DNA from: Clostridia bacterium
GTDB lineage: Bacteria; Bacillota; DSM-12270; Thermacetogeniales; Thermacetogeniaceae
Assembly (NCBI GenBank): GCA_902812385.1
Contig: CADDZD010000004.1
Span: 1-64,000, forward strand
Direction: 5' to 3'
DNA: 64,000 nt
Under the pieces are notes generated by a model. That model was not told the DNA's origin and did no database searches. It saw nothing but the letters and a program-made list of their open reading frames with translations. Positions 1 through 64,000 of the stretch are shown here, in pieces; the first letter of the stretch is position 1, and each line of letters begins with the position of its first letter. The translations under genes were made by a program, and so were the position numbers.

Positions 1-158
1 GAAGCAGTTCGCAACTTGTTACGCAGCATCCCAGAGCTGTCCCGAAGCGAGCCGTCGTCCTGTCCGGCCTGGAATCGGGAGTCGAGCGGTAGACCGGCGG
101 GTAAACTTGATGTATTTTCAGGGCAGAGTCTTGGTTTCGCAAACCAAACGGGCCGCTC
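1..158. other. Left-edge non-coding segment
   Basis: No convincing gene is visible. A short dyad, TTGGTTT-CGC-AAACCAA at 131-147, could form a 7-bp hairpin downstream of the leftmost minus-strand gene. It is not followed by a T-run on that strand, so a terminator role is weak. Confidence 0.4.
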
Positions 159-1088
159 CTACTTAGGGGCGTCAAACAGCCTCTGCTCCCCTCCGGTCAG
201 GAAACTCCGCGGCTCATCCCCCACCAGGCCCACGATTCCGTACTCCTCCGTCAAGGGGTCGAAGACGTAATCCTTGAGGAGGCGGAAGTTTTTGATTTCT
301 CCCGTGCTGCGGACGTGGATACGCGGCCCTGTGCACCGGAACCGTTCCTCCCCGATGCAGATCCGCTTTTCGCCCGCCGGGGTAAGTGGAAGGTCCTGGG
401 AGATTACATCCTTGACCAGGCGCTCCACCAGGGCAAGGTCCACCTGCGGCGGTTTCCTGGAGTAGCAAAGCATAAAGCCGTGGCGCACGTCCCCGTGGTC
501 ATCGGCAGGGGGAACCCCCATCTGCTCCAGCACCTTCTGGGTGATGTCTTCTGCCGAATGGGCCATTTTGCGGTAACACAGGGAGGGAAAAACGATCGAC
601 TTGATCTCCTCCGGGTAGGGGCCGAAGATTCCCGGCCTGGCAATGATCACCTCTTCCCCTACCCCGACCAGGACATGGGCGTTCCTCTTGATAAAGGGAT
701 AGAGCATCTCAAAATGCTCCACCACCACCCGGCAACCTTCGAAAACCGCCTTGGTGACCGCCTCGGCAAGCAGGCCGGGCTGGGTGAAGGCCAGTTCGAA
801 TCTCATGTCCAGGTGGTAGGTGTGGTGTTCAAAGCTGCCGTTCTCTGCATCATGCAGCAACGGCAGGGGTCGCACATTGATCCTCTCATCGTCGTTGGAG
901 AGCTCCAGGCCGGGGAACATCCCCTGGATTAACAGGGACTTGCCCGCTCCGGCGTCCCCGATCACCCCGATCAGCAGGTCGTCGGCATCCAGGTAGCGGT
1001 GGGTCAGGTGGGCTCCCAGTTCGTGAATTCTCTTCTTTCCTCGGGGCGCAAAATAAACCGAGTGCATCAAATACTCATGAACCTTCAT
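159..1088 (-). CDS. P-loop protein with alanyl-tRNA synthetase-like additional domain
   Basis: About 309 aa. A Walker A motif GDAGAGKS lies near residue 48 of the chosen frame, and a downstream segment RKMAHSAEDIT has the look of the His-containing alanyl-tRNA synthetase editing-type domain. It is the last gene of the methylaspartate operon and overlaps the DUF4387 gene by 14 nt. I chose the ATG at 1088 because the G-rich stretch just upstream sits at a workable distance; an ATG six bases upstream (1094) is equally in frame. Proteins annotated as alanine-tRNA synthetase second additional domain-containing occur in anaerobes, and to my knowledge none has been tested. The context (glutamate mutase, MAL, AtuA, DUF4387) suggests a role in the mesaconate branch. 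It is not a tRNA synthetase, because no synthetase core is present. Confidence 0.75.
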   Translation of the reverse strand: MKVHEYLMHSVYFAPRGKKRIHELGAHLTHRYLDADDLLIGVIGDAGAGKSLLIQGMFPGLELSNDDERINVRPLPLLHDAENGSFEHHTYHLDMRFELAFTQPGLLAEAVTKAVFEGCRVVVEHFEMLYPFIKRNAHVLVGVGEEVIIARPGIFGPYPEEIKSIVFPSLCYRKMAHSAEDITQKVLEQMGVPPADDHGDVRHGFMLCYSRKPPQVDLALVERLVKDVISQDLPLTPAGEKRICIGEERFRCTGPRIHVRSTGEIKNFRLLKDYVFDPLTEEYGIVGLVGDEPRSFLTGGEQRLFDAPK

Positions 1089-1410
1089 CCTCATCCCCCC
1101 AGGGCAGCCATAAATCCAGTAAAGGCGCGTGCTGCTGCGCACCGTAAATGTCCCTTTCCCCCAGATCCCCGCAGGGCAGAGGCCTCTTCATGGTAGCCTT
1201 GAAAGCGCAGGCGGGGTCGAAGTATACCACCTCCAGGATGTCCTGCTCGGGCACCCCGTAGAGGCGGGCGATCAATGCCGCGTTCAGGCTGTTGCTTCTT
1301 TTTACCCGCTCGTAACCATCCCTGTCTTTGAATATGATGTCCAGGGTCAACTCGTAGGGGCCGGCGTTCTTGGTCCTAATCACCTGGGCGAGTTCAACCA
1401 GCGGCTTCAT
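1075..1410 (-). CDS. DUF4387 family protein
   Basis: 111 aa from ATG 1410, preceded by GGAGGTGCGGTC; the reading frame extends further upstream, but that part lies inside the AtuA gene. ATGA overlap (1407-1410) with the stop of the AtuA gene shows translational coupling. The sequence (MKPLVELAQVIRTKNAGPYE near the start, then a FDPACAFKATMKRP segment) matches what I know of DUF4387, a small acidic protein usually found directly after AtuA/DUF1446 genes, as here. Function is unknown. The constant pairing suggests it is a second subunit or partner of the DUF1446 protein, here in the methylaspartate pathway. Confidence 0.8.
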   Translation of the reverse strand: MKPLVELAQVIRTKNAGPYELTLDIIFKDRDGYERVKRSNSLNAALIARLYGVPEQDILEVVYFDPACAFKATMKRPLPCGDLGERDIYGAQQHAPLLDLWLPWGDEDEGS

Positions 1411-2765
1411 GACCGCACCTCCTCGAAGCTGACCGGGAAGATTTCCCGGGGGTGAGCCAGAGTGATCAAATGGTGTACAGAAAAGACGTAGGCTGCGCCG
1501 ACCTTGAAATCGGAGGGCGAGTAGGGAAAGGCCAGGTTCCCGGCGGTGGAAAGCCTCCCGGGGAAACCGAAATGCAGCATGGTGGACCGGGCAAAGCCGC
1601 ATACCGCTTCCGCCAGTTCCTCCGTCTCCGCCACCGCTTCCAGGACGATCCCCACCTCGTGGCCCGGTTCCGGGCGGGGCTCCTGCTTTCCCATGACCCC
1701 GTCCCTGCCGTAGACGTGAAAGTTCAGGCTGAACCTCCGGCGCTCGGAACTGAAGTTGTCCTCCGTGCGCTCCCGCACCCCTGCCAGTATTTCCTCCAGG
1801 GCGGAGATAAACCTGGGGTCCCGGGCACCCGCAATGGAGACGACACGATAGCCGATCATCCTCGCCCCCTCTACCTTGACCGTGTACGGTGAAACCGGGC
1901 GGAAGCGGCTCCCCTCGACGGCCACCCTGCGACCGGTAACCTGCCGGAAGGAGGTCCCATGCAAATCAAGAATACCGCCGGGGCCCGGGAGCAGGTAGGG
2001 GTTGCTCTTTTCGTACAGGGTGTGGGCCGCCACCGAGGCTACGGTGGCCTGCCTTTTCGGGCTGGCCGCCTCCACCAGGAAGCGGCTTTCTTCCAGCAAC
2101 CCGATCATGCAGTCGCTCCCGCTCCCCGGGACTGCGGCGATGGCGGCGCATTCCAGGATCTTGCCCAGGTGCAGGGCCAGTCCCGGATCGAACCCCTCCT
2201 TGATGGGGAGGGCGGCAAACACCGCCGGGTCATAGCAGCGCCCCGCCAGGACAACCTCCGCCCCACCGTCCAGGGCTTCGATCAGCGGCTCGACACCCAT
2301 CTGCGCCACCAGGTTGGTGCTTTCGGTTATAATCTCTTCCGTAAGTTCCGGAACCGGTCCCAAGGGGCTGACCCGCCCCTGACGGAGCGCTTCCGCAAGG
2401 TACTGCTTCGAGACATCCGCCGGGATTGCCGCCATCCTGAAGGAGAGCCCTTCCTCCCTGGCCACCTCCAGGATAATCTCCCGGCACCACTCCAGGTGCT
2501 GCCTGGCCCCGGAACCCCCGGCGGTCCCGATCAAGAGGGGAATCCGCAGGGTGCGTGCCGCCCGCAGCAGGAAGGTGAGATCCCGCTTGACCGCGCCCCG
2601 GGGCACGAAGGACTTGCCGGAACCCAGGTAGTAGGGCCCAGGGTCGGTGGAACCGGCGTCCACGGCGATGACGTGGGGCCCGCAGGAAAGGCCGTTTTCA
2701 AAGGAGCCCGCGGGAAACCCGTAACCCAAAATAGCGGTCGGGGAAAGCAAGACCATCTGTTTCAT
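1407..2765 (-). CDS. AtuA-like acyclic terpene utilisation family protein (DUF1446)
   Basis: 452 aa, ATG 2765 in ATGA overlap with the stop of mal. The N-terminal half has the DUF1446 features: VIAVDAGSTDPGPYYLGSG, LLIGTAGGSGARQHLEW and a GRCYDPAVFAA segment. AtuA was named from citronellol/geraniol catabolism in Pseudomonas, but no terpene gene is nearby. In anaerobes the family with DUF4387 sits next to glutamate mutase and methylaspartate ammonia-lyase. I infer a step on mesaconate, citramalate or a related C5 branched acid. No mesaconase or citramalate lyase is visible in the window, so this pair might replace or assist such a step; that is speculation. Confidence 0.82.
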   Translation of the reverse strand: MKQMVLLSPTAILGYGFPAGSFENGLSCGPHVIAVDAGSTDPGPYYLGSGKSFVPRGAVKRDLTFLLRAARTLRIPLLIGTAGGSGARQHLEWCREIILEVAREEGLSFRMAAIPADVSKQYLAEALRQGRVSPLGPVPELTEEIITESTNLVAQMGVEPLIEALDGGAEVVLAGRCYDPAVFAALPIKEGFDPGLALHLGKILECAAIAAVPGSGSDCMIGLLEESRFLVEAASPKRQATVASVAAHTLYEKSNPYLLPGPGGILDLHGTSFRQVTGRRVAVEGSRFRPVSPYTVKVEGARMIGYRVVSIAGARDPRFISALEEILAGVRERTEDNFSSERRRFSLNFHVYGRDGVMGKQEPRPEPGHEVGIVLEAVAETEELAEAVCGFARSTMLHFGFPGRLSTAGNLAFPYSPSDFKVGAAYVFSVHHLITLAHPREIFPVSFEEVRS

Positions 2766-4021
2766 CCGACCACATCCCCGTCTCTTTTATACCGCAGGAT
2801 CCGCAGGGCACGGTGCATCTCGTTCACCACCACCATCATCCCCTCGTCCACCCCCATCCCCGGCTTGGCCAGCATCTGGTCGGGACGGGTGGACAGGGCG
2901 ACGTGTACGCAGACCCGGGCGGAGCGGTCGGTCTCGTTGCAGGTCCCGCCCAGGTAGGCCCCGCACCCGCGTTCCCTGGCGTAAAGGATGGCCTCCACCG
3001 TGTTGTTGATGCCGCCCAGGTCCGGGGTCTTGACCTGGACCATATGGCCAGCTCCGGCATCCACGAAATCCCGGACGTCCTCCAGGGTGTTGCACCACTC
3101 ATCGGCTACGATCTCAACGGATACTCCCTTGACAACCAGAAGAATCCTCAATTTCTGTAGGGCCTCCATCTGCCCGGCCTTGGAGCCCATGTCGACGGGT
3201 CCCTCGATCCGCAGCTTGAGGGGAGCGGCCGCGCCCTCCAGCCGGGCCAGGTAGTCGGCGATCCTCTCGAGGTTGTTCTCAAAGGCCAACCCCAGGGTGC
3301 CGTACACGTCGATGTGCAAGACGGGACGGTAGTCCTCCCCTGCCAGTTCCCGCACCCGCCTGCTCAACCAGCCGACGTAATCGTAGAGCTTCTCCCCGTT
3401 CCTTCCCAGCTTCAGTTCCACGTTGTTGATCAACCCATGGGGCAGGACGTCGGCCCGCTTGATTATTGCCTTATCCGCATTGGTAAACCGTTCGTCTCCC
3501 GTCTGGGCGAAGACCGGAACGGGTTCCAGGACCAACCCGGTCCCGTATTCGTCGGCCAGCACCTCGCACATCAGCCTGCGCTCTTTCAGGGCCACGGCAT
3601 GGAGCAGGGCCTGGGTCAACCCGTAGCGGATGGCGGTATGCAGGCGCCTGCCGTCCGGCCCGGGCAGGGAGTCAAACTCCTCCGCCATCTCCCGGAATCC
3701 CGTGATTTCCCTCCCTTTAAGCCTTTCTCCAAGGTATTCTTCCACCAGCGAGACGTAATTTTCTGCCAGAAATAAAGGGTCACGGCCACCAGCCCCCGAG
3801 TACTGGACGGCTGCACAGTCCCCGTAAGCCATCTCCCCGCCGGAGAGGAGCAGCATGATGCTCAGGGACTCCCCACGCTGCCTGACAGAAGAAAATCCCG
3901 GAGTGCGCGGTTCCCCACGGTAGGCCGCACCGTCTTCCCCGGCACCCATTTTGATCGCCAGCTGGTCGTCAAAGAAAAAACCTGTCAGCCCCGGAGAGGC
4001 CAAAACCTTCTCAATACGCAT
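2762..4021 (-). CDS. mal: Methylaspartate ammonia-lyase
   Basis: 419 aa, close to the usual 413 aa. Enolase-superfamily enzyme that eliminates ammonia from (2S,3S)-3-methylaspartate to give mesaconate. The catalytic base is Lys331 in VQVKTPDLGGINN, the same number as in Clostridium tetanomorphum MAL. Metal ligands Asp238 (HIDVY), Glu273 (RIEGP) and Asp307 (VADEW) are present, as is the His of DVLPHGLINN at about 195. The gene lies 4 nt downstream of the mutase E subunit gene and overlaps atuA by ATGA, so it acts directly on the mutase product. Fully intact. Confidence 0.95.
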   Translation of the reverse strand: MRIEKVLASPGLTGFFFDDQLAIKMGAGEDGAAYRGEPRTPGFSSVRQRGESLSIMLLLSGGEMAYGDCAAVQYSGAGGRDPLFLAENYVSLVEEYLGERLKGREITGFREMAEEFDSLPGPDGRRLHTAIRYGLTQALLHAVALKERRLMCEVLADEYGTGLVLEPVPVFAQTGDERFTNADKAIIKRADVLPHGLINNVELKLGRNGEKLYDYVGWLSRRVRELAGEDYRPVLHIDVYGTLGLAFENNLERIADYLARLEGAAAPLKLRIEGPVDMGSKAGQMEALQKLRILLVVKGVSVEIVADEWCNTLEDVRDFVDAGAGHMVQVKTPDLGGINNTVEAILYARERGCGAYLGGTCNETDRSARVCVHVALSTRPDQMLAKPGMGVDEGMMVVVNEMHRALRILRYKRDGDVVG

Positions 4022-4025
4022 TTTT

Positions 4026-5477
4026 TCACCTCGGTTTGCCCACCAGCCGGCCCTTGCTGATGGCGTAAATATCGTCGATCACCATTCTGAAGCCGGGCTC
4101 CCGCTTCTCCTGCCGGCCTCGTTCCTCAATTTTCTTCCTGTGAAAATTTTTTATTTCATCGGATAAGGGAAGGTTGCCCGTGTTCAGGAGCCTGATCGCC
4201 CCGTTGCCATCCCGCACCGGCATGATGCCTCCCCGGGTCACCCTGGAAGGGGCGAAAGGAACGTCAAGGACTCCCGCCGCAAAAGACCTGACGGTTCCAA
4301 TGGCCAGATCCCCGTCCCCCAGATCCAGTACCCTGTCAAATATTTCCTGTACCTCTCTTTCAATCACACCTTCCTCTTCCCGCAGCTCCGGAGTCTCGGG
4401 AATGTGCTGCTCCGCCAGCATCCTGAGCACCTGGCGGGTGCAGAGCAGCCCCGCCACGTTGGCCTCCAGGCTGGGCACACCCAGGGCCTCGTGGGGTGTT
4501 TTCACGATCACCTTACCGGCACCTGCCAGGGCTGCAGTAGCCGCTCCCCAGGCAATCACCCCCAAGGCCCGCGACTCCTCCTGGGGGAACCCCCCCATCC
4601 ACTGGTGAAAAACCGTGGTCAGGAGTACGTCGGAGTAGCCGAAGCGGTCCAGGTAGCTTCTCCCCAGCCGGGCCAGGGTTCGCAGGGCCGCGGCGTCCTG
4701 GATCAGGTTCCCTCCCTGCCCGTAGCCTATGGCGATGCTCTTGACCCCTTGTGCAGCCGCCAGCAAAGCCTCGATAATCCCGATCACATGGGAAATGAAG
4801 GGGGGAACGAGGGTCCCCGTCAGGGGGCCGAACATCTCCCGGTTGATAATGATACCGTGTTCGGCATAGACCCCGCACAGGCGGTCCACATACTGCCAGT
4901 CATGCAATGAGCGTTCCAGGGGCACATCCTTGGCATAGGGGATGTTGTAGGATATCCCACCGCCCTCAAAATCCGTAAAACCCGCCGCCAGCGTTATTTC
5001 GGCCAGGAGCCGGGCGTCGGGAGTGCCGTGCCGCACCTGTACCGGAACACCGGTTGCCTCGATAATCCTGCGGCACTCTTTCACCCCGTAGTTAACCGCC
5101 GGGAGCCCGTTCAGCATGGAGCGCCCGGCTGTCCTGGATTCCTCGATCCCCCTGGCGGCCTCGGCGTAGCGGTTCTGGCGGGTGTAGGAGTCGATGGTGG
5201 TGGGCAAAAAGTCGGCTTCCCCTTCTTTTTCCAGAGATCTCAGCAGGGCAATGTGCTCGTCCACCAGGGCGACACCCGCCCGGGGCTGCAGGAAAATGCG
5301 GCCCTCCGCCTGACCCGCCAGGAGTTTGTGATAGGATACCTTTTCTTTTGGTAAAGCTTCGTGATACTCAAATGCCTCATCGAGGTCCACCTCCCTGCCG
5401 GTAGGCCAGGCATTCAGCACCTCGCCGCGCTCCTGCATGAAACGTTCGATGTCCCACTTGCGGTTTTGCAGGCTCAA
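4026..5477 (-). CDS. glmE: Glutamate mutase epsilon (E) subunit
   Basis: 483 aa. TIM-barrel catalytic subunit of adenosylcobalamin-dependent methylaspartate mutase, which converts L-glutamate to 3-methylaspartate. Segments seen: QVRHGTPDARLLAE (substrate region), FEGGGISYNIPYAKDV and AIGYGQGGNLIQDAAALR. I chose TTG at 5477: the SD GGGGAGG lies 8 nt upstream and the TTG overlaps the TGA stop of glmL (TTGA), whereas the upstream in-frame GTG at 5486 abuts the SD. The length then agrees with clostridial GlmE. Works with the S subunit two genes upstream. Confidence 0.95.
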   Translation of the reverse strand: MSLQNRKWDIERFMQERGEVLNAWPTGREVDLDEAFEYHEALPKEKVSYHKLLAGQAEGRIFLQPRAGVALVDEHIALLRSLEKEGEADFLPTTIDSYTRQNRYAEAARGIEESRTAGRSMLNGLPAVNYGVKECRRIIEATGVPVQVRHGTPDARLLAEITLAAGFTDFEGGGISYNIPYAKDVPLERSLHDWQYVDRLCGVYAEHGIIINREMFGPLTGTLVPPFISHVIGIIEALLAAAQGVKSIAIGYGQGGNLIQDAAALRTLARLGRSYLDRFGYSDVLLTTVFHQWMGGFPQEESRALGVIAWGAATAALAGAGKVIVKTPHEALGVPSLEANVAGLLCTRQVLRMLAEQHIPETPELREEEGVIEREVQEIFDRVLDLGDGDLAIGTVRSFAAGVLDVPFAPSRVTRGGIMPVRDGNGAIRLLNTGNLPLSDEIKNFHRKKIEERGRQEKREPGFRMVIDDIYAISKGRLVGKPR

Positions 5478-6850
5478 ACAGTACACCTCCCCGCATGCTT
5501 TAGCGTCTCCCTCAGCAGTGCCCGCGCCGCTTCAGGATATATGTCCACCAGCAGCCCGATGGCGGCTAAAATATAGGCGCTATCAAGGAAACAGTCCGGC
5601 CGGCGCGGTGTCAGGGCCAAAGGGTCACCCTGCCTGAGAGACTCTTCGATCAGGCCGCAGGGGTCCACTGCATGCACCAGTACCCCTCCCGTGCCCACCA
5701 GCACCTCCACCCCGGTCAGGTCCTTCCCCTCCTGGAACCAGATCCTCCCTTCCGGAGTATAGGCCTCAGTCAGACGGCCGGCATGCCGCCGCAAGGCTTC
5801 CCTGATACATGCGATTGCGAAGGCACGATCGAACTCCTCCTCCCTCTCATTACGTGGGATTGCCTCTCGTACCGCACTCACCCTTGCGGCATACGCCGTG
5901 AGCTCGTCCCCACCGGCGGCAAAAGGAAGAAGAGACAGTACGGCGTTTTCGCCTACTGCCTCCAGCAAGGACAGGACGCTCACCCGGACCCCCAGATCCC
6001 CTTCCACCGTGCGCTTGGCAAAGGGCTCGGGCAGTCCCTTGTAGATGCACCCTGATGTTCTCGGTTTTCCTTCACAGAAGGAATGCACGTCGGTAGTCGC
6101 CCCCCCGATGTCGATGAGAACAACATCCTTTTCCAGGGTTTTCTGCAGAAGCTCCCCGGCCTTCATCACCGCCAGGGGGGTGGGCATGGCCAGCCCGGCT
6201 TCCTGCTGGATCCGTTCCAGGCCCCTGGCTTTCGTGATCTCCTCCAGGTAGAGATCCCTGATCGCCTTCCGGGCGGGCTCCGGGTTGAGCACATTGACCT
6301 CAGGCATGACGTTCTCGGTTACAACCACCCGGGGAACACCGCTTTCCAGGATTGCCGCAGCCTGCGATGCCACCACTTTGTTGCCCGCCACCACCACCGG
6401 AACCCCCAGTCCTGAACCTGCAATCAGAGAGGCGTTCTCCAGGATGGTCCTGCGCTCCCCCCCGTCGGTGCCTCCGGCCAGCAGCAGCAGGTCCGGCCGC
6501 AGGTTTTTAATCTCTTCGATCTCCCGCAGGGTAAGGGTGTAGGCGTAACTGGCCACGACCCTGGCACCGGCTCCCAGGGCAGCCTCCCGGGCCGCCTTCA
6601 CCGTCAGGGCAGGCACCAGGCCGACGGCCACGATCCTCAAACCACCTGCGGCGGAACTGCAGGCCCGTTTGATCTCGATTCCCTCCAGCAGCCTGGGCGG
6701 AAAGCTTCCCAGGGCTTCGACAAGCCCCTCTCTCAGATCCGTAGCCGCCGTGGTGGGAGCCTGGGCGGTTCCGAGCAGCCCGGGCGGATCAAGGTTGGCC
6801 AGGGTAACCTTGGTAAAGGTGCTGCCGAAATCGATCAACAAAGCCTTCAT
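5474..6850 (-). CDS. glmL: Glutamate mutase-associated ATPase MutL/GlmL
   Basis: 458 aa. Actin/Hsp70-like (ASKHA) ATPase with the phosphate-1 motif [11 protein letters not shown] at the N-terminus, [11 protein letters not shown] and [14 protein letters not shown] as the second phosphate and adenosine regions. Genes of this type lie between glmS and glmE in clostridia, and MutL is regarded as the reactivating chaperone that exchanges damaged B12 cofactor. ATGA overlap with glmS upstream and TTGA overlap with glmE downstream give tight coupling. The hydantoinase/oxoprolinase fold family is related, but the neighbours settle the identity. Confidence 0.92.
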
Positions 6851-7260
6851 GCGCCGAGATCCCTCTTCAAATCGACAATGGCCACCTCAGGCAGGGTTCC
6901 CGGCGGATATACCCGGTCAAACCCCATTTCCCTGAAGAGCTTTTCCACTTCGGCAAAGGTCCGCTTGCCCACAACCAGGTTGCCTCCCACGTACAGCAGG
7001 ATATCCCCGATGCCGGACTCGCAGCATTTTTCCCTTAAACCCCGGCAGTCCATCTCACCGTGGCCGTACAGGGAGGAAACCAGGATCGCCCCGGCATCGC
7101 TTTCGATGGCGGCGTTGATGAATTCCTCCTGGGAAACCATCACCCCGAGGTTGACCACTTTGAAACCGGCCTGGCTGAGGCTCATTTCCAGGATCTTGTT
7201 ACCGACCGCGTGCACATCGGCACCGATCACACCCAGAACTACCGTGTCTTTCCGCGGCAC
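6847..7260 (-). CDS. glmS: Glutamate mutase sigma (S) subunit, B12-binding
   Basis: 137 aa, the standard size. Carries the base-off/His-on cobalamin signature DxHxxG as DVHAVG (Asp15, His17, Gly20), then [13 protein letters not shown] and [12 protein letters not shown], which line the corrinoid tail pocket. His17 is expected to ligate cobalt. Starts with GTG 7260 preceded by GGAGG at 7-nt spacing. The S and E subunits assemble into the active mutase. Lies 56 nt after the methyltransferase corrinoid protein gene, which shares the same fold but differs in sequence and partner enzyme. Confidence 0.95.
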
Positions 7261-7316
7261 CGGCCCCGCCTCCTAAAAATAGCTTTCCCGAAAATACTGT
7301 TTTGAACAGGCCGGGG

Positions 7317-7949
7317 TTAATTCAAGAGTTGCTTGCAGAGTTCCACGGCGGTTCCGGCATCCGGAGCATAGCCGTCGGCGCCGATCTCTTCCGCATACTC
7401 CTGGGTGACCGGGGCGCCTCCGATGACAACCTTAACCTTACTGCGCAGCCCCTCTTTGTCCAGCGCTCTGATGACCTCCTGCATGACCGGCATGGTGGTG
7501 GTAAGCAGGGCGGACATTCCCACCACCTGTGGCTTGTGCTCCTTTACCGCCTGCACGAACTTTTCCACCGGAGCATCCACGCCCAGATCCACGATGCTGA
7601 ACCCGCTGCTCTCCAGCATCATGATCACCAGGTTCTTGCCGATGTCGTGCAGATCCCCCTTGACCGACCCCATTACCACCTTACCGGCGGTGGGGATATC
7701 GGTTCCACCGATCTTTTCTTTCGCCAGTTCGACGCCAGCTTTCATGGCCTGGGCGGACATCATCATTTCCGGCACGAACATTTCTCCCTCTTTGAACCGC
7801 ACACCCACTTCATTGATACCGGGTATCAACCCCTCGTTGATGACCCTGAGCGGGTCTTCTCCCGCTTCCAGCAGTTGCTTCGTGGCATCTTTCACCTTTT
7901 GAATGTCTCCGGTGATTACCAGTTCGGCCAGTTCTTTAAGGCTGCTCAT
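7317..7949 (-). CDS. Corrinoid protein of an MttB-type methyltransferase system
   Basis: 210 aa, typical of MtbC/MttC/MtgC-like proteins. An N-terminal helical cap (residues 1-85, EAGEDPLRVINEGLIPG and EMFVPEMMMSAQAMK) is followed by a B12-binding Rossmann domain with GDLHDIG (His101 as cobalt ligand). It would accept a methyl group from a methylated amine via the MttB-family proteins just upstream and pass it on, probably to THF through the methyltransferase at 28191-28991. ATG 7949 follows GGAGGG. The three genes mttB2-mttB1-corrinoid protein form one transcription unit leading into glmS. Confidence 0.9.
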   Translation of the reverse strand: MSSLKELAELVITGDIQKVKDATKQLLEAGEDPLRVINEGLIPGINEVGVRFKEGEMFVPEMMMSAQAMKAGVELAKEKIGGTDIPTAGKVVMGSVKGDLHDIGKNLVIMMLESSGFSIVDLGVDAPVEKFVQAVKEHKPQVVGMSALLTTTMPVMQEVIRALDKEGLRSKVKVVIGGAPVTQEYAEEIGADGYAPDAGTAVELCKQLLN

Positions 7950-8035
7950 GAATATCCCTCCAGTTTTTTCAGATTTATGTTAAATAACCTGCCGCAGGGC
8001 TCCGCGTAAGTTCGGCCAATAGCCAATGCCGGGAA

Positions 8036-9487
8036 TCAGCCGGCCAGCCTCTCCTCCGCCCGGCGCAGGATGCCGTCGATCTCCCGCTCAGCATCGGGGG
8101 CGAGAGGCACAGGCCGGTAAGCCTCCATGATATCGCGGAGTTTCTCCCTGATCCGGGCTCCCATGGTCCTGGAGCCTTCTGCCGCCCAGGCGTCGTAGTT
8201 ATTGAAATCGGACAGGTTACCCCGCCAGCTTTCCCTGAAGTGCCGGGCGGTGTGTTCATCCCCCAGGAAGTTGCCGCCGGGGCCCACACGCCTGATGGCT
8301 TCCACAGCCAGGTAGTCCGGAGTCGTGTCCACTCCGCCGAGCATGTACCTCACCCGGGAGATCACCTCATCGGTCAGCACCAGCAGTTCCAGGGAACCGG
8401 TGCGCCCGGATTCGATGTAGAAGACATCGTGCATCAGGTTGCACCCCTGCAGGGCGCCTATCAGTGTGAACATGGTTCCCTCCACCACGGCCTGCTCGTC
8501 GAAGGCCTTGGAACTGCTGCACCCCGCGTAACCCCAGGACGGCAGGGAGTAATAGCGGGCCAGGTCGCACAGGCATCCCTGGAGCAGCAGCGCCTCGGGT
8601 ACGGAGTAAACCGCAACCATTGTGCCCATGTCCAGGGGGGAATCGCCGTATCCGTAGAGGAAAGGGGCACCGGGATTCTTCAACTGGTGCACCACCAGCC
8701 CGCAGAGGGCCTCGGCGTTGGCCTGGACCACCGTTCCGGCCACCGTAACCGGTGTGGAGGCTCCGGCCACAGCACCACAGGCGAAATTGACCGGAATCCT
8801 GTTTTCCGCGGCCAGCAGGAGTTTGTCCACCGATTCGAAGGGAAGCTGCAGCGGCGAGGTAGGCTCACAGTACAGGGCAAAGATCGGCCGGTGCTTGAGG
8901 GCCTCCGTACCGCCGGTGGCAGCGGCTGCCATCTCGAAGATGTCTGCCACCGTCCCCCTGTCCTCGGCAATCACCACCTGGGGCTTCACGCTGTTCTTGA
9001 GCATCAGGGCATACTGGGTTCTGTTGATCATGCGCCTGTCGACGTCCGACAGCAGCCCCATGGACATGACAAAGTCGAGGTTGGGAAGGGCGTCGACCAC
9101 CCGCAGGGCCGTGGCAACGTCGGAACTCTGCCAGGGCCTTCGCTCGCCGGTAAAGGGGTCAAGGTAGATCAGGGTATCGGAACCCGCCCCAAAGTAGACA
9201 TTCGACTTCTCCAGCCACAGGGCCGGTTCGCCCAGCCTGTTGTAAAGGGTGATCCTCGATGGAGCGGACTCAAGCGCCCGCTTCACCAGGGCACTGGGAA
9301 TATAGATCCGGCCGCCGGCGTCAGTGTAGGCCCCTGCCTGCTTCAAGAGGTCCGCCGCCTCGTCGTGGTGCACAACAACGCCCACCTCTTCTAGGACGCG
9401 GCAGCTGGCGCTGTGGATCTCCCGGATCTGTTCCGGGGTTAGGGTTCGAAAAGCCATTCCTGCTCCGTGCTTGCTGGCGTATTCCAT
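8036..9487 (-). CDS. Non-pyrrolysine MttB-family corrinoid methyltransferase (first copy)
   Basis: 483 aa. Trimethylamine-methyltransferase superfamily: the N-terminal FRTLTPEQIREIHSASCRVL start and FGAGSDTLIYLDPFTGER segment are typical. There is no in-frame amber codon, so it lacks pyrrolysine; such members (MtgB, MtpB, MtcB, MtyB) demethylate glycine betaine, proline betaine, carnitine or butyrobetaine rather than trimethylamine. The ATG at 9487, with GGAGG 8 nt upstream, is preferred over the adjacent TTG. The substrate cannot be read from the sequence. The setting beside histidine-degradation genes makes N-methylated histidine a candidate. Weakly similar in sequence to the second copy at 9579-11039, so a substrate difference is likely. 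Confidence 0.9.
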   Translation of the reverse strand: MEYASKHGAGMAFRTLTPEQIREIHSASCRVLEEVGVVVHHDEAADLLKQAGAYTDAGGRIYIPSALVKRALESAPSRITLYNRLGEPALWLEKSNVYFGAGSDTLIYLDPFTGERRPWQSSDVATALRVVDALPNLDFVMSMGLLSDVDRRMINRTQYALMLKNSVKPQVVIAEDRGTVADIFEMAAAATGGTEALKHRPIFALYCEPTSPLQLPFESVDKLLLAAENRIPVNFACGAVAGASTPVTVAGTVVQANAEALCGLVVHQLKNPGAPFLYGYGDSPLDMGTMVAVYSVPEALLLQGCLCDLARYYSLPSWGYAGCSSSKAFDEQAVVEGTMFTLIGALQGCNLMHDVFYIESGRTGSLELLVLTDEVISRVRYMLGGVDTTPDYLAVEAIRRVGPGGNFLGDEHTARHFRESWRGNLSDFNNYDAWAAEGSRTMGARIREKLRDIMEAYRPVPLAPDAEREIDGILRRAEERLAG

Positions 9488-9513
9488 CAAAACAACCTCC
9501 TGAAAAAATGATC

Positions 9514-9583
9514 CGGTTCATCCTTGCGCTTGCTCCCGGATAAACCAATAATCGGTGCCGTACGATCGGTATGAAGGCCTAAC
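9514..9583. repeat. Dispersed repeat fragments between the two mttB genes
   Basis: Two pieces of the window-wide repeat family. 9514-9540 holds the TCCTTGCGCTTGCTCCCGG end-motif also seen at about 15558, 26560 and 42760. 9554-9583 matches 45578-45607 at nearly every position (GGTGCCGTACGA core, then GAAGG-C/T-CTAAC). The second piece runs over the stop codon of the upstream mttB gene (TAG at 9579-9581). Confidence 0.7.
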
Positions 9584-11039
9584 TCCGGCACTCCGCCTCC
9601 CGGCGCCTGATAATCGCCTGCATCTCCTCCGCCGCCCCCTCCGGAAGCGCGGCTGCCTGATGACCGGCAAGTATTTCCCTGACCTTCGCCAGGGCAAGAT
9701 CCACCGGGGTCTGCTTCCCCCTGGCTTCCCACTGCTCCCAGAGGTACCTGATGAAGAAGCGGGGGGCCCAGATCTCCTCCCGGAAGTGCTTGAAGGTGTG
9801 CTCGTGCCCCATGTAGTTGCCGCCGGGCCCCACCTCGTGGATGCAATCAACCGCCAGGTGCTCCGGCGTGATCCTGGTGCCGGCACCGGTGTACCGGGCC
9901 ATGTCGATGATGTCGTCGCAGATGGCCAGGAAGGGGAGATATCCCGTCTTGCCTCCTTCCAGGTAGCCCACGTCGTGCACCAGGTTGCACCCCTCCAGCT
10001 GGGTCAGCATGATGGTCATGGCGGCTTCCACCCCTGCCTGGACGTCGGGCAGAGGGGCATTGACACAGCCTGCCTCGGTGAAATTGGGGAGGCCGTAGAA
10101 CTGGGCGATCTGCGTCATGATGGCGTAGTTCATGGAGGTTTCGGGTGCCCCATAGAGGGTGGCGGTGGTCTTCATGTCCATCGGGGTCGCCCCACCGCCG
10201 ATGATGATCGGCGCTCCCTTCTTCTTCAGTTGTGCCATCACCACACCCGCCAGCCCCTCGGCGTTCATCAGGGTGATGCAACCCGCCTTGGTGACGGGTG
10301 TCGTGGCTCCCGCCAGGACCCCCGGTGTATAGACAACCGGAATGTCATATTCAAAGCACTTGAACATCTTGCCGACACCATCATTGGTGTGGACAAGGGG
10401 GGAGATGGGCTCGGAGTAGAGGATGATGTACGGATTGCTTCTCAGGTTGTCCTCTCCGCCGACACAGGCAGCCGCCATCTCGATCAGAGCCTCGGTGTTG
10501 GCTGCATTGTGCGCGGTGAAGATAACCGGCTTGCTGCTGCCCGTGGTCATCGCCTCAAACTGGTGCAGGTCGCTGACGCAGGGGTTGGTATCGGAGGCGA
10601 TGGCATAGCTCATAATGAAATCATAGTTGGGCAGATAATCCATAACCCTGGCCGCCCGGCTGACATCCTCCTTGCGGGACACCCTTCTTTCTCCTGTATC
10701 TATATCAACGGTAAAAGGAAGATCCGAGCCCGTCCCGTAATAAACCCGGTTCTTTTCCAGCGGCATGATCCGCCTCCCGAGCCTGTCGGCGACGCAAATG
10801 CGCTTGGGCGCCAGGCGCAGGCATTCCTCCACCAGCCAGGCGGGGATAAAGACGCGGTTTTCTCGAACCCGGCAGCCCGCCTCCTTCAGCAATTTCAAGG
10901 CTTCCTGGTTTTGCACCAGGATCCCGGTGCGTTCCAGGACCTCCAGGGAAGCATAATGGATCTGCTCCAGCTGTGCATCGGTTATCCATGTCAGGCGCGG
11001 AGTTACCTGTTCGTCGTAATTAGATCGAAACTTATCCAC
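9579..11039 (-). CDS. Non-pyrrolysine MttB-family corrinoid methyltransferase (second copy)
   Basis: 486 aa from GTG 11039 with GGAGG 7 nt upstream. Same superfamily as the gene 88 nt downstream, with RLTWITDAQLEQIHYASLEV, YYGTGSDLPFTVDIDTGER and GCNLVHDVGYLEGGKTG; again no amber codon. It is the first gene of the unit and has a sigma-54 promoter 45 nt upstream. Having two members with a single corrinoid protein suggests either two methylated substrates or successive demethylation of one. The methyl acceptor is expected to be the corrinoid protein at 7317-7949. Confidence 0.9.
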   Translation of the reverse strand: MDKFRSNYDEQVTPRLTWITDAQLEQIHYASLEVLERTGILVQNQEALKLLKEAGCRVRENRVFIPAWLVEECLRLAPKRICVADRLGRRIMPLEKNRVYYGTGSDLPFTVDIDTGERRVSRKEDVSRAARVMDYLPNYDFIMSYAIASDTNPCVSDLHQFEAMTTGSSKPVIFTAHNAANTEALIEMAAACVGGEDNLRSNPYIILYSEPISPLVHTNDGVGKMFKCFEYDIPVVYTPGVLAGATTPVTKAGCITLMNAEGLAGVVMAQLKKKGAPIIIGGGATPMDMKTTATLYGAPETSMNYAIMTQIAQFYGLPNFTEAGCVNAPLPDVQAGVEAAMTIMLTQLEGCNLVHDVGYLEGGKTGYLPFLAICDDIIDMARYTGAGTRITPEHLAVDCIHEVGPGGNYMGHEHTFKHFREEIWAPRFFIRYLWEQWEARGKQTPVDLALAKVREILAGHQAAALPEGAAEEMQAIIRRREAECRS

Positions 11040-11083
11040 TGTTTAACCTCCTTAAATAACATGTCTTTCCTGCCCTCATCTTA

Positions 11084-11099
11084 AGCAAGAATCGTACCA
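11084..11099 (-). promoter_or_regulatory. Sigma-54 (-24/-12) promoter of the mttB-glm-mal operon
   Basis: Minus-strand TGGTACGATTCTTGCT: the GG and GC dinucleotides are exactly 10 nt apart, as sigma-54 requires, with TTGCT at -12. Start point would be near 11073, giving a leader of about 35 nt. Confidence 0.8.
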
Positions 11100-11298
11100 G
11101 CGCTTCCACCCGGACCCGTTTCCCTCCCTCTTGATTAACAAAAAACTCCTTGTAAATGCATCAGGTTCATCCGCCGGGTGTATTTCACACTCTGTTGGTG
11201 TTACCGGAGATGACATGGGAGTCCAATAACACGAGCTATCAAAGGTGAAATTTAAGGAAGAGAGCGACTTGTGGAGGTTGTCAGTCCCCAACCTCTTG

Positions 11299-11315
11299 TG
11301 CAAATTATTTTTGCA
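11299..11315. promoter_or_regulatory. Candidate activator-binding dyad TGCAA-N7-TTGCA
   Basis: Perfect inverted repeat TGCAA-ATTATTT-TTGCA (arms extend to TGCAAA/TTTGCA). The same arms and spacing recur at 11348-11364 and upstream of hutU at 21819-21835, which supports a common regulator, probably the sigma-54 activator at 21892-23352. Confidence 0.6.
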
Positions 11316-11347
11316 TTTCAACCTGAACCTGTGGGTTTTGTTAAAAT

Positions 11348-11364
11348 CGCAAAGAATATTTGCA
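11348..11364. promoter_or_regulatory. Second candidate activator-binding dyad
   Basis: CGCAA-AGAATAT-TTGCA, one mismatch from a perfect dyad and 49 bp from the first site, roughly five helical turns, so both would face the same side of the DNA. Confidence 0.55.
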
Positions 11365-11384
11365 TGCCCTTTCCCTGTGCATAA

Positions 11385-11432
11385 AATCAATCTCCCCGGC
11401 AGGGCCCACGGCTCCTGGCGGAGAGATTGATT
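11385..11432 (-). terminator. Terminator after the aldehyde oxidoreductase gene
   Basis: Inverted repeat AATCAATCTC (11385-11394) and GAGATTGATT (11423-11432), continued inward by CCG/CGG, with a GC-rich loop. On the minus strand it runs into a short T-stretch (ATTTTATG). It closes the oxidoreductase unit 10 nt after its stop. Confidence 0.55.
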
Positions 11433-11441
11433 GAAGGGGGG

Positions 11442-13340
11442 CTAAATCATCGTTATATCTTCATTTCCGGTGAGCCCTTCCAATCCCAGTTCCTTTTGTT
11501 TGGCCGCAGGGATGGAGCCGTCCTCCGCCCACCCCATCAGGGCATAAAACTCCTGCAGCATGGGCTCCAGTCGAACCACCGAACCCCTGCAGGGACCTTC
11601 CGGCACCGGCTCTGCCAGAAATTTTCTTGGAAGGGTGTCGTCCCTGCCGGTGGCCCCGAACCGGAAATTGAAAAGACGCTCGGCGTTGATGATCCGCTCG
11701 CCGATCCCCATCAACTGTTCAGAGGTGAACTCCTCTCCCGCAAAGGCAGAGAGAACGGCAGCAGCCTCCGCCACATCAAAGTCCAGTAACATACCAAACT
11801 CCGGTATCTTGCAGATACCCAGGGAGTCGATCACGGCACAGGCCAGCAGGCACTGCCTGACCATGGCCGGCTTCCCCTCCTCCGAAAGCCTGTCGGCGGC
11901 CTTTTCCGTCCCGTAAGTCTTCAAGGCCTGCTCGGGGGTATAGGTGTATTCCGGCTTGGCGTAGACGTAACCGAAATCCCCCCCACGGCTGGACACGGCG
12001 TAACCCAGCCCGGTTGCCTTGAAACCCCTGGGGTCCATGATGGTGATGCTCAGGCCCTTGACGTGGTAGGCATACTCCTCAGCACCCCTTCCGATGATCT
12101 CCGCAGCCCGCCTCATCCCCCGGGAGAGCACGTCCCCCAGCCAGGTACTGCGTTCGGCAATCTGGCGAACCATCTCCTCCATCGCTTCCGCATTACCCCA
12201 GGCCAGAACCAGGCCGCCTGTATCTTCTTTGGTCAGTATTCCCCGATCAAACAGATCCATAGCAAAGGCCACAATATTTCCCGTCCCCAGGCTGTCAAGG
12301 CCGTATTCGTCGCATAAATTAACAAGGTAGATGCTTTCCAGCCCGTCGGCATTGCCGCACCTGGGGCCCCAGGAGGACAGGGGCTCGTACTCTCCCCTGT
12401 CACCTACGAAACCCTCATGCCTGCCCCTGTCGATCCGGACGAAGGCCCGGCAGTGGATCGGGCAGTTGTAGCAGGCGTGGCGCTTCACCACCAGATCCCT
12501 GTAATGCGACCCGCAGGCGGTTTTAACCCCCTCAAAGGTCACCTGTCTGTAGTTCTTTGCCCCGGAGGCGCCGAGCTCGTCGGTCCAGGTAAGCCAGGTG
12601 GAAGAACCCGTTGTCGACCACATCTCCCAGCAGGGGAGGGACTTCAACCTGGAAATGTATTCCTTGACCGCCGCCACCGCGGCCTCCGGCACATCACTCT
12701 TGTAGGGCTCCGTTTTCCTGACCGCAACGGCTTTCAGGTTCTTCGAGCCCATGACCGCACCCATCCCCGTCCTACCGGCGGCATGCCCCACATCGGTCAT
12801 AAGGCAGCCCAGAGCGGAGAGGTTCTCACCGGCGGGGCCGATGACGATCACCTTTGCCAGGTCGTCCCCCGCCAGTTCCCTGATCCTTTGCCTGGCTTCA
12901 CCTGTTTTCAGACCCCAGACCGTTCCTGCATCCTCAATGGTAATCCGGTCGCCCCTGATATTAATAAAGACGGGCCGCTCCGCCCTGCCAGTAACGATCA
13001 GGGCCAGAATCCCGCAGGCCTTGAGCTCCGCGGCAAAGGCCCCCCCGCCGTTGGAAATCCCGATCAGGCCTGTGAGGGGGGAGCGGGCGCCCACATGCAG
13101 CCGGCCGGTGGTGATCATCCGGCTGCCGCCCAAGAGCCCGCTGGCAAATATCAGGATGTTTTCAGGATCAAGGGGTTCCACGTGCGGGCCGAGATGCTTC
13201 AAGAGGAGATAAGCGCTCAGGCCGCGCCCCCCCAGGTAGGATCTGATCACCTCCCCAGGACACGGCTTTCTCGTAATTTCCTGGGTGGTTAAATCGATCA
13301 GCACCAGGTCCCCCGCAAGGTTTTTCCTCACTATCCCCAC
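11442..13340 (-). CDS. Aldehyde:ferredoxin oxidoreductase
   Basis: 632 aa, full length for the AOR family, which carries a tungsten (or Mo) bis-pterin and one [4Fe-4S] cluster and interconverts acids and aldehydes with ferredoxin. Seen: GARSPLTGLIGISNGGGAFA (pterin-binding start of domain 1), CYNCPIHCRAFV (CxxCxxxC cluster ligands) and a later lone Cys in SLGICKIPEF as fourth ligand. GTG 13340 is used; a GTG 9 nt downstream has better SD spacing. It has its own sigma-54 promoter 190 nt upstream, placing it in the amino-acid regulon. Likely handles oxo-acid-derived acyl or aldehyde intermediates; the substrate is not determinable here. Confidence 0.93.
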   Translation of the reverse strand: MGIVRKNLAGDLVLIDLTTQEITRKPCPGEVIRSYLGGRGLSAYLLLKHLGPHVEPLDPENILIFASGLLGGSRMITTGRLHVGARSPLTGLIGISNGGGAFAAELKACGILALIVTGRAERPVFINIRGDRITIEDAGTVWGLKTGEARQRIRELAGDDLAKVIVIGPAGENLSALGCLMTDVGHAAGRTGMGAVMGSKNLKAVAVRKTEPYKSDVPEAAVAAVKEYISRLKSLPCWEMWSTTGSSTWLTWTDELGASGAKNYRQVTFEGVKTACGSHYRDLVVKRHACYNCPIHCRAFVRIDRGRHEGFVGDRGEYEPLSSWGPRCGNADGLESIYLVNLCDEYGLDSLGTGNIVAFAMDLFDRGILTKEDTGGLVLAWGNAEAMEEMVRQIAERSTWLGDVLSRGMRRAAEIIGRGAEEYAYHVKGLSITIMDPRGFKATGLGYAVSSRGGDFGYVYAKPEYTYTPEQALKTYGTEKAADRLSEEGKPAMVRQCLLACAVIDSLGICKIPEFGMLLDFDVAEAAAVLSAFAGEEFTSEQLMGIGERIINAERLFNFRFGATGRDDTLPRKFLAEPVPEGPCRGSVVRLEPMLQEFYALMGWAEDGSIPAAKQKELGLEGLTGNEDITMI

Positions 13341-13532
13341 TCCTTTTCAAGGATGCGCTGCCTCGGTTGAGCCAATCTGCCTAGAAAGATGTCTGAGGCC
13401 GGATGTCAGATGTCAGAAGCCAGCAGGAAATTCCTAACGCCAGTTCTGAATAATCCCAAAACCCGACTTGTATGCATTTACATCTTTCTGATGGTGCCGC
13501 ATGAGCGGCATGAGCGTCTGCCCAAAAAAGCA

Positions 13533-13548
13533 AGCAAGAAACATACCA
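13533..13548 (-). promoter_or_regulatory. Sigma-54 promoter of the aldehyde oxidoreductase gene
   Basis: Minus-strand TGGTATGTTTCTTGCT with GG-N10-GC. Nearly identical to the hutU promoter in the -12 half. A leader of about 180 nt follows; it starts with a small hairpin GCCGC-ATGA-GCGGC (13496-13509). Confidence 0.75.
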
Positions 13549-13575
13549 GCTTGATGCCGGATCTATCTCACGGGA

Positions 13576-14451
13576 TTAAACCCGCTCCTTTTTTGAAACG
13601 ACGGCAACCGCCCCTCCCAGGAGGATAACCAGTCCGCCCAGCAACTGAAACCAGGTTAAGAACTGGGAAAACAACAGGGCCGAAAAAATTACCGTGACCA
13701 ATGGCTCAATCATGCAAAGAACCGACGCCGGGGTTGAACCGACCAGTTTCATTCCGGTCAGAAAGGCGATCCTGGCCAGGTTTGTGGCAACTAAGGCGCA
13801 CCCGATTATGGCCAGCCATGCTTTAAGCTCGATTCCGAATCTGATGCTTCCCGCCAGCAGCCCCACCGGCAGGACTGTTAACGAGGTAAACAGAGAGAAA
13901 AAAGCGCCGACCAAAAGCGGATGGATCTGCCTTACCAGCCGGTAACTCAGCAGGATAACCGTCGAACAGACCAGGGCGGCTCCGAAGGCCAGGATGATTC
14001 CCGCCAGGTTCACCCTTCCCGGCGACGCCCCCAGCACCATGATCAACCCTGTGAAAGAAACGGCTATGGCCGCTGCGGTCTTCCCCGACGGCTTCTCCTT
14101 GTATATCAAAAAAGAGAGCAGGGCCACCAGGGCGGGATAGGTATAGAAAATGAGTTGTACCAGGGATGCCTGGATGTATTTCACGGAGGTGAGGTACAGG
14201 GTTGATTGCAGGGGCTCCAGCAGCCCCCCGACCGCGAACAGGTAGCCGATCTGGCGCCAGGACGGGTTTACCGGTAGAGATTGCCTGAGAAGATACAGGA
14301 AATAGACTCCGGCACCGATTAAAGACCGCAGAAAAATAAAGGTGAGTACACTTGCATGCCCCTGATATGCGTAAAGGGCAAAAATAGGGATAAACCCGGA
14401 GCAGATACCGGAAAAAAGGGCCAGCAGCGCCCCTCTCCTGAAATCACTCAT
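13576..14451 (-). CDS. EamA/DMT-family transporter
   Basis: 291 aa from ATG 14451 (GTG two codons upstream also possible). About ten hydrophobic helices in two EamA repeats; start SDFRRGALLALFSGICSGFI and second repeat LAGIILAFGAALVCSTVILL are typical of drug/metabolite exporters. Lies between the ferredoxin-like gene and the oxidoreductase, on the same strand. Family members export amino acids or metabolites; the substrate is unknown. Its 3' end is followed within 30 nt by the sigma-54 promoter of the oxidoreductase, so the two are separable units. Confidence 0.85.
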   Translation of the reverse strand: MSDFRRGALLALFSGICSGFIPIFALYAYQGHASVLTFIFLRSLIGAGVYFLYLLRQSLPVNPSWRQIGYLFAVGGLLEPLQSTLYLTSVKYIQASLVQLIFYTYPALVALLSFLIYKEKPSGKTAAAIAVSFTGLIMVLGASPGRVNLAGIILAFGAALVCSTVILLSYRLVRQIHPLLVGAFFSLFTSLTVLPVGLLAGSIRFGIELKAWLAIIGCALVATNLARIAFLTGMKLVGSTPASVLCMIEPLVTVIFSALLFSQFLTWFQLLGGLVILLGGAVAVVSKKERV

Positions 14452-14540
14452 GGCCACCCCATCCGGTGAAGAGCGGTCTAAAAACTCTTCTGTACCGACC
14501 CTCCAGGAAATTCTTGTTAGTATTCTCCCGGCGGCCCATA

Positions 14541-15521
14541 TCAGATCCTCTCCATGGCGATGGCCCCACCGGGGCAGGCGTTGGCGCAGAGACCGCAGCC
14601 CCAGCAGAGATCGGGGTTGAAAGCAACATTCTTCCTTACGATCCCGTCTTTTTCAATCTCGATACCGTCCTGGTAAAAAGCGCCGAAATGGCACCGCTTC
14701 GTGCACAAACCGCAGTAATGGCACCTTTCCTGGTCATACCTGGCCACATAGCGGGATTTAGGCCACTTCCCCTTGGTCCCAAGCCGCCGTGCAGCCCTGA
14801 AGGGATAACAGCAGCAGGCGCAGCAGTTGCACACATAGCCTCGCCCGGCTTCTTTCCAGTTGGGCGGCCCTCCGGTATGCATCAGCCCTTCCCGGTCCAG
14901 CTTGCGGACCAGTCTCTTAGCCTCCTCTTTGGTCAACTCCCTGCCTTCGGCCCGTTCCCCGGGTTCCTGCTCAAGCTGCAGGCAGATTTCCCTGGAGAAG
15001 TCGCAGTTGTCCGCCAGCATCTTACAGTTGCAGGGGAGCACCCGGACCGAAGCTGCGGCGTCGATCATTTCCTCCACCTCATGCACCAGAAGCACCCACT
15101 CATTGTGGCATTTTTCGTATTCCGGGTCGCTGTCGAGCACTTTCTTGAAGTAATCGTTCCTTTTGAGGTACTCCTCGAAGCACCATTCATCCAGCTTCTT
15201 GCGAACCTTTCTGGGGATGACGTAATAATTGCCGTACTTGGCGTAATGGTCCAGCCTGCCGTAGAAAGTGGCCGCACGGTAAAGTGTTTTACCACCCTCA
15301 CTTTCCCTGTTCAGGATCCGCCTCTGGTAGGCCAACTCCAAAAAAACGGCCATCTCTGCAGGGCCTTTCTGCAGCAATGCGGCGATCTCTTCTCCGGCCA
15401 GGCTTTTGCCGTCGAGCATGACCACCAGCCGCATTTCCTCCCCGGTGGCGAACAAGTGGAGGTACGGCCTGACAAAATCGGGCACCTGAAACGCCGCGGC
15501 AAACTCTTCTAACAGATCCAT
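14541..15521 (-). CDS. Two-[4Fe-4S] ferredoxin-like protein with N-terminal helical domain
   Basis: 326 aa. The C-terminus has two clusters, CHYCGLCTKRCHFGAF and CWGCGLCANACPGGAI. The middle has clustered cysteines (VLPCNCKMLADNCD; YVCNCCACCCYPFRA) that could hold additional metal. The N-terminal 110 residues look like a winged-helix/helical domain (EFAAAFQVPDFVRPYL start). Such proteins accompany aldehyde oxidoreductases and corrinoid systems in anaerobes and are annotated as 4Fe-4S binding proteins. ATG 15521 is supported by AGGAGAGG. A role as electron carrier or reductive activator in this block is inferred. Confidence 0.85.
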   Translation of the reverse strand: MDLLEEFAAAFQVPDFVRPYLHLFATGEEMRLVVMLDGKSLAGEEIAALLQKGPAEMAVFLELAYQRRILNRESEGGKTLYRAATFYGRLDHYAKYGNYYVIPRKVRKKLDEWCFEEYLKRNDYFKKVLDSDPEYEKCHNEWVLLVHEVEEMIDAAASVRVLPCNCKMLADNCDFSREICLQLEQEPGERAEGRELTKEEAKRLVRKLDREGLMHTGGPPNWKEAGRGYVCNCCACCCYPFRAARRLGTKGKWPKSRYVARYDQERCHYCGLCTKRCHFGAFYQDGIEIEKDGIVRKNVAFNPDLCWGCGLCANACPGGAIAMERI

Positions 15522-15551
15522 CTCCAACCTCTCCTACTTTGAAAATATGTC

Positions 15552-15660
15552 CCGGTTTATCCTTGCGCTTGCTCCCGAACTCCGGTTGAGTTTTAACAGT
15601 TGTTTCCGCTCGCTTCTGATTTCGTCCCGGCTGCCGTTAGCCGCTCCTTCGTAAAGGGCG
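15552..15660 (-). repeat. Internally deleted copy of the nested-palindrome element
   Basis: Matches both ends of the full element in the orientation of the 42754-43090 copy: the TTATCCTTGCGCTTGCTCCC end, then CGGCTGCCGTTAGCCGCTCC and CTTCGTAAAGGGCG, with the central CCCCGCACTCA palindrome missing. It fills most of the gap between the ferredoxin-like gene and the transporter. Confidence 0.7.
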
Positions 15661-15674
15661 GTAAAAAGAGACGC

Positions 15675-15699
15675 AGACAAGAGAACCGTCCCCCTGTCT
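15675..15699 (+). repeat. 25-nt REP-like palindrome, copy 1
   Basis: AGACA ... TGTCT arms around GAGAACCGTCCCC. Same element at 26358-26382 (inverted) and 53087-53111. Motifs of this kind recur between genes in many Firmicutes and resemble targets of REP-associated tyrosine transposases; no such transposase is in the window. Confidence 0.7.
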
Positions 15700-15736
15700 A
15701 CCCCTGTCTATAGCAACGCCGGTATTGTAAAACTTT

Positions 15737-15774
15737 GGCCCTGACACCCCTTAGGATTGGGGAACATCAGGGCC
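15737..15774 (-). terminator. Terminator after the substrate-binding protein gene
   Basis: GGCCCTGA/TCAGGGCC arms (8 bp, perfect) enclosing a nested CCCC/GGGG pair. On the minus strand AAAGTTTT follows. Located 53 nt downstream of the transporter operon. The gap 15522-15826 (305 nt) otherwise holds only the two repeats above. Confidence 0.6.
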
Positions 15775-15826
15775 TCCGTCTGCTTTATAAGAACCTCGCA
15801 GATCTTTAACCCTAAACCGTCAGGTG

Positions 15827-16768
15827 TTACTTAATGAGGCCGTTCTTTTTCAGGAACTCTTTAGCGACTTCGTCAACGCTCTTTTTATCCACATCCACCT
15901 GCTTGTTCAGTTCCATGATGGTTTCGTTGTCCAGCAGCGAGCTCAGCTTCTTCATCTGTTCCGGAATCTTCGGGTAGGCATCCAGGATCTCTTTCCTGAA
16001 GAGCGGAGCGGCGTTGTAAACCGGGAAGCACTTCTTGTCGTCTTCCAGCATGACCAGCCCGTAGGCCTTGACTCTGGCATCGGTGGTGAAGGCCAGTCCC
16101 GCCTCAGCCTGTCCCGTTTTAAGGGCCTCATACCCTACGTTTAAAGCGGCGTTGATCACCAGGTTCCTGGGGTACTTGAACCCGTATACCTCTTCAAAGT
16201 GCGACAGCCCATCGGGGCGCTCATTGTACTCCTGGGTGCTGACGAACCTGATCTTCTCGCCCTTTTTGATCTGATTGATGAGGTCAGAGGTGGTCTTCAG
16301 GTTGTATTTGTCGGCGATGTCTTTTCTCACCATGATCCCGTAGGTATCGTTCAGCGGAGCATAGTCAAGCCAGATGATGTTGTTCTTTGCGTCCCATTCC
16401 TTGACGAGATTGTAGCTCTCTTTCTCGTCAAAGCTCGGGGCGTGCTTCATCACATTGATCAACACGGTTCCGGTATACTCCCAGTAGGCGCCAACCTGAC
16501 CCGATTCCAGGGCAGGCCTGATCACCGCCAGCTCGCCAAGGCCTACCTTGTTTTCTACCGGATAACCGAGGGCCCGCAGGTACTGATAAGTCATGGTACC
16601 CAACAAGAGGGCCTCGGTGAAGGTCTTGGAACCGACCACTATGGTGGGTTTCTTTTCACCGGAAGATGTATTCCCGCCACTGGATTTGCTGCCAGAGCAT
16701 CCGGCCGCTCCAACCAGCATGGCGAGCACCAGAACCGCAACAAGCATGTACCTTAGAAACTTCCTCAT
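15827..16768 (-). CDS. OpuAC/OsmF-type ABC substrate-binding lipoprotein
   Basis: 313 aa from ATG 16768. A lipoprotein signal peptide ends in LVGAAGC (Cys24 as lipidation site), followed by a Ser/Gly linker and the mature start PTIVVGSKTFTEALLLGTM typical of the glycine betaine/choline/carnitine type of binding protein; WEYTGTVLINVM is a family signature. Last gene of a permease-ATPase-permease-binding-protein operon, after a 188-nt gap. Ligand could be a betaine for the MttB enzymes, or histidine, since relatives of the ProU type (HutXWV) import histidine in Pseudomonas. Confidence 0.9.
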   Translation of the reverse strand: MRKFLRYMLVAVLVLAMLVGAAGCSGSKSSGGNTSSGEKKPTIVVGSKTFTEALLLGTMTYQYLRALGYPVENKVGLGELAVIRPALESGQVGAYWEYTGTVLINVMKHAPSFDEKESYNLVKEWDAKNNIIWLDYAPLNDTYGIMVRKDIADKYNLKTTSDLINQIKKGEKIRFVSTQEYNERPDGLSHFEEVYGFKYPRNLVINAALNVGYEALKTGQAEAGLAFTTDARVKAYGLVMLEDDKKCFPVYNAAPLFRKEILDAYPKIPEQMKKLSSLLDNETIMELNKQVDVDKKSVDEVAKEFLKKNGLIK

Positions 16769-16956
16769 CACACATCCCCTCTCCCTACCGGATTTTTTAA
16801 GATTTTTAAAACCGCACTCCTATGGGATCATAATTTCCAGCCGCAGGATCCCCCCTTTTGAAGAGAATACCAGAAAACTATCAACCGGTACCTGTGGCGC
16901 AGCCTCTATTATTACAGATGACGGTCAGACGCCACAAAATTCGCATACCCCGAATC

Positions 16957-17601
16957 CTATTCGCTGCTCATGCCGGGAGGGGTGATCCTGTATTCCAGGT
17001 AAGCCAGTGCCCGGTCCAGGGCAATGGCCAGCACAGCTCCCAATCCGGCTCCGACAATGAGGAATTCCGACCAGAACATATTCAAACCGGTCAAAATCAG
17101 GTCCCCCAAGCCGCCGCCGCCGATGTAGGCGGCGAGAGTGCCGACACTGACCACATACACTGCAGAGGTTCTGATGCCGGCCAGAATGATCGGCATGGCC
17201 AGGGGGAGCTCCACCTCATAGAGTATTTTTTTCGCAGGCATCCCCATGCCCAGAGCCGCTTCCTTCACATCTGCGTTCACCCCGTAGAGGCCGGCAATGG
17301 TGTTCCTGGCGATGGGCAGGAGCCCCTGAACGACCAGGGCCACAATGGTGGGCTTAAGTCCCAGCCCAAGCAAAGGCATGGCAAGAGCAACGATGGCCAG
17401 ACCCGGGATGGTTTGCATCATATTCAAGACATTCAGAACGATAAAACCGTATCTCCTGAATCTTGGCCTGGTCAGGACAACCCCAAGGGGCACCGAGATT
17501 ACCACGGCAACAACAACCGAGATGAGAACCATCAAGATGTGAACGGCCAGCGCCGCCGGCGCTCTGTGGAAAAGAGCATCCTGAAAACGCATCCAGTTCA
17601 T
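16957..17601 (-). CDS. Betaine-type ABC transporter permease (second)
   Basis: 214 aa, five to six membrane helices. The EAA loop is EAALGMGMPAKKILYEVELP, the contact to the ATPase. Start ATG 17601 abuts the ATPase stop (TAA at 17602-17604), so the two are coupled. Paralogous to the permease at 18768-19421; two different permeases with one ATPase is the OpuC/Osm heteromeric layout. N-terminus MNWMRFQDALFHRAPAAL. Confidence 0.9.
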   Translation of the reverse strand: MNWMRFQDALFHRAPAALAVHILMVLISVVVAVVISVPLGVVLTRPRFRRYGFIVLNVLNMMQTIPGLAIVALAMPLLGLGLKPTIVALVVQGLLPIARNTIAGLYGVNADVKEAALGMGMPAKKILYEVELPLAMPIILAGIRTSAVYVVSVGTLAAYIGGGGLGDLILTGLNMFWSEFLIVGAGLGAVLAIALDRALAYLEYRITPPGMSSE

Positions 17602-18723
17602 TTATTCGCCCTCTTTCCTGCAGGAGTGCTTCCTGATGGCTGAAAGGGTGATCACACCGGCCAGGTCGCCTCCGTTCAAGACGCCAAGGTACTCCGTGTC
17701 GTATTCCAGCATCAGTGACAGGGCGTCCCGCAGCACCATTTCCCTCTGCGCAAAGGCACCTCTCCTGCCGAGGGCTTTTTGCATGAGGCTCTGTGGCGAG
17801 ATCTCATCCCCCATCCCGCCGATATCCTCGGTTGTCAGAAAACCGCAGGGCCTGCCGTGGGCATCCACCAGAAAAGCGACATCAGATTCCTTCTCCCGCA
17901 TCAGCCGCCCGATCTCCGGCAGTTCACCTTCCCTGGCGACGCAGCCGGCCGGTCCGGCAAGATCCGCTACCCGGTACAGTCCCAGTTTCTTGACCACCCT
18001 GTCGTAGCCGATGAAATCGCTGACAAACTCGTTGGCGGGTCTGGTGAGGATTTCGTGAGGGGTTCCATACTGGACCAGCCGCCCCTTATTGAAGATGGCG
18101 ATCCTGTCCCCCATCTTGATGGCCTCGTTGATGTCGTGGGTAACGAAACAGATGGTTTTTCTCATTTCTCTCTGAAGGCGCAGGAATTCGTCCTGGAGGT
18201 AATTTCTGGCTATGGGGTCCACTGCTCCGAAGGGCTCGTCCATCAGCATAATCGGGGGGTCTACGGCCATGGCCCGGGCCACGCCCACCCTCTGCATCTG
18301 GCCTCCGCTGAGCTGAGAAGGGTATTTATCCCTGGTCGTCTCCGGATCCAGCCCGATCAGCTCCAGCAGTTCATCTACCCGCTTCCTGATCTTCTCCTTC
18401 GGCCAGCCGTACAGCCGCGGCACGATGGCGATGTTTTCCGCAACCGTTCTGTGGGGCAAGAGGCCGATCTGCTGGATCACGTAGCCGATGCCCATTCTGA
18501 GCCTGTCCGGGTCACTCTCCCTGATGTCTTTGTTGTTAATCAGGATCGTCCCGGAGGTCGGTTCGATCATCCTGTTGATCATGCGCAGGGTGGTGCTTTT
18601 GCCGCATCCCGATGGCCCCACAAAGACACAGGTCTCACCCTCCGGAATCTTCAGCGAAAGCCTGTCAACTGCCGGAACAGTCTGGCCTTTGTACACCTTG
18701 GTAACTTCCCTGAGTTCGATCAT
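17602..18723 (-). CDS. Betaine-type ABC transporter ATPase with CBS domains
   Basis: 373 aa. Walker A GPSGCGKST, signature LSGGQMQRV, Walker B IMLMDEPFGAVD, H-loop FVTHD, then a C-terminal pair of CBS domains (about residues 255-365) as in OpuA/OpuCA, where they sense ionic strength or nucleotide. ATG 18723 is chosen because TAGGGGG lies 6 nt upstream; the ATG two codons earlier touches the SD. If the transporter is catabolic rather than osmotic, the CBS pair may be relict or serve another signal. Confidence 0.93.
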   Translation of the reverse strand: MIELREVTKVYKGQTVPAVDRLSLKIPEGETCVFVGPSGCGKSTTLRMINRMIEPTSGTILINNKDIRESDPDRLRMGIGYVIQQIGLLPHRTVAENIAIVPRLYGWPKEKIRKRVDELLELIGLDPETTRDKYPSQLSGGQMQRVGVARAMAVDPPIMLMDEPFGAVDPIARNYLQDEFLRLQREMRKTICFVTHDINEAIKMGDRIAIFNKGRLVQYGTPHEILTRPANEFVSDFIGYDRVVKKLGLYRVADLAGPAGCVAREGELPEIGRLMREKESDVAFLVDAHGRPCGFLTTEDIGGMGDEISPQSLMQKALGRRGAFAQREMVLRDALSLMLEYDTEYLGVLNGGDLAGVITLSAIRKHSCRKEGE

Positions 18724-18767
18724 CTCCATCCCCCTAACCGATGTAATTCCCGGCACCGGCCCCCCGA

Positions 18768-19421
18768 TCAGTGGCCGCGGTGTACCCTGAGCCCCCGGGG
18801 TACTATCTTTTTCTCAAGCGCTCCGAGCATGGTATCCAGTGCTATCGCGATAAAAGCGATCAGCAGGGCACCGTCAACAATCATCTCAATATTAAATCTG
18901 GTCAATCCCTCTGAAATCAGCCGTCCCAAATTTCTTTCGCCAATATAGGTGGCGATGGCGGCAATTCCGGTGGTCATCACCACCGTAATCCTGAAGCCGG
19001 CAAAGATGACCGGCGTTGCCAGCGGAAGCTGGATTTCCCAAAGGATTCTCCAGTAATTCATCCCCATTCCCCTGGCCGCTTCGATGACACTCTTATCAAC
19101 CACCTTGACCCCCTGGTAGACGTTCCTCACCAGCGGCATCATGGCGTACAGCACCAGGGCGACCAGGGCGGAGCGCCTGCCCAAACCTAAAAAGGGGATT
19201 GTAACCATCACCGCAAACAGGGATAGACTGGGAATGCAGAAGATGGTATTGGCAATCCCCAACACTCGGTTCGCCCATTTTTCGCTCCTGGTAATCAAAA
19301 CTCCCACAGGCACCCACAGCACCAGAGAGATCAAAACTGCCCACAGCACAAGGGAAAAATGGGCCTTTGTGTACTCTAAAATGAGTGGTATATTGTCCTG
19401 AATAAACCTGATGTAGTTCAA
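18768..19421 (-). CDS. Betaine-type ABC transporter permease (first)
   Basis: 217 aa, hydrophobic, with EAA loop EAARGMGMNYWRILWEIQLP. First gene of the transporter operon, 197 nt downstream of hutU. No sigma-54 promoter or strong terminator is seen in that gap (only a 6-bp hairpin GCCGGA/TCCGGC at 19594-19609), so read-through from the hutU promoter is likely. That ties import to histidine degradation. Confidence 0.9.
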   Translation of the reverse strand: MNYIRFIQDNIPLILEYTKAHFSLVLWAVLISLVLWVPVGVLITRSEKWANRVLGIANTIFCIPSLSLFAVMVTIPFLGLGRRSALVALVLYAMMPLVRNVYQGVKVVDKSVIEAARGMGMNYWRILWEIQLPLATPVIFAGFRITVVMTTGIAAIATYIGERNLGRLISEGLTRFNIEMIVDGALLIAFIAIALDTMLGALEKKIVPRGLRVHRGH

Positions 19422-19618
19422 GAACTCACCACCTTGTCCTCAATCTAACCACCCCGCCGTATCCCCGGAGCGGTGTCGTGTTGCAGGATTACCGCAGCTT
19501 TCCAACCCACACCTGGTGAAGCCGGGCTCCTGGAAGCCTTGATGATTTCGCCGCCTATCGGTAATTATCCTTTCGGTTCAGCGCATTTCGACCGCCGGAA
19601 ATATCCGGCTGAGCTGTC

Positions 19619-21643
19619 TTATTTCAACTTTTTGGCTATCAATTCTTCGAGGAAGGCATCATCGGCCAGGTAAGGCAGGGTGATCTGTCCGGAACCCCGG
19701 TAGTTCCTGTTGAACTCGATGCCGGTTTCGATGGAGTGCTCGTTGCGCGCCCAGGAGCGCCTGGCCACTCCGCACATGACATCCCACAGAAGGGCGGATT
19801 TGATGACCTCATCGACCCTCTCGCTGCCGTCCAGGACAAGGCCGAAACCGCCGTTGATCGCCTTGCCGATGCCGACCCCGCCTCCGTTGTGCAGGGCGAC
19901 CAGGCTCATTCCCCTGGCGGCGTTCCCGGCAAAGCACTGGACAGCCATGTCTGCCATGATGTTGCTGCCGTCTTTGATGTTGGCGGTTTCCCGGAACGGT
20001 GAGTCGGTGCCGCTGACGTCGTGGTGGTCCCTGCCGATCATGACCGGCCCGATTTCGCCTTTCCGCACCATTTCGTTGAATTTGAGGGCGATCTTCATCC
20101 GGCCTTCGGCGTCCTGGTAGAGGATTCTGGCCTGAGACCCGACTACCAGCCTGTTCTTTTCCGCATCCCGGATCCAGATGTAGTTGTCCCGGTCCTGCCC
20201 CCTGCGGTTGGGGTCGATGCATTCCATGGCCGCCCGGTCGGTCTTGACCAGGTCTTCGTGCTTCCCGCTCAAACAGACCCACCTGAAAGGCCCGTATCCG
20301 TAGTCGAACAACTCGGGGCCCATGATGTCTTCAACGTATGAGGGCCAGATAAATCCATCCCTTTCGTCGATACCGTTTCTGGAGATTTCCCTGACACCTG
20401 CGTCAAAAACCGCCTTCATAAAGGAGTTACCGTAGTCGAAGAAATAGGTACCCCGGTCCACAAGGGTCTTGATCAGTTCGAAGTGGCGCCGCAGGCTCCG
20501 GTCAACCAGTTCCTTGAATTTTTCTCGGTCGATGGCCAGCATTCTGGTTCTTTCCTCAAAGGTCAGGCCCTGGGGACAGTAGCCGCCTTCGTAAGCGGCG
20601 TGGCAGGAGGTCTGGTCGGAGAGGAGGTCGACTTTGATGTGGTTTGCCACGATGTATTCCAGGAGATCCACCACGTTGCCGTAGTAGGCGATGGAGATGG
20701 GCTCTTTCCTGTGCAGGCATTCGTCCACCGTCCTGAAGATTTCGTCAAGGTTATCCGATACCCGGCTGACCCATCCCTGTTCGTACCTGGTCTTGATCCT
20801 GGAATAGTCCACTTCGGCAATGACTCCCACCCCCCCGGCTATTTCTACGGCTTTGGGCTGGGCGCCGCTCATCCCCCCAAGTCCGGAGGATACGAAGAGG
20901 TGGCCTCTCAGGTCGCCGTCTTTCGGTATGCCGAGTTTCAGCCTCCCGGCGTTCAGAATGGTGTTGAAGGTACCGTGGACGATCCCCTGCGGCCCGATGT
21001 ACATCCAGCCACCGGCGGTCATCTGGCCGTAGTTGGCGACCCCCATTTGTTCGGCGATCTCCCAGTCTTTGGGGTTGTCGTACATCCCTACCATGAGGGC
21101 GTTGGTGATGATCACCCGCGGGGCGTCCGGCTTCGACGGAAACAGCCCGAGGGGGTGCCCGGACATTACTACCAGGGTCTGGCGGTCGGTCATAACCTCA
21201 AGGTATTTCTTGATCAGCCTGTACTGGAGCCAGTTCTGGCAAACGCTTCCCGTTTCTCCGTAGGTGACCAGTTCGTACGGGTACAGGGCGACCTCAAAGT
21301 CCAGGTTGTTGTCGATCATCACCTGGAAGGCCTTGCCCTCGATGCAGTTCCCTCGGTACTCGTCGATGGGCCGGGCGTAAATCCTTCCCGGCGGGCGATA
21401 ACGGTAGGCGTAGATTCTACCCCGGGTCAGCAGTTCCTCCAGAAATTCCGGTGCCAGCTTTTCATGCAGTTCCTCGGGCACATAGCGGAGGGCGTTTTTT
21501 AATGCGATCTTCGTCTGCTCCGGCGTCAGGTTAAACCCCCTGCTCGGCGCCCTCCTGATTCCGGGAACAAACTCCGGCATCTCCGGCAGTTCTTCGTCCA
21601 GCTTGATCGTCATCGCTCCGGCTATCTCGCCGTTGTCGAACAT
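19619..21643 (-). CDS. hutU: Urocanate hydratase
   Basis: 674 aa from ATG 21643 with GGGAGGGG upstream; an internal ATG at 21613 is possible. NAD-dependent addition of water to urocanate giving imidazolonepropionate, second step of histidine degradation. Family features: MYIGPQGIVHGTF, GLGGMSGAQPKA, YVEDIMGPELFDYGYGPFRW and GNAARGMSLVALHNGGGVG. Longer than the roughly 555-aa proteobacterial type and of the clostridial length class. Separated from the other hut genes by the regulator, with its own sigma-54 promoter. Confidence 0.96.
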   Translation of the reverse strand: MFDNGEIAGAMTIKLDEELPEMPEFVPGIRRAPSRGFNLTPEQTKIALKNALRYVPEELHEKLAPEFLEELLTRGRIYAYRYRPPGRIYARPIDEYRGNCIEGKAFQVMIDNNLDFEVALYPYELVTYGETGSVCQNWLQYRLIKKYLEVMTDRQTLVVMSGHPLGLFPSKPDAPRVIITNALMVGMYDNPKDWEIAEQMGVANYGQMTAGGWMYIGPQGIVHGTFNTILNAGRLKLGIPKDGDLRGHLFVSSGLGGMSGAQPKAVEIAGGVGVIAEVDYSRIKTRYEQGWVSRVSDNLDEIFRTVDECLHRKEPISIAYYGNVVDLLEYIVANHIKVDLLSDQTSCHAAYEGGYCPQGLTFEERTRMLAIDREKFKELVDRSLRRHFELIKTLVDRGTYFFDYGNSFMKAVFDAGVREISRNGIDERDGFIWPSYVEDIMGPELFDYGYGPFRWVCLSGKHEDLVKTDRAAMECIDPNRRGQDRDNYIWIRDAEKNRLVVGSQARILYQDAEGRMKIALKFNEMVRKGEIGPVMIGRDHHDVSGTDSPFRETANIKDGSNIMADMAVQCFAGNAARGMSLVALHNGGGVGIGKAINGGFGLVLDGSERVDEVIKSALLWDVMCGVARRSWARNEHSIETGIEFNRNYRGSGQITLPYLADDAFLEELIAKKLK

Positions 21644-21709
21644 TAGAGCTCTTCCCCTCCCTGATCCGGTATAAACTGAAGCAGAACAACTGCTTTTTCC
21701 ACAAAACAA

Positions 21710-21725
21710 TGCAAGAAATGTACCA
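21710..21725 (-). promoter_or_regulatory. Sigma-54 promoter of hutU
   Basis: Minus-strand TGGTACATTTCTTGCA, GG-N10-GC, 67 nt upstream of the hutU start codon. Paired with upstream dyads at 21817-21852, about 95-125 bp away. Confidence 0.82.
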
Positions 21726-21816
21726 GGCTACAAGTTATGAAGAGAACCGGTGTTTCCTCAGGAGAGCTATGCAGGCACACAATTTATGCACCTTGCCGGC
21801 TCCCTGCAGGAATTCA

Positions 21817-21852
21817 CATGCAATATATCGTTGCATGCAATAATTCTTTGCC
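21817..21852. promoter_or_regulatory. Tandem enhancer dyads upstream of hutU
   Basis: First site CATGCAA-N7-TTGCATG (21817-21837, 7-bp perfect arms). The second, abutting site is TGCAA-N7-TTGCC (21836-21852). Centres are 17 bp apart. Same arm sequence and 7-nt spacer as the two sites upstream of the mttB operon. They lie between hutU and the sigma-54 activator gene, whose stop is at 21892. Confidence 0.65.
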
Positions 21853-21891
21853 ATACCTTACCGGAGAGACAGAAATCAAGAAAGGAGGCCT

Positions 21892-23352
21892 TCACTCCCT
21901 GCCGGCAGTTTCCGCCCGGATCCCCAGGCGGCGCATCCGGTACTGCAGGTTCTGACGCAGAATCCCCAGCTCCCTGGCCGATCTGCTGATGTTCCCCCCG
22001 TTTCTCGCCAGAACCTCCTCGATTACCTCTCTCTCTAAATCTTCCATGATCTGGTGTAGGGTGCCGGAGGCCGTAGTGTGCCTGGAGCGATAGGATACCT
22101 TTTTCTTTGCAAACCTGGGGCTAACATGAGAAGGAAGGTGCTCGAAGGAGATCAGGTTCTCGCCCGGATCAAGCATGGCCAGGCAGCTTTCGATAATGTG
22201 CTCCAGTTCCCGGACATTGCCCGGCCACCTGTAATGCATGAACGCCTCCTTCAGTTCGGGATCCACCTGGACACCGCACTGCCCGTAGATCTTGCCGTAT
22301 CTGTTGATGAAATGATCGATCAGGGCCTCGATATCCTCCGGCCTTTCCCGCAACGGAGGAATATAAATCGTAAACACCGCAAAACGGTAGTAGAGATCCT
22401 CACGCAACGTACCGTTTCTGATGCACTCCCAGGGGTCCACGTTTGTGGAACTGAAGATCCTGCAGCCAACAGGTATCTCCTTTTTGCCGCCCACCCTGCG
22501 GAAGGTCATTTCCTGCAGCACCCTGAGCAACTTGGCCTGGAGAGAGGGGCTCATGGAATTGATCTCGTCCAGGAACAGCGTCCCGCTTCCAGCCTGTTCA
22601 ATCAGCCCGACGCTATCCACCGCACCGGTAAATGCCCCTTTCACGGTTCCAAAGAGGAGGCTTTCCAGCAGCGTCTCCGGGATCGCCGCGCAGTTGATCC
22701 CCACAAAGGGCTCCTCCCGCCTGGAGCTGGCATTGTGAATGCTCTGGGCGATAACTTCCTTACCGGTCCCGGTCTCACCGTACACCAGAACGGCACAGTC
22801 GGTTTTGGCCGCCTTTTGTGCCTGCCGCACCAGCTTTTCCATGGCCTGGCTGGCGTAAATGAAATTAGCGAAGGTGTAGCGGGTCCCGTTTTTAAAGCCT
22901 GATTGCACTTCTTCGCCCTGCATCTGCTTCTGGAGTAAAATGTTCTCATTGAGGAGGTCTTTGAGCTTCGTAACATCGCGGCAAACGGAAAAGGCCCCAA
23001 CCACTTTGTCTCCCATATAAACCGGATAAGTGCTGGACACCAGGCTGATCTCCCGTCCTTCGGCGGTATAGTGAACCTTGGCAAGCTCCTTAAAAGGCTT
23101 CCCCGTTTTGACCACCGTAAGGTGCTCACTGGTCTCGGGCGTAACCCGGTAAACTTCGGTCAGGTAGCGTCCGATCACCTCGTCTCGCCTGAGGCCCTCC
23201 ATCCTCTCCAGGGCCCGGTTGTAGTAAATGATCTTCCCATCCACATCGGTGATGATAATCCCTTCTGAGACCGATTCAATGGTGTTTTCCAACATGGCAA
23301 GCCGCTCAGCCCTGTTGTCGGCATCCTCCTGTGTTTGAATTCCCCTCTGCAC
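21892..23352 (-). CDS. Sigma-54-dependent transcriptional activator, PAS-AAA-Fis type
   Basis: 486 aa from GTG 23352 (SD AAGGGGGG). A PAS domain (about 20-130; SVSEGIIITDVDGKIIYYNRA) is followed by an AAA+ domain with Walker A GETGTGKE, the sigma-54 contact loop GAFTGA and Walker B GTLFLDEI, and a C-terminal Fis-type helix-turn-helix (NGGNISRSARELGILRQNLQ). Architecture like RocR, the arginine/ornithine activator of Bacillus. It sits inside the histidine block beside four sigma-54 promoters and is the only sigma-54 activator seen, so it is the likely regulator. The PAS ligand is unknown; histidine, urocanate or formiminoglutamate are candidates. Confidence 0.93.
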   Translation of the reverse strand: MQRGIQTQEDADNRAERLAMLENTIESVSEGIIITDVDGKIIYYNRALERMEGLRRDEVIGRYLTEVYRVTPETSEHLTVVKTGKPFKELAKVHYTAEGREISLVSSTYPVYMGDKVVGAFSVCRDVTKLKDLLNENILLQKQMQGEEVQSGFKNGTRYTFANFIYASQAMEKLVRQAQKAAKTDCAVLVYGETGTGKEVIAQSIHNASSRREEPFVGINCAAIPETLLESLLFGTVKGAFTGAVDSVGLIEQAGSGTLFLDEINSMSPSLQAKLLRVLQEMTFRRVGGKKEIPVGCRIFSSTNVDPWECIRNGTLREDLYYRFAVFTIYIPPLRERPEDIEALIDHFINRYGKIYGQCGVQVDPELKEAFMHYRWPGNVRELEHIIESCLAMLDPGENLISFEHLPSHVSPRFAKKKVSYRSRHTTASGTLHQIMEDLEREVIEEVLARNGGNISRSARELGILRQNLQYRMRRLGIRAETAGRE

Positions 23353-23463
23353 CTGTCATACCCCCCTTAGGACAACTGCGGTTCTCCGGTCACAAAATTC
23401 GACACTAAGGGATAATATCCCTACCATAAAGGGCAACAGGCGCAAAATTATTATGCGTGGTAC

Positions 23464-24093
23464 CTACAGCAGTTTGGTGGTGAGCAGACTCCGGATCTCT
23501 GCAAAGATCCCGGAGGCCTCGGCCATAAGGAACCCCTTTTCGGCACCAAGCCTCCTCCTGAACTCCTGATCTTTGATCCCCTCCAGGTTGATGGCGACAT
23601 TAAAGAGGGAGCCCACCACACCGGCGTAAGCCAGTAAGGCGGCAACCCCCGCATCGCTCAGGGCATTGGGATTGCCCCGGTTCACCATCTCCCTGGAGAG
23701 ACGCAGCACCTCCAGGCACTCCCTGGCCACCTGCAGGGGGTGGCTTGCTGCTTCCTGCAGGGCTTCCTGGATGGCCCGGGAGCGGAGGTCCTTCTCCTCC
23801 CGGGTCTCCCTTGGCATCCGGTATGCCTGCATGACACGGTTGAAGGCTTCCGTATCTCCGTCCACGCCACAGCTCAGGCTCTCCATCAGCCCCAGCGACC
23901 TTTCCAGCAGGTGTTGGATGTTTTCCCTTTCTTTCTCATCCAGGCCGGCCTTTCCGGTAGTCAGGCGCGCCACCATGGACACCAGGGCAGCCCCAAGGGC
24001 TCCTGCCAGGGCGGATACGCTCCCGCCCCCGGGTGCAGGAGAACCGGAAGCCAGTTCCTCCAGGAAATCTTTTACTGCCATCTCCATGAGCAT
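23464..24093 (-). CDS. fchA: Formiminotetrahydrofolate cyclodeaminase
   Basis: 209 aa. Converts 5-formimino-THF to 5,10-methenyl-THF and ammonia. N-terminus FLEELASGSPAPGGGSVSAL is the conserved glycine-rich folate-binding start; DEKERENIQHLLERS and NPNALSDAGVAALLA follow the family. Encoded separately from ftcD, as in clostridia, rather than fused as in mammals. Lies 18 nt after ftcD. The methenyl-THF made feeds the THF methyl branch used by the methyltransferase at 28191-28991. Confidence 0.94.
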   Translation of the reverse strand: MLMEMAVKDFLEELASGSPAPGGGSVSALAGALGAALVSMVARLTTGKAGLDEKERENIQHLLERSLGLMESLSCGVDGDTEAFNRVMQAYRMPRETREEKDLRSRAIQEALQEAASHPLQVARECLEVLRLSREMVNRGNPNALSDAGVAALLAYAGVVGSLFNVAINLEGIKDQEFRRRLGAEKGFLMAEASGIFAEIRSLLTTKLL

Positions 24094-24111
24094 ACTTATC
24101 TCTTCCTTTCA

Positions 24112-25011
24112 TCACTCTTCGTGAATCCGCTTTTCGAGCACCTGGTCCTGCCGGAATCCCTCTAGCCTGAGGTAAAAGGCCGCCGTTTCCAGCAGGGCTT
24201 CCATGGGAACGAGCCCGACGATCTCACTGCCGATGATATTGACGCCATAGCGCGCGGCCTCGCTTCTAACCGCTTCAAACACCCGGTACAGGGGGACCTC
24301 CCGGTAGTTGCAGACATTGATGGTCACCTGGGCGATGTTGCGGTCTTCCAGCATCACACCCAGAGCCTTGATGCTGGGATACCCTCCGCTGCTCCCCCGG
24401 ATGGCTTTGGCGATCGCCTTGGCAACAGCCACATCACCGGTACCGAGATTGATGTTGTAAGCTATCAGGGGTGGGCGTGCCCCAACTGCGGTTGCCCCTG
24501 CGGTAGGATGCATGCGGGCAGGCCCGAAGTCCGGGCATCGCTCCGGCAGACCAATGGTCTCCTTTAATCCCTCATACTCCCCCTGGCGCACCTTTGGGAG
24601 GCTTTTGCGTTCGGGGCGCGTTGCCGCAGCTTCGTACAGGTAGACGGGAATCTCCAGTTTTTCGCCGATCTCCCGGCCAAGCTCCCGGGCCATGTTCACA
24701 CAGTCATCCATCGTCACCCCGGAAATCGGAATAAAAGGGATCACGTCCGTGGCGCCGATGCGCGGGTGCTCCCCGCGGTGCTCCTCCATATTGATCAGTT
24801 CCGCCGCCTTCTTTGCCGCCAGGAAAGCGGCCGTTTTCACCTGCTCCGGCCCTCCCACGAAGGTTACCACGGTCCTGTTGTGGTTGGGGTCAGAGGAAAA
24901 ATCCAGCAGTTTGACACCATCCACCCTTTTAATGGCGTCAAGGATCTGCTCCACCACTTCAGGGCGCCGCCCCTCGCTGAAGTTGGGGACACATTCGATC
25001 AGTTTATCCAT
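24112..25011 (-). CDS. ftcD: Glutamate formimidoyltransferase
   Basis: 299 aa, formiminotransferase N- and C-subdomains only. Transfers the formimino group of N-formiminoglutamate to THF, releasing glutamate. MDKLIECVPNFSEGR at the start, HRGEHPRIGATDVIPFIP and the folate-site segment RPPLIAYNINLGTGDV are conserved. The route through folate rather than formamide conserves a C1 unit, which suits an acetogenic or methyl-metabolising host. Starts 3 nt after the hutI stop with GGAGGGTGAAAA as SD. Confidence 0.96.
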   Translation of the reverse strand: MDKLIECVPNFSEGRRPEVVEQILDAIKRVDGVKLLDFSSDPNHNRTVVTFVGGPEQVKTAAFLAAKKAAELINMEEHRGEHPRIGATDVIPFIPISGVTMDDCVNMARELGREIGEKLEIPVYLYEAAATRPERKSLPKVRQGEYEGLKETIGLPERCPDFGPARMHPTAGATAVGARPPLIAYNINLGTGDVAVAKAIAKAIRGSSGGYPSIKALGVMLEDRNIAQVTINVCNYREVPLYRVFEAVRSEAARYGVNIIGSEIVGLVPMEALLETAAFYLRLEGFRQDQVLEKRIHEE

Positions 25012-25014
25012 TTT

Positions 25015-26286
25015 TCACCCTCCGATCACCACTTGTCCGTTCTTAATGACGGTTTCCGCCAGGTTGGTACCGAAACGGTACATCAGGTAAAGGTGATTGG
25101 GAGCGTCGAAGATCACCATATCCGCCCTTTTCCCCGCTTCCAGACTCCCCACCTCCGCGGCCCGCCCGATGGCGTGGGCTGCATTGATGGTGACCGCGGT
25201 GATCACCTCGGCCGGCTTCATCTTCAACTGCCTGCAGGCGATCCCCATCACCACCTGCAGGGAGTTCACCGGGCTGCTTCCGGGATTGAAATCACTGGCC
25301 AGCGCCACCGCCACTCCCTGTTCGATCATCCTGCGGGCCGGGGCATACTTCTGGCCCATCAGACAGAATGTGGTTGCCGGAAGGAGCACGGCCACGGTAT
25401 CCGCCCGCGCCAGGTCATAAATCCCCTTTTCCGAAACCGCCATCAGGTGATCCGCCGAGGTCGCCCCGAGTTCGGAGGCGAGCTCCGCTCCGCCCAGGGA
25501 GGCCATCTCATCCGCATGCACCTTTAGTTTAAGCCCCAGTTCCCGGGCCCTGACCAGTATGCGGCGGGTTTGCTCCACAGAAAATACTCCTTCCTCGCAG
25601 AAGACATCGCAGAACTCCGCCAGACCCTGACGGGCAATGACCGGAAGCATCTCCTCAACCACCAGGTCCACGTAACCTTCGGGATTCTCCCGGTATTCGG
25701 CCGGAATGGCATGCGCCCCCAGAAAAGTAGGAACCAGTTCCACCGGCTGGAGCCGGTTGAGTTCCCGAACCGCCTCGAGCATTTTTACCTCTTCTTCGGT
25801 GGAGAGACCGTAACCGCTCTTGGCCTCGGCGGTAGTGGTCCCCTGGACAAGCATCTCCGCCAGGTACTTCCCGGCGGCGGCGATCAATTCCTCAAGGCCT
25901 GCCTCTCTGGTGGCCCTTACAGTATCCAGGATGCCTCCGCCCCTGGCCAGGATCTCCAGGTAGCTCATGCCGTTCAGCCTCATCTCCAGTTCGTGCTCCC
26001 GGGAACCGGCAAAAATCACGTGGGTATGGGGATCCACCAGGCCGGGCAAAACCACCCTGCCCTTTGCCTCGATCACCTTTGTATCTTCGCCGATTTCCAC
26101 CTGCTCCAGCACGTCGTCCGTTCTCCCGACCGCAAGGATCACGCCGTCTCTGGCCGCCACCGCCCCGTCCCGGATCAGACCGATATCGGCCATTTCCCGG
26201 CCGCGTCTCGGGTGTTCCGTGCCTCCGGCGCAGGTTACGATCTCCGCGGCGTTACGCACAATCAGGTCCGCCTTTGCTTTTTTCAT
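25015..26286 (-). CDS. hutI: Imidazolonepropionase
   Basis: 423 aa. Amidohydrolase that opens 4-imidazolone-5-propionate to N-formiminoglutamate. Metal site PGLVDPHTHVIFAG, substrate-contact segment AKSGYGLSTEEEVKMLEA, KVHADEMASLGGAELASELG and SDFNPGSSPVNSLQ are all intact. A 293-nt gap with repeats separates it from hutH; the start has a normal SD. Confidence 0.96.
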   Translation of the reverse strand: MKKAKADLIVRNAAEIVTCAGGTEHPRRGREMADIGLIRDGAVAARDGVILAVGRTDDVLEQVEIGEDTKVIEAKGRVVLPGLVDPHTHVIFAGSREHELEMRLNGMSYLEILARGGGILDTVRATREAGLEELIAAAGKYLAEMLVQGTTTAEAKSGYGLSTEEEVKMLEAVRELNRLQPVELVPTFLGAHAIPAEYRENPEGYVDLVVEEMLPVIARQGLAEFCDVFCEEGVFSVEQTRRILVRARELGLKLKVHADEMASLGGAELASELGATSADHLMAVSEKGIYDLARADTVAVLLPATTFCLMGQKYAPARRMIEQGVAVALASDFNPGSSPVNSLQVVMGIACRQLKMKPAEVITAVTINAAHAIGRAAEVGSLEAGKRADMVIFDAPNHLYLMYRFGTNLAETVIKNGQVVIGG

Positions 26287-26357
26287 CTCCAGCCACTTCC
26301 TTCCCTACCCACTTACTTAAAGTTTAAAGTTCAGTCAGACACTCACGCAGACAAGCC

Positions 26358-26382
26358 AGACAAGGGGACGGTTCTCTTGTCT
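26358..26382 (-). repeat. 25-nt REP-like palindrome, copy 2 (inverted)
   Basis: AGACAAG ... CTTGTCT arms with GGGGACGGTTCT between; reverse complement of the copies at 15675 and 53087. A half-copy (AGACAAG) precedes it at 26349. Confidence 0.7.
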
Positions 26383-26443
26383 GAGATGCAAGCAACGGTC
26401 TATCCTTACCGCGTAGAAAACTGGAGTTACCCTCTCTTGACAC

Positions 26444-26578
26444 AGGAGCAGCTAACGGCAGCCGGGGCGAAACAGGAGGTTGAGCCAGGCGACCCTGCGC
26501 CATGGACGGTGTCATAAGAGCCGCTCGGCTGCCGTCGTCTGCGACGCGTTATAGGGCGAGCGCAAGGATAAACCGGGA
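26444..26578 (+). repeat. Internally deleted copy of the nested-palindrome element
   Basis: Begins AGGAGCAGCTAACGGCAGCC, ends GTCTGCGACGCGTTATAGGG then CGAGCGCAAGGATAAACCGG, matching the outer parts of the 52684-53018 copy; the middle (CCATGGACGGTGTCATAAGA) matches the 42754-43090 copy. The central CCCCGCACTCA palindrome is missing. It ends next to the hutH stop codon. Confidence 0.7.
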
Positions 26579-26579
26579 T

Positions 26580-28127
26580 TCAGGCCAGTGCGCCCGTCTC
26601 CTTTTCCACCTCTTCAATGATCCGTCCGCTCAGCAGCAGATCATGCACCCTTTTCAGATCCCGGTAAAGGATCCTGTCCCCGTCCCAGTGGGGCACCTCC
26701 TCCCGGATCAGCCGGGATGCCGCCCTGCTCCCCTTCCCGAGGGTGTGGGATGTGAAATCCAGGGCCTGAGCTGCGGCAAGCATTTCTCCTGCAACAATCC
26801 AGGTCACATTTTCGATCACAGAGGCGGCCTTGCGGGCAGCAATGGAACCCATGCTGACGTGATCCTCCTGGTTGCCGGAGGTCGGGATCGAGTCGACACT
26901 CGCCGGATGGGCCAGCACCTTGTTTTCGGAAGCAAGAGCGGCCGCAGTGTATTGCAGGATCATCAAACCGGAATTCAAGCCACCGTGTTCGGTCAGGAAA
27001 GGAGGCAGGCCGTTGTTCAGGGCGGGGTTTACCAGCCTTTCAATCCGCCTTTCGGAAATGCTCCCCAGTTCCGAAACCGCCATCGCCAGAAAATCCAGGG
27101 CCAGGGCCAGCGGCTGCCCGTGGAAGTTCCCGCCGCTGATCACCTCGCCGGTATCGGGAAGGATCAGAGGGTTGTCCGTGGCCGAATTGATCTCGATTTC
27201 CAGAACCCTTTTGACATAGTTGATGGCATCCAGGGAAGCCCCGTGCACCTGGGGAATACACCGCAGGGTGTAGGCGTCCTGCACCCGCTTGTGCCTGGTT
27301 CTGGTCATCAGTTCGCTCCCGTCCAGAAGCCTCCGCATGATAAGGGCACAGTTCTTCTGGCCGCTGTGGGGCCTAACCTCCTGGATCCTGGGATCGTAGG
27401 CGGCGGGTATACCCTCCAAAGCCTCAAAGGACATGGCAGCGGCAATGTTGGCCGCCTTGTAGAGACGCAGGGCGTCATGCACCGCCAGGCATCCCAAAGC
27501 GGTCATATACTGGGTCCCGTTGATCAGGGCAAGCCCTTCTTTGGCCGTGAGGCTGACGGAATGCAGGTTCGCAAGCTTAAACCCCTCCCGGGAGGGCATG
27601 ACCCTCCCCTGGTACTCCACCTCACCCAGGCCGATCATCGCCAGAGCGATGTGAGCCAGTGGAACCAGGTCACCGCTTGCGCCCACCGAGCCCTTGCAGG
27701 GGACCACCGGGTGAACGGCCTTGTTCAACATGTCCAGCAGCAACTGGACAACCTCCAGCCGCACCCCCGAATAGCCCTTGGCCAGTGAGTTGGCGCGCAG
27801 CAGCATCATCGCCCTGACCGCATCCCCGGGCAGGGGTTCTCCCACCCCGCCGGAGTGGCTCATAATAATGTTTTGCTGTAAAGTGTTGCTGTCATCCCTC
27901 GACACAAGCATGTCACTGAACTTACCAAAGCCGGTGGTCACCCCATAGACCACCTGGCCATCTGTAAGGATCCTTTCGACAACCCTCCTGGATCTCAAGA
28001 GCCTGGCTTTCCCGGAAACATGGAGCATCACCGGTGCCCTTTTGCAGGCAACGGCAATTACCTGTTCCAGGGAGAGACTATCACCATCTATAGAAACCAT
28101 ATCGCCGGCAGCATTCAGTTCGATCAT
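26580..28127 (-). CDS. hutH: Histidine ammonia-lyase
   Basis: 515 aa. Non-oxidative deamination of histidine to trans-urocanate. The MIO cofactor triad Ala150-Ser151-Gly152 lies in GSVGASGDLVPLAHIAL; Tyr61 of YGVTTGFGKF and QEDHVSMG are the other active-site segments. ATG 28127 follows GGAGGTCAGGGAG. First enzyme of the pathway, 63 nt downstream of the methyltransferase gene and probably cotranscribed from the sigma-54 promoter at 29185. Confidence 0.96.
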   Translation of the reverse strand: MIELNAAGDMVSIDGDSLSLEQVIAVACKRAPVMLHVSGKARLLRSRRVVERILTDGQVVYGVTTGFGKFSDMLVSRDDSNTLQQNIIMSHSGGVGEPLPGDAVRAMMLLRANSLAKGYSGVRLEVVQLLLDMLNKAVHPVVPCKGSVGASGDLVPLAHIALAMIGLGEVEYQGRVMPSREGFKLANLHSVSLTAKEGLALINGTQYMTALGCLAVHDALRLYKAANIAAAMSFEALEGIPAAYDPRIQEVRPHSGQKNCALIMRRLLDGSELMTRTRHKRVQDAYTLRCIPQVHGASLDAINYVKRVLEIEINSATDNPLILPDTGEVISGGNFHGQPLALALDFLAMAVSELGSISERRIERLVNPALNNGLPPFLTEHGGLNSGLMILQYTAAALASENKVLAHPASVDSIPTSGNQEDHVSMGSIAARKAASVIENVTWIVAGEMLAAAQALDFTSHTLGKGSRAASRLIREEVPHWDGDRILYRDLKRVHDLLLSGRIIEEVEKETGALA

Positions 28128-28190
28128 CTCCCTGACCTCCCATTGCCGTTAGGCAAATAAGCGAAGAACTCTATGTGAAGCCACCCCCCA

Positions 28191-28991
28191 TCAGGCCTTG
28201 TACAGGCCGCTGCGGTGGGCTTTCAGGTACTGGCTGCAGAAGGGGTCCTTCCCCAACAGGGCCTGCGAGGCATAGACAAAGCCCATCATCGTCCTGTCCA
28301 GCGGGTCCAGGATATAGGCATCCATACCCGCGGTCATGGTCTGGATCATGAAGACCTGGTTCAAAACCCTGCGGTTGGGCAGCCCGTAGCTTACGTTGCT
28401 GAGGCCGCAGATGGTGTGGATCCCGGGGTACTCCCGCCTGATGAAAGAAATGGTTTCCAGAACCTCCACCCCTGCCCCGTCGCCGGTGCTGATCGGCTTA
28501 ACCAGGGGATCGATGTAGATGTCGTCTTCCCGTATCCCTGCACCGGTGAGGCCGGCGACCAGCTTCCTGACGATGGCGACCCTCTGCTCCGCGGTATCCG
28601 GCATGCCGCTGTCGTCCATGCACAGGGCCACCACCTTGGCACCATACTTCTGCACCAGCGGCAGGACGCTGTTAAATCTCTCTTTCTCTGCGGTGATGGA
28701 GTTGACCATCGGCTGCCCCCCACCGGCCAGCGCCAGGCCGGCTTCAAGGGCCTGCGGGTTGGGGCTGTCGATGCAAAGGGGGAGATCCACCGCCTCCTTA
28801 ACGAGGTTCACCAGCCACTCCATGGTCTCAGGCTCGTTATGCACCATCGTCCCGCAGTTGACGTCTATGTAGTGCGCCCCCGCCTCCGCCTGCTGTCGTG
28901 CGATGCTCATGATATAACCGGCATCCCTCTTCTCGACAGCCTCTTTAATCGCCTTGCGGCTTGTGTTGATCAGTTCTCCTACGATAAGCAT
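28191..28991 (-). CDS. Methyltetrahydrofolate:corrinoid methyltransferase
   Basis: 266 aa from ATG 28991 (SD GGAGGAG). Pterin-binding TIM barrel like AcsE, MtgA or MtvA: IDVNCGTMVHNEPETMEWLV, LCIDSPNPQALEAGL, PMVNSITAEKERF and the C-terminal ICGLSNVSYGLPNRR. In MttB systems the MtgA-type partner moves the methyl group from the corrinoid protein to THF. Its location ahead of hutH rather than beside the mttB genes joins the two halves of the block. An alternative is AcsE of the Wood-Ljungdahl pathway, but no acs genes are nearby. Confidence 0.9.
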   Translation of the reverse strand: MLIVGELINTSRKAIKEAVEKRDAGYIMSIARQQAEAGAHYIDVNCGTMVHNEPETMEWLVNLVKEAVDLPLCIDSPNPQALEAGLALAGGGQPMVNSITAEKERFNSVLPLVQKYGAKVVALCMDDSGMPDTAEQRVAIVRKLVAGLTGAGIREDDIYIDPLVKPISTGDGAGVEVLETISFIRREYPGIHTICGLSNVSYGLPNRRVLNQVFMIQTMTAGMDAYILDPLDRTMMGFVYASQALLGKDPFCSQYLKAHRSGLYKA

Positions 28992-29131
28992 GTTTACCGT
29001 CTCCTCCCGCGTTAAGGTTATATAATGGCCATTACGGAAACTACACGCCGGCCCTTCCCACATCTCACATCCGAATTCACCTATGGGCCGCTTCCGGTTT
29101 CACCTTTCATAAAGAAAGCTCCTTTCCCGCA

Positions 29132-29159
29132 CCGGAAATCATCCGTAATTAATTTCCGG
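29132..29159 (-). other. Leader hairpin upstream of the methyltransferase gene
   Basis: CCGGAAA (29132-29138) and TTTCCGG (29153-29159) form a 7-bp stem with a 14-nt loop, just downstream of the sigma-54 start point in a leader of about 180 nt. Function unknown. Confidence 0.35.
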
Positions 29160-29184
29160 ACCAACGCCGCACCCCTCAAAACCA

Positions 29185-29200
29185 TGCAAAATTTGTGCCA
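29185..29200 (-). promoter_or_regulatory. Sigma-54 promoter of the methyltransferase-hutH unit
   Basis: Minus-strand TGGCACAAATTTTGCA: perfect TGGCAC at -24 and TTGCA at -12, GG-N10-GC. The best consensus match of the four such promoters. It lies just downstream of the prmC terminator. No TGCAA-N7-TTGCA dyad is seen upstream within the prmC end. Confidence 0.85.
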
Positions 29201-29210
29201 GAAATGAAGT

Positions 29211-29247
29211 AAAAAAGGCTGCCCCATCTCAAGCTTTTGGGGCAGCC
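29211..29247 (-). terminator. Rho-independent terminator after prmC
   Basis: GGCTGCCCCA (29217-29226) pairs with TGGGGCAGCC (29238-29247), followed on the minus strand by six T. It isolates the rpmE-DUF1385-prfA-prmC unit from the sigma-54 unit downstream. Confidence 0.88.
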
Positions 29248-29268
29248 CCTGCTTGTTTTCTTAAAATG

Positions 29269-30183
29269 TTACTGATGGCCTCTGCAAAGATTCTTCCCGC
29301 CGGTGCAGAGTGAAGCAGGGTGGCCGGTTCGCAAAGCGGTTACCAGCCTCTCCTCCCCCCGGTAATCCCTCTCCACGGTGACCTCCGTCCAGTATCTTGC
29401 ATCAAGCAGGCCGGCCAGCGCCCGGCCCTGCCCTTCACCGATCTCGCAGGCCAGGAGCCCCCCGGGCCGCAAAAAGGATGCCGCCTGCGGGATCAGGCGC
29501 CTGTACAGATCCAGGCCGTCTTCACCCCCGTCAAGGGCGAGGCGGGGTTCCCGGCGCACATCCACAGGGAGTTTTTCCAGCTCCCGCCGGGGAATGTAAG
29601 GAAGGTTGGCGGCAACCACGGCACCCGCTCCGCCCCCTCTTTTTTCAAGGACGGGCTCCAGCAGGTCGCCTTCCACGAACTCGATCCTTTCCGCCACGCC
29701 GTGCCGGGCGGCATTCGACGCCGCAAGCCTTAAAGCCGCCCCGGAGATATCGGTGGCGAACAGATGCACCCGCGGTTCGTAACAGGCCAGGCTGACGGCG
29801 ATCACCCCGGAGCCGGTTCCGACATCCGCCGCCAGCGCCACCTCCCGGCGCCACTCCTTTAGAAACCCAAGGACCCTCTCCACGAGCAGTTCGGTTTCAG
29901 GGCGGGGAATCAACACCTCAGGCCCAACAGAAAAGGAAAGGGACATGAACTCCCTTTCCCCGGTGAGGTAGGCGACGGGCATCCCCGCCGCCCGCAGTTC
30001 GACGGATTTCCAAAAATTATGGACAACGGCTTCGGGAACCTCCCTTTCGGGAGCAATCAACAGTTCGGTCCGGGATCTTCCCCATGCGTGGGCAAGCAGG
30101 ACCTCCGCCTCCAGCCTGGGCGCCTCGATCCCGGCCTCCCGCAGGGCTTTCGTTCCCTTCCGCAGCAGCTCGCCCCCTGTCAT
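29269..30183 (-). CDS. prmC: Release factor glutamine methyltransferase
   Basis: 304 aa. SAM-dependent N5-methylation of the GGQ glutamine of release factors. SAM-binding DVGTGSGVIAVSLA and LFATDISGAALRLA are clear. The catalytic NPPY motif reads NLPY here (AANLPYIPRRELE), with Leu in the second position. ATG 30183 directly follows the prfA stop, the common prfA-prmC arrangement. The C-terminus carries about 20 residues past GEERLVTAL that look unconserved. Confidence 0.94.
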   Translation of the reverse strand: MTGGELLRKGTKALREAGIEAPRLEAEVLLAHAWGRSRTELLIAPEREVPEAVVHNFWKSVELRAAGMPVAYLTGEREFMSLSFSVGPEVLIPRPETELLVERVLGFLKEWRREVALAADVGTGSGVIAVSLACYEPRVHLFATDISGAALRLAASNAARHGVAERIEFVEGDLLEPVLEKRGGGAGAVVAANLPYIPRRELEKLPVDVRREPRLALDGGEDGLDLYRRLIPQAASFLRPGGLLACEIGEGQGRALAGLLDARYWTEVTVERDYRGEERLVTALRTGHPASLCTGGKNLCRGHQ

Positions 30184-31275
30184 TCAGGCGCCGGCTTCCT
30201 CCCCGGCAGGCAATTCCTGCTGGAGCTGTTCGGCGCGCTGGGCGGTGATCAGGGCGGTGATCACCTCATCCAGGTCCCCTTCCAGGATGTCGGAAAGCCT
30301 GTACAGGGTGAGGCCGATCCGGTGATCGGTCAGGCGCCCCTGCGGGAAGTTGTAGGTCCTGATCCGCTCGCTGCGGTCTCCGCTCCCGATCATCGACCTG
30401 CGCATCGAGGAGATCTCCCCTTGCTGCTCCCGCTGGGCACGGTCCAGCAAACGGGCGCGCAAAACCCGCATCGCCTTCTCCTTGTTTTTATGCTGCGACT
30501 TCTCGTCCTGACAGGAGACGACAATGCCGGTGGGAATATGGGTGATCCTCACGGCGGACTGGGTGGTGTTCACCGACTGGCCCCCCGGCCCGCTGGAACA
30601 GAAAATATCGATCCGGATATCCTGCGGGTCGATCTGGACATCCACCTCTTCCGCCTCGGGGAGCACGGCAACCGTCGCCGCCGAGGTGTGGATCCTGCCC
30701 CCCGACTCCGTGACCGGGATCCTCTGCACCCGGTGTACGCCGCTCTCGTACTTCAGCTTGCTGTAAACCGATTCCCCGTTCACCTGGAAGATGATCTCCT
30801 TGAAGCCCCCCATGTCGGTGGGATGGCTGCTGAGGACCTCCACCTTCCAGCCCTGCCGCTCGGCGTAGCGGCTGTACATGCGGAAGAGATCCCCGGCGAA
30901 GAGGGCCGCCTCCTCTCCACCCGTCCCGCTGCGGATCTCCACGATGACGTTTTTCTTGTCCCTGGGGTCCCGGGGCAGGAGCAGGATCTTCAGTTCCTCT
31001 TCGAGCTTTTCCTTCTTTTCCTCGAGCTCTTCAAGCTCCGCCTCCGCCAGATCCCGCAGCTCCGGGTCCCTCTCCTCCTCCAGGAGGGACCGGGTGTCCT
31101 CGATCTCCCGGCACACCCGCTTATAATCGCGGTAGGTCGTCACGACCTCGGTGAGATCCGCGTGAGTTTTTGCGTATTTGCGCCATGTATCCATATCGGC
31201 AAGCACTGCCGGATCGCTCAACTTTTGCTCAAGATCAACGTAACGGGCCTCAAGACCCTCAAGTTTTTCCAGCAT
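30184..31275 (-). CDS. prfA: Peptide chain release factor 1
   Basis: 363 aa from ATG 31275. Recognises UAA and UAG. GGQ motif in [20 protein letters not shown], where the Gln is the PrmC target; [14 protein letters not shown] precedes it, and the codon-recognition region lies between the coiled helices. Adjacent to prmC without gap. Normal RF1 in an organism with corrinoid methyltransferases of the non-pyrrolysine type is consistent with UAG being an ordinary stop. Confidence 0.97.
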
Positions 31276-31290
31276 CACACATCACCACAC

Positions 31291-32214
31291 TCAACTAAAC
31301 TTGATACTTATTCTCGGGTTCAGGCTCTCCGTGCTGCTTACAGGCGGCACGAGAACTCTTTCGAAAGCGGTGATCGCCACCTCGATCATGCCTTCATCCG
31401 GTTCACCGGTGGTGAGCTTCTGCAGCCAGAGGCCGGGTGCGATCAGCCAGCCAACCCGTTCCCGGTGGCGCCGGGAGTAGCGGATAAACTCGTAGCCCAG
31501 CCCGGCGACCAGCGGCAGGAGCAGCAGGCGGGCGCCGAACTTCCACCACCAGGGGCCATTGCCCAGCAGGGCGAAGACAAAGATGCTGATGACCAGCACG
31601 GCCAGCAAAAAGGAGGTGCCGCAGCTCGGGTGCATCGTGGAGCGTTTGGCCACCTCCGCCACGGTGAGCTGCGCTCCCTCCTCGTAGGTGTTGATCACCT
31701 TATGCTCCGCCCCATGATATTGAAAAACCCGCCTGATGTCCTCAAAACAGCGGATTCCCAAAAGGTACGCCAGGAAGATGCCCAGCCTGGTGATCCCCTC
31801 GACAAGGTTTTGCCCCCAGGCCCCCGTCCAGCCTCTGGTCATATGCCCCAGCCAGGTGGGGATCACGACAAAAAGCACGATACCGAACATCAAGGCCAGG
31901 GCCACGGTGAGGCCGATCGCCAGGGAGCTGAGGCCGGCCTCTTCCTCCCCCTCCCCGGAAACCAGGGCCGCCGAAAGATTGAGGGCCCGGATCCCCAGCA
32001 CCATCGACTCTAGCAACACCACAGTACCTCTTATCAGAGGCCACTTTAAAACAGGATATCTGTCCGTCCATGGATCCAGGTCCTTTTCATCCACCACGAT
32101 CTCCCCCCCGGCACGCACCGCGGTGGCTACCGAACGGGGACCACGCATCATAACCCCCTCGATAACCGCCTGGCCGCCGTATTGAAAAGGAGCATCACTG
32201 CCCTTCCGAGGCAC
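31291..32214 (-). CDS. DUF1385 membrane protein (YqhQ-like)
   Basis: 307 aa. Begins with the conserved YGGQAVIEGVMMRGPRS; has about four hydrophobic helices (AIGLTVALALMFGIVLFVVI; LLAVLVISIFVFALL) and the conserved FQYHGAEHKVINTYE followed by HPSCGTSFL, where His and Cys look like a metal site. Found between rpmE and prfA in many Firmicutes. Function unproven. GTG 32214 is used; its SD is weak, so a slightly later start is possible. Confidence 0.88.
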   Translation of the reverse strand: MPRKGSDAPFQYGGQAVIEGVMMRGPRSVATAVRAGGEIVVDEKDLDPWTDRYPVLKWPLIRGTVVLLESMVLGIRALNLSAALVSGEGEEEAGLSSLAIGLTVALALMFGIVLFVVIPTWLGHMTRGWTGAWGQNLVEGITRLGIFLAYLLGIRCFEDIRRVFQYHGAEHKVINTYEEGAQLTVAEVAKRSTMHPSCGTSFLLAVLVISIFVFALLGNGPWWWKFGARLLLLPLVAGLGYEFIRYSRRHRERVGWLIAPGLWLQKLTTGEPDEGMIEVAITAFERVLVPPVSSTESLNPRISIKFS

Positions 32215-32266
32215 TCTCCAGCCCCCCTTTTGGCGCGAAAAAAGAGCAGCCCGGCAGCCGCCCTTT

Positions 32267-32467
32267 CTAGCGCCCGTACTTCTTCCGGAACCTCTCGACC
32301 CTGCCGCCCTTTTCCATTACCCGGGCTCTGGTTCCGGTGTAAAAGGGATGGCAGTTCGAGCAAACCTCCACTCTCATGCTCGGCACAGTGGAGCCGACCT
32401 CGAACCTGGCGCCGCAGGCGCAGGTGATGACGGCCTTGGAGTATTTCGGATGGATGCCCTCTTTCAT
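32267..32467 (-). CDS. rpmE: Ribosomal protein L31, zinc type
   Basis: 66 aa. [19 protein letters not shown] and [13 protein letters not shown] give the four-cysteine zinc site (CxC plus CxxC) of the zinc-containing L31 class. GGAGGTG precedes ATG 32467 or 32470; I use the ATG that gives the canonical start MKEGIHP. Confidence 0.95.
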
Positions 32468-32679
32468 CATTTTCACCTCCAGCTGTAACGGTGATTATTA
32501 TAGCATACCCCCCACCCCTTGGCAAACTCTTTCCCCGTTGTGAACAGGCCAGCGGTCCTAATGACCGTCGTGTCTGGCAATTAATGGCACATACTTGATT
32601 CCTCTTTTCCGTATAAAGGTACAGCAATCAGAAAATACTACTACCGATTTAAAATAAATTTTTGGAGGTGTTTTAATTA

Positions 32680-33066
32680 ATGCCGTTTCAATCGGTTCAA
32701 CAAAATCTCAATCAAATCATGCAGATTTGCAACCAACTAAGCCAAAGTGAACGCAATACGGCCCAGCAACTCCAGCGCTGCATTCAGTTGGCCCAGCAAA
32801 TTTCCAGCCAGATGAATCAGCTTACAGCCGGCACCCAAATTGCAGGACCGGGGTATAATGTAGGTGCGGCCCCCAGCGGGTTCAATGTAAATCCGGCCGG
32901 CGGCACTTTCACCCCCGGGGTAGCAGGAGGGGGCCAGTTCGGGCCGGCACCCGGTGTCGGCGGAGGGCAATGGAGCACCAACGTCGGGTTTGAAACCGCG
33001 CGGGAATTCGGAGGACCCCAAGCTCAACACCCGGTCTTCAACACCAACAAAGACCGGGGTGAATAA
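32680..33066 (+). CDS. Small Gln-rich/Gly-rich protein of unknown function
   Basis: 128 aa, the only plus-strand gene seen. Strong SD TTGGAGGTG 9 nt before the ATG and a perfect terminator just downstream support it. Residues 1-48 form a Gln/Asn-rich amphipathic helix (VQQNLNQIMQICNQLSQSER; LQRCIQLAQQISSQMNQL). Residues 50-115 are a low-complexity Gly/Pro/Asn stretch, then a charged tail NTNKDRGE. No signal peptide. I do not recognise it; spore or biofilm matrix proteins in this group can look like this, but that is only a resemblance. Faces the minus-strand gene arrays on both sides. Confidence 0.75.
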   Translation: MPFQSVQQNLNQIMQICNQLSQSERNTAQQLQRCIQLAQQISSQMNQLTAGTQIAGPGYNVGAAPSGFNVNPAGGTFTPGVAGGGQFGPAPGVGGGQWSTNVGFETAREFGGPQAQHPVFNTNKDRGE

Positions 33067-33085
33067 ATAAATCAAAGGCCGATAT

Positions 33086-33134
33086 AAAAAGGGGCCGTCC
33101 CAAAAGAACAATTTCAATGGGACGGCCCCTTTTT
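33086..33134. terminator. Bidirectional terminator
   Basis: A-run plus GGGGCCGTCCCA on the left pairs with TGGGACGGCCCC plus T-run on the right. T-stretches exist in both directions, so it serves the plus-strand gene and the carbamate kinase end of the minus-strand operon. Confidence 0.92.
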
Positions 33135-33159
33135 CATTGTCAAGCGAGACAACCCTGTG

Positions 33160-34314
33160 TCATCCCCATCTTTTCAGCCCGTGCCGGTCAGGAGTTTCTC
33201 CACTTTCCAGAAAACCAGGACTTTGAATAGGGGAGTGCATTTCTTTTCGCCTGCTTATTTTAGTACTTTCCTGGCTAACTACCAGAAACATACCCTGCCG
33301 TAATATATCCTCCGGCTTCAATCGCTTACAATCCATCCATGTTCCGGCTCGTCCGTTAAGCGCTTCAGAAACACTTTCGAAATCCGTGATGATCGCTGTC
33401 CCGCCGCTCTCCTCAACAAAATTTACCGATGCCTCGATTTTTGGGTACATACTTCCTGCTGCAAAATAACCCGTTTTCATATATTCTTTAGCTTCGGAAA
33501 CAGTAATCCGGTCCAAGGGTTTCTGGTCTGGCTTACCGTAATTAATATAAACTTTAGGAACACCTGTGAGTAACACTAAAAAATCTGCTCTAAGATCTGT
33601 AGCAAGTCTTTGTGAAGCTCTATCTTTATCTATAACAGCTTCTATCCCCTTTAACTCACCATTGCTTTCAATGACGGGTATACCGCCCCCTCCTAAAGCC
33701 ACTACGACGAAGTTAAGCTCAATCAGTTCTTTAATGGCTCTGATCCCAATAATTTCTATCGGTTTAGGTGATGGTACCACCCGCCTCCAACCGCGCCCGC
33801 TATCCTCCTTCATCGTAATACCTCTGTCCACCATTAGCCTCTGAGCCACTTCTTGCGTGTAAAACGGTCCGATGGGTTTGCTCGGGTCGGCAAATTCCCG
33901 GTCATTCAGATCAACCTTAACCTGCGTGATAATAGTGGCAATCTCGCGTTTCACACAGGCTTTTTTTAAAACATTTCTCAATTTTTGCTGGATGGCATAA
34001 CCCAATACACCTTGCGTGTTGGCAACGCAAGCATCTAAGGGAATAGGTGGAACCACATCTTTCGCCATTTCGTTCTTTATTAATGCAAATCCAACCTGAG
34101 GGCCGTTTCCATGCGTGATCACTATTCTGTATTCATTTCTTATTGGTTCAATAAGGGAACAGCAAGCTGTCTCGATATTGGCGAGTTGCTCCTCAAAATT
34201 GCCCCTCTGATGTTCACGGGTGATGGCATTGCCACCGAAAGCAATCACAACCGTTTTGTTTTTTTGCCGCCGTTCGCCTGCTCCACCTGATGAGTGAACA
34301 ACAAACTGTTCCAC
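33160..34314 (-). CDS. arcC: Carbamate kinase
   Basis: 384 aa. Makes ATP, CO2 and ammonia from carbamoyl phosphate and ADP in fermentative direction. VVIAFGGNAI, VITHGNGPQVG, VVALGGGGIPV and VIDKDRASQRLATDL are the amino-acid-kinase motifs. GTG 34314 is chosen: SD GGGAGG 8 nt upstream, 2 nt after the DUF2877 stop. The C-terminal 55 residues after GRAGTWM extend past the usual 310-315 aa length and match nothing I know. As last gene of the FdrA-DUF1116-DUF2877 set it corresponds to the AllK-type kinase of Escherichia coli. Confidence 0.94.
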   Translation of the reverse strand: MEQFVVHSSGGAGERRQKNKTVVIAFGGNAITREHQRGNFEEQLANIETACCSLIEPIRNEYRIVITHGNGPQVGFALIKNEMAKDVVPPIPLDACVANTQGVLGYAIQQKLRNVLKKACVKREIATIITQVKVDLNDREFADPSKPIGPFYTQEVAQRLMVDRGITMKEDSGRGWRRVVPSPKPIEIIGIRAIKELIELNFVVVALGGGGIPVIESNGELKGIEAVIDKDRASQRLATDLRADFLVLLTGVPKVYINYGKPDQKPLDRITVSEAKEYMKTGYFAAGSMYPKIEASVNFVEESGGTAIITDFESVSEALNGRAGTWMDCKRLKPEDILRQGMFLVVSQESTKISRRKEMHSPIQSPGFLESGETPDRHGLKRWG

Positions 34315-34316
34315 TT

Positions 34317-35147
34317 CTATTTCCTCCCAACCAAAACGATTTGACATCCCCAAAATATACCTGCAAGCAGATATCGCCCCGATGATGCTCCGATTTGCCA
34401 CAGCCGATGCGCTAAATTCAAGACACTCTTGCTGCCAGAATAGATGGCGTCAATCATTTCGGTGATATATCCGGCGCCTTCACCGCGAGAGGCGTACCAC
34501 AACATCGTCTGACTAATGGCATTGGTCAGAGGCCATTTTTCTTTAATCAAAAATTGCATGCTTTCAATGAAAGCGTGATTCTCACTCATCTCCCGGCTTC
34601 CCCTGACATAAGCCGCCAGCACTCCAGCCACAAAGTCATCCCCGGCCGGTGTCAGGCCGTCTCCACGGCCTATAAATTCATTCAGTGAGTTCATGAGCAG
34701 AGATAAATCTTTATTTATCAGCCCCTCTATTAATCGCTGTGTGCTTTGGCTCTTAGTACTTATAAAGCCTGGTATAATATTTTCGACCCAGTTCAGTAAT
34801 TTGTTCAGTTCTGCGACATCAAAATCATAGTTTGTTCTATGGAACCGCCAGTCTTGAGTATGCGAACAATTCACCATCACACTTCCGCAATCCAATTTGG
34901 ATGCGGCAAATGCAACCGGTATCCCTATTTGAATGTGATTATCAAACCGGTCGAAGTCAACCAGAAGCGAATTCGGCCCCATTGCCTCTTTTTCCGTAAC
35001 TAAGCTAAGTAATGGCTTGTTGGGGTCGGATTGGAGATTACAGACGCATCGGAAAACACTGTGCACTCTGAATTGTTCTCTCTTTATACGGCTAGCGAAG
35101 TCTTTCCCCCAAGACCTGGCCAAAAATATTTTGGGGTTCCCGCCCAC
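34317..35147 (-). CDS. allH: DUF2877 protein, AllH-like oxamate carbamoyltransferase subunit
   Basis: 276 aa from GTG 35147. The DUF2877 signature GRGDGLTPAGDDFVAGVLAA is intact. In Escherichia coli the counterpart YlbF/AllH works with FdrA/AllF and YlbE/AllG to phosphorolyse oxalurate into oxamate and carbamoyl phosphate (established for that host as far as I recall). Here the gene lies between the first permease and carbamate kinase and overlaps neither. The symbol is by family and context, not by tested function. Confidence 0.82.
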   Translation of the reverse strand: MGGNPKIFLARSWGKDFASRIKREQFRVHSVFRCVCNLQSDPNKPLLSLVTEKEAMGPNSLLVDFDRFDNHIQIGIPVAFAASKLDCGSVMVNCSHTQDWRFHRTNYDFDVAELNKLLNWVENIIPGFISTKSQSTQRLIEGLINKDLSLLMNSLNEFIGRGDGLTPAGDDFVAGVLAAYVRGSREMSENHAFIESMQFLIKEKWPLTNAISQTMLWYASRGEGAGYITEMIDAIYSGSKSVLNLAHRLWQIGASSGRYLLAGIFWGCQIVLVGRK

Positions 35148-35189
35148 GCCCTCACCTTCTTAAACAAATGCGCATTCAACCCTTGACTA

Positions 35190-36749
35190 CTAGCATTTCT
35201 CTGCCAGTTCCCAATCTTCAAGGTCTGTTGTCACGTTTTCTTCACTTTTGTATAGGGACATAGCATAACAAAGTGCAGCAATCAAGGAATACCCGATCGC
35301 TGGATAGAGCGCAACTCCTATGCCGAGCCGCGAGGCGTGTATCACGCCGAAGAAACAACATACAGCTCCAAATAAACTGTAATAGGCAGCCTTTTTAAAA
35401 TCCCTGTCTATTATAAACGCTGTAATTGCTCCTAAAATCATGCCTACCAAGATAGCCCCGGCTCCTAAAACCGACATGCCACGATATACCACCCCGGCAT
35501 TATTTAAAACATCAAAACCAATTTTAGCCGCACTGGTGCCGGCTGCCGATAGAGCATTATCCACCTGGTTCTGAACAAAATTAGCGATCCACGGGATCAA
35601 CGATAGGATGATAGCCGGAGCATGCCGCTTTGGGGTAGCATTAAAGGATTGCGATCCGATAACCATAGCAATGTAGACCAGGATCGGCAAAATTGCGACT
35701 AACGGGATAATTGACAGCATCAAGGGGAGCAGCCCCAGAATTCCGATGATGATCACAGCAATACCTGTTGCAAGAGAATAGCCTACCCGCGCACCAACAC
35801 TCTTCCATCCAGGATGTCCGATGTAGATAATCGTTGGGAATGGGCTACCCAAAAGAGCGCCTATCAATGTTCCAATACCCGGAACCAACATACTCTCCTG
35901 GGTGTTGTATGTATCGCCGGCAGCTTCTGAGCTCTCTATATTATTCATACTTTCTAAAAAGTCGTAAATCGCCAAAGGTATCGCTGACGCGATAAAGGGG
36001 CCAATTAAGCGCATACCGGTGATGATGGGTTTAATACCGGCAACAGGCAGGGCAACAGAGAAACCGGCCAGGGCATCGGCTATGCCTTTCGGTTGCATAT
36101 ACCCCGTACTCCATCCTATTATTGTTCCAACGATAATCGCCAGAAGCCCGGCGGGAATATTCAAAGGAAATGACTTCCGGGCAAACCATCCGATCACAAC
36201 GATACCAAGGCAAACCAGTCCAATGTGTGGTGCCTGCCAGATTTGCATAGCAGGAGACATGGCAATGAATGTAAGAGCGACGCCCGCCAGGGTTCCCAGC
36301 ATAGCTGCACGGGGTGTTACCTTCCGTATATAACTCCCCAAAAAGGCACCGGCAATTTCAACAATTGCGTGGACGAAGTTCCAGGCAACACCCACGGACC
36401 AGGCAATAATCCAGTTTTTTGTCGATACATAAACCGGTAGCATTACCGCGAAGGAACAGATAAAATAGTGGGGCACACTCAGCCCATACGGCATTGCCGT
36501 TACATCGTCTCGTCCCTCTTTTTGGGAAAGCCTTTTAGCCTGCCAGGCAAGGTAAAGGTTACCAAGACCGACCGAGAGGACTACCGCCGGGACGATCCGG
36601 TTGTAGACGATGTTAGTGGGCATTTTTATAGCTATGACGAGCAGCCCGATTGCCGTTAAGATATTGGTAAGACTGTTAGTAAATAGACCAAAAAAACCAT
36701 TAATATCTCCTTTAACCCACCAGGGTACAATTCTTCTCACCGAAGACAT
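35190..36749 (-). CDS. NCS2-like permease, copy 1
   Basis: 519 aa with about 12-14 membrane helices. Resembles NCS2/AzgA-type nucleobase permeases (GDINGFFGLFTNSLTNIL start; YGLSVPHYF; GHPGWKSVGARVGYS). Paralog of the protein at 37786-39321, sharing long stretches such as VGARxGYSLA and NALSAAGTSA. Its leader holds a predicted three-way-junction RNA. Substrate probably a purine-derived or ureido compound used by the adjacent carbamoyl-transfer enzymes. Confidence 0.88.
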   Translation of the reverse strand: MSSVRRIVPWWVKGDINGFFGLFTNSLTNILTAIGLLVIAIKMPTNIVYNRIVPAVVLSVGLGNLYLAWQAKRLSQKEGRDDVTAMPYGLSVPHYFICSFAVMLPVYVSTKNWIIAWSVGVAWNFVHAIVEIAGAFLGSYIRKVTPRAAMLGTLAGVALTFIAMSPAMQIWQAPHIGLVCLGIVVIGWFARKSFPLNIPAGLLAIIVGTIIGWSTGYMQPKGIADALAGFSVALPVAGIKPIITGMRLIGPFIASAIPLAIYDFLESMNNIESSEAAGDTYNTQESMLVPGIGTLIGALLGSPFPTIIYIGHPGWKSVGARVGYSLATGIAVIIIGILGLLPLMLSIIPLVAILPILVYIAMVIGSQSFNATPKRHAPAIILSLIPWIANFVQNQVDNALSAAGTSAAKIGFDVLNNAGVVYRGMSVLGAGAILVGMILGAITAFIIDRDFKKAAYYSLFGAVCCFFGVIHASRLGIGVALYPAIGYSLIAALCYAMSLYKSEENVTTDLEDWELAEKC

Positions 36750-36891
36750 AAAGATACTCCTCCATTTCTCTCCAAAATAACGGTGTTGCGATAATACAAC
36801 AAGGGCAATAAAATTAAAGTAAAAGTGATAAGACGTGCTTTCTTTTTAATTCCAAAATATCAACAAAAGGTGTTATTATTTAGGAGGGTGG

Positions 36892-36982
36892 CCGGAAGAG
36901 CAAGCTGTGTTGGGTGGTTTTTCCCACTCCCAGGTTGCAAACGTATGATATTCCCTGGCAACACAGCTTGCTTCAAATCCGG
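36892..36982 (-). ncRNA. Predicted three-way-junction leader RNA (riboswitch-like)
   Basis: On the minus strand: outer helix CCGGA/TCCGG, internal loop, then a perfect 13-bp helix GCAAGCTGTGTTG/CAACACAGCTTGC. It encloses two hairpins, CCAGG/CCTGG with a 19-nt loop and GTGG/CCAC with a 6-nt A-rich loop. Junction linkers are 0-2 nt. Lies 143 nt upstream of permease copy 1 and 45 nt after the hydrolase stop. It does not follow a terminator plan (no T-run). No class I know fits. Confidence 0.5.
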
Positions 36983-37027
36983 TTCAAAAAAGAGTATTTT
37001 ACCTGCAAGCTCATCAAAATTCAGTTT

Positions 37028-37705
37028 TTATGCCTTAGCCTTAAGTGCTTCCAACAGCTTCTTGGAATCTGAAACCCATCCGAAAATGCCGCCTTGCTGA
37101 TGCGTCATCCTTACAGCAGCCTCATGATCCCGGGGGTCGAAGGCAGCTGAACAATCTTCCAGAAGCAAGCATTCATAGCCCCGGTCGTTGGCTTCACGAA
37201 TTGTCGTATGGACGCATACATGGGTGGTGACGCCACTCACTATCAAGCTCTTGATCCCTTTGGTACGCAGTATGACATCAAGATCCGTTTGGTAAAAGGC
37301 TCCTTTCCCCGGCTTATCAACCACCGGCTCGTTCGGAAGCGGTTTCAATTCATCTACTATGTCGTGCCCGTATTCACCGCGGATCAATATCCTTCCCATG
37401 GGTCCTACGTCTCCGATGCCCGCACCCTGCCTCTTGCTGCGGGCTAATTTGCTCGGGGGACAATCGGAGAGATCAGGACGGTGCCCCTCCCGGGTATGAA
37501 TCACAAACATCCCGGCATCCCGGGCAGCCTGCAACACCTGCTGGAGTGGAGCAATCACATTGCGAGTAAGGGTAATGTCGTTTCCCAGCTTCTCACCAAA
37601 CCCGCCCGGTGCACAGAAATCACGCTGCATGTCGATGATCAGAAGAGCAGTACTGGACAGCTCAAACTCAAAGGGATACGGAAGCGCTTCAACTTTAACT
37701 GTCAT
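37028..37705 (-). CDS. Isochorismatase-family cysteine hydrolase, biuret-hydrolase-like
   Basis: 225 aa. Catalytic triad Asp25 (IIDMQRDF), Lys131 (VDKPGKGAF) and Cys164 (VTTHVCVHTT); spacing matches the D-K-C triad reported for biuret hydrolase, and HTREGHRPDLSD, GAGIGDVGPMGRIL and REANDRGYECLLLEDC resemble that subgroup closely by memory. It would hydrolyse an amide such as biuret, a ureido compound or oxamate, freeing ammonia. Lies between the two permeases. The nearest alternatives are ureidoacrylate amidohydrolase (RutB) and maleamate hydrolase. Confidence 0.88.
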   Translation of the reverse strand: MTVKVEALPYPFEFELSSTALLIIDMQRDFCAPGGFGEKLGNDITLTRNVIAPLQQVLQAARDAGMFVIHTREGHRPDLSDCPPSKLARSKRQGAGIGDVGPMGRILIRGEYGHDIVDELKPLPNEPVVDKPGKGAFYQTDLDVILRTKGIKSLIVSGVTTHVCVHTTIREANDRGYECLLLEDCSAAFDPRDHEAAVRMTHQQGGIFGWVSDSKKLLEALKAKA

Positions 37706-37785
37706 AATAATCTCCTCCTTCGTAATGATCTAAGAAAACTCAGCATTACTTGGATTTACTACCGCTTCGGACGCTTCTGACCTAT

Positions 37786-39321
37786 CTAGACATTCACCCC
37801 CCCTTCCTCCTCATCAGGCCGAAATCTTGACATAACCAAAAAGATGGCTGCCATTAAAAGATATCCAACTGCCGGCCACATTGCGGTTCCCAAGCCTATC
37901 TTTGTGGCATGAATAATGCCAAAAAAGGAGAGCACCGCACCTCCAATTGCAAAGTATGTGGCCTCTCGATACCTGTTATCAATTATGTAAGCAGTGATCG
38001 CGGCCAATAACATTCCCACGATAATCGCCCCGGCACCCAAAATTTCCATACCACGATAAATAACATCTGCCTGCATAAGCTTTGCATAACCGAGAGCGTG
38101 CGCACTGGTACCCGCCGCACTTAAGGCATTATCTATCAGAGTCTGACCCCAGTTGGCGAGCCAGGGTACCATACCAATGACTACAGCAGGTGCATGTCTG
38201 CTGGGGCTGGCCTGAAATGCCTGTGCCCCAATAGCCAATCCTATGTATAAAAGAAGGGGAACCAGAGCAACAAGGGGGATAATAGACAGAAGCAAAGGTA
38301 TAATCCCCGTAAAGCACACCAGTAATACGCAGACCCCACTGGCTAGAGAATAACCAATGCGGGCACCAACACTCTTCCATCCGGCATGCCCGATATATAT
38401 TGCAATCGGGAAGGGGCTGCCGACCAAACTCCCAAGCAGCGAACTGAACCCGTCAACCAACATAGCCTCCCGGGTGTTGTAGTTATCCCCGGCTGCGCTT
38501 GCACTCTCGAGGTTATCCATACTCTCAAAAAAGTTGTAAATCCCCAGCGGGATGGCAGAAGCTATGTAAGGAGCAATGAGGTGAAAACCTTTGACAAGTG
38601 CAGAGAGGGACGGTAGCGGCCAGCTGAATTTGACGCTGGCAGCAGCCTCAGCCACAGCCTGCGGGTGCATATACCCTGTCAACCATCCAATTGCAGTCCC
38701 TGCCACGATGGCAAGCAAACCAGCCGGTATGTTTCCCGGCATCTTCTGCCTGCCAATAAAGCCGATTAGAATTATTGTCAGGCTGACAAATGCGATATAT
38801 GGAACCTCCCAGCTTTGCATGGCGGGCCGCATAGATATCAGACAGATAGAGACCCCGGCAAGCGTACCGAGCATGGCAGCTCTTGGCGTGTGACTGCGCA
38901 ACCAGGGGCCAATAAAAGCTCCTATAATTGCCACAATTGCTTCAATAAAACACCAGGCAAGGCCAACCTGCCAGGCCATGACCGCATCCTTTGTTTTAAA
39001 ATAGACCGGGCCCATAATCATAAAAACTATGATGAACATATGGGGTACGCTGACACCGGATGGAAGTGAGGTTACATCCAGGCGTTTTTCAGAACGACCA
39101 AGTCGGGCACCCATCCAGAAATAGTAAAGGGCATTGCAAAAAACGGTTAATCCAAGAGCTGGCATTATTCTGCCGTAGACGATCTCCTCGGGCATTTTTA
39201 AACCAAAGCGCAATATACCAGCTAAAACCATTAAATTCGTGAGATTATTCGTAAAAAGCCCGAAGAAGCCGTTCCAATCCCCTTTGACCCACAACTTAAC
39301 ACCATCAAAATCTGACTTCAT
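37786..39321 (-). CDS. NCS2-like permease, copy 2
   Basis: 511 aa, same family and helix pattern as copy 1 (GDWNGFFGLFTNNLTNLMVL; SGVSVPHMFI; YIGHAGWKSVGARIGYSLA). Divergence between the copies is even along the length, so they are old paralogs rather than a recent duplication. A second permease in one catabolic cluster suggests two substrates, or uptake of substrate plus export of a product such as oxamate. The leader 39322-39499 has two SD-like GGAGGTG sites but no ORF I trust. Confidence 0.88.
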   Translation of the reverse strand: MKSDFDGVKLWVKGDWNGFFGLFTNNLTNLMVLAGILRFGLKMPEEIVYGRIMPALGLTVFCNALYYFWMGARLGRSEKRLDVTSLPSGVSVPHMFIIVFMIMGPVYFKTKDAVMAWQVGLAWCFIEAIVAIIGAFIGPWLRSHTPRAAMLGTLAGVSICLISMRPAMQSWEVPYIAFVSLTIILIGFIGRQKMPGNIPAGLLAIVAGTAIGWLTGYMHPQAVAEAAASVKFSWPLPSLSALVKGFHLIAPYIASAIPLGIYNFFESMDNLESASAAGDNYNTREAMLVDGFSSLLGSLVGSPFPIAIYIGHAGWKSVGARIGYSLASGVCVLLVCFTGIIPLLLSIIPLVALVPLLLYIGLAIGAQAFQASPSRHAPAVVIGMVPWLANWGQTLIDNALSAAGTSAHALGYAKLMQADVIYRGMEILGAGAIIVGMLLAAITAYIIDNRYREATYFAIGGAVLSFFGIIHATKIGLGTAMWPAVGYLLMAAIFLVMSRFRPDEEEGGVNV

Positions 39322-39499
39322 GCATGATTCTCCTTCCCATATTAATTTTTCCGTTCACAGTTATGAGAAGGCAAATAATTATTACAAAACACCATTAAAG
39401 CTACCCACCCCAGACACATTTCTTCTTAAATTAACACACTGCTCTAACATCACCTCCATTTATGGGTGGCATGCAAGAGATAGAAACTTCACCTCCTCT

Positions 39500-40918
39500 T
39501 TATTGCCTAGCAATAACGTCGGCAAAACGGCGCAGAGCCGCGGTAAAACACTCCATAGGCGCCCGAACCAGGCCTGCGCCAACCTGCCCAACACCTGCAT
39601 CGCGATGAGCAATTCCCGTGTTGATGATCGGATTGATACCGGTTTCCACAACTTTTATAAGATCAATCCCCGTTGGCGTTGGCCGAAAATCCAATGCGGG
39701 TATTGTATAAGCAGGATTAGTAGCCAGCGTGATTTCGTACATTTCTTTTGTGTAGTTAATGGCATCGCTTGCAGTACCGCCAACAAATTGAACAATTGCC
39801 GGCGCTGCAGCCATAGCAAAGCCGCCCAGGCCACAGGTTTCAGTAATGGCGCTATCACCCAGGTCAGGGTTTGCATCCGCATCGCTGTAACCCGGGAAAT
39901 AAAGTCCCTTTACATAAGGTGCCGGTGCTGTAAACCATTCATTACCAAGTCCGCTGACCCTGATCCCAAATTCTACCCCGTTACGTGCCATGGCTGTTAT
40001 AAGAGTGCTGCCCTTTATACCGTGAGCGGCATCAAGACTGGCCTTGCAGGCAGCCATGGAAATGTTCAGGTAAAAGTGGTCATTCGATGCCAGAAACGAA
40101 GCAACATCTGCCAGTTCACCGCCTGTGCATTCTTTGCATAAAACAGGCAGCAGGGTTCTCATCAACAGGGATGTTGCAGCCAGGTTCCGGTTGTGACATT
40201 CGTCTCCCATCTGCAAAGCTTTCGCTGTAAGGGTCATGATGTCCAAACCGCCGGCCGCCAGAATGGCCTTACGCAGCACCGGCGCCAAAACATCACGCAT
40301 CCAGTGTAACCTGCCAATAACTTCAGGAGAATTGGCACCAAATCTTAGCACCTTACCCAGACCTTCGTTGAGGTTTGAGTAAGCCCGGTTTCCACCGGTT
40401 TCGTTTTCTATTACAAACACAGGCATCGATGCCGAAATTATACCTGCCATGGGGCCGACAGCACCGTATTCATGGCATGGCGCAAACTTAATATCACCGC
40501 TGGCCGCCAGCACCTCGGCTTCTTTAGGGCTATCCGCCAGGCCTTCATAGATCAGCGCCCCGACTATAGCGCCCCGCATCGGCCCGCACATTTTATCCCA
40601 GCTAATAGGAGGACCAGAGTGCAGCAGCATTCTTCGCTCAAACCCTGGAATCACATCCCCTGCCGGAGCGATATCGACAAGTTTCGGACGTGCATCCAGC
40701 AACCGGCCGACAGCCTGTTTGTTGCCGTTGTTGATATACTCTGCATGTTCCTCAAGTAAAGATAAAAGCCTTACAAGTTGAGGATCGCCATTGGCAGGTG
40801 GCTTCCAGTCTACCTGCACATTGGCAATACCCAGGGATGTCAAGTCATGTGCAAAGGATTCCAGCCCAATATTTACAACCTTCACAGGACCATTTAGAAG
40901 TTCTTTGCTTGAATTCAA
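39500..40918 (-). CDS. allG: DUF1116 protein, AllG-like oxamate carbamoyltransferase subunit
   Basis: 472 aa. TTG 40918 follows directly on the FdrA stop with GGGGGGTG as SD. Conserved DUF1116 segments: LVDIAPAGDVIPGFERRMLLHSGPPI (split here), CGPMRGAIVGALIYEG, CHEYGAVGPMAGIISASMPV and GFAMAAAPAIVQFVGGTASD. YlbE/AllG of Escherichia coli is the equivalent. With AllF and AllH it should form the carbamoyltransferase. FAPCHEYG and GNRAYSNLNEGLG are candidate active-site stretches, by conservation only. Confidence 0.87.
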   Translation of the reverse strand: MNSSKELLNGPVKVVNIGLESFAHDLTSLGIANVQVDWKPPANGDPQLVRLLSLLEEHAEYINNGNKQAVGRLLDARPKLVDIAPAGDVIPGFERRMLLHSGPPISWDKMCGPMRGAIVGALIYEGLADSPKEAEVLAASGDIKFAPCHEYGAVGPMAGIISASMPVFVIENETGGNRAYSNLNEGLGKVLRFGANSPEVIGRLHWMRDVLAPVLRKAILAAGGLDIMTLTAKALQMGDECHNRNLAATSLLMRTLLPVLCKECTGGELADVASFLASNDHFYLNISMAACKASLDAAHGIKGSTLITAMARNGVEFGIRVSGLGNEWFTAPAPYVKGLYFPGYSDADANPDLGDSAITETCGLGGFAMAAAPAIVQFVGGTASDAINYTKEMYEITLATNPAYTIPALDFRPTPTGIDLIKVVETGINPIINTGIAHRDAGVGQVGAGLVRAPMECFTAALRRFADVIARQ

Positions 40919-42484
40919 TTATTGCACCCCCCGACTCTCATGCAGTTTAATTATCCTCCCGGCTACCCGTGCTGCTTCTGCATTTGACGGCAACACAATA
41001 ATCCCAGCCTTTTCAAGGACTTCAACCTGTTCGCTTAAGGGCTGCGGATCTGCATCCGTACCGCAAACAAAGGCAACAACTACAACATTATTTTCTGGGT
41101 AGGTTGTTCGTGCCTTGACAACAGCACGAGCTAATTCGCCAGCAGGATCAGGATGACTGCCGTAGCCTGTAACTACATCGCAAAGAATCACCGCCACTTC
41201 CGGATCGGCATACTCCTGCAGCAAGCGCTCGTTACGAGGAAGGGGATCAATCATCGGATGAGGCCGACCACGTGTAAATTCATCATCACCGAGGTCTACT
41301 ACAGTATGGCCCATGCTATGGCGTGAGGAAGGCAAACTCAGCTCAGGCCTCAAAGGGATATTGGAATAGACATCCCCGATGATGCTGCCGAGCACAACCA
41401 TTGCCTCATCTGCCAATGTGCCTCCCGTAAACAGGCCGCGCAAGTAGCGCTGCCCAGGCCGTAATCCTCTTTCCGCTTCGGAGATCTGTTCCGAGTAATC
41501 ACCCCAGAAATTTTCCGGTATGGTCACCGGTTCTTCTCTGTTGGCCAAAGCAACAGCTTTATATGAGGCATCTTCAATAGTGGCTGCACATATAACTCCT
41601 GCTGCCATGGCGCCGCTCAGATCCCCTTTCAGGAGGCACATAACAACAGGTTTTTTGCATCTCTTTACCCGCTCAAGTATTTTCAGAGTTGTCTGGGCTC
41701 CGGCCGGTTTTGATATGAGCAGTATAACCTCCGTAGAAAGATCTTCTTCTAAAAGGTCTATTCCCAGCAGCATCATCCGTCCGCCAACGGCATCTGAAAG
41801 ATCTCTCCCTCCTGTTCCGATAGCATGGGATATGCCTGCTCCCAAGCGATCAATTAAGACAGTCGCTTCCTGGATGCCGGTACCGGAAGCACCGACAATA
41901 CCTATCTTCCCCCGGGAAACAACATTCGCAAAAGCCAGAGGCACACCATCAATTATTGCCGTCCCACAATCCGGCCCCATCACCAGCAACCTTTTTTCGA
42001 CTCCGAATTCTTTAAGCCTGACCTCGTCTTCCAAACTAACGTTGTCGCTGAAAAGGTGTACGTTCAGTCCCAGGTTCAGGGCTTTAAACGCCTCTGCAGC
42101 GGCATAAGTTCCCGGCACAGAGATAAGCGCCAGGTTTGCACCGGGTAAAGCTTCCACTGCACTTCGCAGTGTCCTGGGAAGTTGTAGCCTCGACTCCACC
42201 TGCTTCACTTCAGAACCGGCAAGAAGGTTTTTTGCTGTTTCTATAGCCTTTAATGCCTGTTCTTCCGAATCCGCCGCTACAACTATCACAAGGTCATTAG
42301 CATTGGCCTCGGCAACTTCAGGCACAAGCATCCCTATCTCTTTTAGGGTTTCCTTATTCATCTCTGTTGCCATGACCACGGAGGCTTGTTGAACCCCGTC
42401 TAGCTGCCGCATCTCAGCGGATAATTTCATTAATTTTACAGAATCCTGATACATGTTTGGCTTCACAAGCCACCGGATAATCAC
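40919..42484 (-). CDS. fdrA: FdrA/AllF acyl-CoA synthetase-like subunit
   Basis: 521 aa, GTG 42484 with GAGG SD. CoA-ligase-fold protein: MGPDCGTAIIDGVPLAFAN and GIVGASGTGIQEATVLIDRL are the nucleotide/phosphohistidine-type motifs, followed by GTGGRDLSDAVGG and LLISKPAGAQTTLKIL. The N-terminal 100 residues form an ACT-like alpha/beta domain. First gene of the unit running to carbamate kinase. FdrA was linked to FtsH in older work, but the AllF role in carbamoyl transfer fits the neighbours better. Confidence 0.88.
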   Translation of the reverse strand: MIIRWLVKPNMYQDSVKLMKLSAEMRQLDGVQQASVVMATEMNKETLKEIGMLVPEVAEANANDLVIVVAADSEEQALKAIETAKNLLAGSEVKQVESRLQLPRTLRSAVEALPGANLALISVPGTYAAAEAFKALNLGLNVHLFSDNVSLEDEVRLKEFGVEKRLLVMGPDCGTAIIDGVPLAFANVVSRGKIGIVGASGTGIQEATVLIDRLGAGISHAIGTGGRDLSDAVGGRMMLLGIDLLEEDLSTEVILLISKPAGAQTTLKILERVKRCKKPVVMCLLKGDLSGAMAAGVICAATIEDASYKAVALANREEPVTIPENFWGDYSEQISEAERGLRPGQRYLRGLFTGGTLADEAMVVLGSIIGDVYSNIPLRPELSLPSSRHSMGHTVVDLGDDEFTRGRPHPMIDPLPRNERLLQEYADPEVAVILCDVVTGYGSHPDPAGELARAVVKARTTYPENNVVVVAFVCGTDADPQPLSEQVEVLEKAGIIVLPSNAEAARVAGRIIKLHESRGVQ

Positions 42485-42753
42485 CTATACCTCATCCCCT
42501 TTCATGATCCCATTTCACAACAAACCGGAAACAATATCAGATGTTAGTTAAGTAAGAAAAACCATATAGATCCCTGCTTAAGTTGAAGTTTAACACCCGG
42601 GGTATTAGCCATTCTATATCCGCTCTATACGAAAGTACCTCTTGCCCATTTGTCAAATATCTACAACAAGTGTAATAAGCTCTTTTCTTTGGTCTGCCTC
42701 TCCGCAAACATAGGTGCTCGAACGGGACGTGAACACTGCCCTGAAAATGTTCA

Positions 42754-43090
42754 GGTTTATCCTTGCGCTTGCTCCCGGACTCCGGATTTACTCGCCCTAA
42801 GACTCGTCGCAGACGGCAGCCGACCGGCTCCTATGACGCCATCCATGGAACATAAGTCACCTAACTCCCCCGCACTCAACGGCACTTTCTTTCTGCAACG
42901 AGATAATTGATAACAGCCGGTTCTGAATGAACGTCAAAGGACAAAATTCCATTTGAGTGCGGGGTCGCTTCGGCTGCTGTTAGCTGCTCTTTCAAAGAGC
43001 GAGTAACACCCAGCACTCACAGCTGCTTCGTGAACTGAAGAAGACATAAACAGAATTACTCTTGAAACGGGGTTTCGGTGAGTGCTGGCG
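42754..43090 (-). repeat. Nested-palindrome element, full copy B
   Basis: About 337 bp, reverse complement of the copy at 52684-53018. Arms: CCAGCACTCAC (43009-43020) with GTGAGTGCTGG (43078-43088), and CCCGCACTCAA (42869-42879) with TTGAGTGCGGG. Outer CGGCAGCCGA and CGGCTGCTGTTAGC arms flank the inner palindrome. No ORF inside. Absent from the coding regions. Confidence 0.82.
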
Positions 43091-43270
43091 CCAGCAAGGA
43101 CAAACCGTTTTTCGTTCCTCCGTTGGTAGCCGCCGAAGGCGGTGTGGTGGTCTACCAGAAACGTCTGGCGAGAGCGCCGGCAATAAAGATGAATGCTTCT
43201 CTACTGCGGGGAAAGGTGAAAAGTTACGCCTGTCAAATCGAAATGACCCATTGGTGTCAGAATGAAATAC

Positions 43271-43294
43271 GAAACCCCTCCCCAGAGGGAGGGG
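43271..43294 (-). terminator. Probable pucR terminator
   Basis: CCCCTCCC (43275-43282) pairs with GGGAGGGG (43287-43294) around a 4-nt loop; the minus strand continues TTTCGTATTTC. The stem is strong and the T-tract interrupted. Lies 117 nt after the pucR stop. Confidence 0.45.
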
Positions 43295-43410
43295 GGTAGT
43301 TTCACACTTACGTTTACTGCTACCTTCATCACTCAGGATTGACACCATATGTAGGCAACACACACATGCAGTAGCATATAAAACCCACGCCAATGCGGTG
43401 TTTGCATAGA

Positions 43411-45066
43411 TTATTTTTTTATGTGGAATATTTTCAGCGCCAGCTGCAGGCTCAGGCAGTCCTCCGGCGATTTCAAGTCAAGCCCCGTTATTTGTTGTAT
43501 CCTATTCACCCTGTACCTCAGGGTGTTATAATGAATAAAGAGATATTCGGCTGTTTTCTGAAAATTCATTTCATTTGCGAACAACGCCTCAAGGGTTTCA
43601 ACCAGCCCCGCTTCATTTCTCTCATCGTAAGAAACCAACCGTCCCAGGATATCTTCAAAAAACTTATCTATCTCCCTTGTATCAGAAGTCAATAGGATTC
43701 GGTATATTCCCAAGTCATCAAAATGGAATACCCGGCCTCTGTTGGAGGCACAATTTCCAACCTTCAATGCCATCTGGGCTTGTTTTATACCTTCGGCAAT
43801 GTTCAAAGGATCCTCTATATAGCGGCTGATCCCCGCGAGCACCTGCCACTTGAGCTCCTTTGCCAACTCCTCACTACAGGAGCGGGCCAAGGTCTCCGAG
43901 TTTCGCCGAAATTGTTTTATTTCAGTGTGTGACCGGAAGATATGCAAAATCATTAATTGGCTTCCTCTTTCGACAATGGCAGAGCCCGGAGTTAATAAAT
44001 TAACAACGCTAGTAACCGTCTCCATCATTTTAAGCCTTTTTTGCCGGGCAAACACAGGATCCTGGTTGTAGAGCGACTGCAGGTCGTTGCTTTCCAATAA
44101 AATGACGGAAAAGCCGTTGGCAAGCTCCCAGCCGAACCTTTCCGCCAAAACGATTGCATCCTCTCTTGAGGAGATTTTCCCATCAATAATATCTTCAACG
44201 AAGTTGCTCTTAAACCTGGATTCCACATCGAAGACAGCGTGCTGTTTGCTTATTTCCAGCGCAATAGCGGTGACCGCCTGGTCAATCCCGATCATTTCCC
44301 GCGCCGACATCTGCTTTTCAGGTTCCCAGATAAAAAGGTAGCCATAAATTTCATTGTCAACGGCAACGGGCCGGCAGATTGCATGGATTCCTCCGGCATC
44401 GTCAAATGTCAGCTTTCTTCCATTCGTTTTTTTATAGGCTGTTGATAAACGCTTGCTGTCGTTCACGAGTTCAGACAAAGCCCGATTCTTAGTGGCGCCA
44501 AAATCTCTCGGCGATAAACAAGAAGAAATCTTTCGAAAGTCGGGATCATGAATGGATACAGGGTACCCAAGCAATCTGGCCAAAGCCAGTGAAATCTCGT
44601 TCAGCCCTCCCCCATGCAGTATAATTTCAGTTAGGGCATTGCTGATCTTTTCATTCTTCTGAAGAATAGCTGCTTGACGATGAAGGATCTCCGTTAATAT
44701 TGGATTGATAATTTCGTTAAACGAAGCATTGTTGGGCAGTTTAATGAGAGGAAAACCGTATTGGTTTGCCTGATCAATCATAATCTTTGGAATTTCACGG
44801 ATGTAACGTTCCGGCTTAATGGCCAATGCAGCCAGCCCATGTTTGTTTAACTCAGGGATCAATTTTTCCAAAGCTCTTTGATCATCTTTAATAGGATAAG
44901 CGGTGGTGAGCAACAGTTCACATGGTTTTATAAACCTTTCTATGTCCGGCACCTCCATAATGTTAACCGATTGGATGAGACGATCAATTCCCTGTTCCCC
45001 ACCGACAAGCATTGCCCCTTCCATTTGGGGTAATTCCATCGCCTCTCTTACGGAAATCCCGAACAT
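43411..45066 (-). CDS. PucR-family transcriptional regulator
   Basis: 551 aa from ATG 45066 (AAGGAGG upstream); an in-frame ATG 39 nt earlier lacks a good SD. N-terminal PucR ligand domain (SVREAMELPQMEGAMLVGG), a middle GGDEF-like region, and the C-terminal PucR helix-turn-helix FLFIHYNTLRYRVNRIQQ as the DNA-binding end. Bacillus PucR activates purine/allantoin genes in response to ring-opened purine intermediates, which fits control of the downstream fdrA-arcC cluster. Confidence 0.9.
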   Translation of the reverse strand: MFGISVREAMELPQMEGAMLVGGEQGIDRLIQSVNIMEVPDIERFIKPCELLLTTAYPIKDDQRALEKLIPELNKHGLAALAIKPERYIREIPKIMIDQANQYGFPLIKLPNNASFNEIINPILTEILHRQAAILQKNEKISNALTEIILHGGGLNEISLALARLLGYPVSIHDPDFRKISSCLSPRDFGATKNRALSELVNDSKRLSTAYKKTNGRKLTFDDAGGIHAICRPVAVDNEIYGYLFIWEPEKQMSAREMIGIDQAVTAIALEISKQHAVFDVESRFKSNFVEDIIDGKISSREDAIVLAERFGWELANGFSVILLESNDLQSLYNQDPVFARQKRLKMMETVTSVVNLLTPGSAIVERGSQLMILHIFRSHTEIKQFRRNSETLARSCSEELAKELKWQVLAGISRYIEDPLNIAEGIKQAQMALKVGNCASNRGRVFHFDDLGIYRILLTSDTREIDKFFEDILGRLVSYDERNEAGLVETLEALFANEMNFQKTAEYLFIHYNTLRYRVNRIQQITGLDLKSPEDCLSLQLALKIFHIKK

Positions 45067-45623
45067 GCCAGTACCTACCTCCTTGTACCAGAGTTGGTTT
45101 GACATCCTGGAGTATTGCCCAACACCGTGGCTTTAACAGTCCGGTCAAGAGCCTGGAGTAAAACGAGTCAGCCTTCCTTGCAAGGAGAAACCCCGTAAAT
45201 CTCGTAAACAATTGCAATCATAACCCCGGTTCAAAGGACTGCAGTGCTGGGGCGCGCTGAAGCCATCAGGTTGCTCAATCGAGCTTTTATGATTTTTATT
45301 CGTTTTTAAGTCTCATTATCCTTTAAAGTAGGGGCTGCTTGATTATTGCCTTTTTGTGGTCTAATTTTCAGCGTAGGCCACCCTTAGCTGGAAATGCTGT
45401 TTGCAGCTAATTTCGCGGGAACCCTCATTTTCCTTCTTTTTTCTCTCATTTTTTAAAATGGGAACCACTGAAGAGCAACCCGCAACCCAAATTTTCTCTA
45501 TCGTACAAGGGCGAAGTAACAACCCCCGTAAGTTCGCTGCGCCTGCAAGGATAAGCCGCTATTTTCGTTCTCCCGATGGTGCCGTACGAACGGATTGAAG
45601 GTCTAACGGGCTGCAGGAGTAAA
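45067..45623. other. 557-nt gap between pucR and the M23 peptidase gene
   Basis: AT-rich, no gene. Carries a short palindrome TCCTTGCAAGGA (45177-45188), T-rich plus-strand tracts around 45285-45305 and, at 45541-45607, repeat fragments: a TGCAAGGATAAGCCG piece and the 30-nt motif shared with 9554-9583. No convincing sigma-A promoter was found for pucR. Confidence 0.5.
45578..45607. repeat. 30-nt repeat shared with 9554-9583
   Basis: GGTGCCGTACGA core then GAAGG-C/T-CTAAC. The two copies differ at only a few positions and both sit next to a fragment of the large dispersed element. Confidence 0.6.
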
Positions 45624-46508
45624 CTACCGGCTCAGGTACGGCAGCGGGTCGACGGCCCTGTTGTTCCGCCTCACCTCAAAATGGAGATGGGGGCCTGTTG
45701 CCCTCCCGGAAGAGCCGACCCGGGCGACGGCCTGCCCCTTATCCACCAGTTCGCCCACCTTCACCAGGGATTCCTCGATGTGACCATACAGGGTTTGTTC
45801 CCCGCGGCCGTGATCCAGGATTACGGTGTAACCGTAAAAAGGCCTGCGCCCTACGAAAACCACCTCGCCCCGCTCGGCCGCCCTGATCAGATCCCCGTAG
45901 TCCCCTGCAATATCGAGGCCGTGGTGAAATTCCCCCGATCGGGCACCGAAAAACGAGGTGATCGCACCCAACAGCGGCCAGACAAGAGTGCTTCCCAGGC
46001 CCCTTGCCGCCCACTGCACCCCCTCGGAGCTTTGGGCTAAAGCGGCGGCGTCCCCCGGTATGACCAGTTCCGTGCCCACGGCCAGGGCGGCCGGATCGGA
46101 GATCCGGTTGGCGGAAGCCAGACGCGCCACACTGACATGGTAGCGGCGTGACAGCGACCACAATGTCTCTCCGGGCGCCACCCTATGGATCAACCCCTCC
46201 GCTGAGGGTACCACCAGGTACTGCCCGGGGTAGAGCGCCGCATCCTCTCGAATCCCGTTGGCGGCGGCGATGGCGGCAGGCTCAACACCCCAGCGCCGGG
46301 CCAAACCCCAGAGGGTGTCCCCGGAGCGCACCTCATAATAAAGCCGGCGGTGTTCCCGGATGGCCGGTTTAGGCGCCGTCAGTTTTTTCATAAGCCAGTA
46401 AGGCTCAAAGCCGTCCTCCGGAAAATAACCGGCGGCCGGTGTAACAGGAAACAAGAAACACCCGGCCAGAAACAGCGCAAAAACACCCAGTGCTATTCTT
46501 TTCCTCAA
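45624..46508 (-). CDS. LysM-M23 peptidase (murein endopeptidase type)
   Basis: 294 aa from TTG 46508 (SD GAGGTG). Signal peptide/anchor at residues 1-28, two LysM repeats (YYEVRSGDTLWGLARRWGVE; IHRVAPGETLWSLSRRYHVS), then an M23 domain with zinc ligands in FHHGLDIAG and PHLHFEVRRN plus TLYGHI. It cleaves peptidoglycan cross-links at the cell surface, or in the coat or engulfment setting if sporulating. The gap on the 3' side carries repeats. Confidence 0.93.
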   Translation of the reverse strand: MRKRIALGVFALFLAGCFLFPVTPAAGYFPEDGFEPYWLMKKLTAPKPAIREHRRLYYEVRSGDTLWGLARRWGVEPAAIAAANGIREDAALYPGQYLVVPSAEGLIHRVAPGETLWSLSRRYHVSVARLASANRISDPAALAVGTELVIPGDAAALAQSSEGVQWAARGLGSTLVWPLLGAITSFFGARSGEFHHGLDIAGDYGDLIRAAERGEVVFVGRRPFYGYTVILDHGRGEQTLYGHIEESLVKVGELVDKGQAVARVGSSGRATGPHLHFEVRRNNRAVDPLPYLSR

Positions 46509-46581
46509 CTGTGTTCACCTCACAAAATGCCGGCCATACTGCTATTTTTTCCGTTCCTCCTGCAATTAATTCCAATTCATC

Positions 46582-46612
46582 CAAAAAATAAAGCCTGCTC
46601 GAAAGGAGCAGG
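46582..46612 (-). terminator. Terminator after rho
   Basis: Minus-strand CCTGCTCC-TTTC-GAGCAGG stem (7 bp) followed by CTTTATTTTTT. Located 69 nt after the rho stop. Confidence 0.85.
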
Positions 46613-46680
46613 TTAATCCGCGGAAACAGCGCCGACACGTCAGGTTTTGCGTTTTCACTCCAGGAGGTGGTCGGCTCGAA

Positions 46681-47934
46681 TCAATCCTTAAACAGCTGCG
46701 GAAGAGCCCGCAGCAGGTCGGCGTTGGCCCTCGTCTTCTTCATGGCGTCGATGAGCATTTCTATGGCCTCGCCGGTGCCGTAGGAGGCGAACATCCTGCG
46801 GAAGTTCCAGACAAGCTCGATCTCTTCTTTGCTCAGGAGAAGCTCCTCCCGCCGGGTCCCGGACCTCTTCACGTCTATCGCCGGGAAGATCCTCTTCTCC
46901 GCCAGCTTCCGGTCGAGGACCAGCTCCATATTCCCCGTGCCCTTGAACTCCTCGAAGATCACCTCGTCCATCCTGCTTCCCGTTTCCACCAGGGCCGTGG
47001 CCAGGATGGTCAGGCTGCCCCCCTCCTCGATCTTCCTGGCGGCACCGAAGAAGCGCTTCGGCTTGTGCAGTGCGGTGGGGTCAACGCCGCCGGAAAGGGT
47101 TCGCCCGGAAGGCGGCACCACCAGGTTGTACGCCCGGGCAAGGCGGGTGATGCTGTCGAGGAGGATCACCACGTTCCGCTTGTGCTCCACCAGGCGTTTT
47201 GCCCGCTCCAGCAGCATCTCCGAGACCTTGACGTGGTTCTCCGGCAGTTCGTCGAAGGTGGAGGCGATCACCTCCCCGTTCACCGAGCGCTGCATGTCGG
47301 TGACCTCCTCGGGGCGCTCGTCGATCAAAAGCACCATCAGATCCACGTCCGGGTAATTGGTGGTAATGGAGTTGGCGATCTTTTTCAGCAGAAAGGTTTT
47401 TCCCGCCTTGGGAGGCGCGACGATCAGGCCGCGCTGGCCCATCCCCAGAGGTGCGATGAGGTCTACGATGCGGCAGGAAACATCGCCGTTGGGCGTCTCA
47501 AGGGTGAGCCTTTCGTTCGGAAAGATCGGTGTCAGGGCATCGAAATGAAGCCTCTCCGCCGCCTGCTCCGGGGGGTAACCGTTTACGGTCTCCACCCGCA
47601 GCAGGGCATAGAACCGTTCCGTCTCCTTCGGTGCCCGCACCTGCCCCGCCACCCGGTCACCCGTTCGCAGGTCAAAGCGCCTGATCTGCGAGGGTGAGAC
47701 GTAAATATCGTCGTGGCTGGGAACGTAGGCAAAGGGCCGCAGGAAACCGTAGCCGTCGGGAAGGATCTCCAGGACCCCCTGGGCAAAAAGGAGGCCGTCC
47801 TTCTCGGTTTGAGCCTTCAGAATCTCAAAGATCAGCTCCTTTTTGCGCAGGCGGGAGTAACCTGTTATCTCCAGCTCCCGGGCGATTTTCAAAAGCTCGG
47901 GCATGGTTTTTTGCTCTAATTCCGTAACGTTCAA
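46681..47934 (-). CDS. rho: Transcription termination factor Rho
   Basis: 417 aa from TTG 47934 with GGAGG 6 nt upstream. Rho N-terminal SAP-like helices, cold-shock RNA-binding domain ([12 protein letters not shown]), Walker A APPKAGKT, Walker [14 protein letters not shown]-loop/R-loop region [11 protein letters not shown] and the Arg finger in ASTFDELPE. Normal Firmicute length. Upstream leader 47935-48111 has a CCGGG/CCCGG hairpin near the start that may relate to self-regulation. Confidence 0.97.
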
Positions 47935-48111
47935 GCAGATCCTCCTTCGAAAAAGGGTTTTTCCGGGAGCCCCCGGCGGTCAATGCTCAAGCATAAGGGA
48001 TGGTCGGGAAATTACGACGAGCGGACACCTGGAGGGTGATCACGCTGTAGGCTGTCTAAGGTAGGAAATATGTCCTTGCGCTTCAGATTTTAACATCCAA
48101 CAGGCTCCCGG

Positions 48112-49101
48112 TCAAGCTCCAAACAGGTTTGAATCCAAGGGGCGTGCGTAGTCCGGCTTGCGTGAAAAATGATGACGGGCTTCGATGAACCGGACTGTTC
48201 CCGTCTGGCCGCGCATCACCACCGAGTGGGTGCGGGCACCCCAGGAGGTGTAAATCACCCCTCGCAAGAGGGTGCTGTCGGTAACGCCTGTCGCCGCAAA
48301 GATCACATCATCACTTTTCACCAGGTCATCCATCAGGAGTACCCGCCGGATATCATCGATGCCCATCTTCCGGGCACGCTCCTCCTCCTCATTGTCCATC
48401 GGCCAGAGCCGTGCCTGCATCTCCCCGCCGAGGCAGCGCAGGGCAGCCGCTGCCAGCACTCCCTCCGGTGCCCCGCCGATTCCGATCAGGAGATCCACAC
48501 CGGTGCCTTCGAACCCAACGGCCACCGCGGGCGCCACATCCCCGTCGGATATCAGCCGGATGCGGGCCCCCGTTTGCCTGACCCGCCGGATCAGTTCCTC
48601 ATGCCGGGGGCGGTCCAGGATCACCGCCGTGAGGTCCTCTACATTTTTTCCGAGGGCTGCGGCCACTGCCTTGATGTTCTCTTCAACGGGTGCATCCAGG
48701 CTGATCCTGCCCGCCGCCCTGGGTCCGACGGCGATCTTTTCCATGTACATATCCGGGGCATGCAGCAGGCAGCCGCGGGGTGCCGCCGCCAGAACGGCGA
48801 TCGCCCCGGTCAAACCCTTCGCCACGATATTGGTCCCTTCAAGGGGGTCAACGGCCACATCCAGCTCGGGGGGAGTACCTGTTCCCACGCGCTCGCCGAT
48901 ATAGAGCATCGGCGCCTCGTCCATTTCCCCCTCCCCGATCACCACCGTGCCGTCGATCTGGACCGTATCAAACATGCGCCGCATGGCATTGACGGCAGCC
49001 TCGTCCGCCTTCTCCTTGTTGCCGCGCCCCATCCAGCGCCCGGCCTCCAGGGCCGCCGCCTCCGTCACCCGGACAAACTCCAGCGTAAGCTCGCGCTCCA
49101 T
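48112..49101 (-). CDS. glpX: Fructose-1,6-bisphosphatase class II
   Basis: 329 aa. Gluconeogenic phosphatase of the GlpX type, Mn-dependent and lithium-sensitive family. [25 protein letters not shown] and [15 protein letters not shown] are the metal and substrate motifs. Third of a glycolysis/gluconeogenesis set with the aldolase genes upstream (fba, transaldolase-like), spacing 32 nt. Confidence 0.96.
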
Positions 49102-49133
49102 TTCTCCTCGTCCCTCTACCGGTTTAGTTTATG

Positions 49134-49781
49134 CTATTTTCCCTTGCACTTTTCCCAGTCGGCCAGAAAACGCCGGATCCCTATGTCGGTAAGGGGGTGT
49201 TTGAACATCTGGGCCAGGACCGCATAGGGAACGGTGGCGATGTCGGCCCCCAGCCTGGCCGCCTCCAGCACGTGCCGAGGGTGGCGGATGCTGGCGGCGA
49301 TGATCCGGGTGGAGAACTGGTAATTCCGAAAGATCTGAACAATGTCTGCCAAGACGTCCATTCCCTCCTGGCCGACGTCATCGATCCTGCCGATGAAAGG
49401 GCTGACAAAGGATGCCCCTGCCTTTGCCGCCAGCAGGGCCTGCAGTGCTGAAAAGACGAGGGTGACGTTGGTACGGATACCCTCACCCGCCAGCCGCCGC
49501 ACCGCCTCCAGGCCTGCCGGAGTTACCGGGATCTTGATGACGATGTTCGGGGCGATCCCGGCCAGCTCCCTGGCTTCGCGCACCATCCCCTCCGCATCGA
49601 GGCTGATGACCTCGGCACTGACGGGGCCCTGCACAAGGCCGCAGATCTCTTTCAGGATTTCGTGGAAGCCGCCCTTCTCCCTGGAGACAAGGGTGGGATT
49701 CGTGGTCACGCCGCCGACCACGCCCCACCTGACGGCTTCCCGGATCTCTTCAAGGTTTGCGGTATCGAGAAAGATTTCCAA
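49134..49781 (-). CDS. Transaldolase-like protein / fructose-6-phosphate aldolase
   Basis: 215 aa from TTG 49781. The in-frame GTG nine bases upstream touches the AGAGGT SD, so the TTG is favoured and gives the usual [16 protein letters not shown] start. Short Tal-B/FSA subfamily: [14 protein letters not shown], Schiff-base Lys in [23 protein letters not shown]. Either short transaldolase (pentose phosphate) or FSA activity; the sequence alone does not decide. Confidence 0.92.
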
Positions 49782-49808
49782 CGGATTCACACCTCTATCC
49801 TTATCAAT

Positions 49809-50663
49809 CTAAGCCTTCCCGGCGGAGCCGAACAGGCGGATTTTCTCCCGGATCACCTCACGGGCCGCCTCCCGGGCGGGGCCGAGAATCTTGCGGGGAT
49901 CGATCTCACCGGGATTGTCGCCAAGTTCCCGCCGCATGGCGGCCACGAAGGCCTCGCGGATGTTGGTGTCGATGTTTACCTTGCGCACTCCCAGGGCAAT
50001 CGCCTGCCTGATGTCCTCGTCAGGCACCCCGGAGGAGCCGTGCAGCACAAGAGGAATTCCGGTCAGTTCCCGGATCTTCTGCAGGCGGGGAAAGTCCAGC
50101 TCCGGCCTCCCCCGGTACCGGCCGTGGGCGGTCCCGATCGACGGGGCCAGGGCGTCAACCCCCGTTTCCCGGACGAAGCGGCGGGCCTCCTCGGGATCGG
50201 TAAAAAAGGCCTCCCTTTCGGATACCTTGATCTCATCCTCGGTGCCCCGGATCCGCCCGAGCTCCCCTTCCACCGAAACGCCGACGGCCCGGGCGATCTC
50301 CACCACCTTTTTTGTCACAGCAATGTTCTCTTCGAGAGAGTAACGCGAACCGTCGATCATCACAGAGCTAAACCCGTGCCTGATGCAGAGCATCACCTGG
50401 TTGAAGTCCGTCCCGTGGTCCAGGTGCAGGGCAACGGGCACCGATGCCTGGGCGGCCGCTTCCCTGGCCATGGCCACGATGTAATTGATGCCGGCGTACC
50501 TGATCGCCCCCTGGCTGGCCTGCAGGATCACCGGGGCCTTTTCCGCCTCCGCAGCTTCGATGATCGCCTGGACGATCTCCATGTTATTGCAGTTGAAAGC
50601 GCCGACGGCGTAAGCTCCTTTTTCCGCCGCGGCCAACAGTTCTCTGATGCTGACAAGTCCCAC
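49809..50663 (-). CDS. fba: Class II fructose-1,6-bisphosphate aldolase
   Basis: 284 aa from GTG 50663 (SD AGAGGTGAT), a typical length; a longer in-frame extension upstream is non-coding by composition and overlaps the previous gene. Zinc ligands in ALHLDHGTDF and LHGSSGVPDEDIR; SVMIDGSRYSLEENI is conserved. Cleaves or forms fructose-1,6-bisphosphate; with GlpX directly downstream the gluconeogenic direction is plausible for an amino-acid-grown organism. Confidence 0.95.
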   Translation of the reverse strand: MGLVSIRELLAAAEKGAYAVGAFNCNNMEIVQAIIEAAEAEKAPVILQASQGAIRYAGINYIVAMAREAAAQASVPVALHLDHGTDFNQVMLCIRHGFSSVMIDGSRYSLEENIAVTKKVVEIARAVGVSVEGELGRIRGTEDEIKVSEREAFFTDPEEARRFVRETGVDALAPSIGTAHGRYRGRPELDFPRLQKIRELTGIPLVLHGSSGVPDEDIRQAIALGVRKVNIDTNIREAFVAAMRRELGDNPGEIDPRKILGPAREAAREVIREKIRLFGSAGKA

Positions 50664-50677
50664 CGACAGATCACCTC

Positions 50678-51346
50678 TTACTTCTTGGAACGTTTGCGGT
50701 GATGCCTCTCCTTGCTGGCTCCGACCAGCTGCAGCTTCCCGGGGCGCAACATAATTTCCCATACATTCTTGATGGCATCCAGGTCCTCCCGGGATTCGGC
50801 ATCGATCACACCGAGGGCGCCGCAGTCGGAGCACCTCAACTCGACGCGTTCTGCAAAGATTTCGACCTCTATCTGCAAATTCCCGCAGTGGCAGGAGAGC
50901 CTCCCCGATTCCGCAATATTATGCAGGCAGTCCAGGATCTCAAACATGACCTCCGGATTTTTGAAATAATCGGAAAAGCCGAGGTCTTCGGCCATCTCCC
51001 GCAGTGATCTTTCCTGGCTGGCAATACACTTCCTGACCTGTTCCCGCGGGCCGATGAAGCCGACCTCCAGCCCGGTCTCCCCACAGACCAGGCTGAGCAC
51101 CCGGGAAGACCAGATCTCTCTCAGGAGAAACTGATAAAAATGCCTCCCCTCACACATCAGGCATTCCAGCTGAAGGTAGAATACCCTCCTGTCCCTGGTG
51201 CTTATGGAAAGAACCGTCTCCCCGCAATCGCAGGTGAACTGGATCGATTTATTCGCAGAAAAAGAAAAAAGCGATAGAGAATGATACTTGATTTTTCCAC
51301 AACCGGGGCAGCGCAGGGCAATTGCAGTAGTTGTAACTACGAGCAT
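50678..51346 (-). CDS. Multi-CxxC zinc-ribbon protein, unknown function
   Basis: 222 aa from ATG 51346 (GGAGG at 8 nt). Five cysteine pairs (LRCPGCGKIKYHSLS; FTCDCGE; LECLMCEGRHFY; LSCHCGNLQ; LRCSDCGALG) suggest two or more zinc ribbons. The C-terminus is basic (KERHHRKRSKK), consistent with RNA or DNA contact. Sits just upstream of fba, 14 nt away, in the same operon. I have no named family for it; similar proteins upstream of fba in related Clostridia are listed as hypothetical. Confidence 0.8.
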   Translation of the reverse strand: MLVVTTTAIALRCPGCGKIKYHSLSLFSFSANKSIQFTCDCGETVLSISTRDRRVFYLQLECLMCEGRHFYQFLLREIWSSRVLSLVCGETGLEVGFIGPREQVRKCIASQERSLREMAEDLGFSDYFKNPEVMFEILDCLHNIAESGRLSCHCGNLQIEVEIFAERVELRCSDCGALGVIDAESREDLDAIKNVWEIMLRPGKLQLVGASKERHHRKRSKK

Positions 51347-51425
51347 ATCCGGTACCTCCCTCACTTATACTGCTCTCTTATTTCTCCATCCCTGGTGCAA
51401 TTCCTTTAACAATTCTAAAATTTCA

Positions 51426-52583
51426 CTATATACCCTCTTTTTCCTGCACCCCGGTAAACAGCCTAGGAACAGACGCTTTGAGCACGGTGCGCCTGGCCTG
51501 AAGCCGGACAGGAGCACCGATTTCTATATCAGGTAGCTTGCCCACATCCACGCAGCTTAATTCCATCCCGACCCGGCCCACCACGGGAGCAGGCCTCCCG
51601 TTGATATTGACATACTGCATCCCCCAGGGAATACCGAAATAGGCCCCTGCGGTCTTGACCAGTACCTTGGCGAGATCCAACAGCCCAGACGGCCGTGGTG
51701 TCACGTCAACGCCGAAGCCGTCGCTGTAACCCACAGGCAGCACCGCCAGGGTGGTGTCCCGCCGCACCCGGTAGGTCCTCCCGTAGCCCACCGTTGCCCC
51801 CCGCCGCACCCGCTGCATGTGGATCACCCTTGTCCAGAAGGACCAGGCGTCCTTTAAGCCCACGGGATCACTTGCAACTCCTGCAGGAAGCTGGCCGTAC
51901 AGCAGGGTTCCGATCCGCACCATATCCAGGCGCATCTCGGGGTAGAGCAGGGCGGCGGCGCTGTTGCAGGCATGGCGCAGCGGAAAATAGATTCCCCGTT
52001 CTGCCAGATCCCGGACGACACCGCTGAAAAGGCGGAACTGGCGGCGGGTGAAATCGGGATCTCCGGCCGCCGCGGCAAAGTGGGTGTAGATCCCCTCCCA
52101 CTCCAACTCACGCAGGGAAAACAGTCCATCAGCCTCTTTCCGCAGCACCTCCGGCAGAAACCCCGTCCGGCTCATCCCGGTTTCCACCTTTAAATGTACG
52201 GGCAACGCCCGCCCGGCCCTGCGGCACACTGCAGCCAGGCGCCGCGCCTGTTCCGTTTCGCTGATGGAAGGAGTAAGGCCAAAAGCAATGGCAGCCTCCT
52301 CCTCGCTGGGCAGGAGCGGCCGGAAGACCAGGATCGGGGCGGCAATTCCCGCTTCCCTGAGGGTGATGCCCTCCTCCGGGTGGGTGACCCCCAGCATGGC
52401 CGCCCCCTGGGAGAGGGCCACCCGGCTCACCTGCACCAGGCCGTGCCCATAGGCATCGGCCTTGACCACTGCCATCAGCCGGACCTCGGGGCCCAGCAGG
52501 CGCCTCACCTGGGCTACATTTTGGGCAATGGCTGCCAGGTCGATTTCCACCCAGCGGGCCGGGTTTGTCCTGTTGTTATCCAT
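51426..52583 (-). CDS. alr: Alanine racemase
   Basis: 385 aa from ATG 52583 (SD GGGGAG). PLP lysine in AVVKADAYGHG, second-base Tyr in VGYGRTYRV, and PVGYSDGF, HLKVETGMSRTGF and GRVGMELSCVDV are all intact. Makes D-alanine for peptidoglycan. Its leader runs into the repeat-rich gap 52584-53129. Confidence 0.95.
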   Translation of the reverse strand: MDNNRTNPARWVEIDLAAIAQNVAQVRRLLGPEVRLMAVVKADAYGHGLVQVSRVALSQGAAMLGVTHPEEGITLREAGIAAPILVFRPLLPSEEEAAIAFGLTPSISETEQARRLAAVCRRAGRALPVHLKVETGMSRTGFLPEVLRKEADGLFSLRELEWEGIYTHFAAAAGDPDFTRRQFRLFSGVVRDLAERGIYFPLRHACNSAAALLYPEMRLDMVRIGTLLYGQLPAGVASDPVGLKDAWSFWTRVIHMQRVRRGATVGYGRTYRVRRDTTLAVLPVGYSDGFGVDVTPRPSGLLDLAKVLVKTAGAYFGIPWGMQYVNINGRPAPVVGRVGMELSCVDVGKLPDIEIGAPVRLQARRTVLKASVPRLFTGVQEKEGI

Positions 52584-52683
52584 GAGATCTACTCCCCGCA
52601 ATCGTTTTTTTGCCTTCCCAGAAAATACGTTCCGGTTTATCCTGCCTTGTAAATACATTCTGGTTATCCTTGCAGGCGCCGCG

Positions 52684-53018
52684 ACCCAGCACTCACCGAA
52701 ACTCTGTTGCGTAATCGGCTTTCACTTTATGATTCCGTTTTTGTTTTCTTCAGCTCACGAAGCAGCAGTGAGTGCTGGGTTGTTACTCGCCCTTAACGAA
52801 GGAGCAGCTAACGGCAGCCGAACTGACCCCGCACTCAAAGGAAATTCTCCCCTTTAACGCTCCTTCGGAACCGGCCATTATTATCTCTTTACAGAGAAAG
52901 TGCCATTGAGTGCGGGGGAAGTAGCCGACTCCGCTGCATGGATGCAACGTAGGAGGCGGTCGGCTGCCGTCTGCGACGCGTTATAAGCGAGTTCAACCGG
53001 AGCTTGGGAGCAAGCGTG
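52684..53018 (+). repeat. Nested-palindrome element, full copy A
   Basis: About 335 bp. Arm pairs, all perfect: ACCCAGCACTCAC (52684-52696) with GTGAGTGCTGGGT (52768-52780); CCCCGCACTCAA (52827-52838) with TTGAGTGCGGGG (52906-52917); CGGCAGCCGA (52812-52821) with TCGGCTGCCG (52960-52969). Outer ACTCGC/GCGAGT (52785-52790, 52987-52992) closes the second unit. Inverted copy at 42754-43090. No open frame of note inside. Confidence 0.85.
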
Positions 53019-53086
53019 TAAATTTCACCAGGCCCAGTAGTGGGGCGCTGTAACAGCAGGGATAAACAGCTGTTTTTCGCGTTTTT

Positions 53087-53111
53087 AGACAAGAGAACCG
53101 TCCCCTTGTCT
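53087..53111 (+). repeat. 25-nt REP-like palindrome, copy 3
   Basis: AGACAAG ... CTTGTCT arms around AGAACCGTCCC, followed by further half-copies (CGCTTGTCTC, TTTGTCTG) to about 53128. Confidence 0.72.
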
Positions 53112-53129
53112 CGCTTGTCTCTTTGTCTG

Positions 53130-54209
53130 TTAGACCTCTTCCTCCTGCCTGGCAGCACGGCGGTGGGTAATGCGCAGGTAGAGGGGAAGCAGGTGCTTCC
53201 AGAGGAAGTACCAGAAAGGGGAAAAGACGAGGTCGTACTCTCCGACAAACTCGGTGAACTTCGCCCCAAACCCCTTTTTGAAGCGGTACAGCCCGTGCAG
53301 GGGGTGGTTGGGGTCGTCGGTGCCCGGCACACCCCGGAAATCATAAACCGTGCAGCCCAGTGAGCGCGCCCAGCGGATCATCGTCCACTGGAGCAGGTTG
53401 TTGGGCATCACATTGCGCCACCGGTTGCTCGACGCCCCGTACAGGTACCAGACCAGGTGCCCGCAGTGAAAGGCAAGGGTTCCGGCAATCGCCTCTCCCC
53501 GATACTCCGCCAGGAAGATCCGGGCTCTGCCCCGGCTAACGAAGAGGTCCCACATCTTCTCAAAATAGCCGAAACTGCGGATCAGAAACCCGTCCCGGGC
53601 GGCAGTTTCCTTCAGGATTTCGTAAAAAATTTCAAGGTCCCGGCGATTCTCCGCAACCCTGATGGTCACCCCTTTCCGCTCGGCCAGGCGGATGTTGTAC
53701 CTGGTCTTGCCCTCCATGGCCGCCAGGAGTTCCTCCTCGGAGGGGGTGATGTCGAGGCGGAAAACAAAGCGGGGCTGCACCCCACCGAACCCGTCCTTGC
53801 CACTCCCCGGTCGGAAGCCCCTGTTTTCCAGGTTTTTTTTGTAGGCGGTATCCTCATTGGGAACGTCCGGGTCGATCTTCAAAAAGATGGCGCCGTGGGA
53901 ACGTCCCAGTTTCTTAACCTCCTGCCAGAAAAAATCCTCCCCTCCCGGATCGCATCCCTTTCCGATGACCGGCCCCCGCGGGGCATAAAAAATCGACCTG
54001 TTGAAAACCGGCAGGCGGCGTTTCAGAATGGAGATGGCAGCGATCGGAAGGCCGTCCTTTGTTACCAGCAAACGCAGGGGCTCCCACCCGGTGGCCTCTT
54101 TCAATTCGCCCCATTCGTAAGTCTGGAGGAAGTGCGGTTTAGGCGAAGAACTGATGAATTCATTGAAGAGTTCCCTATCCTTTTCCTCGATGAGATGAGC
54201 CTTGTACAA
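53130..54209 (-). CDS. FemAB-like peptidoglycan bridge-forming aminoacyltransferase
   Basis: 359 aa from TTG 54209 (SD GGGGG). Two GNAT-fold halves; FLQTYEWGELKEATGWEP at the start and GKTRYNIRLAERKGVTIR, DGFLIRSFGYF and NLLQWTMIRWARSLGCTVYDFRG are family hallmarks. Would add an amino acid to the stem peptide of lipid II from aminoacyl-tRNA. The amino acid is unknown. Next to pyrG, alr two genes away. Confidence 0.88.
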   Translation of the reverse strand: MYKAHLIEEKDRELFNEFISSSPKPHFLQTYEWGELKEATGWEPLRLLVTKDGLPIAAISILKRRLPVFNRSIFYAPRGPVIGKGCDPGGEDFFWQEVKKLGRSHGAIFLKIDPDVPNEDTAYKKNLENRGFRPGSGKDGFGGVQPRFVFRLDITPSEEELLAAMEGKTRYNIRLAERKGVTIRVAENRRDLEIFYEILKETAARDGFLIRSFGYFEKMWDLFVSRGRARIFLAEYRGEAIAGTLAFHCGHLVWYLYGASSNRWRNVMPNNLLQWTMIRWARSLGCTVYDFRGVPGTDDPNHPLHGLYRFKKGFGAKFTEFVGEYDLVFSPFWYFLWKHLLPLYLRITHRRAARQEEEV

Positions 54210-54231
54210 ATAATTTACCCCCTTGCTCGGG

Positions 54232-55893
<1,662 letters not shown>

Positions 55894-55928
55894 TCAACCC
55901 GTTCTTCACCGTTTACTACAACCATATC

Positions 55929-55959
55929 ATTCTAAAAGCTGTCTCCAGGTCTTGTCAAG
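55929..55959 (-). promoter_or_regulatory. Sigma-A promoter of pyrG
   Basis: Minus-strand TTGACA (55954-55959), 19-nt spacer counted to TAGAAT (55929-55934) as 55935-55953. Perfect -35, one mismatch at -10; spacer slightly long. About 95 nt upstream of the pyrG start. Confidence 0.6.
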
Positions 55960-55970
55960 CTGTGCAGGTA

Positions 55971-56603
55971 TCAGGCGGGATGGTCGAGCAAGATGACTTC
56001 CCGTTCCTCCGGAAGGCCTCCCGGTCCAACCCGGAGGACCTTTTCCCGGCGCACCCTGTCGAAGTAGCGGGTGAAGTCCTCCACCGGGGCGAGGTCCAAC
56101 TTTAAAGGTGGTGTTTTGTAATGCATCGGGAGGACCAGCCTCGGGTTCAGCTGCTCCACAACCCGGAACGCCCCCCGGGCGTCGATAGTATAAACCCCGC
56201 CGACCGGAATCATCAAGAGATCGATCTTTCCAATGGCCTCCACCGTTGCCGGCTCCAAAAGGTGCCCCAGATCCCCCAGATGGCAGAAGCGGATACCGTC
56301 CATCTCCCAGGCGTAGATGATATTCCTCCCGCGCTTCGCTCCTCTGACCTCGTCGTGATAAACGGAAAAACCTTCGATCCTGAGGCCCTCCACCTCGTGT
56401 ACCCCCGGCTCCCTGATGACCCGCGGGCGCCCCGGCAGAACCTGAACGGCGTTGTGGTCATAGTGGTCGTGGCTCACCGTAACGACGTCAACCACCTCCC
56501 GCGGCAAGGGGTAGCCCACCTCCTTGCCGAAGGGATCCGTCAACAACCGGACGCCGTTCCCCTCACACAGGAAACAGGCATGACCCAACCATCTGACTTC
56601 CAT
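55971..56603 (-). CDS. MBL-fold metal-dependent hydrolase (UlaG/YtkL-like)
   Basis: 210 aa. HxHxDH metal motif as SHDHYDHN, N-terminal EVRWLGHACFL and late His in LPMHYKTPP. The UlaG-like subgroup is generic; substrates are mostly unknown. Lies between pyrG and the delta-like gene, 20 nt downstream of the latter, so it is part of that small operon. Confidence 0.9.
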   Translation of the reverse strand: MEVRWLGHACFLCEGNGVRLLTDPFGKEVGYPLPREVVDVVTVSHDHYDHNAVQVLPGRPRVIREPGVHEVEGLRIEGFSVYHDEVRGAKRGRNIIYAWEMDGIRFCHLGDLGHLLEPATVEAIGKIDLLMIPVGGVYTIDARGAFRVVEQLNPRLVLPMHYKTPPLKLDLAPVEDFTRYFDRVRREKVLRVGPGGLPEEREVILLDHPA

Positions 56604-56623
56604 CAGAACCGTTCCTCCTTGAG

Positions 56624-57040
56624 TTATTCTTCACCGGAAAAATCATCCGGCTCGATAACAGGTTCTTCATCATTAATTATCTCCTCAGGCGGATAAAACT
56701 CGTCATCGCTGCCCTTCGGGGCGGTTTTCGGCGGGCTGTCATCGTATTCCACGGTCTTGTGCAGCAGCGAGAGGAGCGGCAGGCGGCGGGCACCTTTGGT
56801 GGGGGCCCAGTGGCGCAGGCCCCAGTACCCCTGGCCCATGCTGGAAAAGCGGGTATCCAGGTTTAACCAGGTGTAAAACCTGGCCTTAGCCCTGATGAGA
56901 TCCTCCTCGTCTTTGAAAAACTTAGCGGCCACCTCATCCATTAAAACCGCGTAGTGAAGGGGCTGTCCTTTATCCTTCAACAATTGGTGTACAAACTTCA
57001 GAGCCTTTATTTTTTTCTCATACTCGTCCCTTTTCTGCAT
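56624..57040 (-). CDS. rpoE: RNA polymerase delta-like (HARE-HTH) protein
   Basis: 138 aa. The N-terminal 85 residues are a winged-helix HARE-HTH domain (VHQLLKDKGQPLHYAVLMDE; ARFYTWLNLDTRFSSMGQGYW). The tail is acidic (DDEFYPPEEIINDEEPVIEP), as in delta of Bacillus, which displaces nucleic acid from RNA polymerase. Position next to argS and near pyrG is the conserved Firmicute order. The tail is shorter than in Bacillus. Confidence 0.85.
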   Translation of the reverse strand: MQKRDEYEKKIKALKFVHQLLKDKGQPLHYAVLMDEVAAKFFKDEEDLIRAKARFYTWLNLDTRFSSMGQGYWGLRHWAPTKGARRLPLLSLLHKTVEYDDSPPKTAPKGSDDEFYPPEEIINDEEPVIEPDDFSGEE

Positions 57041-57061
57041 ATCCGAATACCCCCTTCCTTT

Positions 57062-58735
57062 TCACATCCTCTCCGGGGCGGATACCCCCAGCAGCCTCAG
57101 CGTATTGCGCAAAGCTATGCGGCAGGCGTTGACGAGCACAAGCCGCGCCCGGCGCAGGTCCTCCCTTTCGTTCAGGACGCGGCAGGTGGTATAAAAGCTG
57201 TGAAAGAGTGTCGCCAGATCGTAAGCGTAAAAGGCAAGCCGGTTCGGCTCGAGATGAGTGGCGGCGAAAACCACCTCACCCGGCAGTTCGGCGATTTTTT
57301 TCAGGAGGGCAACCTCAACGGGAGTCCGGAGCAGTTCCGGTTGGACATCCCCCGACCTCGGCACCTCGGCCCCAACCTGACGCAGAATGCTGCAGATGCG
57401 GGCATGGGCGTACTGGATGTAATAAACCGGGTTTTCACTGGACTGTTCCCTGGCCAGTTCGAGATCGAAGTCCAGGTGGCTGTCCGCACTGCGCATCACA
57501 AAAAAATAGCGCGCTGCGTCCCGGCCTACCTCCTCCATCAGATCCCTGAGGGTAATGTATTCCCCGGTGCGCTTAGACATCCTTACCGGCTCGTCCCCTT
57601 TGAACAGCCGGACGAGCTGCATGATGATCACCTGCAGGCGGTCCGGGTCGAACCCCAGGGCCTGCATCGCTCCCTTCAGGCGGGCGACATGGCCGTGATG
57701 ATCCGCTCCCCAGATGTTGATCACCCGGTCAAACCCACGCTTGAACTTGTTCTCGTGATAGGCAATGTCCGCCGCAAAGTAGGTGGGGGTCCCGTTGCTC
57801 CGCAGGAGCACCTCGTCCTTTTCATCCCCGAAGAGGGTGGAACGGAACCAGAGGGCGCCTTCGGATTCATACAGGTAACCCTTTGCCTGCAGTTCCCTCA
57901 AGACCCGTTCGATATCCCCCGAATCGTGCAGGGTCTGCTCCGAGAACCAGACGTCGTACCGGACGCCGAAATCGGCCAGGTCCTTCTCCATCTGGGCGAG
58001 CTTTTCCTTCAAGGCATGTTTAACCAGGATCTCCCGCCGGAGCTTGGGATCGGTTCCCACGTACTTATCCCCTACCCGGGCAATCAGGTTCTTCATGCTC
58101 TCGACCAGGTCCTGGCCGGGATAACCGTCCTCGGGAAAAGCCACGTCGTGCCCCAACAGCTGCAGGTAGCGCGCCTCCAAGGAACGGCCAAAGGTTTCGA
58201 TCTGGTTTCCGGCATCGTTGATGTAGAACTCCCGGGTCACATCATAACCCGCGGCGGAAAGCACGTTGGCCAGGGTGTCGCCGAGGGCTGCGCCCCGGGC
58301 GTTTCCCATATGCAGGAGCCCGGTCGGGTTTGCGCTCACGAATTCCACCTGGACCTTTTCCCCGTTTCCTATGTTGGAAAACCCGTAGCGCTCGTCCTGG
58401 GCCTCAACTTCAGGAAGCACGTCGTAAACCCAGGAGGGATCCAGGAAAAAGTTGATAAACCCCGGCCCGGCCACTTCGACCCGTTCCACCCGGTTGCCTG
58501 TTGTGGGGAAATACTCCAGAAGGATCTGGGCGATATTGCGGGGGGGCAGCTTCGCCTGGCGGGCCAGCAGCATGGCAATGTTTGCGGCAAAATCCCCGTG
58601 TGCCTCCTCCCGCGGCACCTCAAGGGTGAAGGACGGCAGTTCTCCGTAGGTAAGCCTTCCCTCGGCCCGGGCCTTTTCCGCGGCTGCAGTCAAATCCTCT
58701 ACTATCCGCTTTTTTAAACCCTCTAAAACCCCCAT
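57062..58735 (-). CDS. argS: Arginyl-tRNA synthetase
   Basis: 557 aa. Class I motif HIGH appears as HMGN in NPTGLLHMGNARGAA; the KMSKS loop is RMSKRTGEYI. The N-terminal Add-1 domain precedes it and the DALR anticodon domain ends at LRLLGVSAPERM. Intact. ATG 58735; the gap to the histidine kinase end is 59 nt. Confidence 0.96.
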   Translation of the reverse strand: MGVLEGLKKRIVEDLTAAAEKARAEGRLTYGELPSFTLEVPREEAHGDFAANIAMLLARQAKLPPRNIAQILLEYFPTTGNRVERVEVAGPGFINFFLDPSWVYDVLPEVEAQDERYGFSNIGNGEKVQVEFVSANPTGLLHMGNARGAALGDTLANVLSAAGYDVTREFYINDAGNQIETFGRSLEARYLQLLGHDVAFPEDGYPGQDLVESMKNLIARVGDKYVGTDPKLRREILVKHALKEKLAQMEKDLADFGVRYDVWFSEQTLHDSGDIERVLRELQAKGYLYESEGALWFRSTLFGDEKDEVLLRSNGTPTYFAADIAYHENKFKRGFDRVINIWGADHHGHVARLKGAMQALGFDPDRLQVIIMQLVRLFKGDEPVRMSKRTGEYITLRDLMEEVGRDAARYFFVMRSADSHLDFDLELAREQSSENPVYYIQYAHARICSILRQVGAEVPRSGDVQPELLRTPVEVALLKKIAELPGEVVFAATHLEPNRLAFYAYDLATLFHSFYTTCRVLNEREDLRRARLVLVNACRIALRNTLRLLGVSAPERM

Positions 58736-58794
58736 CTTCGGCTCCTTTAGCTTAAAGTTTCTCCATCTTCCTATTATTCGGCTTAACAGGCCTT

Positions 58795-59901
58795 TTATGC
58801 AAGTCCCTGATCAACTAAAGAATTTGCTTGAGGAAGAAAGATAACAACTTTGCACCCCCTGTTTGGGTTATTCTCTATTTTCATGTCTCCCCCATGATTT
58901 TTAACAATCAACCGGGAAATATACAGGCCCAGCCCCGTTCCGTTTTCCTTGGTCGTAAAGAAGGGTTCAAAAGCCCTGTGGCATAGGTCCTCCGCCATTC
59001 CCGGGCCGGTATCCTCCACCTCGATCCGGAAAAGGGCGGTATCCCGTTCGGCAACGGCCCTGACCGTGATTTCTCCGCCGTCCGGCATCGCCTCGCAGGC
59101 ATTCTTAAACACATTTAACAATACCTGGTGAAACTGCTCTTCATCGAGCATAACCGCCGGAAGTTCCCCCTCGCAGGAAAAAGCGACCCGGATGCCGCGG
59201 TGTTTCGCCTCCCCCTCGATCAGTTTTATGGCACTTCCGATCACGGCACGCAGGCTGCACGACTTCCTCCGCGGAACGGCCGGCCTGGCCAGCCGGAGAA
59301 AATCGGTGATGATCGTATTTATCCTGTCCACTGCCGCCAGCATGGTGTCCACCCGGCCGGCCCGGGGTGAATCCCTTAATTCTTTCTTAAACAGCTGAAG
59401 GTATCCCCTCACTGCGGCCAGCGGATTTTTAATCTCGTGCATGGTAATGGCGCACAGCTGTCCCAAAATCGCCAGCCGCTCCGCCTTGATCACCGCCTGC
59501 TCCAGTTCCCGGCAGTACCCGGTGTCCTGGAACACGGCCATTGCCCCGGTTATCTCCCCGCGAGCGTTGCGCAGGGCGCGGATGCTCACGGAAAACCGGG
59601 AAGTATGTTTTACGCAGTTGAATTCCTGCCCGGTTTTCAAGGTCAGGAGCAAAGGATTGTTCTGGCCGCCATCCCCTTTTTCACACGGCAGTTCCCGGAA
59701 GTGCCGTCCTCTGGCCTCTCTCGCATCAATTCCCAGCCACTCCGCCAGGAGGTTATTTATCGCAATAATGTTCCCCCTCCGGTCTACGACCAGAATGCCC
59801 GCCGGAATTCCGTCCAACACATCGGTTAGCGCCGGCCCCGCTGCTTCACCTGTCGTTCCCCCTTGATCCTTCAAACAATGTCCCCCCCTCAGCATCCTCA
59901 T
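58795..59901 (-). CDS. PAS-domain sensor histidine kinase
   Basis: About 368 aa from ATG 59901; a TTG nine codons on, with a G-rich SD, is a rival start. PAS domain (ALTDVLDGIPAGILVVDRRG), HisKA with the phospho-accepting His in AITMHEIKNPLAAVRGYL, and HATPase with NVFKNACEAM (N box), DTGPGM (G1) and TTKENGTGLGLYIS (F/G2). Soluble: no membrane helix. No response regulator gene is adjacent. Last gene of the KaiC-V4R cassette; its start overlaps the winged-helix gene by 56 nt. Confidence 0.93.
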   Translation of the reverse strand: MRMLRGGHCLKDQGGTTGEAAGPALTDVLDGIPAGILVVDRRGNIIAINNLLAEWLGIDAREARGRHFRELPCEKGDGGQNNPLLLTLKTGQEFNCVKHTSRFSVSIRALRNARGEITGAMAVFQDTGYCRELEQAVIKAERLAILGQLCAITMHEIKNPLAAVRGYLQLFKKELRDSPRAGRVDTMLAAVDRINTIITDFLRLARPAVPRRKSCSLRAVIGSAIKLIEGEAKHRGIRVAFSCEGELPAVMLDEEQFHQVLLNVFKNACEAMPDGGEITVRAVAERDTALFRIEVEDTGPGMAEDLCHRAFEPFFTTKENGTGLGLYISRLIVKNHGGDMKIENNPNRGCKVVIFLPQANSLVDQGLA

Positions 59902-60151
59902 CAATACTTCGCAAACGGTAAACTGTATGGGAACCGCTCTCGATTCTTTCGAGGATTCCAATCCCGGCAAGGGCATCCGCGGCGGCAGCCACATCTTTGA
60001 GCGGCCGGTGCAGGCGCCGGGCAAATCCTGCGGCTGTATCTATGGCATGAGGGTTGGCCTGAAAAAAGGCGAGAAGATCGATCCTTACAACACTGTTTCT
60101 GACATCCCCCTTATCGTACAAATAAAAAAACTGTTCAGGCAGACGGCTCAC
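59846..60151 (-). CDS. Small winged-helix-like protein
   Basis: 101 aa from GTG 60151, whose GTGA overlaps the V4R gene stop; GGGGG SD. Residues 15-75 look like a winged helix (FARRLHRPLKDVAAAADALA; GILERIESGSHTVYRL); the tail is acidic. No family name. Coupled to V4R upstream and histidine kinase downstream, so it may be the DNA-binding output or adaptor of the cassette. Confidence 0.75.
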   Translation of the reverse strand: MSRLPEQFFYLYDKGDVRNSVVRIDLLAFFQANPHAIDTAAGFARRLHRPLKDVAAAADALAGIGILERIESGSHTVYRLRSIDEDAEGGTLFEGSRGNDR

Positions 60152-61149
60152 CAAACAACCCCCTCTTGATCAGAAGGAAATGCATGAAACTCGCAGCAAT
60201 CATCCCCCATGGAGGCGCACTTCAGCTCCTCGCAGATAATCGGGCGCTCAAGGATTACGCTCAGGTAGGCGGAGAATTTCCCCCGGAGCATGTCGCAGAC
60301 CACCCGCGGTGTCCGGTAGAGGGGGTACTCCCGGGCAATGGTTACCTCCATGGAATGATAGCACCTGATCACGGCATGCCCCTCCCCCGGATCGAGGCTG
60401 ACCAGCTCCGCCGTTCCAAGCCCCACGTTCCTGAACTCCCCGAACAGGGAGGCAAGGGCATCAAGGGGATCGGCATAGTTCTGCTTGGCATACCCGGCAA
60501 TAATCCGGGAAGAACGATACCCCGCGTCAAAAAGAACGGCCTTCATAATGTGCGGGGCATAGTCCTTGATTGCCAGGAGAATAAATGCATACATTTCCTT
60601 GGTGAAGAGGACGGCTCTTTCTCCGGCGATTTTCAAGAGTTCCCCTTCACGGGTAACCGTCTCCGTTTTCAGCCGAAGTTTCGCGGGAAATATCCTTCCC
60701 CGACAGGTACCGGCGCCTGCATCGATCTCCACCGAGGTGGAGTACTCCACCCCCAGAGCCTGCTTCAGGGCGGCCTGCAGCGCCCCAAGACGGGGGCAGT
60801 AAAAGAACAGCCCCTCCTCTCCCGCTCCCTGGCAGAAATCCTGGTAGACACACCGCTCCCTCTCCAGGGTGACGAAGACGTTTTCCCCCTCCTCCTCCAG
60901 CCGGTAGTCGCCGGCGTCAAGGATACCCGCCCGGTCAAGAATGCTCAAATAAGATTTGCAGATGGCGGCGGGATGCCCCGCCTGAAGCTCAATCCCCTCC
61001 CCGAACTCCTGCAGAACCTGTTGCCCAACGCCCCGGGTTACTTCCTCAAGCCAGTACCTTCCGCTGAAAGGAAGTTTGCCGGCGGTCTTACTCAGGCTCA
61101 AATAAAGATAGTTCAATATCTTCCGGTAGACCTCTGCACTTTCGTCCAA
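60148..61149 (-). CDS. V4R-domain protein
   Basis: 333 aa from TTG 61149 (GGAGG, 8 nt). The C-terminal 70 residues carry the V4R (4-vinyl reductase) domain, ending ERPIICEELKCASMGDDCCE, whose Cys cluster can hold zinc or heme-like ligands. The N-terminal 250 residues have a Cys-rich patch (RERCVYQDFCQGAGEEGLFF) and no recognised domain. V4R domains act as small-molecule sensors in XylR/DmpR-type regulators. Here the partner ATPases are KaiC-like. Confidence 0.85.
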   Translation of the reverse strand: MDESAEVYRKILNYLYLSLSKTAGKLPFSGRYWLEEVTRGVGQQVLQEFGEGIELQAGHPAAICKSYLSILDRAGILDAGDYRLEEEGENVFVTLERERCVYQDFCQGAGEEGLFFYCPRLGALQAALKQALGVEYSTSVEIDAGAGTCRGRIFPAKLRLKTETVTREGELLKIAGERAVLFTKEMYAFILLAIKDYAPHIMKAVLFDAGYRSSRIIAGYAKQNYADPLDALASLFGEFRNVGLGTAELVSLDPGEGHAVIRCYHSMEVTIAREYPLYRTPRVVCDMLRGKFSAYLSVILERPIICEELKCASMGDDCCEFHAFPSDQEGVVW

Positions 61150-61152
61150 TCT

Positions 61153-61869
61153 CTACACCTCCGACTCCGGGGCCAGAATAATTCCGAAAACAGGGCTGAT
61201 GCCGAACATGTAAGGCGCGGCGCTGAATTTCCCGCTCCTGACCTTGCCCACCTGAAGAATCCGGACCGGCCGGTTTTCAGAGGCCCCGAACTTCATCCGC
61301 ACGATCACGTTGTAAAGGTGGCTGGCAACGGTCATCACCCTTCCGTCCAGCACTCCGTCCACAAATACGTCCAGGGCGAGAATCCCGTGTTTCCGCAGGT
61401 ATTTGAGGCGGGTGCGGTGGAACTCCATGACCTCTGTGGAATCAAGGGGAGTAAACAGGGTGCTCAAACTGTCCACGACCAGACGGATGCGCCTGCCCTC
61501 AAAGCGCTTGACCAGCTCCCGCTCAAGGGCGAAGTATTTATCGAGGTTGTGCTGGTCGGCGATGTGGTATTTTTCCGGGCTTGCCTCCTCCTCATAGGCG
61601 TCGACAAAGACTAATCGCCCGGCCTCCTCGTAGGCCCTGGTCCCCACCTTGAATCCCCCCAGGTGACGGCGCATTACATCAGGGGGCTCGTCGCATGCCA
61701 CGTAAATGCAGACATCCCCGCACCGGAGCCCCTCCTTGATAAATTCCCCGGCCAGCACCGTTTTCCCAATGCCGGTGTCGCCGTGGACCATGATCTGCGA
61801 ACCGTAAACCATACCCTGGGAAATGATCCGGTCGAGCCCTTCGACTCCAAAATAAGCCAGTGTGCTCAC
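61153..61869 (-). CDS. KaiC/RAD55-type ATPase, single domain
   Basis: 238 aa from GTG 61869. RecA fold with Walker A HGDTGIGKT, FVDAYEEEASPEKY and Walker B LVVDSLSTLF. The acidic pair of KaiC appears as VACDEPPDVM. The TAG of the upstream double-domain gene directly precedes it. Family members act in clock-like or signalling complexes as hexamers; whether this one self-phosphorylates is not readable. Confidence 0.88.
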   Translation of the reverse strand: MSTLAYFGVEGLDRIISQGMVYGSQIMVHGDTGIGKTVLAGEFIKEGLRCGDVCIYVACDEPPDVMRRHLGGFKVGTRAYEEAGRLVFVDAYEEEASPEKYHIADQHNLDKYFALERELVKRFEGRRIRLVVDSLSTLFTPLDSTEVMEFHRTRLKYLRKHGILALDVFVDGVLDGRVMTVASHLYNVIVRMKFGASENRPVRILQVGKVRSGKFSAAPYMFGISPVFGIILAPESEV

Positions 61870-63255
61870 CTAACACCCTCCTATCCTGGGGAATACCTGA
61901 ATACCGGTTCTCGTAATTTCCATGAGATGATTACCGGTGACATGGCTTACCCCTCGCATCTTATACAGTTCCAGGTGCCTGATGCGCCTGTTGTGAACCA
62001 GGGTCGACCTGAGCAGTATGCTGCCCTGGGCGAGAGCCTGCACAATATCCAGTTGCTGCCCCGCAAATTCACCGCCGGTCGGGTATAAAAAGAGCGTCGT
62101 GCACCCCAGATTGTTGAGGTAGCTGATCATGTAAAAGGCCTTTTCCCGCAGCTGAACGGTGTCGTACAGGCGTGCAATGAGGTCGGGCAGGGAATCGATG
62201 ACAACCCGGCGGATCTGGTTTTGCCTGACGTAATTCCCCAGCGAGAAGATGAACTCGTCGATCTCCACATCCACCAGCGGCCGGTAATACACCTGCACCA
62301 TACCCTGGCGGGCCAGGCCGGCCAGGTCCCAGTCAAATGTAGCGGCGTGAGAGAAAATTTTTTCGGGAGTTTCATCAAGGGAAACAAAAAGGCCCTTCTC
62401 CCGGTAGAGGAGCGCCCCCCTCACCAGATACTCCAGCCCAAGGACGGTTTTGCCCGTCCCGGCCTCCCCTGCCACCACAACGCTCGACCCCCGCGGGATT
62501 CCACCCTGCAGGAGTTCGTCCAGGCCCCGGATACCCGTTTTTAATTGACTGCCGTCCTGAAATCCGGAAGGCTCCGGGAGATGGGGCCGCAGGGAAAAAA
62601 TCCGGATTCCTTCCGGGGTGATCTGGAAACTGTGCTTTCCCGAAAGATGGGGCTGCCCCCGGCTCTTCAATATTTCTATCGCCCGCCGGCGCTGCAGCCC
62701 CCCTTTGGCGTCATAGCACAGCCGCACCACCACGTCCACCAAAAACTCCTCAAAGCTGTGGAGGTCCTCGCTTTCATGCTCCTGCTCCTGCACCAGAAAA
62801 GAGGTTAAACCGAGGCGGCGCAGGCCGTTGCAGAAGGCATAGACCCCCTTGCGCAGCTCCAGCGGGTCTTCAATCACCTGGCGAAAGTGGGACATGCTGT
62901 CGACGAGCACCCGGCGCGCCCCGATCTTCCGCACCGTTTCTTCCAGAAAATCCGATTCCGGAAGTAGCACCACCTCCGGCGACGTGCAGATCACCCGGAG
63001 CCTGTTTTCGCTTTCCAGGGCCCGCAAATCCCACCCGAAGTTCAAGGCGTCCCGGTAGAGGGACGCCGGAAACTGCTCAAAGGTCAGGAGCACGCCCGGC
63101 TCCCCCAGGTCATGGGCGCCCCGGTAGAGGAACTCCAGGCCGAGGGTCGTCTTTCCCGCCCCCGGAATCCCCTCCACAAGAACCGTACTGCCTGCAAGGA
63201 TCCCACCGAAGAAAAGCTCATCGAAACCGGAGATACCGGTACATATCCTGTTCAC
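61870..63255 (-). CDS. KaiC-like protein with two RecA domains
   Basis: 461 aa from GTG 63255, preceded by GGGGGGAGGTAAC. Two KaiC repeats: residues 1-225 with Walker A GIPGAGKTT and Walker B RRVLVDSMSHF, and 230-461 with GEAGTGKTV and RRVVIDSLPDL. Acidic residues FEQ and LDE replace the KaiC EE in each. About 60 aa shorter than cyanobacterial KaiC; the phospho Ser-Thr pair near the C-terminus is not evident. Heads the five-gene cassette. Confidence 0.9.
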   Translation of the reverse strand: MNRICTGISGFDELFFGGILAGSTVLVEGIPGAGKTTLGLEFLYRGAHDLGEPGVLLTFEQFPASLYRDALNFGWDLRALESENRLRVICTSPEVVLLPESDFLEETVRKIGARRVLVDSMSHFRQVIEDPLELRKGVYAFCNGLRRLGLTSFLVQEQEHESEDLHSFEEFLVDVVVRLCYDAKGGLQRRRAIEILKSRGQPHLSGKHSFQITPEGIRIFSLRPHLPEPSGFQDGSQLKTGIRGLDELLQGGIPRGSSVVVAGEAGTGKTVLGLEYLVRGALLYREKGLFVSLDETPEKIFSHAATFDWDLAGLARQGMVQVYYRPLVDVEIDEFIFSLGNYVRQNQIRRVVIDSLPDLIARLYDTVQLREKAFYMISYLNNLGCTTLFLYPTGGEFAGQQLDIVQALAQGSILLRSTLVHNRRIRHLELYKMRGVSHVTGNHLMEITRTGIQVFPRIGGC

Positions 63256-63283
63256 AAAGTTACCTCCCCCCCTGAAAAAAGCA

Positions 63284-63333
63284 ATAAAACATAAAACCCC
63301 CTCTTTTTCTATAACATAAACATTGAAGGGGTT
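63284..63333 (-). terminator. Hairpin between the right-edge gene and the KaiC operon
   Basis: Minus-strand AACCCC (63328-63333) and GGGGTT (63295-63300), loop 27 nt, then TTTTATGTTTTATTG. Reads as a terminator of the right-edge gene. If the promoter at 63360-63388 is real, it lies within the KaiC leader and could act as an attenuator. Confidence 0.4.
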
Positions 63334-63359
63334 CGACACAAAGCTTGTTTTTCCTTTTC

Positions 63360-63388
63360 TTTGTAATGTTCTCAAAAATTATTCTCAA
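63360..63388 (-). promoter_or_regulatory. Possible sigma-A promoter of the KaiC cassette
   Basis: Minus-strand TTGAGA (63383-63388), 17-nt spacer, TACAAA (63360-63365). Two mismatches at -10, one at -35. About 100 nt upstream of the KaiC start. Confidence 0.35.
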
Positions 63389-63426
63389 TGATGAAATTCT
63401 AGCATCATAAAACGGAAGCAAGAATA

Positions 63427-64000
63427 TCAATCCCGACATTTGAGCATCCCGTTAGCAAGAAGGGCAATTTTATTTGCATAAATTCCTTCAACAATCTCCA
63501 ACCCCGTCATTTTCTCACCCTTATCAAATAATTTATACTCCTTTGTCTTCAAGGCATCTACATACCTGCGGGCTTCCTCAAGAGGCATGCCGTTTTTCAT
63601 CAAGATATAGAACGCGCCTATTACACTAACCGCCTTGATTTCATGGTATTTTTCAGAATATCTGGATACGATGAAATTTCTCGCCCTGCGATCATCAGAC
63701 ATAAATATGGTTACCCGTTCCATATTTGAAAGGCTGAAAATAGCTGCCACTAGGGCTGTCTTGATTTCCCCAAGGTTGGTCGAATAGCCTCCACTCTTGC
63801 AGTTTTGCTTTATCTTTGCCTCTACAGCGGCAAGCTTCACACAAAATTGTTCAATATTACTCCCATCTAAAAGCAATGATTCCAGTTGTTTATAATAATC
63901 CTCGTAATAATCCGTGCCAAACATCTCGCAACACTCTTTTAGATTGCCTAAAAAAGTCCTTAAAGGTATAGGGAAATGCTTGTCCAATAGTTCAAGTAAA
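63427..64000 (-). CDS. Unknown protein, 5'-truncated by the window edge
   Basis: At least 190 residues in frame. The frame stays open to the window edge (residues LLELLDKHFPIP), so the true start lies outside; the internal TTG at 63987 is unlikely to be it. No signal peptide in the seen part. Helical, with charged segments; SNMERVTIFMSDDRRARNFI followed by IKAVSVIGAFYILMKNGMPL resembles the C-terminal half of PIN-like nucleases of the DUF3368 type, but the first acidic residues needed for that fold were not identified. AT-rich compared with the KaiC cassette. Confidence 0.6.
   Translation of the reverse strand, partial: LLELLDKHFPIPLRTFLGNLKECCEMFGTDYYEDYYKQLESLLLDGSNIEQFCVKLAAVEAKIKQNCKSGGYSTNLGEIKTALVAAIFSLSNMERVTIFMSDDRRARNFIVSRYSEKYHEIKAVSVIGAFYILMKNGMPLEEARRYVDALKTKEYKLFDKGEKMTGLEIVEGIYANKIALLANGMLKCRD

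Follow-up and report, generated by a model that had tools for sequence, protein, structure and literature searches.

In the window (the whole 64,000-nucleotide stretch of DNA that was analysed, positions 1-64,000), two MttB-superfamily proteins (MttB1 and MttB2) and a corrinoid protein (MttC) are encoded within a hut gene cluster, and on balance they probably work as a corrinoid-dependent module that demethylates an N-alpha-methylated histidine, with hercynine (histidine betaine) the likeliest, and would feed the anaerobic histidine pathway. The data below establish which genes are present, their conserved linkage and co-occurrence, the promoter sites and the separation of the MttB clades. The substrate is a prediction from gene context and sequence comparison, by which an N-methylated histidine is likely and hercynine is favoured. 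The sequence-only reading had named hercynine as a possible substrate of MttB enzymes in a hut regulon; their place in histidine catabolism was supported by a hut link kept across lineages, and hercynine was retained as the best single candidate, with ring- and partly methylated histidines remaining candidates.

Gene content and family membership

The minus strand at 7317-11039 contained exactly three genes, those of MttC, MttB1 and MttB2 (Table 1). They belong to one co-directional run in the order MtgA, HutH, HutI, FtcD, FchA, sigma-54 activator, HutU, OpuC-type genes, Fe-S protein, EamA, AFOR, MttB2, MttB1, MttC, MutS, MutL, MutE, MAL, AtuA and DUF4387. The genes previously called from the sequence (two non-pyrrolysine MttBs, corrinoid protein, transporter and hutHUI-ftcD-fchA) were correct by domain matches and coordinates, as was the placement of an MtgA-type gene directly upstream of hutH (gap of 63 nt). 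That list is extended here by glutamate mutase and MAL directly behind MttC, by AFOR and the Fe-S protein, and by the sigma-54 activator together with its promoters.

Table 1. Genes and sigma-54-type promoter sites of the cluster (positions in the window)
Feature	Position	Strand	Basis
DUF4387 protein, AtuA partner	1084..1410	-	77% to L058 DUF4387 protein
AtuA-like protein	1407..2765	-	PF07287
Methylaspartate ammonia-lyase (MAL)	2762..4021	-	TIGR01502 > cut-off
MutE, glutamate mutase E chain	4026..5486	-	TIGR01503 > cut-off
MutL, glutamate mutase reactivase-like	5474..6850	-	PF13941
MutS, glutamate mutase B12 subunit	6847..7260	-	PF02310; syntenic with mutL/mutE in relatives
MttC-like corrinoid protein	7317..7949	-	PF02607+PF02310; DLHDIG B12-ligand motif
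MttB1, non-pyrrolysine MttB superfamily	8036..9490	-	PF06253 E 2.5e-82; own clade; loop WGYAGC
MttB2, non-pyrrolysine MttB superfamily	9579..11039	-	PF06253 E 7.7e-95; own clade; loop NFTEAGC
Sigma-54-type promoter before mttB2	11084..11100	-	CTGGTACGATTCTTGCT, 61 nt before mttB2
AFOR, tungsten-type aldehyde:ferredoxin oxidoreductase	11442..13340	-	PF01314/PF02730
Sigma-54-type promoter before AFOR	13533..13549	-	promoter-motif scan
EamA-type transporter	13576..14457	-	PF00892
Fe-S protein	14541..15527	-	winged-helix-like N-part, conserved Cys-rich middle, 2[4Fe-4S] ferredoxin C-part
OpuC-type quaternary-amine binding protein (predicted)	15827..16771	-	PF04069
OpuC-type permease 1	16957..17601	-	PF00528
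OpuC-type ATPase (ABC + CBS)	17602..18756	-	PF00005, PF00571
OpuC-type permease 2	18768..19421	-	PF00528
HutU urocanase	19619..21709	-	PF17391/PF01175/PF17392
Sigma-54-type promoter before hutU	21710..21726	-	promoter-motif scan
Sigma-54 activator (PAS-AAA-Fis)	21892..23352	-	PF00158, PF00989, PF02954
FchA formimidoyl-THF cyclodeaminase	23464..24093	-	PF04961
FtcD glutamate formimidoyltransferase	24112..25011	-	TIGR02024 > cut-off
HutI imidazolonepropionase	25015..26286	-	TIGR01224 > cut-off
HutH histidine ammonia-lyase	26580..28127	-	TIGR01225 > cut-off; MIO triad motif
MtgA-type methylcorrinoid:THF methyltransferase	28191..29063	-	PF00809; PRK07535 > cut-off
Sigma-54-type promoter before mtgA-hutH	29185..29201	-	CTGGCACAAATTTTGCA

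MttB1 and MttB2 matched PF06253 over their full length (277 and 318 bits, curated cut-off 25), which places both in the MttB superfamily, and scored below the cut-off of the pyrrolysine MttB model TIGR02369 (389 and 420 bits against 525). Pyrrolysine is absent from both, because the frames are open without an in-frame stop, and in the loop alignment Cys occupied the pyrrolysine position within the clade-specific motifs given in Table 1 (in MttB2, Glu322 and Cys325). In the MttB tree, which was built without the MtpB, MtcB, MtyB and MthB sequences, the two clades were separate from MtgB and pyrrolysine MttB (SH-aLRT 100). To our knowledge, most MttB-superfamily proteins lack a substrate assignment. 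The MttC-like protein combined cap and B12 domains with a DxHxxG ligand motif at residue 99, as expected of a corrinoid methyl carrier, and scored below the cut-offs of the TIGR02370/MtgC models, while the MtgA-type protein reached 374.6 bits with PRK07535 (cut-off 259). An AlphaFold model of MttB2 was discarded, its mean pLDDT being 39 (8 close sequences) and its pocket not readable.

The MtgB/MtgC/MtgA system of Desulfitobacterium hafniense (PDB 2qne, 9yce) is similar in combining a non-pyrrolysine MttB, a corrinoid protein and an MtgA-type THF methyltransferase. The window differs in having two MttBs rather than one, located within and apparently co-controlled with hut genes, on another deep branch and with loops unlike the RSGGGL of MtgB; grouping of either MttB with MtgB was ruled out by the separate clades and by an identity of 28-29% for both. 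Another, MtgB-like protein (L001, 55%) is encoded elsewhere in the genome.

The hut pathway of the window was complete, and its HutH was canonical, with the MIO triad GSVGASG at residue 146 and the catalytic Tyr, which excluded ergothionase as its identity. No second HutH paralog was found in the window's genome, and no convincing match to the HutP antiterminator in the window; relatives do have HutP. In S. schinkii, a HutH paralog without MIO triad and catalytic Tyr (HutH2) adjoins mttB2 and is nearer to HAL than to ergothionase, and a fragment of a MIO-less paralog was present in Thermacetogenium UBA5472. Ergothionase also lacks MIO and has a quaternary histidine as its substrate (PMC13405746), and by this analogy a MIO-less HutH2 next to mttB2 is as would be expected for a quaternary histidine. 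The S. schinkii hut genes appeared split into frames (L116), which looks like sequencing error across many genes, and they were left aside as a sign of decay.

The binding protein (PF04069), permeases and CBS ATPase identified the importer as OpuC/OsmF-type, and importers of this family bind quaternary amines. Structures in the PDB related to the binding protein included OsmF, OpuCC/OpuBC and the ergothioneine-binding EgtUC, the last only at about the 15th match; the protein was closer to OsmF/OpuC than to EgtUC and is encoded by a separate gene, a permease fused to the binding domain being expected of an EgtU importer. Hercynine is a poor ligand of known EgtU proteins (PMC9732360), so precedent is lacking for this importer class carrying hercynine. 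The model of the Fe-S protein had a pLDDT of 85, and Foldseek matched only its ferredoxin tail and winged-helix part.

Conservation of the hut link and promoter sites

The family sample comprised 20 Thermacetogeniaceae genomes, 12 with and 8 without hutU; searches at class and order level yielded these 20 again, and wider spread was sampled only by a contig scan and a phylum search with HutH2. The MttB pair was present in 10 of the 12 hutU-positive and none of the 8 hutU-negative genomes (Fisher p 7e-4, uncorrected for kinship), including Thermacetogenium phaeum, the MttBs of which were 89-91% identical to those of the window. The Fe-S protein occurred in exactly the 10 of 20 genomes that have the pair. 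Linkage to hut on the same contig was found in the window, T. phaeum, G006, G016, Desulfotruncus alcoholivorax, Peptococcaceae BRH_c8a, G407, G103, G065 and G409; in G103 and G065, from an unrelated family, mttB1 and mttB2 flank hutH, and FeS-hutI-ftcD-fchA-hutU come next. The hut-MttB linkage is more than chance, because it is kept in several lineages and because the Fe-S correlation is perfect across the 20 family genomes. The sequence-only reading had set beforehand, as grounds for its rejection, the same mttB set in relatives with no link to hut; relatives instead kept the link, on the same contig where contigs were long enough.

Two genomes, G014 and G018, retained hut and mut genes but lacked the MttB pair, MttC, the importer genes and the Fe-S protein, and the demethylase module and importer therefore come and go together; these genomes serve as a natural minus control. 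AFOR was part of the cluster also in T. phaeum, Desulfotruncus, BRH_c8a, G406 and L063, and MtgA of T. phaeum is encoded outside the cluster, elsewhere in the genome. In some relatives AcnX, RidA, HisC-like, BhcC-like or GldA genes adjoin paralogous MttBs, which therefore may handle other amines as well.

Four sigma-54-type sites were observed in the 64 kb, compared with 0.05 expected, and all four precede cluster genes. T. phaeum has such sites before mttB2 (L036:16257) and, the same as the mtgA-hutH site of the window, before hutH. The dedicated sigma-54 activator would turn on mtgA-hutH, hutU, AFOR and mttB2 jointly. No cobalamin riboswitch or other Rfam element was found before mttB in positions 1-33000.

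Candidate substrates

The substrates known for MttBs are acid-bearing quaternary amines (PMC12155760), a profile that hercynine fits. In the proposed mechanism, the OpuC-type importer would take up the quaternary histidine, and MttB2 and MttB1 would transfer N-methyls to Co(I)-MttC, it being likewise a matter of prediction which MttB would take which methyl. MtgA, judging from its family, would hand the methyls to tetrahydrofolate, from which they would enter the Wood-Ljungdahl pathway. The free amine would pass through the canonical MIO-type HutH and then HutU, HutI, FtcD and FchA, families of established chemistry, to glutamate and C1-THF, and glutamate mutase with methylaspartate ammonia-lyase would convert glutamate to mesaconate. 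Characterised non-pyrrolysine MttBs take one methyl off a quaternary amine and halt at the dimethyl product, and canonical HutH requires a free amine; at least two further demethylations must therefore be assumed, namely removal of the tertiary and secondary N-methyls. The loss of three methyls ahead of a canonical MIO-type HutH, which the earlier proposal implies, goes beyond known MttB chemistry. A complete anaerobic hercynine-to-acetate pathway, with two non-pyrrolysine MttBs stripping successive methyls, that of the tertiary amine included, to free histidine for HutH and yield up to three methyl-THF per molecule, is conceivable but doubtful.

An unlikely substrate is histidine methylated on the ring (pi- or tau-methylhistidine, as derived from anserine, balenine or muscle protein), which one MttB could demethylate directly to histidine. 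In its favour, a single demethylation would be enough before canonical HutH, the genomic linkage would be the same as for hercynine, and ring-methylated histidine compounds are likely in fishmeal wastewater. The source of S. schinkii was an anaerobic filter on fishmeal wastewater (PMC5113046). Against it, the OpuC-type importer family binds quaternary amines, and the characterised non-pyrrolysine MttB substrates are all quaternary amines (PMC12155760). Moreover, two different MttBs would be superfluous, and the MIO-less HutH paralog adjoining mttB2 suits a substrate that is quaternary at the alpha-nitrogen rather than one methylated on the ring.

Common betaines are taken by most characterised MttBs and by OpuC importers, and C1-folate is common to the hut and methyl-THF pathways, so glycine betaine or an unrelated quaternary amine could be the substrate, with hut adjacency reflecting only shared C1-THF supply and sigma-54 control. 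This is improbable in view of the linkage in several lineages, with hutH between two mttB genes, the lack of the pair in hutU-negative family genomes, the separate MtgB-like protein and the loop motifs differing from MtgB. Betaine supports growth of S. schinkii (PMC5113046), but T. phaeum, which bears the pair, was reported unable to use betaine or trimethylamine (PMC3551663).

A methylated compound formed further along the pathway or beside it (N-methylated urocanate, imidazolepropionate or another imidazole) is quite improbable as the MttB substrate in place of the amino acid. One stretch (L067/L068) groups a Mo-hydroxylase, an MttB2-like protein, MtgA, FchA, FtcD and HutI without HutH, and a divergent urocanase (34%) adjoins MttB2 in L127; however, the L067 genome has HutH on the same contig, next to an mttB1-like gene, and in G103 and G065 the mttB genes flank hutH itself. 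Ergothioneine is a very improbable substrate, whether split into thiourocanate and trimethylamine or desulfurised first, with the MttBs using the methylated product: EgtUC among the relatives of the binding protein and the MIO-less HutH paralogs of S. schinkii and UBA5472 are in its favour, but the thiourocanate desulfidase family PF04463 (TudS) was absent from 10 of 10 pair-bearing family genomes, so that ergothioneine as the source suggested earlier is unsupported, and the single HutH of the window's genome, the HAL-like HutH2 and the lack of T. phaeum growth on trimethylamine (PMC3551663) also oppose it.

Relation to known pathways

HutH, HutU, HutI, FtcD, FchA, MutSLE and MAL of the window are ordinary members of canonical hut and methylaspartate glutamate fermentation, to which the window adds the inserted MttB/MttC/OpuC/FeS module that is missing in G014 and G018. 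The Eubacterium limosum proteins MtpB, MtcB, MtyB and MthB are non-pyrrolysine MttBs, each passing methyl from its own quaternary acid-bearing substrate to methyl-THF (PMC8604678, PMC12155760), and none of them acts on a compound derived from histidine. A bacterial enzyme already known to handle a histidine betaine, ergothionase (Treponema denticola, PDB 6s7j; Burkholderia), is a MIO-less HAL-family member like S. schinkii HutH2, but it eliminates trimethylamine without demethylation and is absent from the window. In the literature searched, nothing joined hercynine with MttB, MttB with histidine degradation, or anaerobic demethylation with histidine betaine. The gene arrangement, kept in several distant relatives, suggests a route for using methylated histidine that has yet to be described.

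Two MttB clades outside MtgB thus have a conserved context that names the substrate class, and an orthologous cluster is carried by a type strain, T. phaeum. If hercynine is the substrate, the module would provide an anaerobic histidine-betaine route that, unlike ergothionase, releases no trimethylamine, and histidine-betaine use would be coupled to acetogenesis in syntrophic digester bacteria.

The gene cluster in the window and its regulation

The MttB and MttC genes were located in a single co-directional run that extended from mtgA (29063) to the AtuA/DUF4387 genes (around 1084). The run also contained hutH, hutI, ftcD, fchA, the gene of a sigma-54 activator, hutU, and genes for an OpuC-type importer, an Fe-S protein, EamA, AFOR, glutamate mutase (MutS, MutL, MutE) and methylaspartate ammonia-lyase (MAL). 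This content agreed with the sequence-only reading of two non-pyrrolysine MttB proteins, their corrinoid protein, MtgA and an importer beside hut genes; the glutamate mutase/MAL half is an addition to it and, together with the hut enzymes, makes a route from histidine via glutamate to mesaconate possible. MttB1 and MttB2 both belonged to PF06253, and neither frame was interrupted by an in-frame stop. The Fe-S protein comprised a winged-helix-like N-terminal part, a conserved Cys-rich middle and a 2[4Fe-4S] tail, with no named family besides Fer4 and no overall fold match. The AtuA-like, DUF4387 and 327-aa genes, invariably located after MAL in relatives, are possible candidates for the missing mesaconate step. 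The operon adjoining the cluster is of the ureide/oxamate type.

The motif CTGGYAYN5TTGCW matched the 64 kb window exactly at four positions (0.05 expected). As the motif was obtained by tightening the looser sigma-54 consensus of a first search, this count is partly post hoc. All four sigma-54-type sites had the same orientation as the cluster genes and preceded mtgA-hutH, hutU, AFOR and mttB2, and an independent check in Thermacetogenium phaeum gave matches before mttB2 and before hutH. These sites and the activator encoded within the cluster make shared sigma-54 control of mttB2 and hut likely. No HutP gene was found in the window.

Features of the window and of relatives' contigs (L-numbers)
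Location	Feature	Strand
7317-7949	MttC	minus
8036-9490	MttB1	minus
9579-11039	MttB2	minus
14541-15527	Fe-S protein	
159-2765	AtuA-like, DUF4387, 327-aa protein without Pfam match	
33160-45105	Carbamate kinase, AllH, AllG, FdrA, isochorismatase-like, PucR, two 511-519 aa proteins without family assignment	
L038:2152-3738	HutH paralog, Syntrophaceticus schinkii	
L043:2-427	HutH paralog, C-terminal fragment, Thermacetogenium UBA5472	
L128:5135-5578, L130:7159-7653, L127:5248-5763	HutP antiterminator in relatives' clusters	
L127:18629-20000, L067:6335-10013	XDH-type molybdenum hydroxylase genes adjoining MttB2-like gene, mtgA, fchA, ftcD, hutI (Bacillota MAG)	
L045:9941-15985, L039:11319-15269, L050:323-6676, L043:481-5793	AcnX subunits, RidA, HisC-like aminotransferase, BhcC-like aldolase, GldA with paralogous MttB1b/MttB2b	

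Distribution and gene order in relatives

The window's genome (2.7 Mb, 172 contigs) encoded five MttB proteins, two of them in the hut cluster; an MtgB-like protein (L001, 55%) was located in a second cluster. Close orthologues of the MttB1/MttB2 pair, scored by MttB2 or, where a contig end cuts MttB2, by MttB1, were present in 10 of 20 same-family genomes (MttB2 identity 72-91%). An mttB set without a hut link in relatives would contradict the sequence-only reading, but hutU was present in all ten pair-bearing genomes; eight others had neither, and two (G014 and G018) had hutU without the pair (Fisher p 7e-4 for the 20 genomes, uncorrected for kinship). The Fe-S protein occurred in exactly the same ten. 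Hut and mut genes were joined directly in G018 (hutI-ftcD-fchA-hutU-mutS-mutL-mutE-MAL-AtuA) and G014 (fchA-hutU-mut), and MttB, MttC, importer and Fe-S protein were all missing at both junctions, which argues that the MttB set and importer form one module, present or missing whole.

A genome-contig scan yielded Desulfotruncus alcoholivorax, Peptococcaceae BRH_c8a, S. schinkii and MAGs. The first two shared the order hutI-ftcD-fchA-s54-hutU-AFOR-mtgA-hutH-[importer]-FeS-mttB2-mttB1-mttC without mut genes, RACo (corrinoid activator) being near the BRH_c8a cluster. Two genomes of another family (G103 and G065), found with the HutH paralog and not MttB as query, had mttB1-hutH-mttB2-FeS-hutI-ftcD-fchA-hutU, with the importer ~10-12 kb off. 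A further genome (G409) had mttB1-hutH-hutP-hutU-mttB2 together and mtgA-fchA-ftcD-hutI farther along the same contig, and another (G166) an ordinary hut operon without MttB. In S. schinkii Sp3 (L116, G015:C254), frame changes split many hut genes (hutH into three pieces), probably reflecting sequencing errors of the draft.

MttB clades and a HutH paralog

In a quick IQ-TREE tree of 69 MttBs, the MttB1 and MttB2 clades, consisting of the hut-linked set or in-cluster duplicates, were each supported at 100 (SH-aLRT). MtgB (2qne) and pyrrolysine MttB were in another deep branch; MttB1 and MttB2, tested for MtgB membership, fell outside it (28-29% identity). The pyrrolysine-bearing loop of MttB read TEAGC in hut-linked MttB2 (IEAGC in one in-cluster duplicate) and GYAGC in hut-linked MttB1, motifs that hold in other families too. 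The variable position was Thr in most other family MttB paralogs, near which no hut enzyme genes were seen in the short flanks available; its Glu (MttB2) or Tyr (MttB1) is a candidate specificity residue.

The S. schinkii HutH paralog, located between the Fe-S gene and mttB2, had lost the MIO triad (GSVGYLAIESH) and carried Val in place of the catalytic Tyr, while the family fold signature was kept. MIO works via the amine lone pair, which is missing from a quaternary nitrogen. Ergothionase, which has a quaternary histidine substrate, is likewise without MIO (PMC13405746). Taken together, these points support handling of a quaternary histidine at this locus, based on one complete gene and one fragment, and make the paralog a candidate betaine lyase.

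Candidate substrates

The MttB/MttC set resembles corrinoid quaternary-amine demethylase systems in working, and hercynine (histidine betaine) is the leading candidate, with the quaternary amine and the acidic group common to known MttB substrates (PMC12155760). Ring-methylated histidine is a serious rival, for which a single demethylation suffices. Characterised non-pyrrolysine MttBs take off the first methyl only; speculatively, the presence of two MttBs, the Fe-S protein or AFOR might assist demethylation of dimethyl- and monomethylhistidine. Hercynine, proposed earlier from the tie to hut, still fits that locus, but the ergothioneine route mentioned with it is less likely, as the PF04463 desulfidase was missing from the pair-bearing family genomes. 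Glycine betaine and trimethylamine are unlikely substrates in T. phaeum, which according to its genome paper neither degrades betaine nor grows with trimethylamine (PMC3551663).

The genes accompanying MttB paralogs in relatives suggest that the locus as a whole may handle further amines, with the MttB1b/MttB2b loci possibly serving another betaine within the same regulon. No earlier description of such a system was found in the literature searched, which covered few subscription papers. The hut-linked MttB set is real and conserved, it is probably co-regulated, and its substrate prediction is testable.
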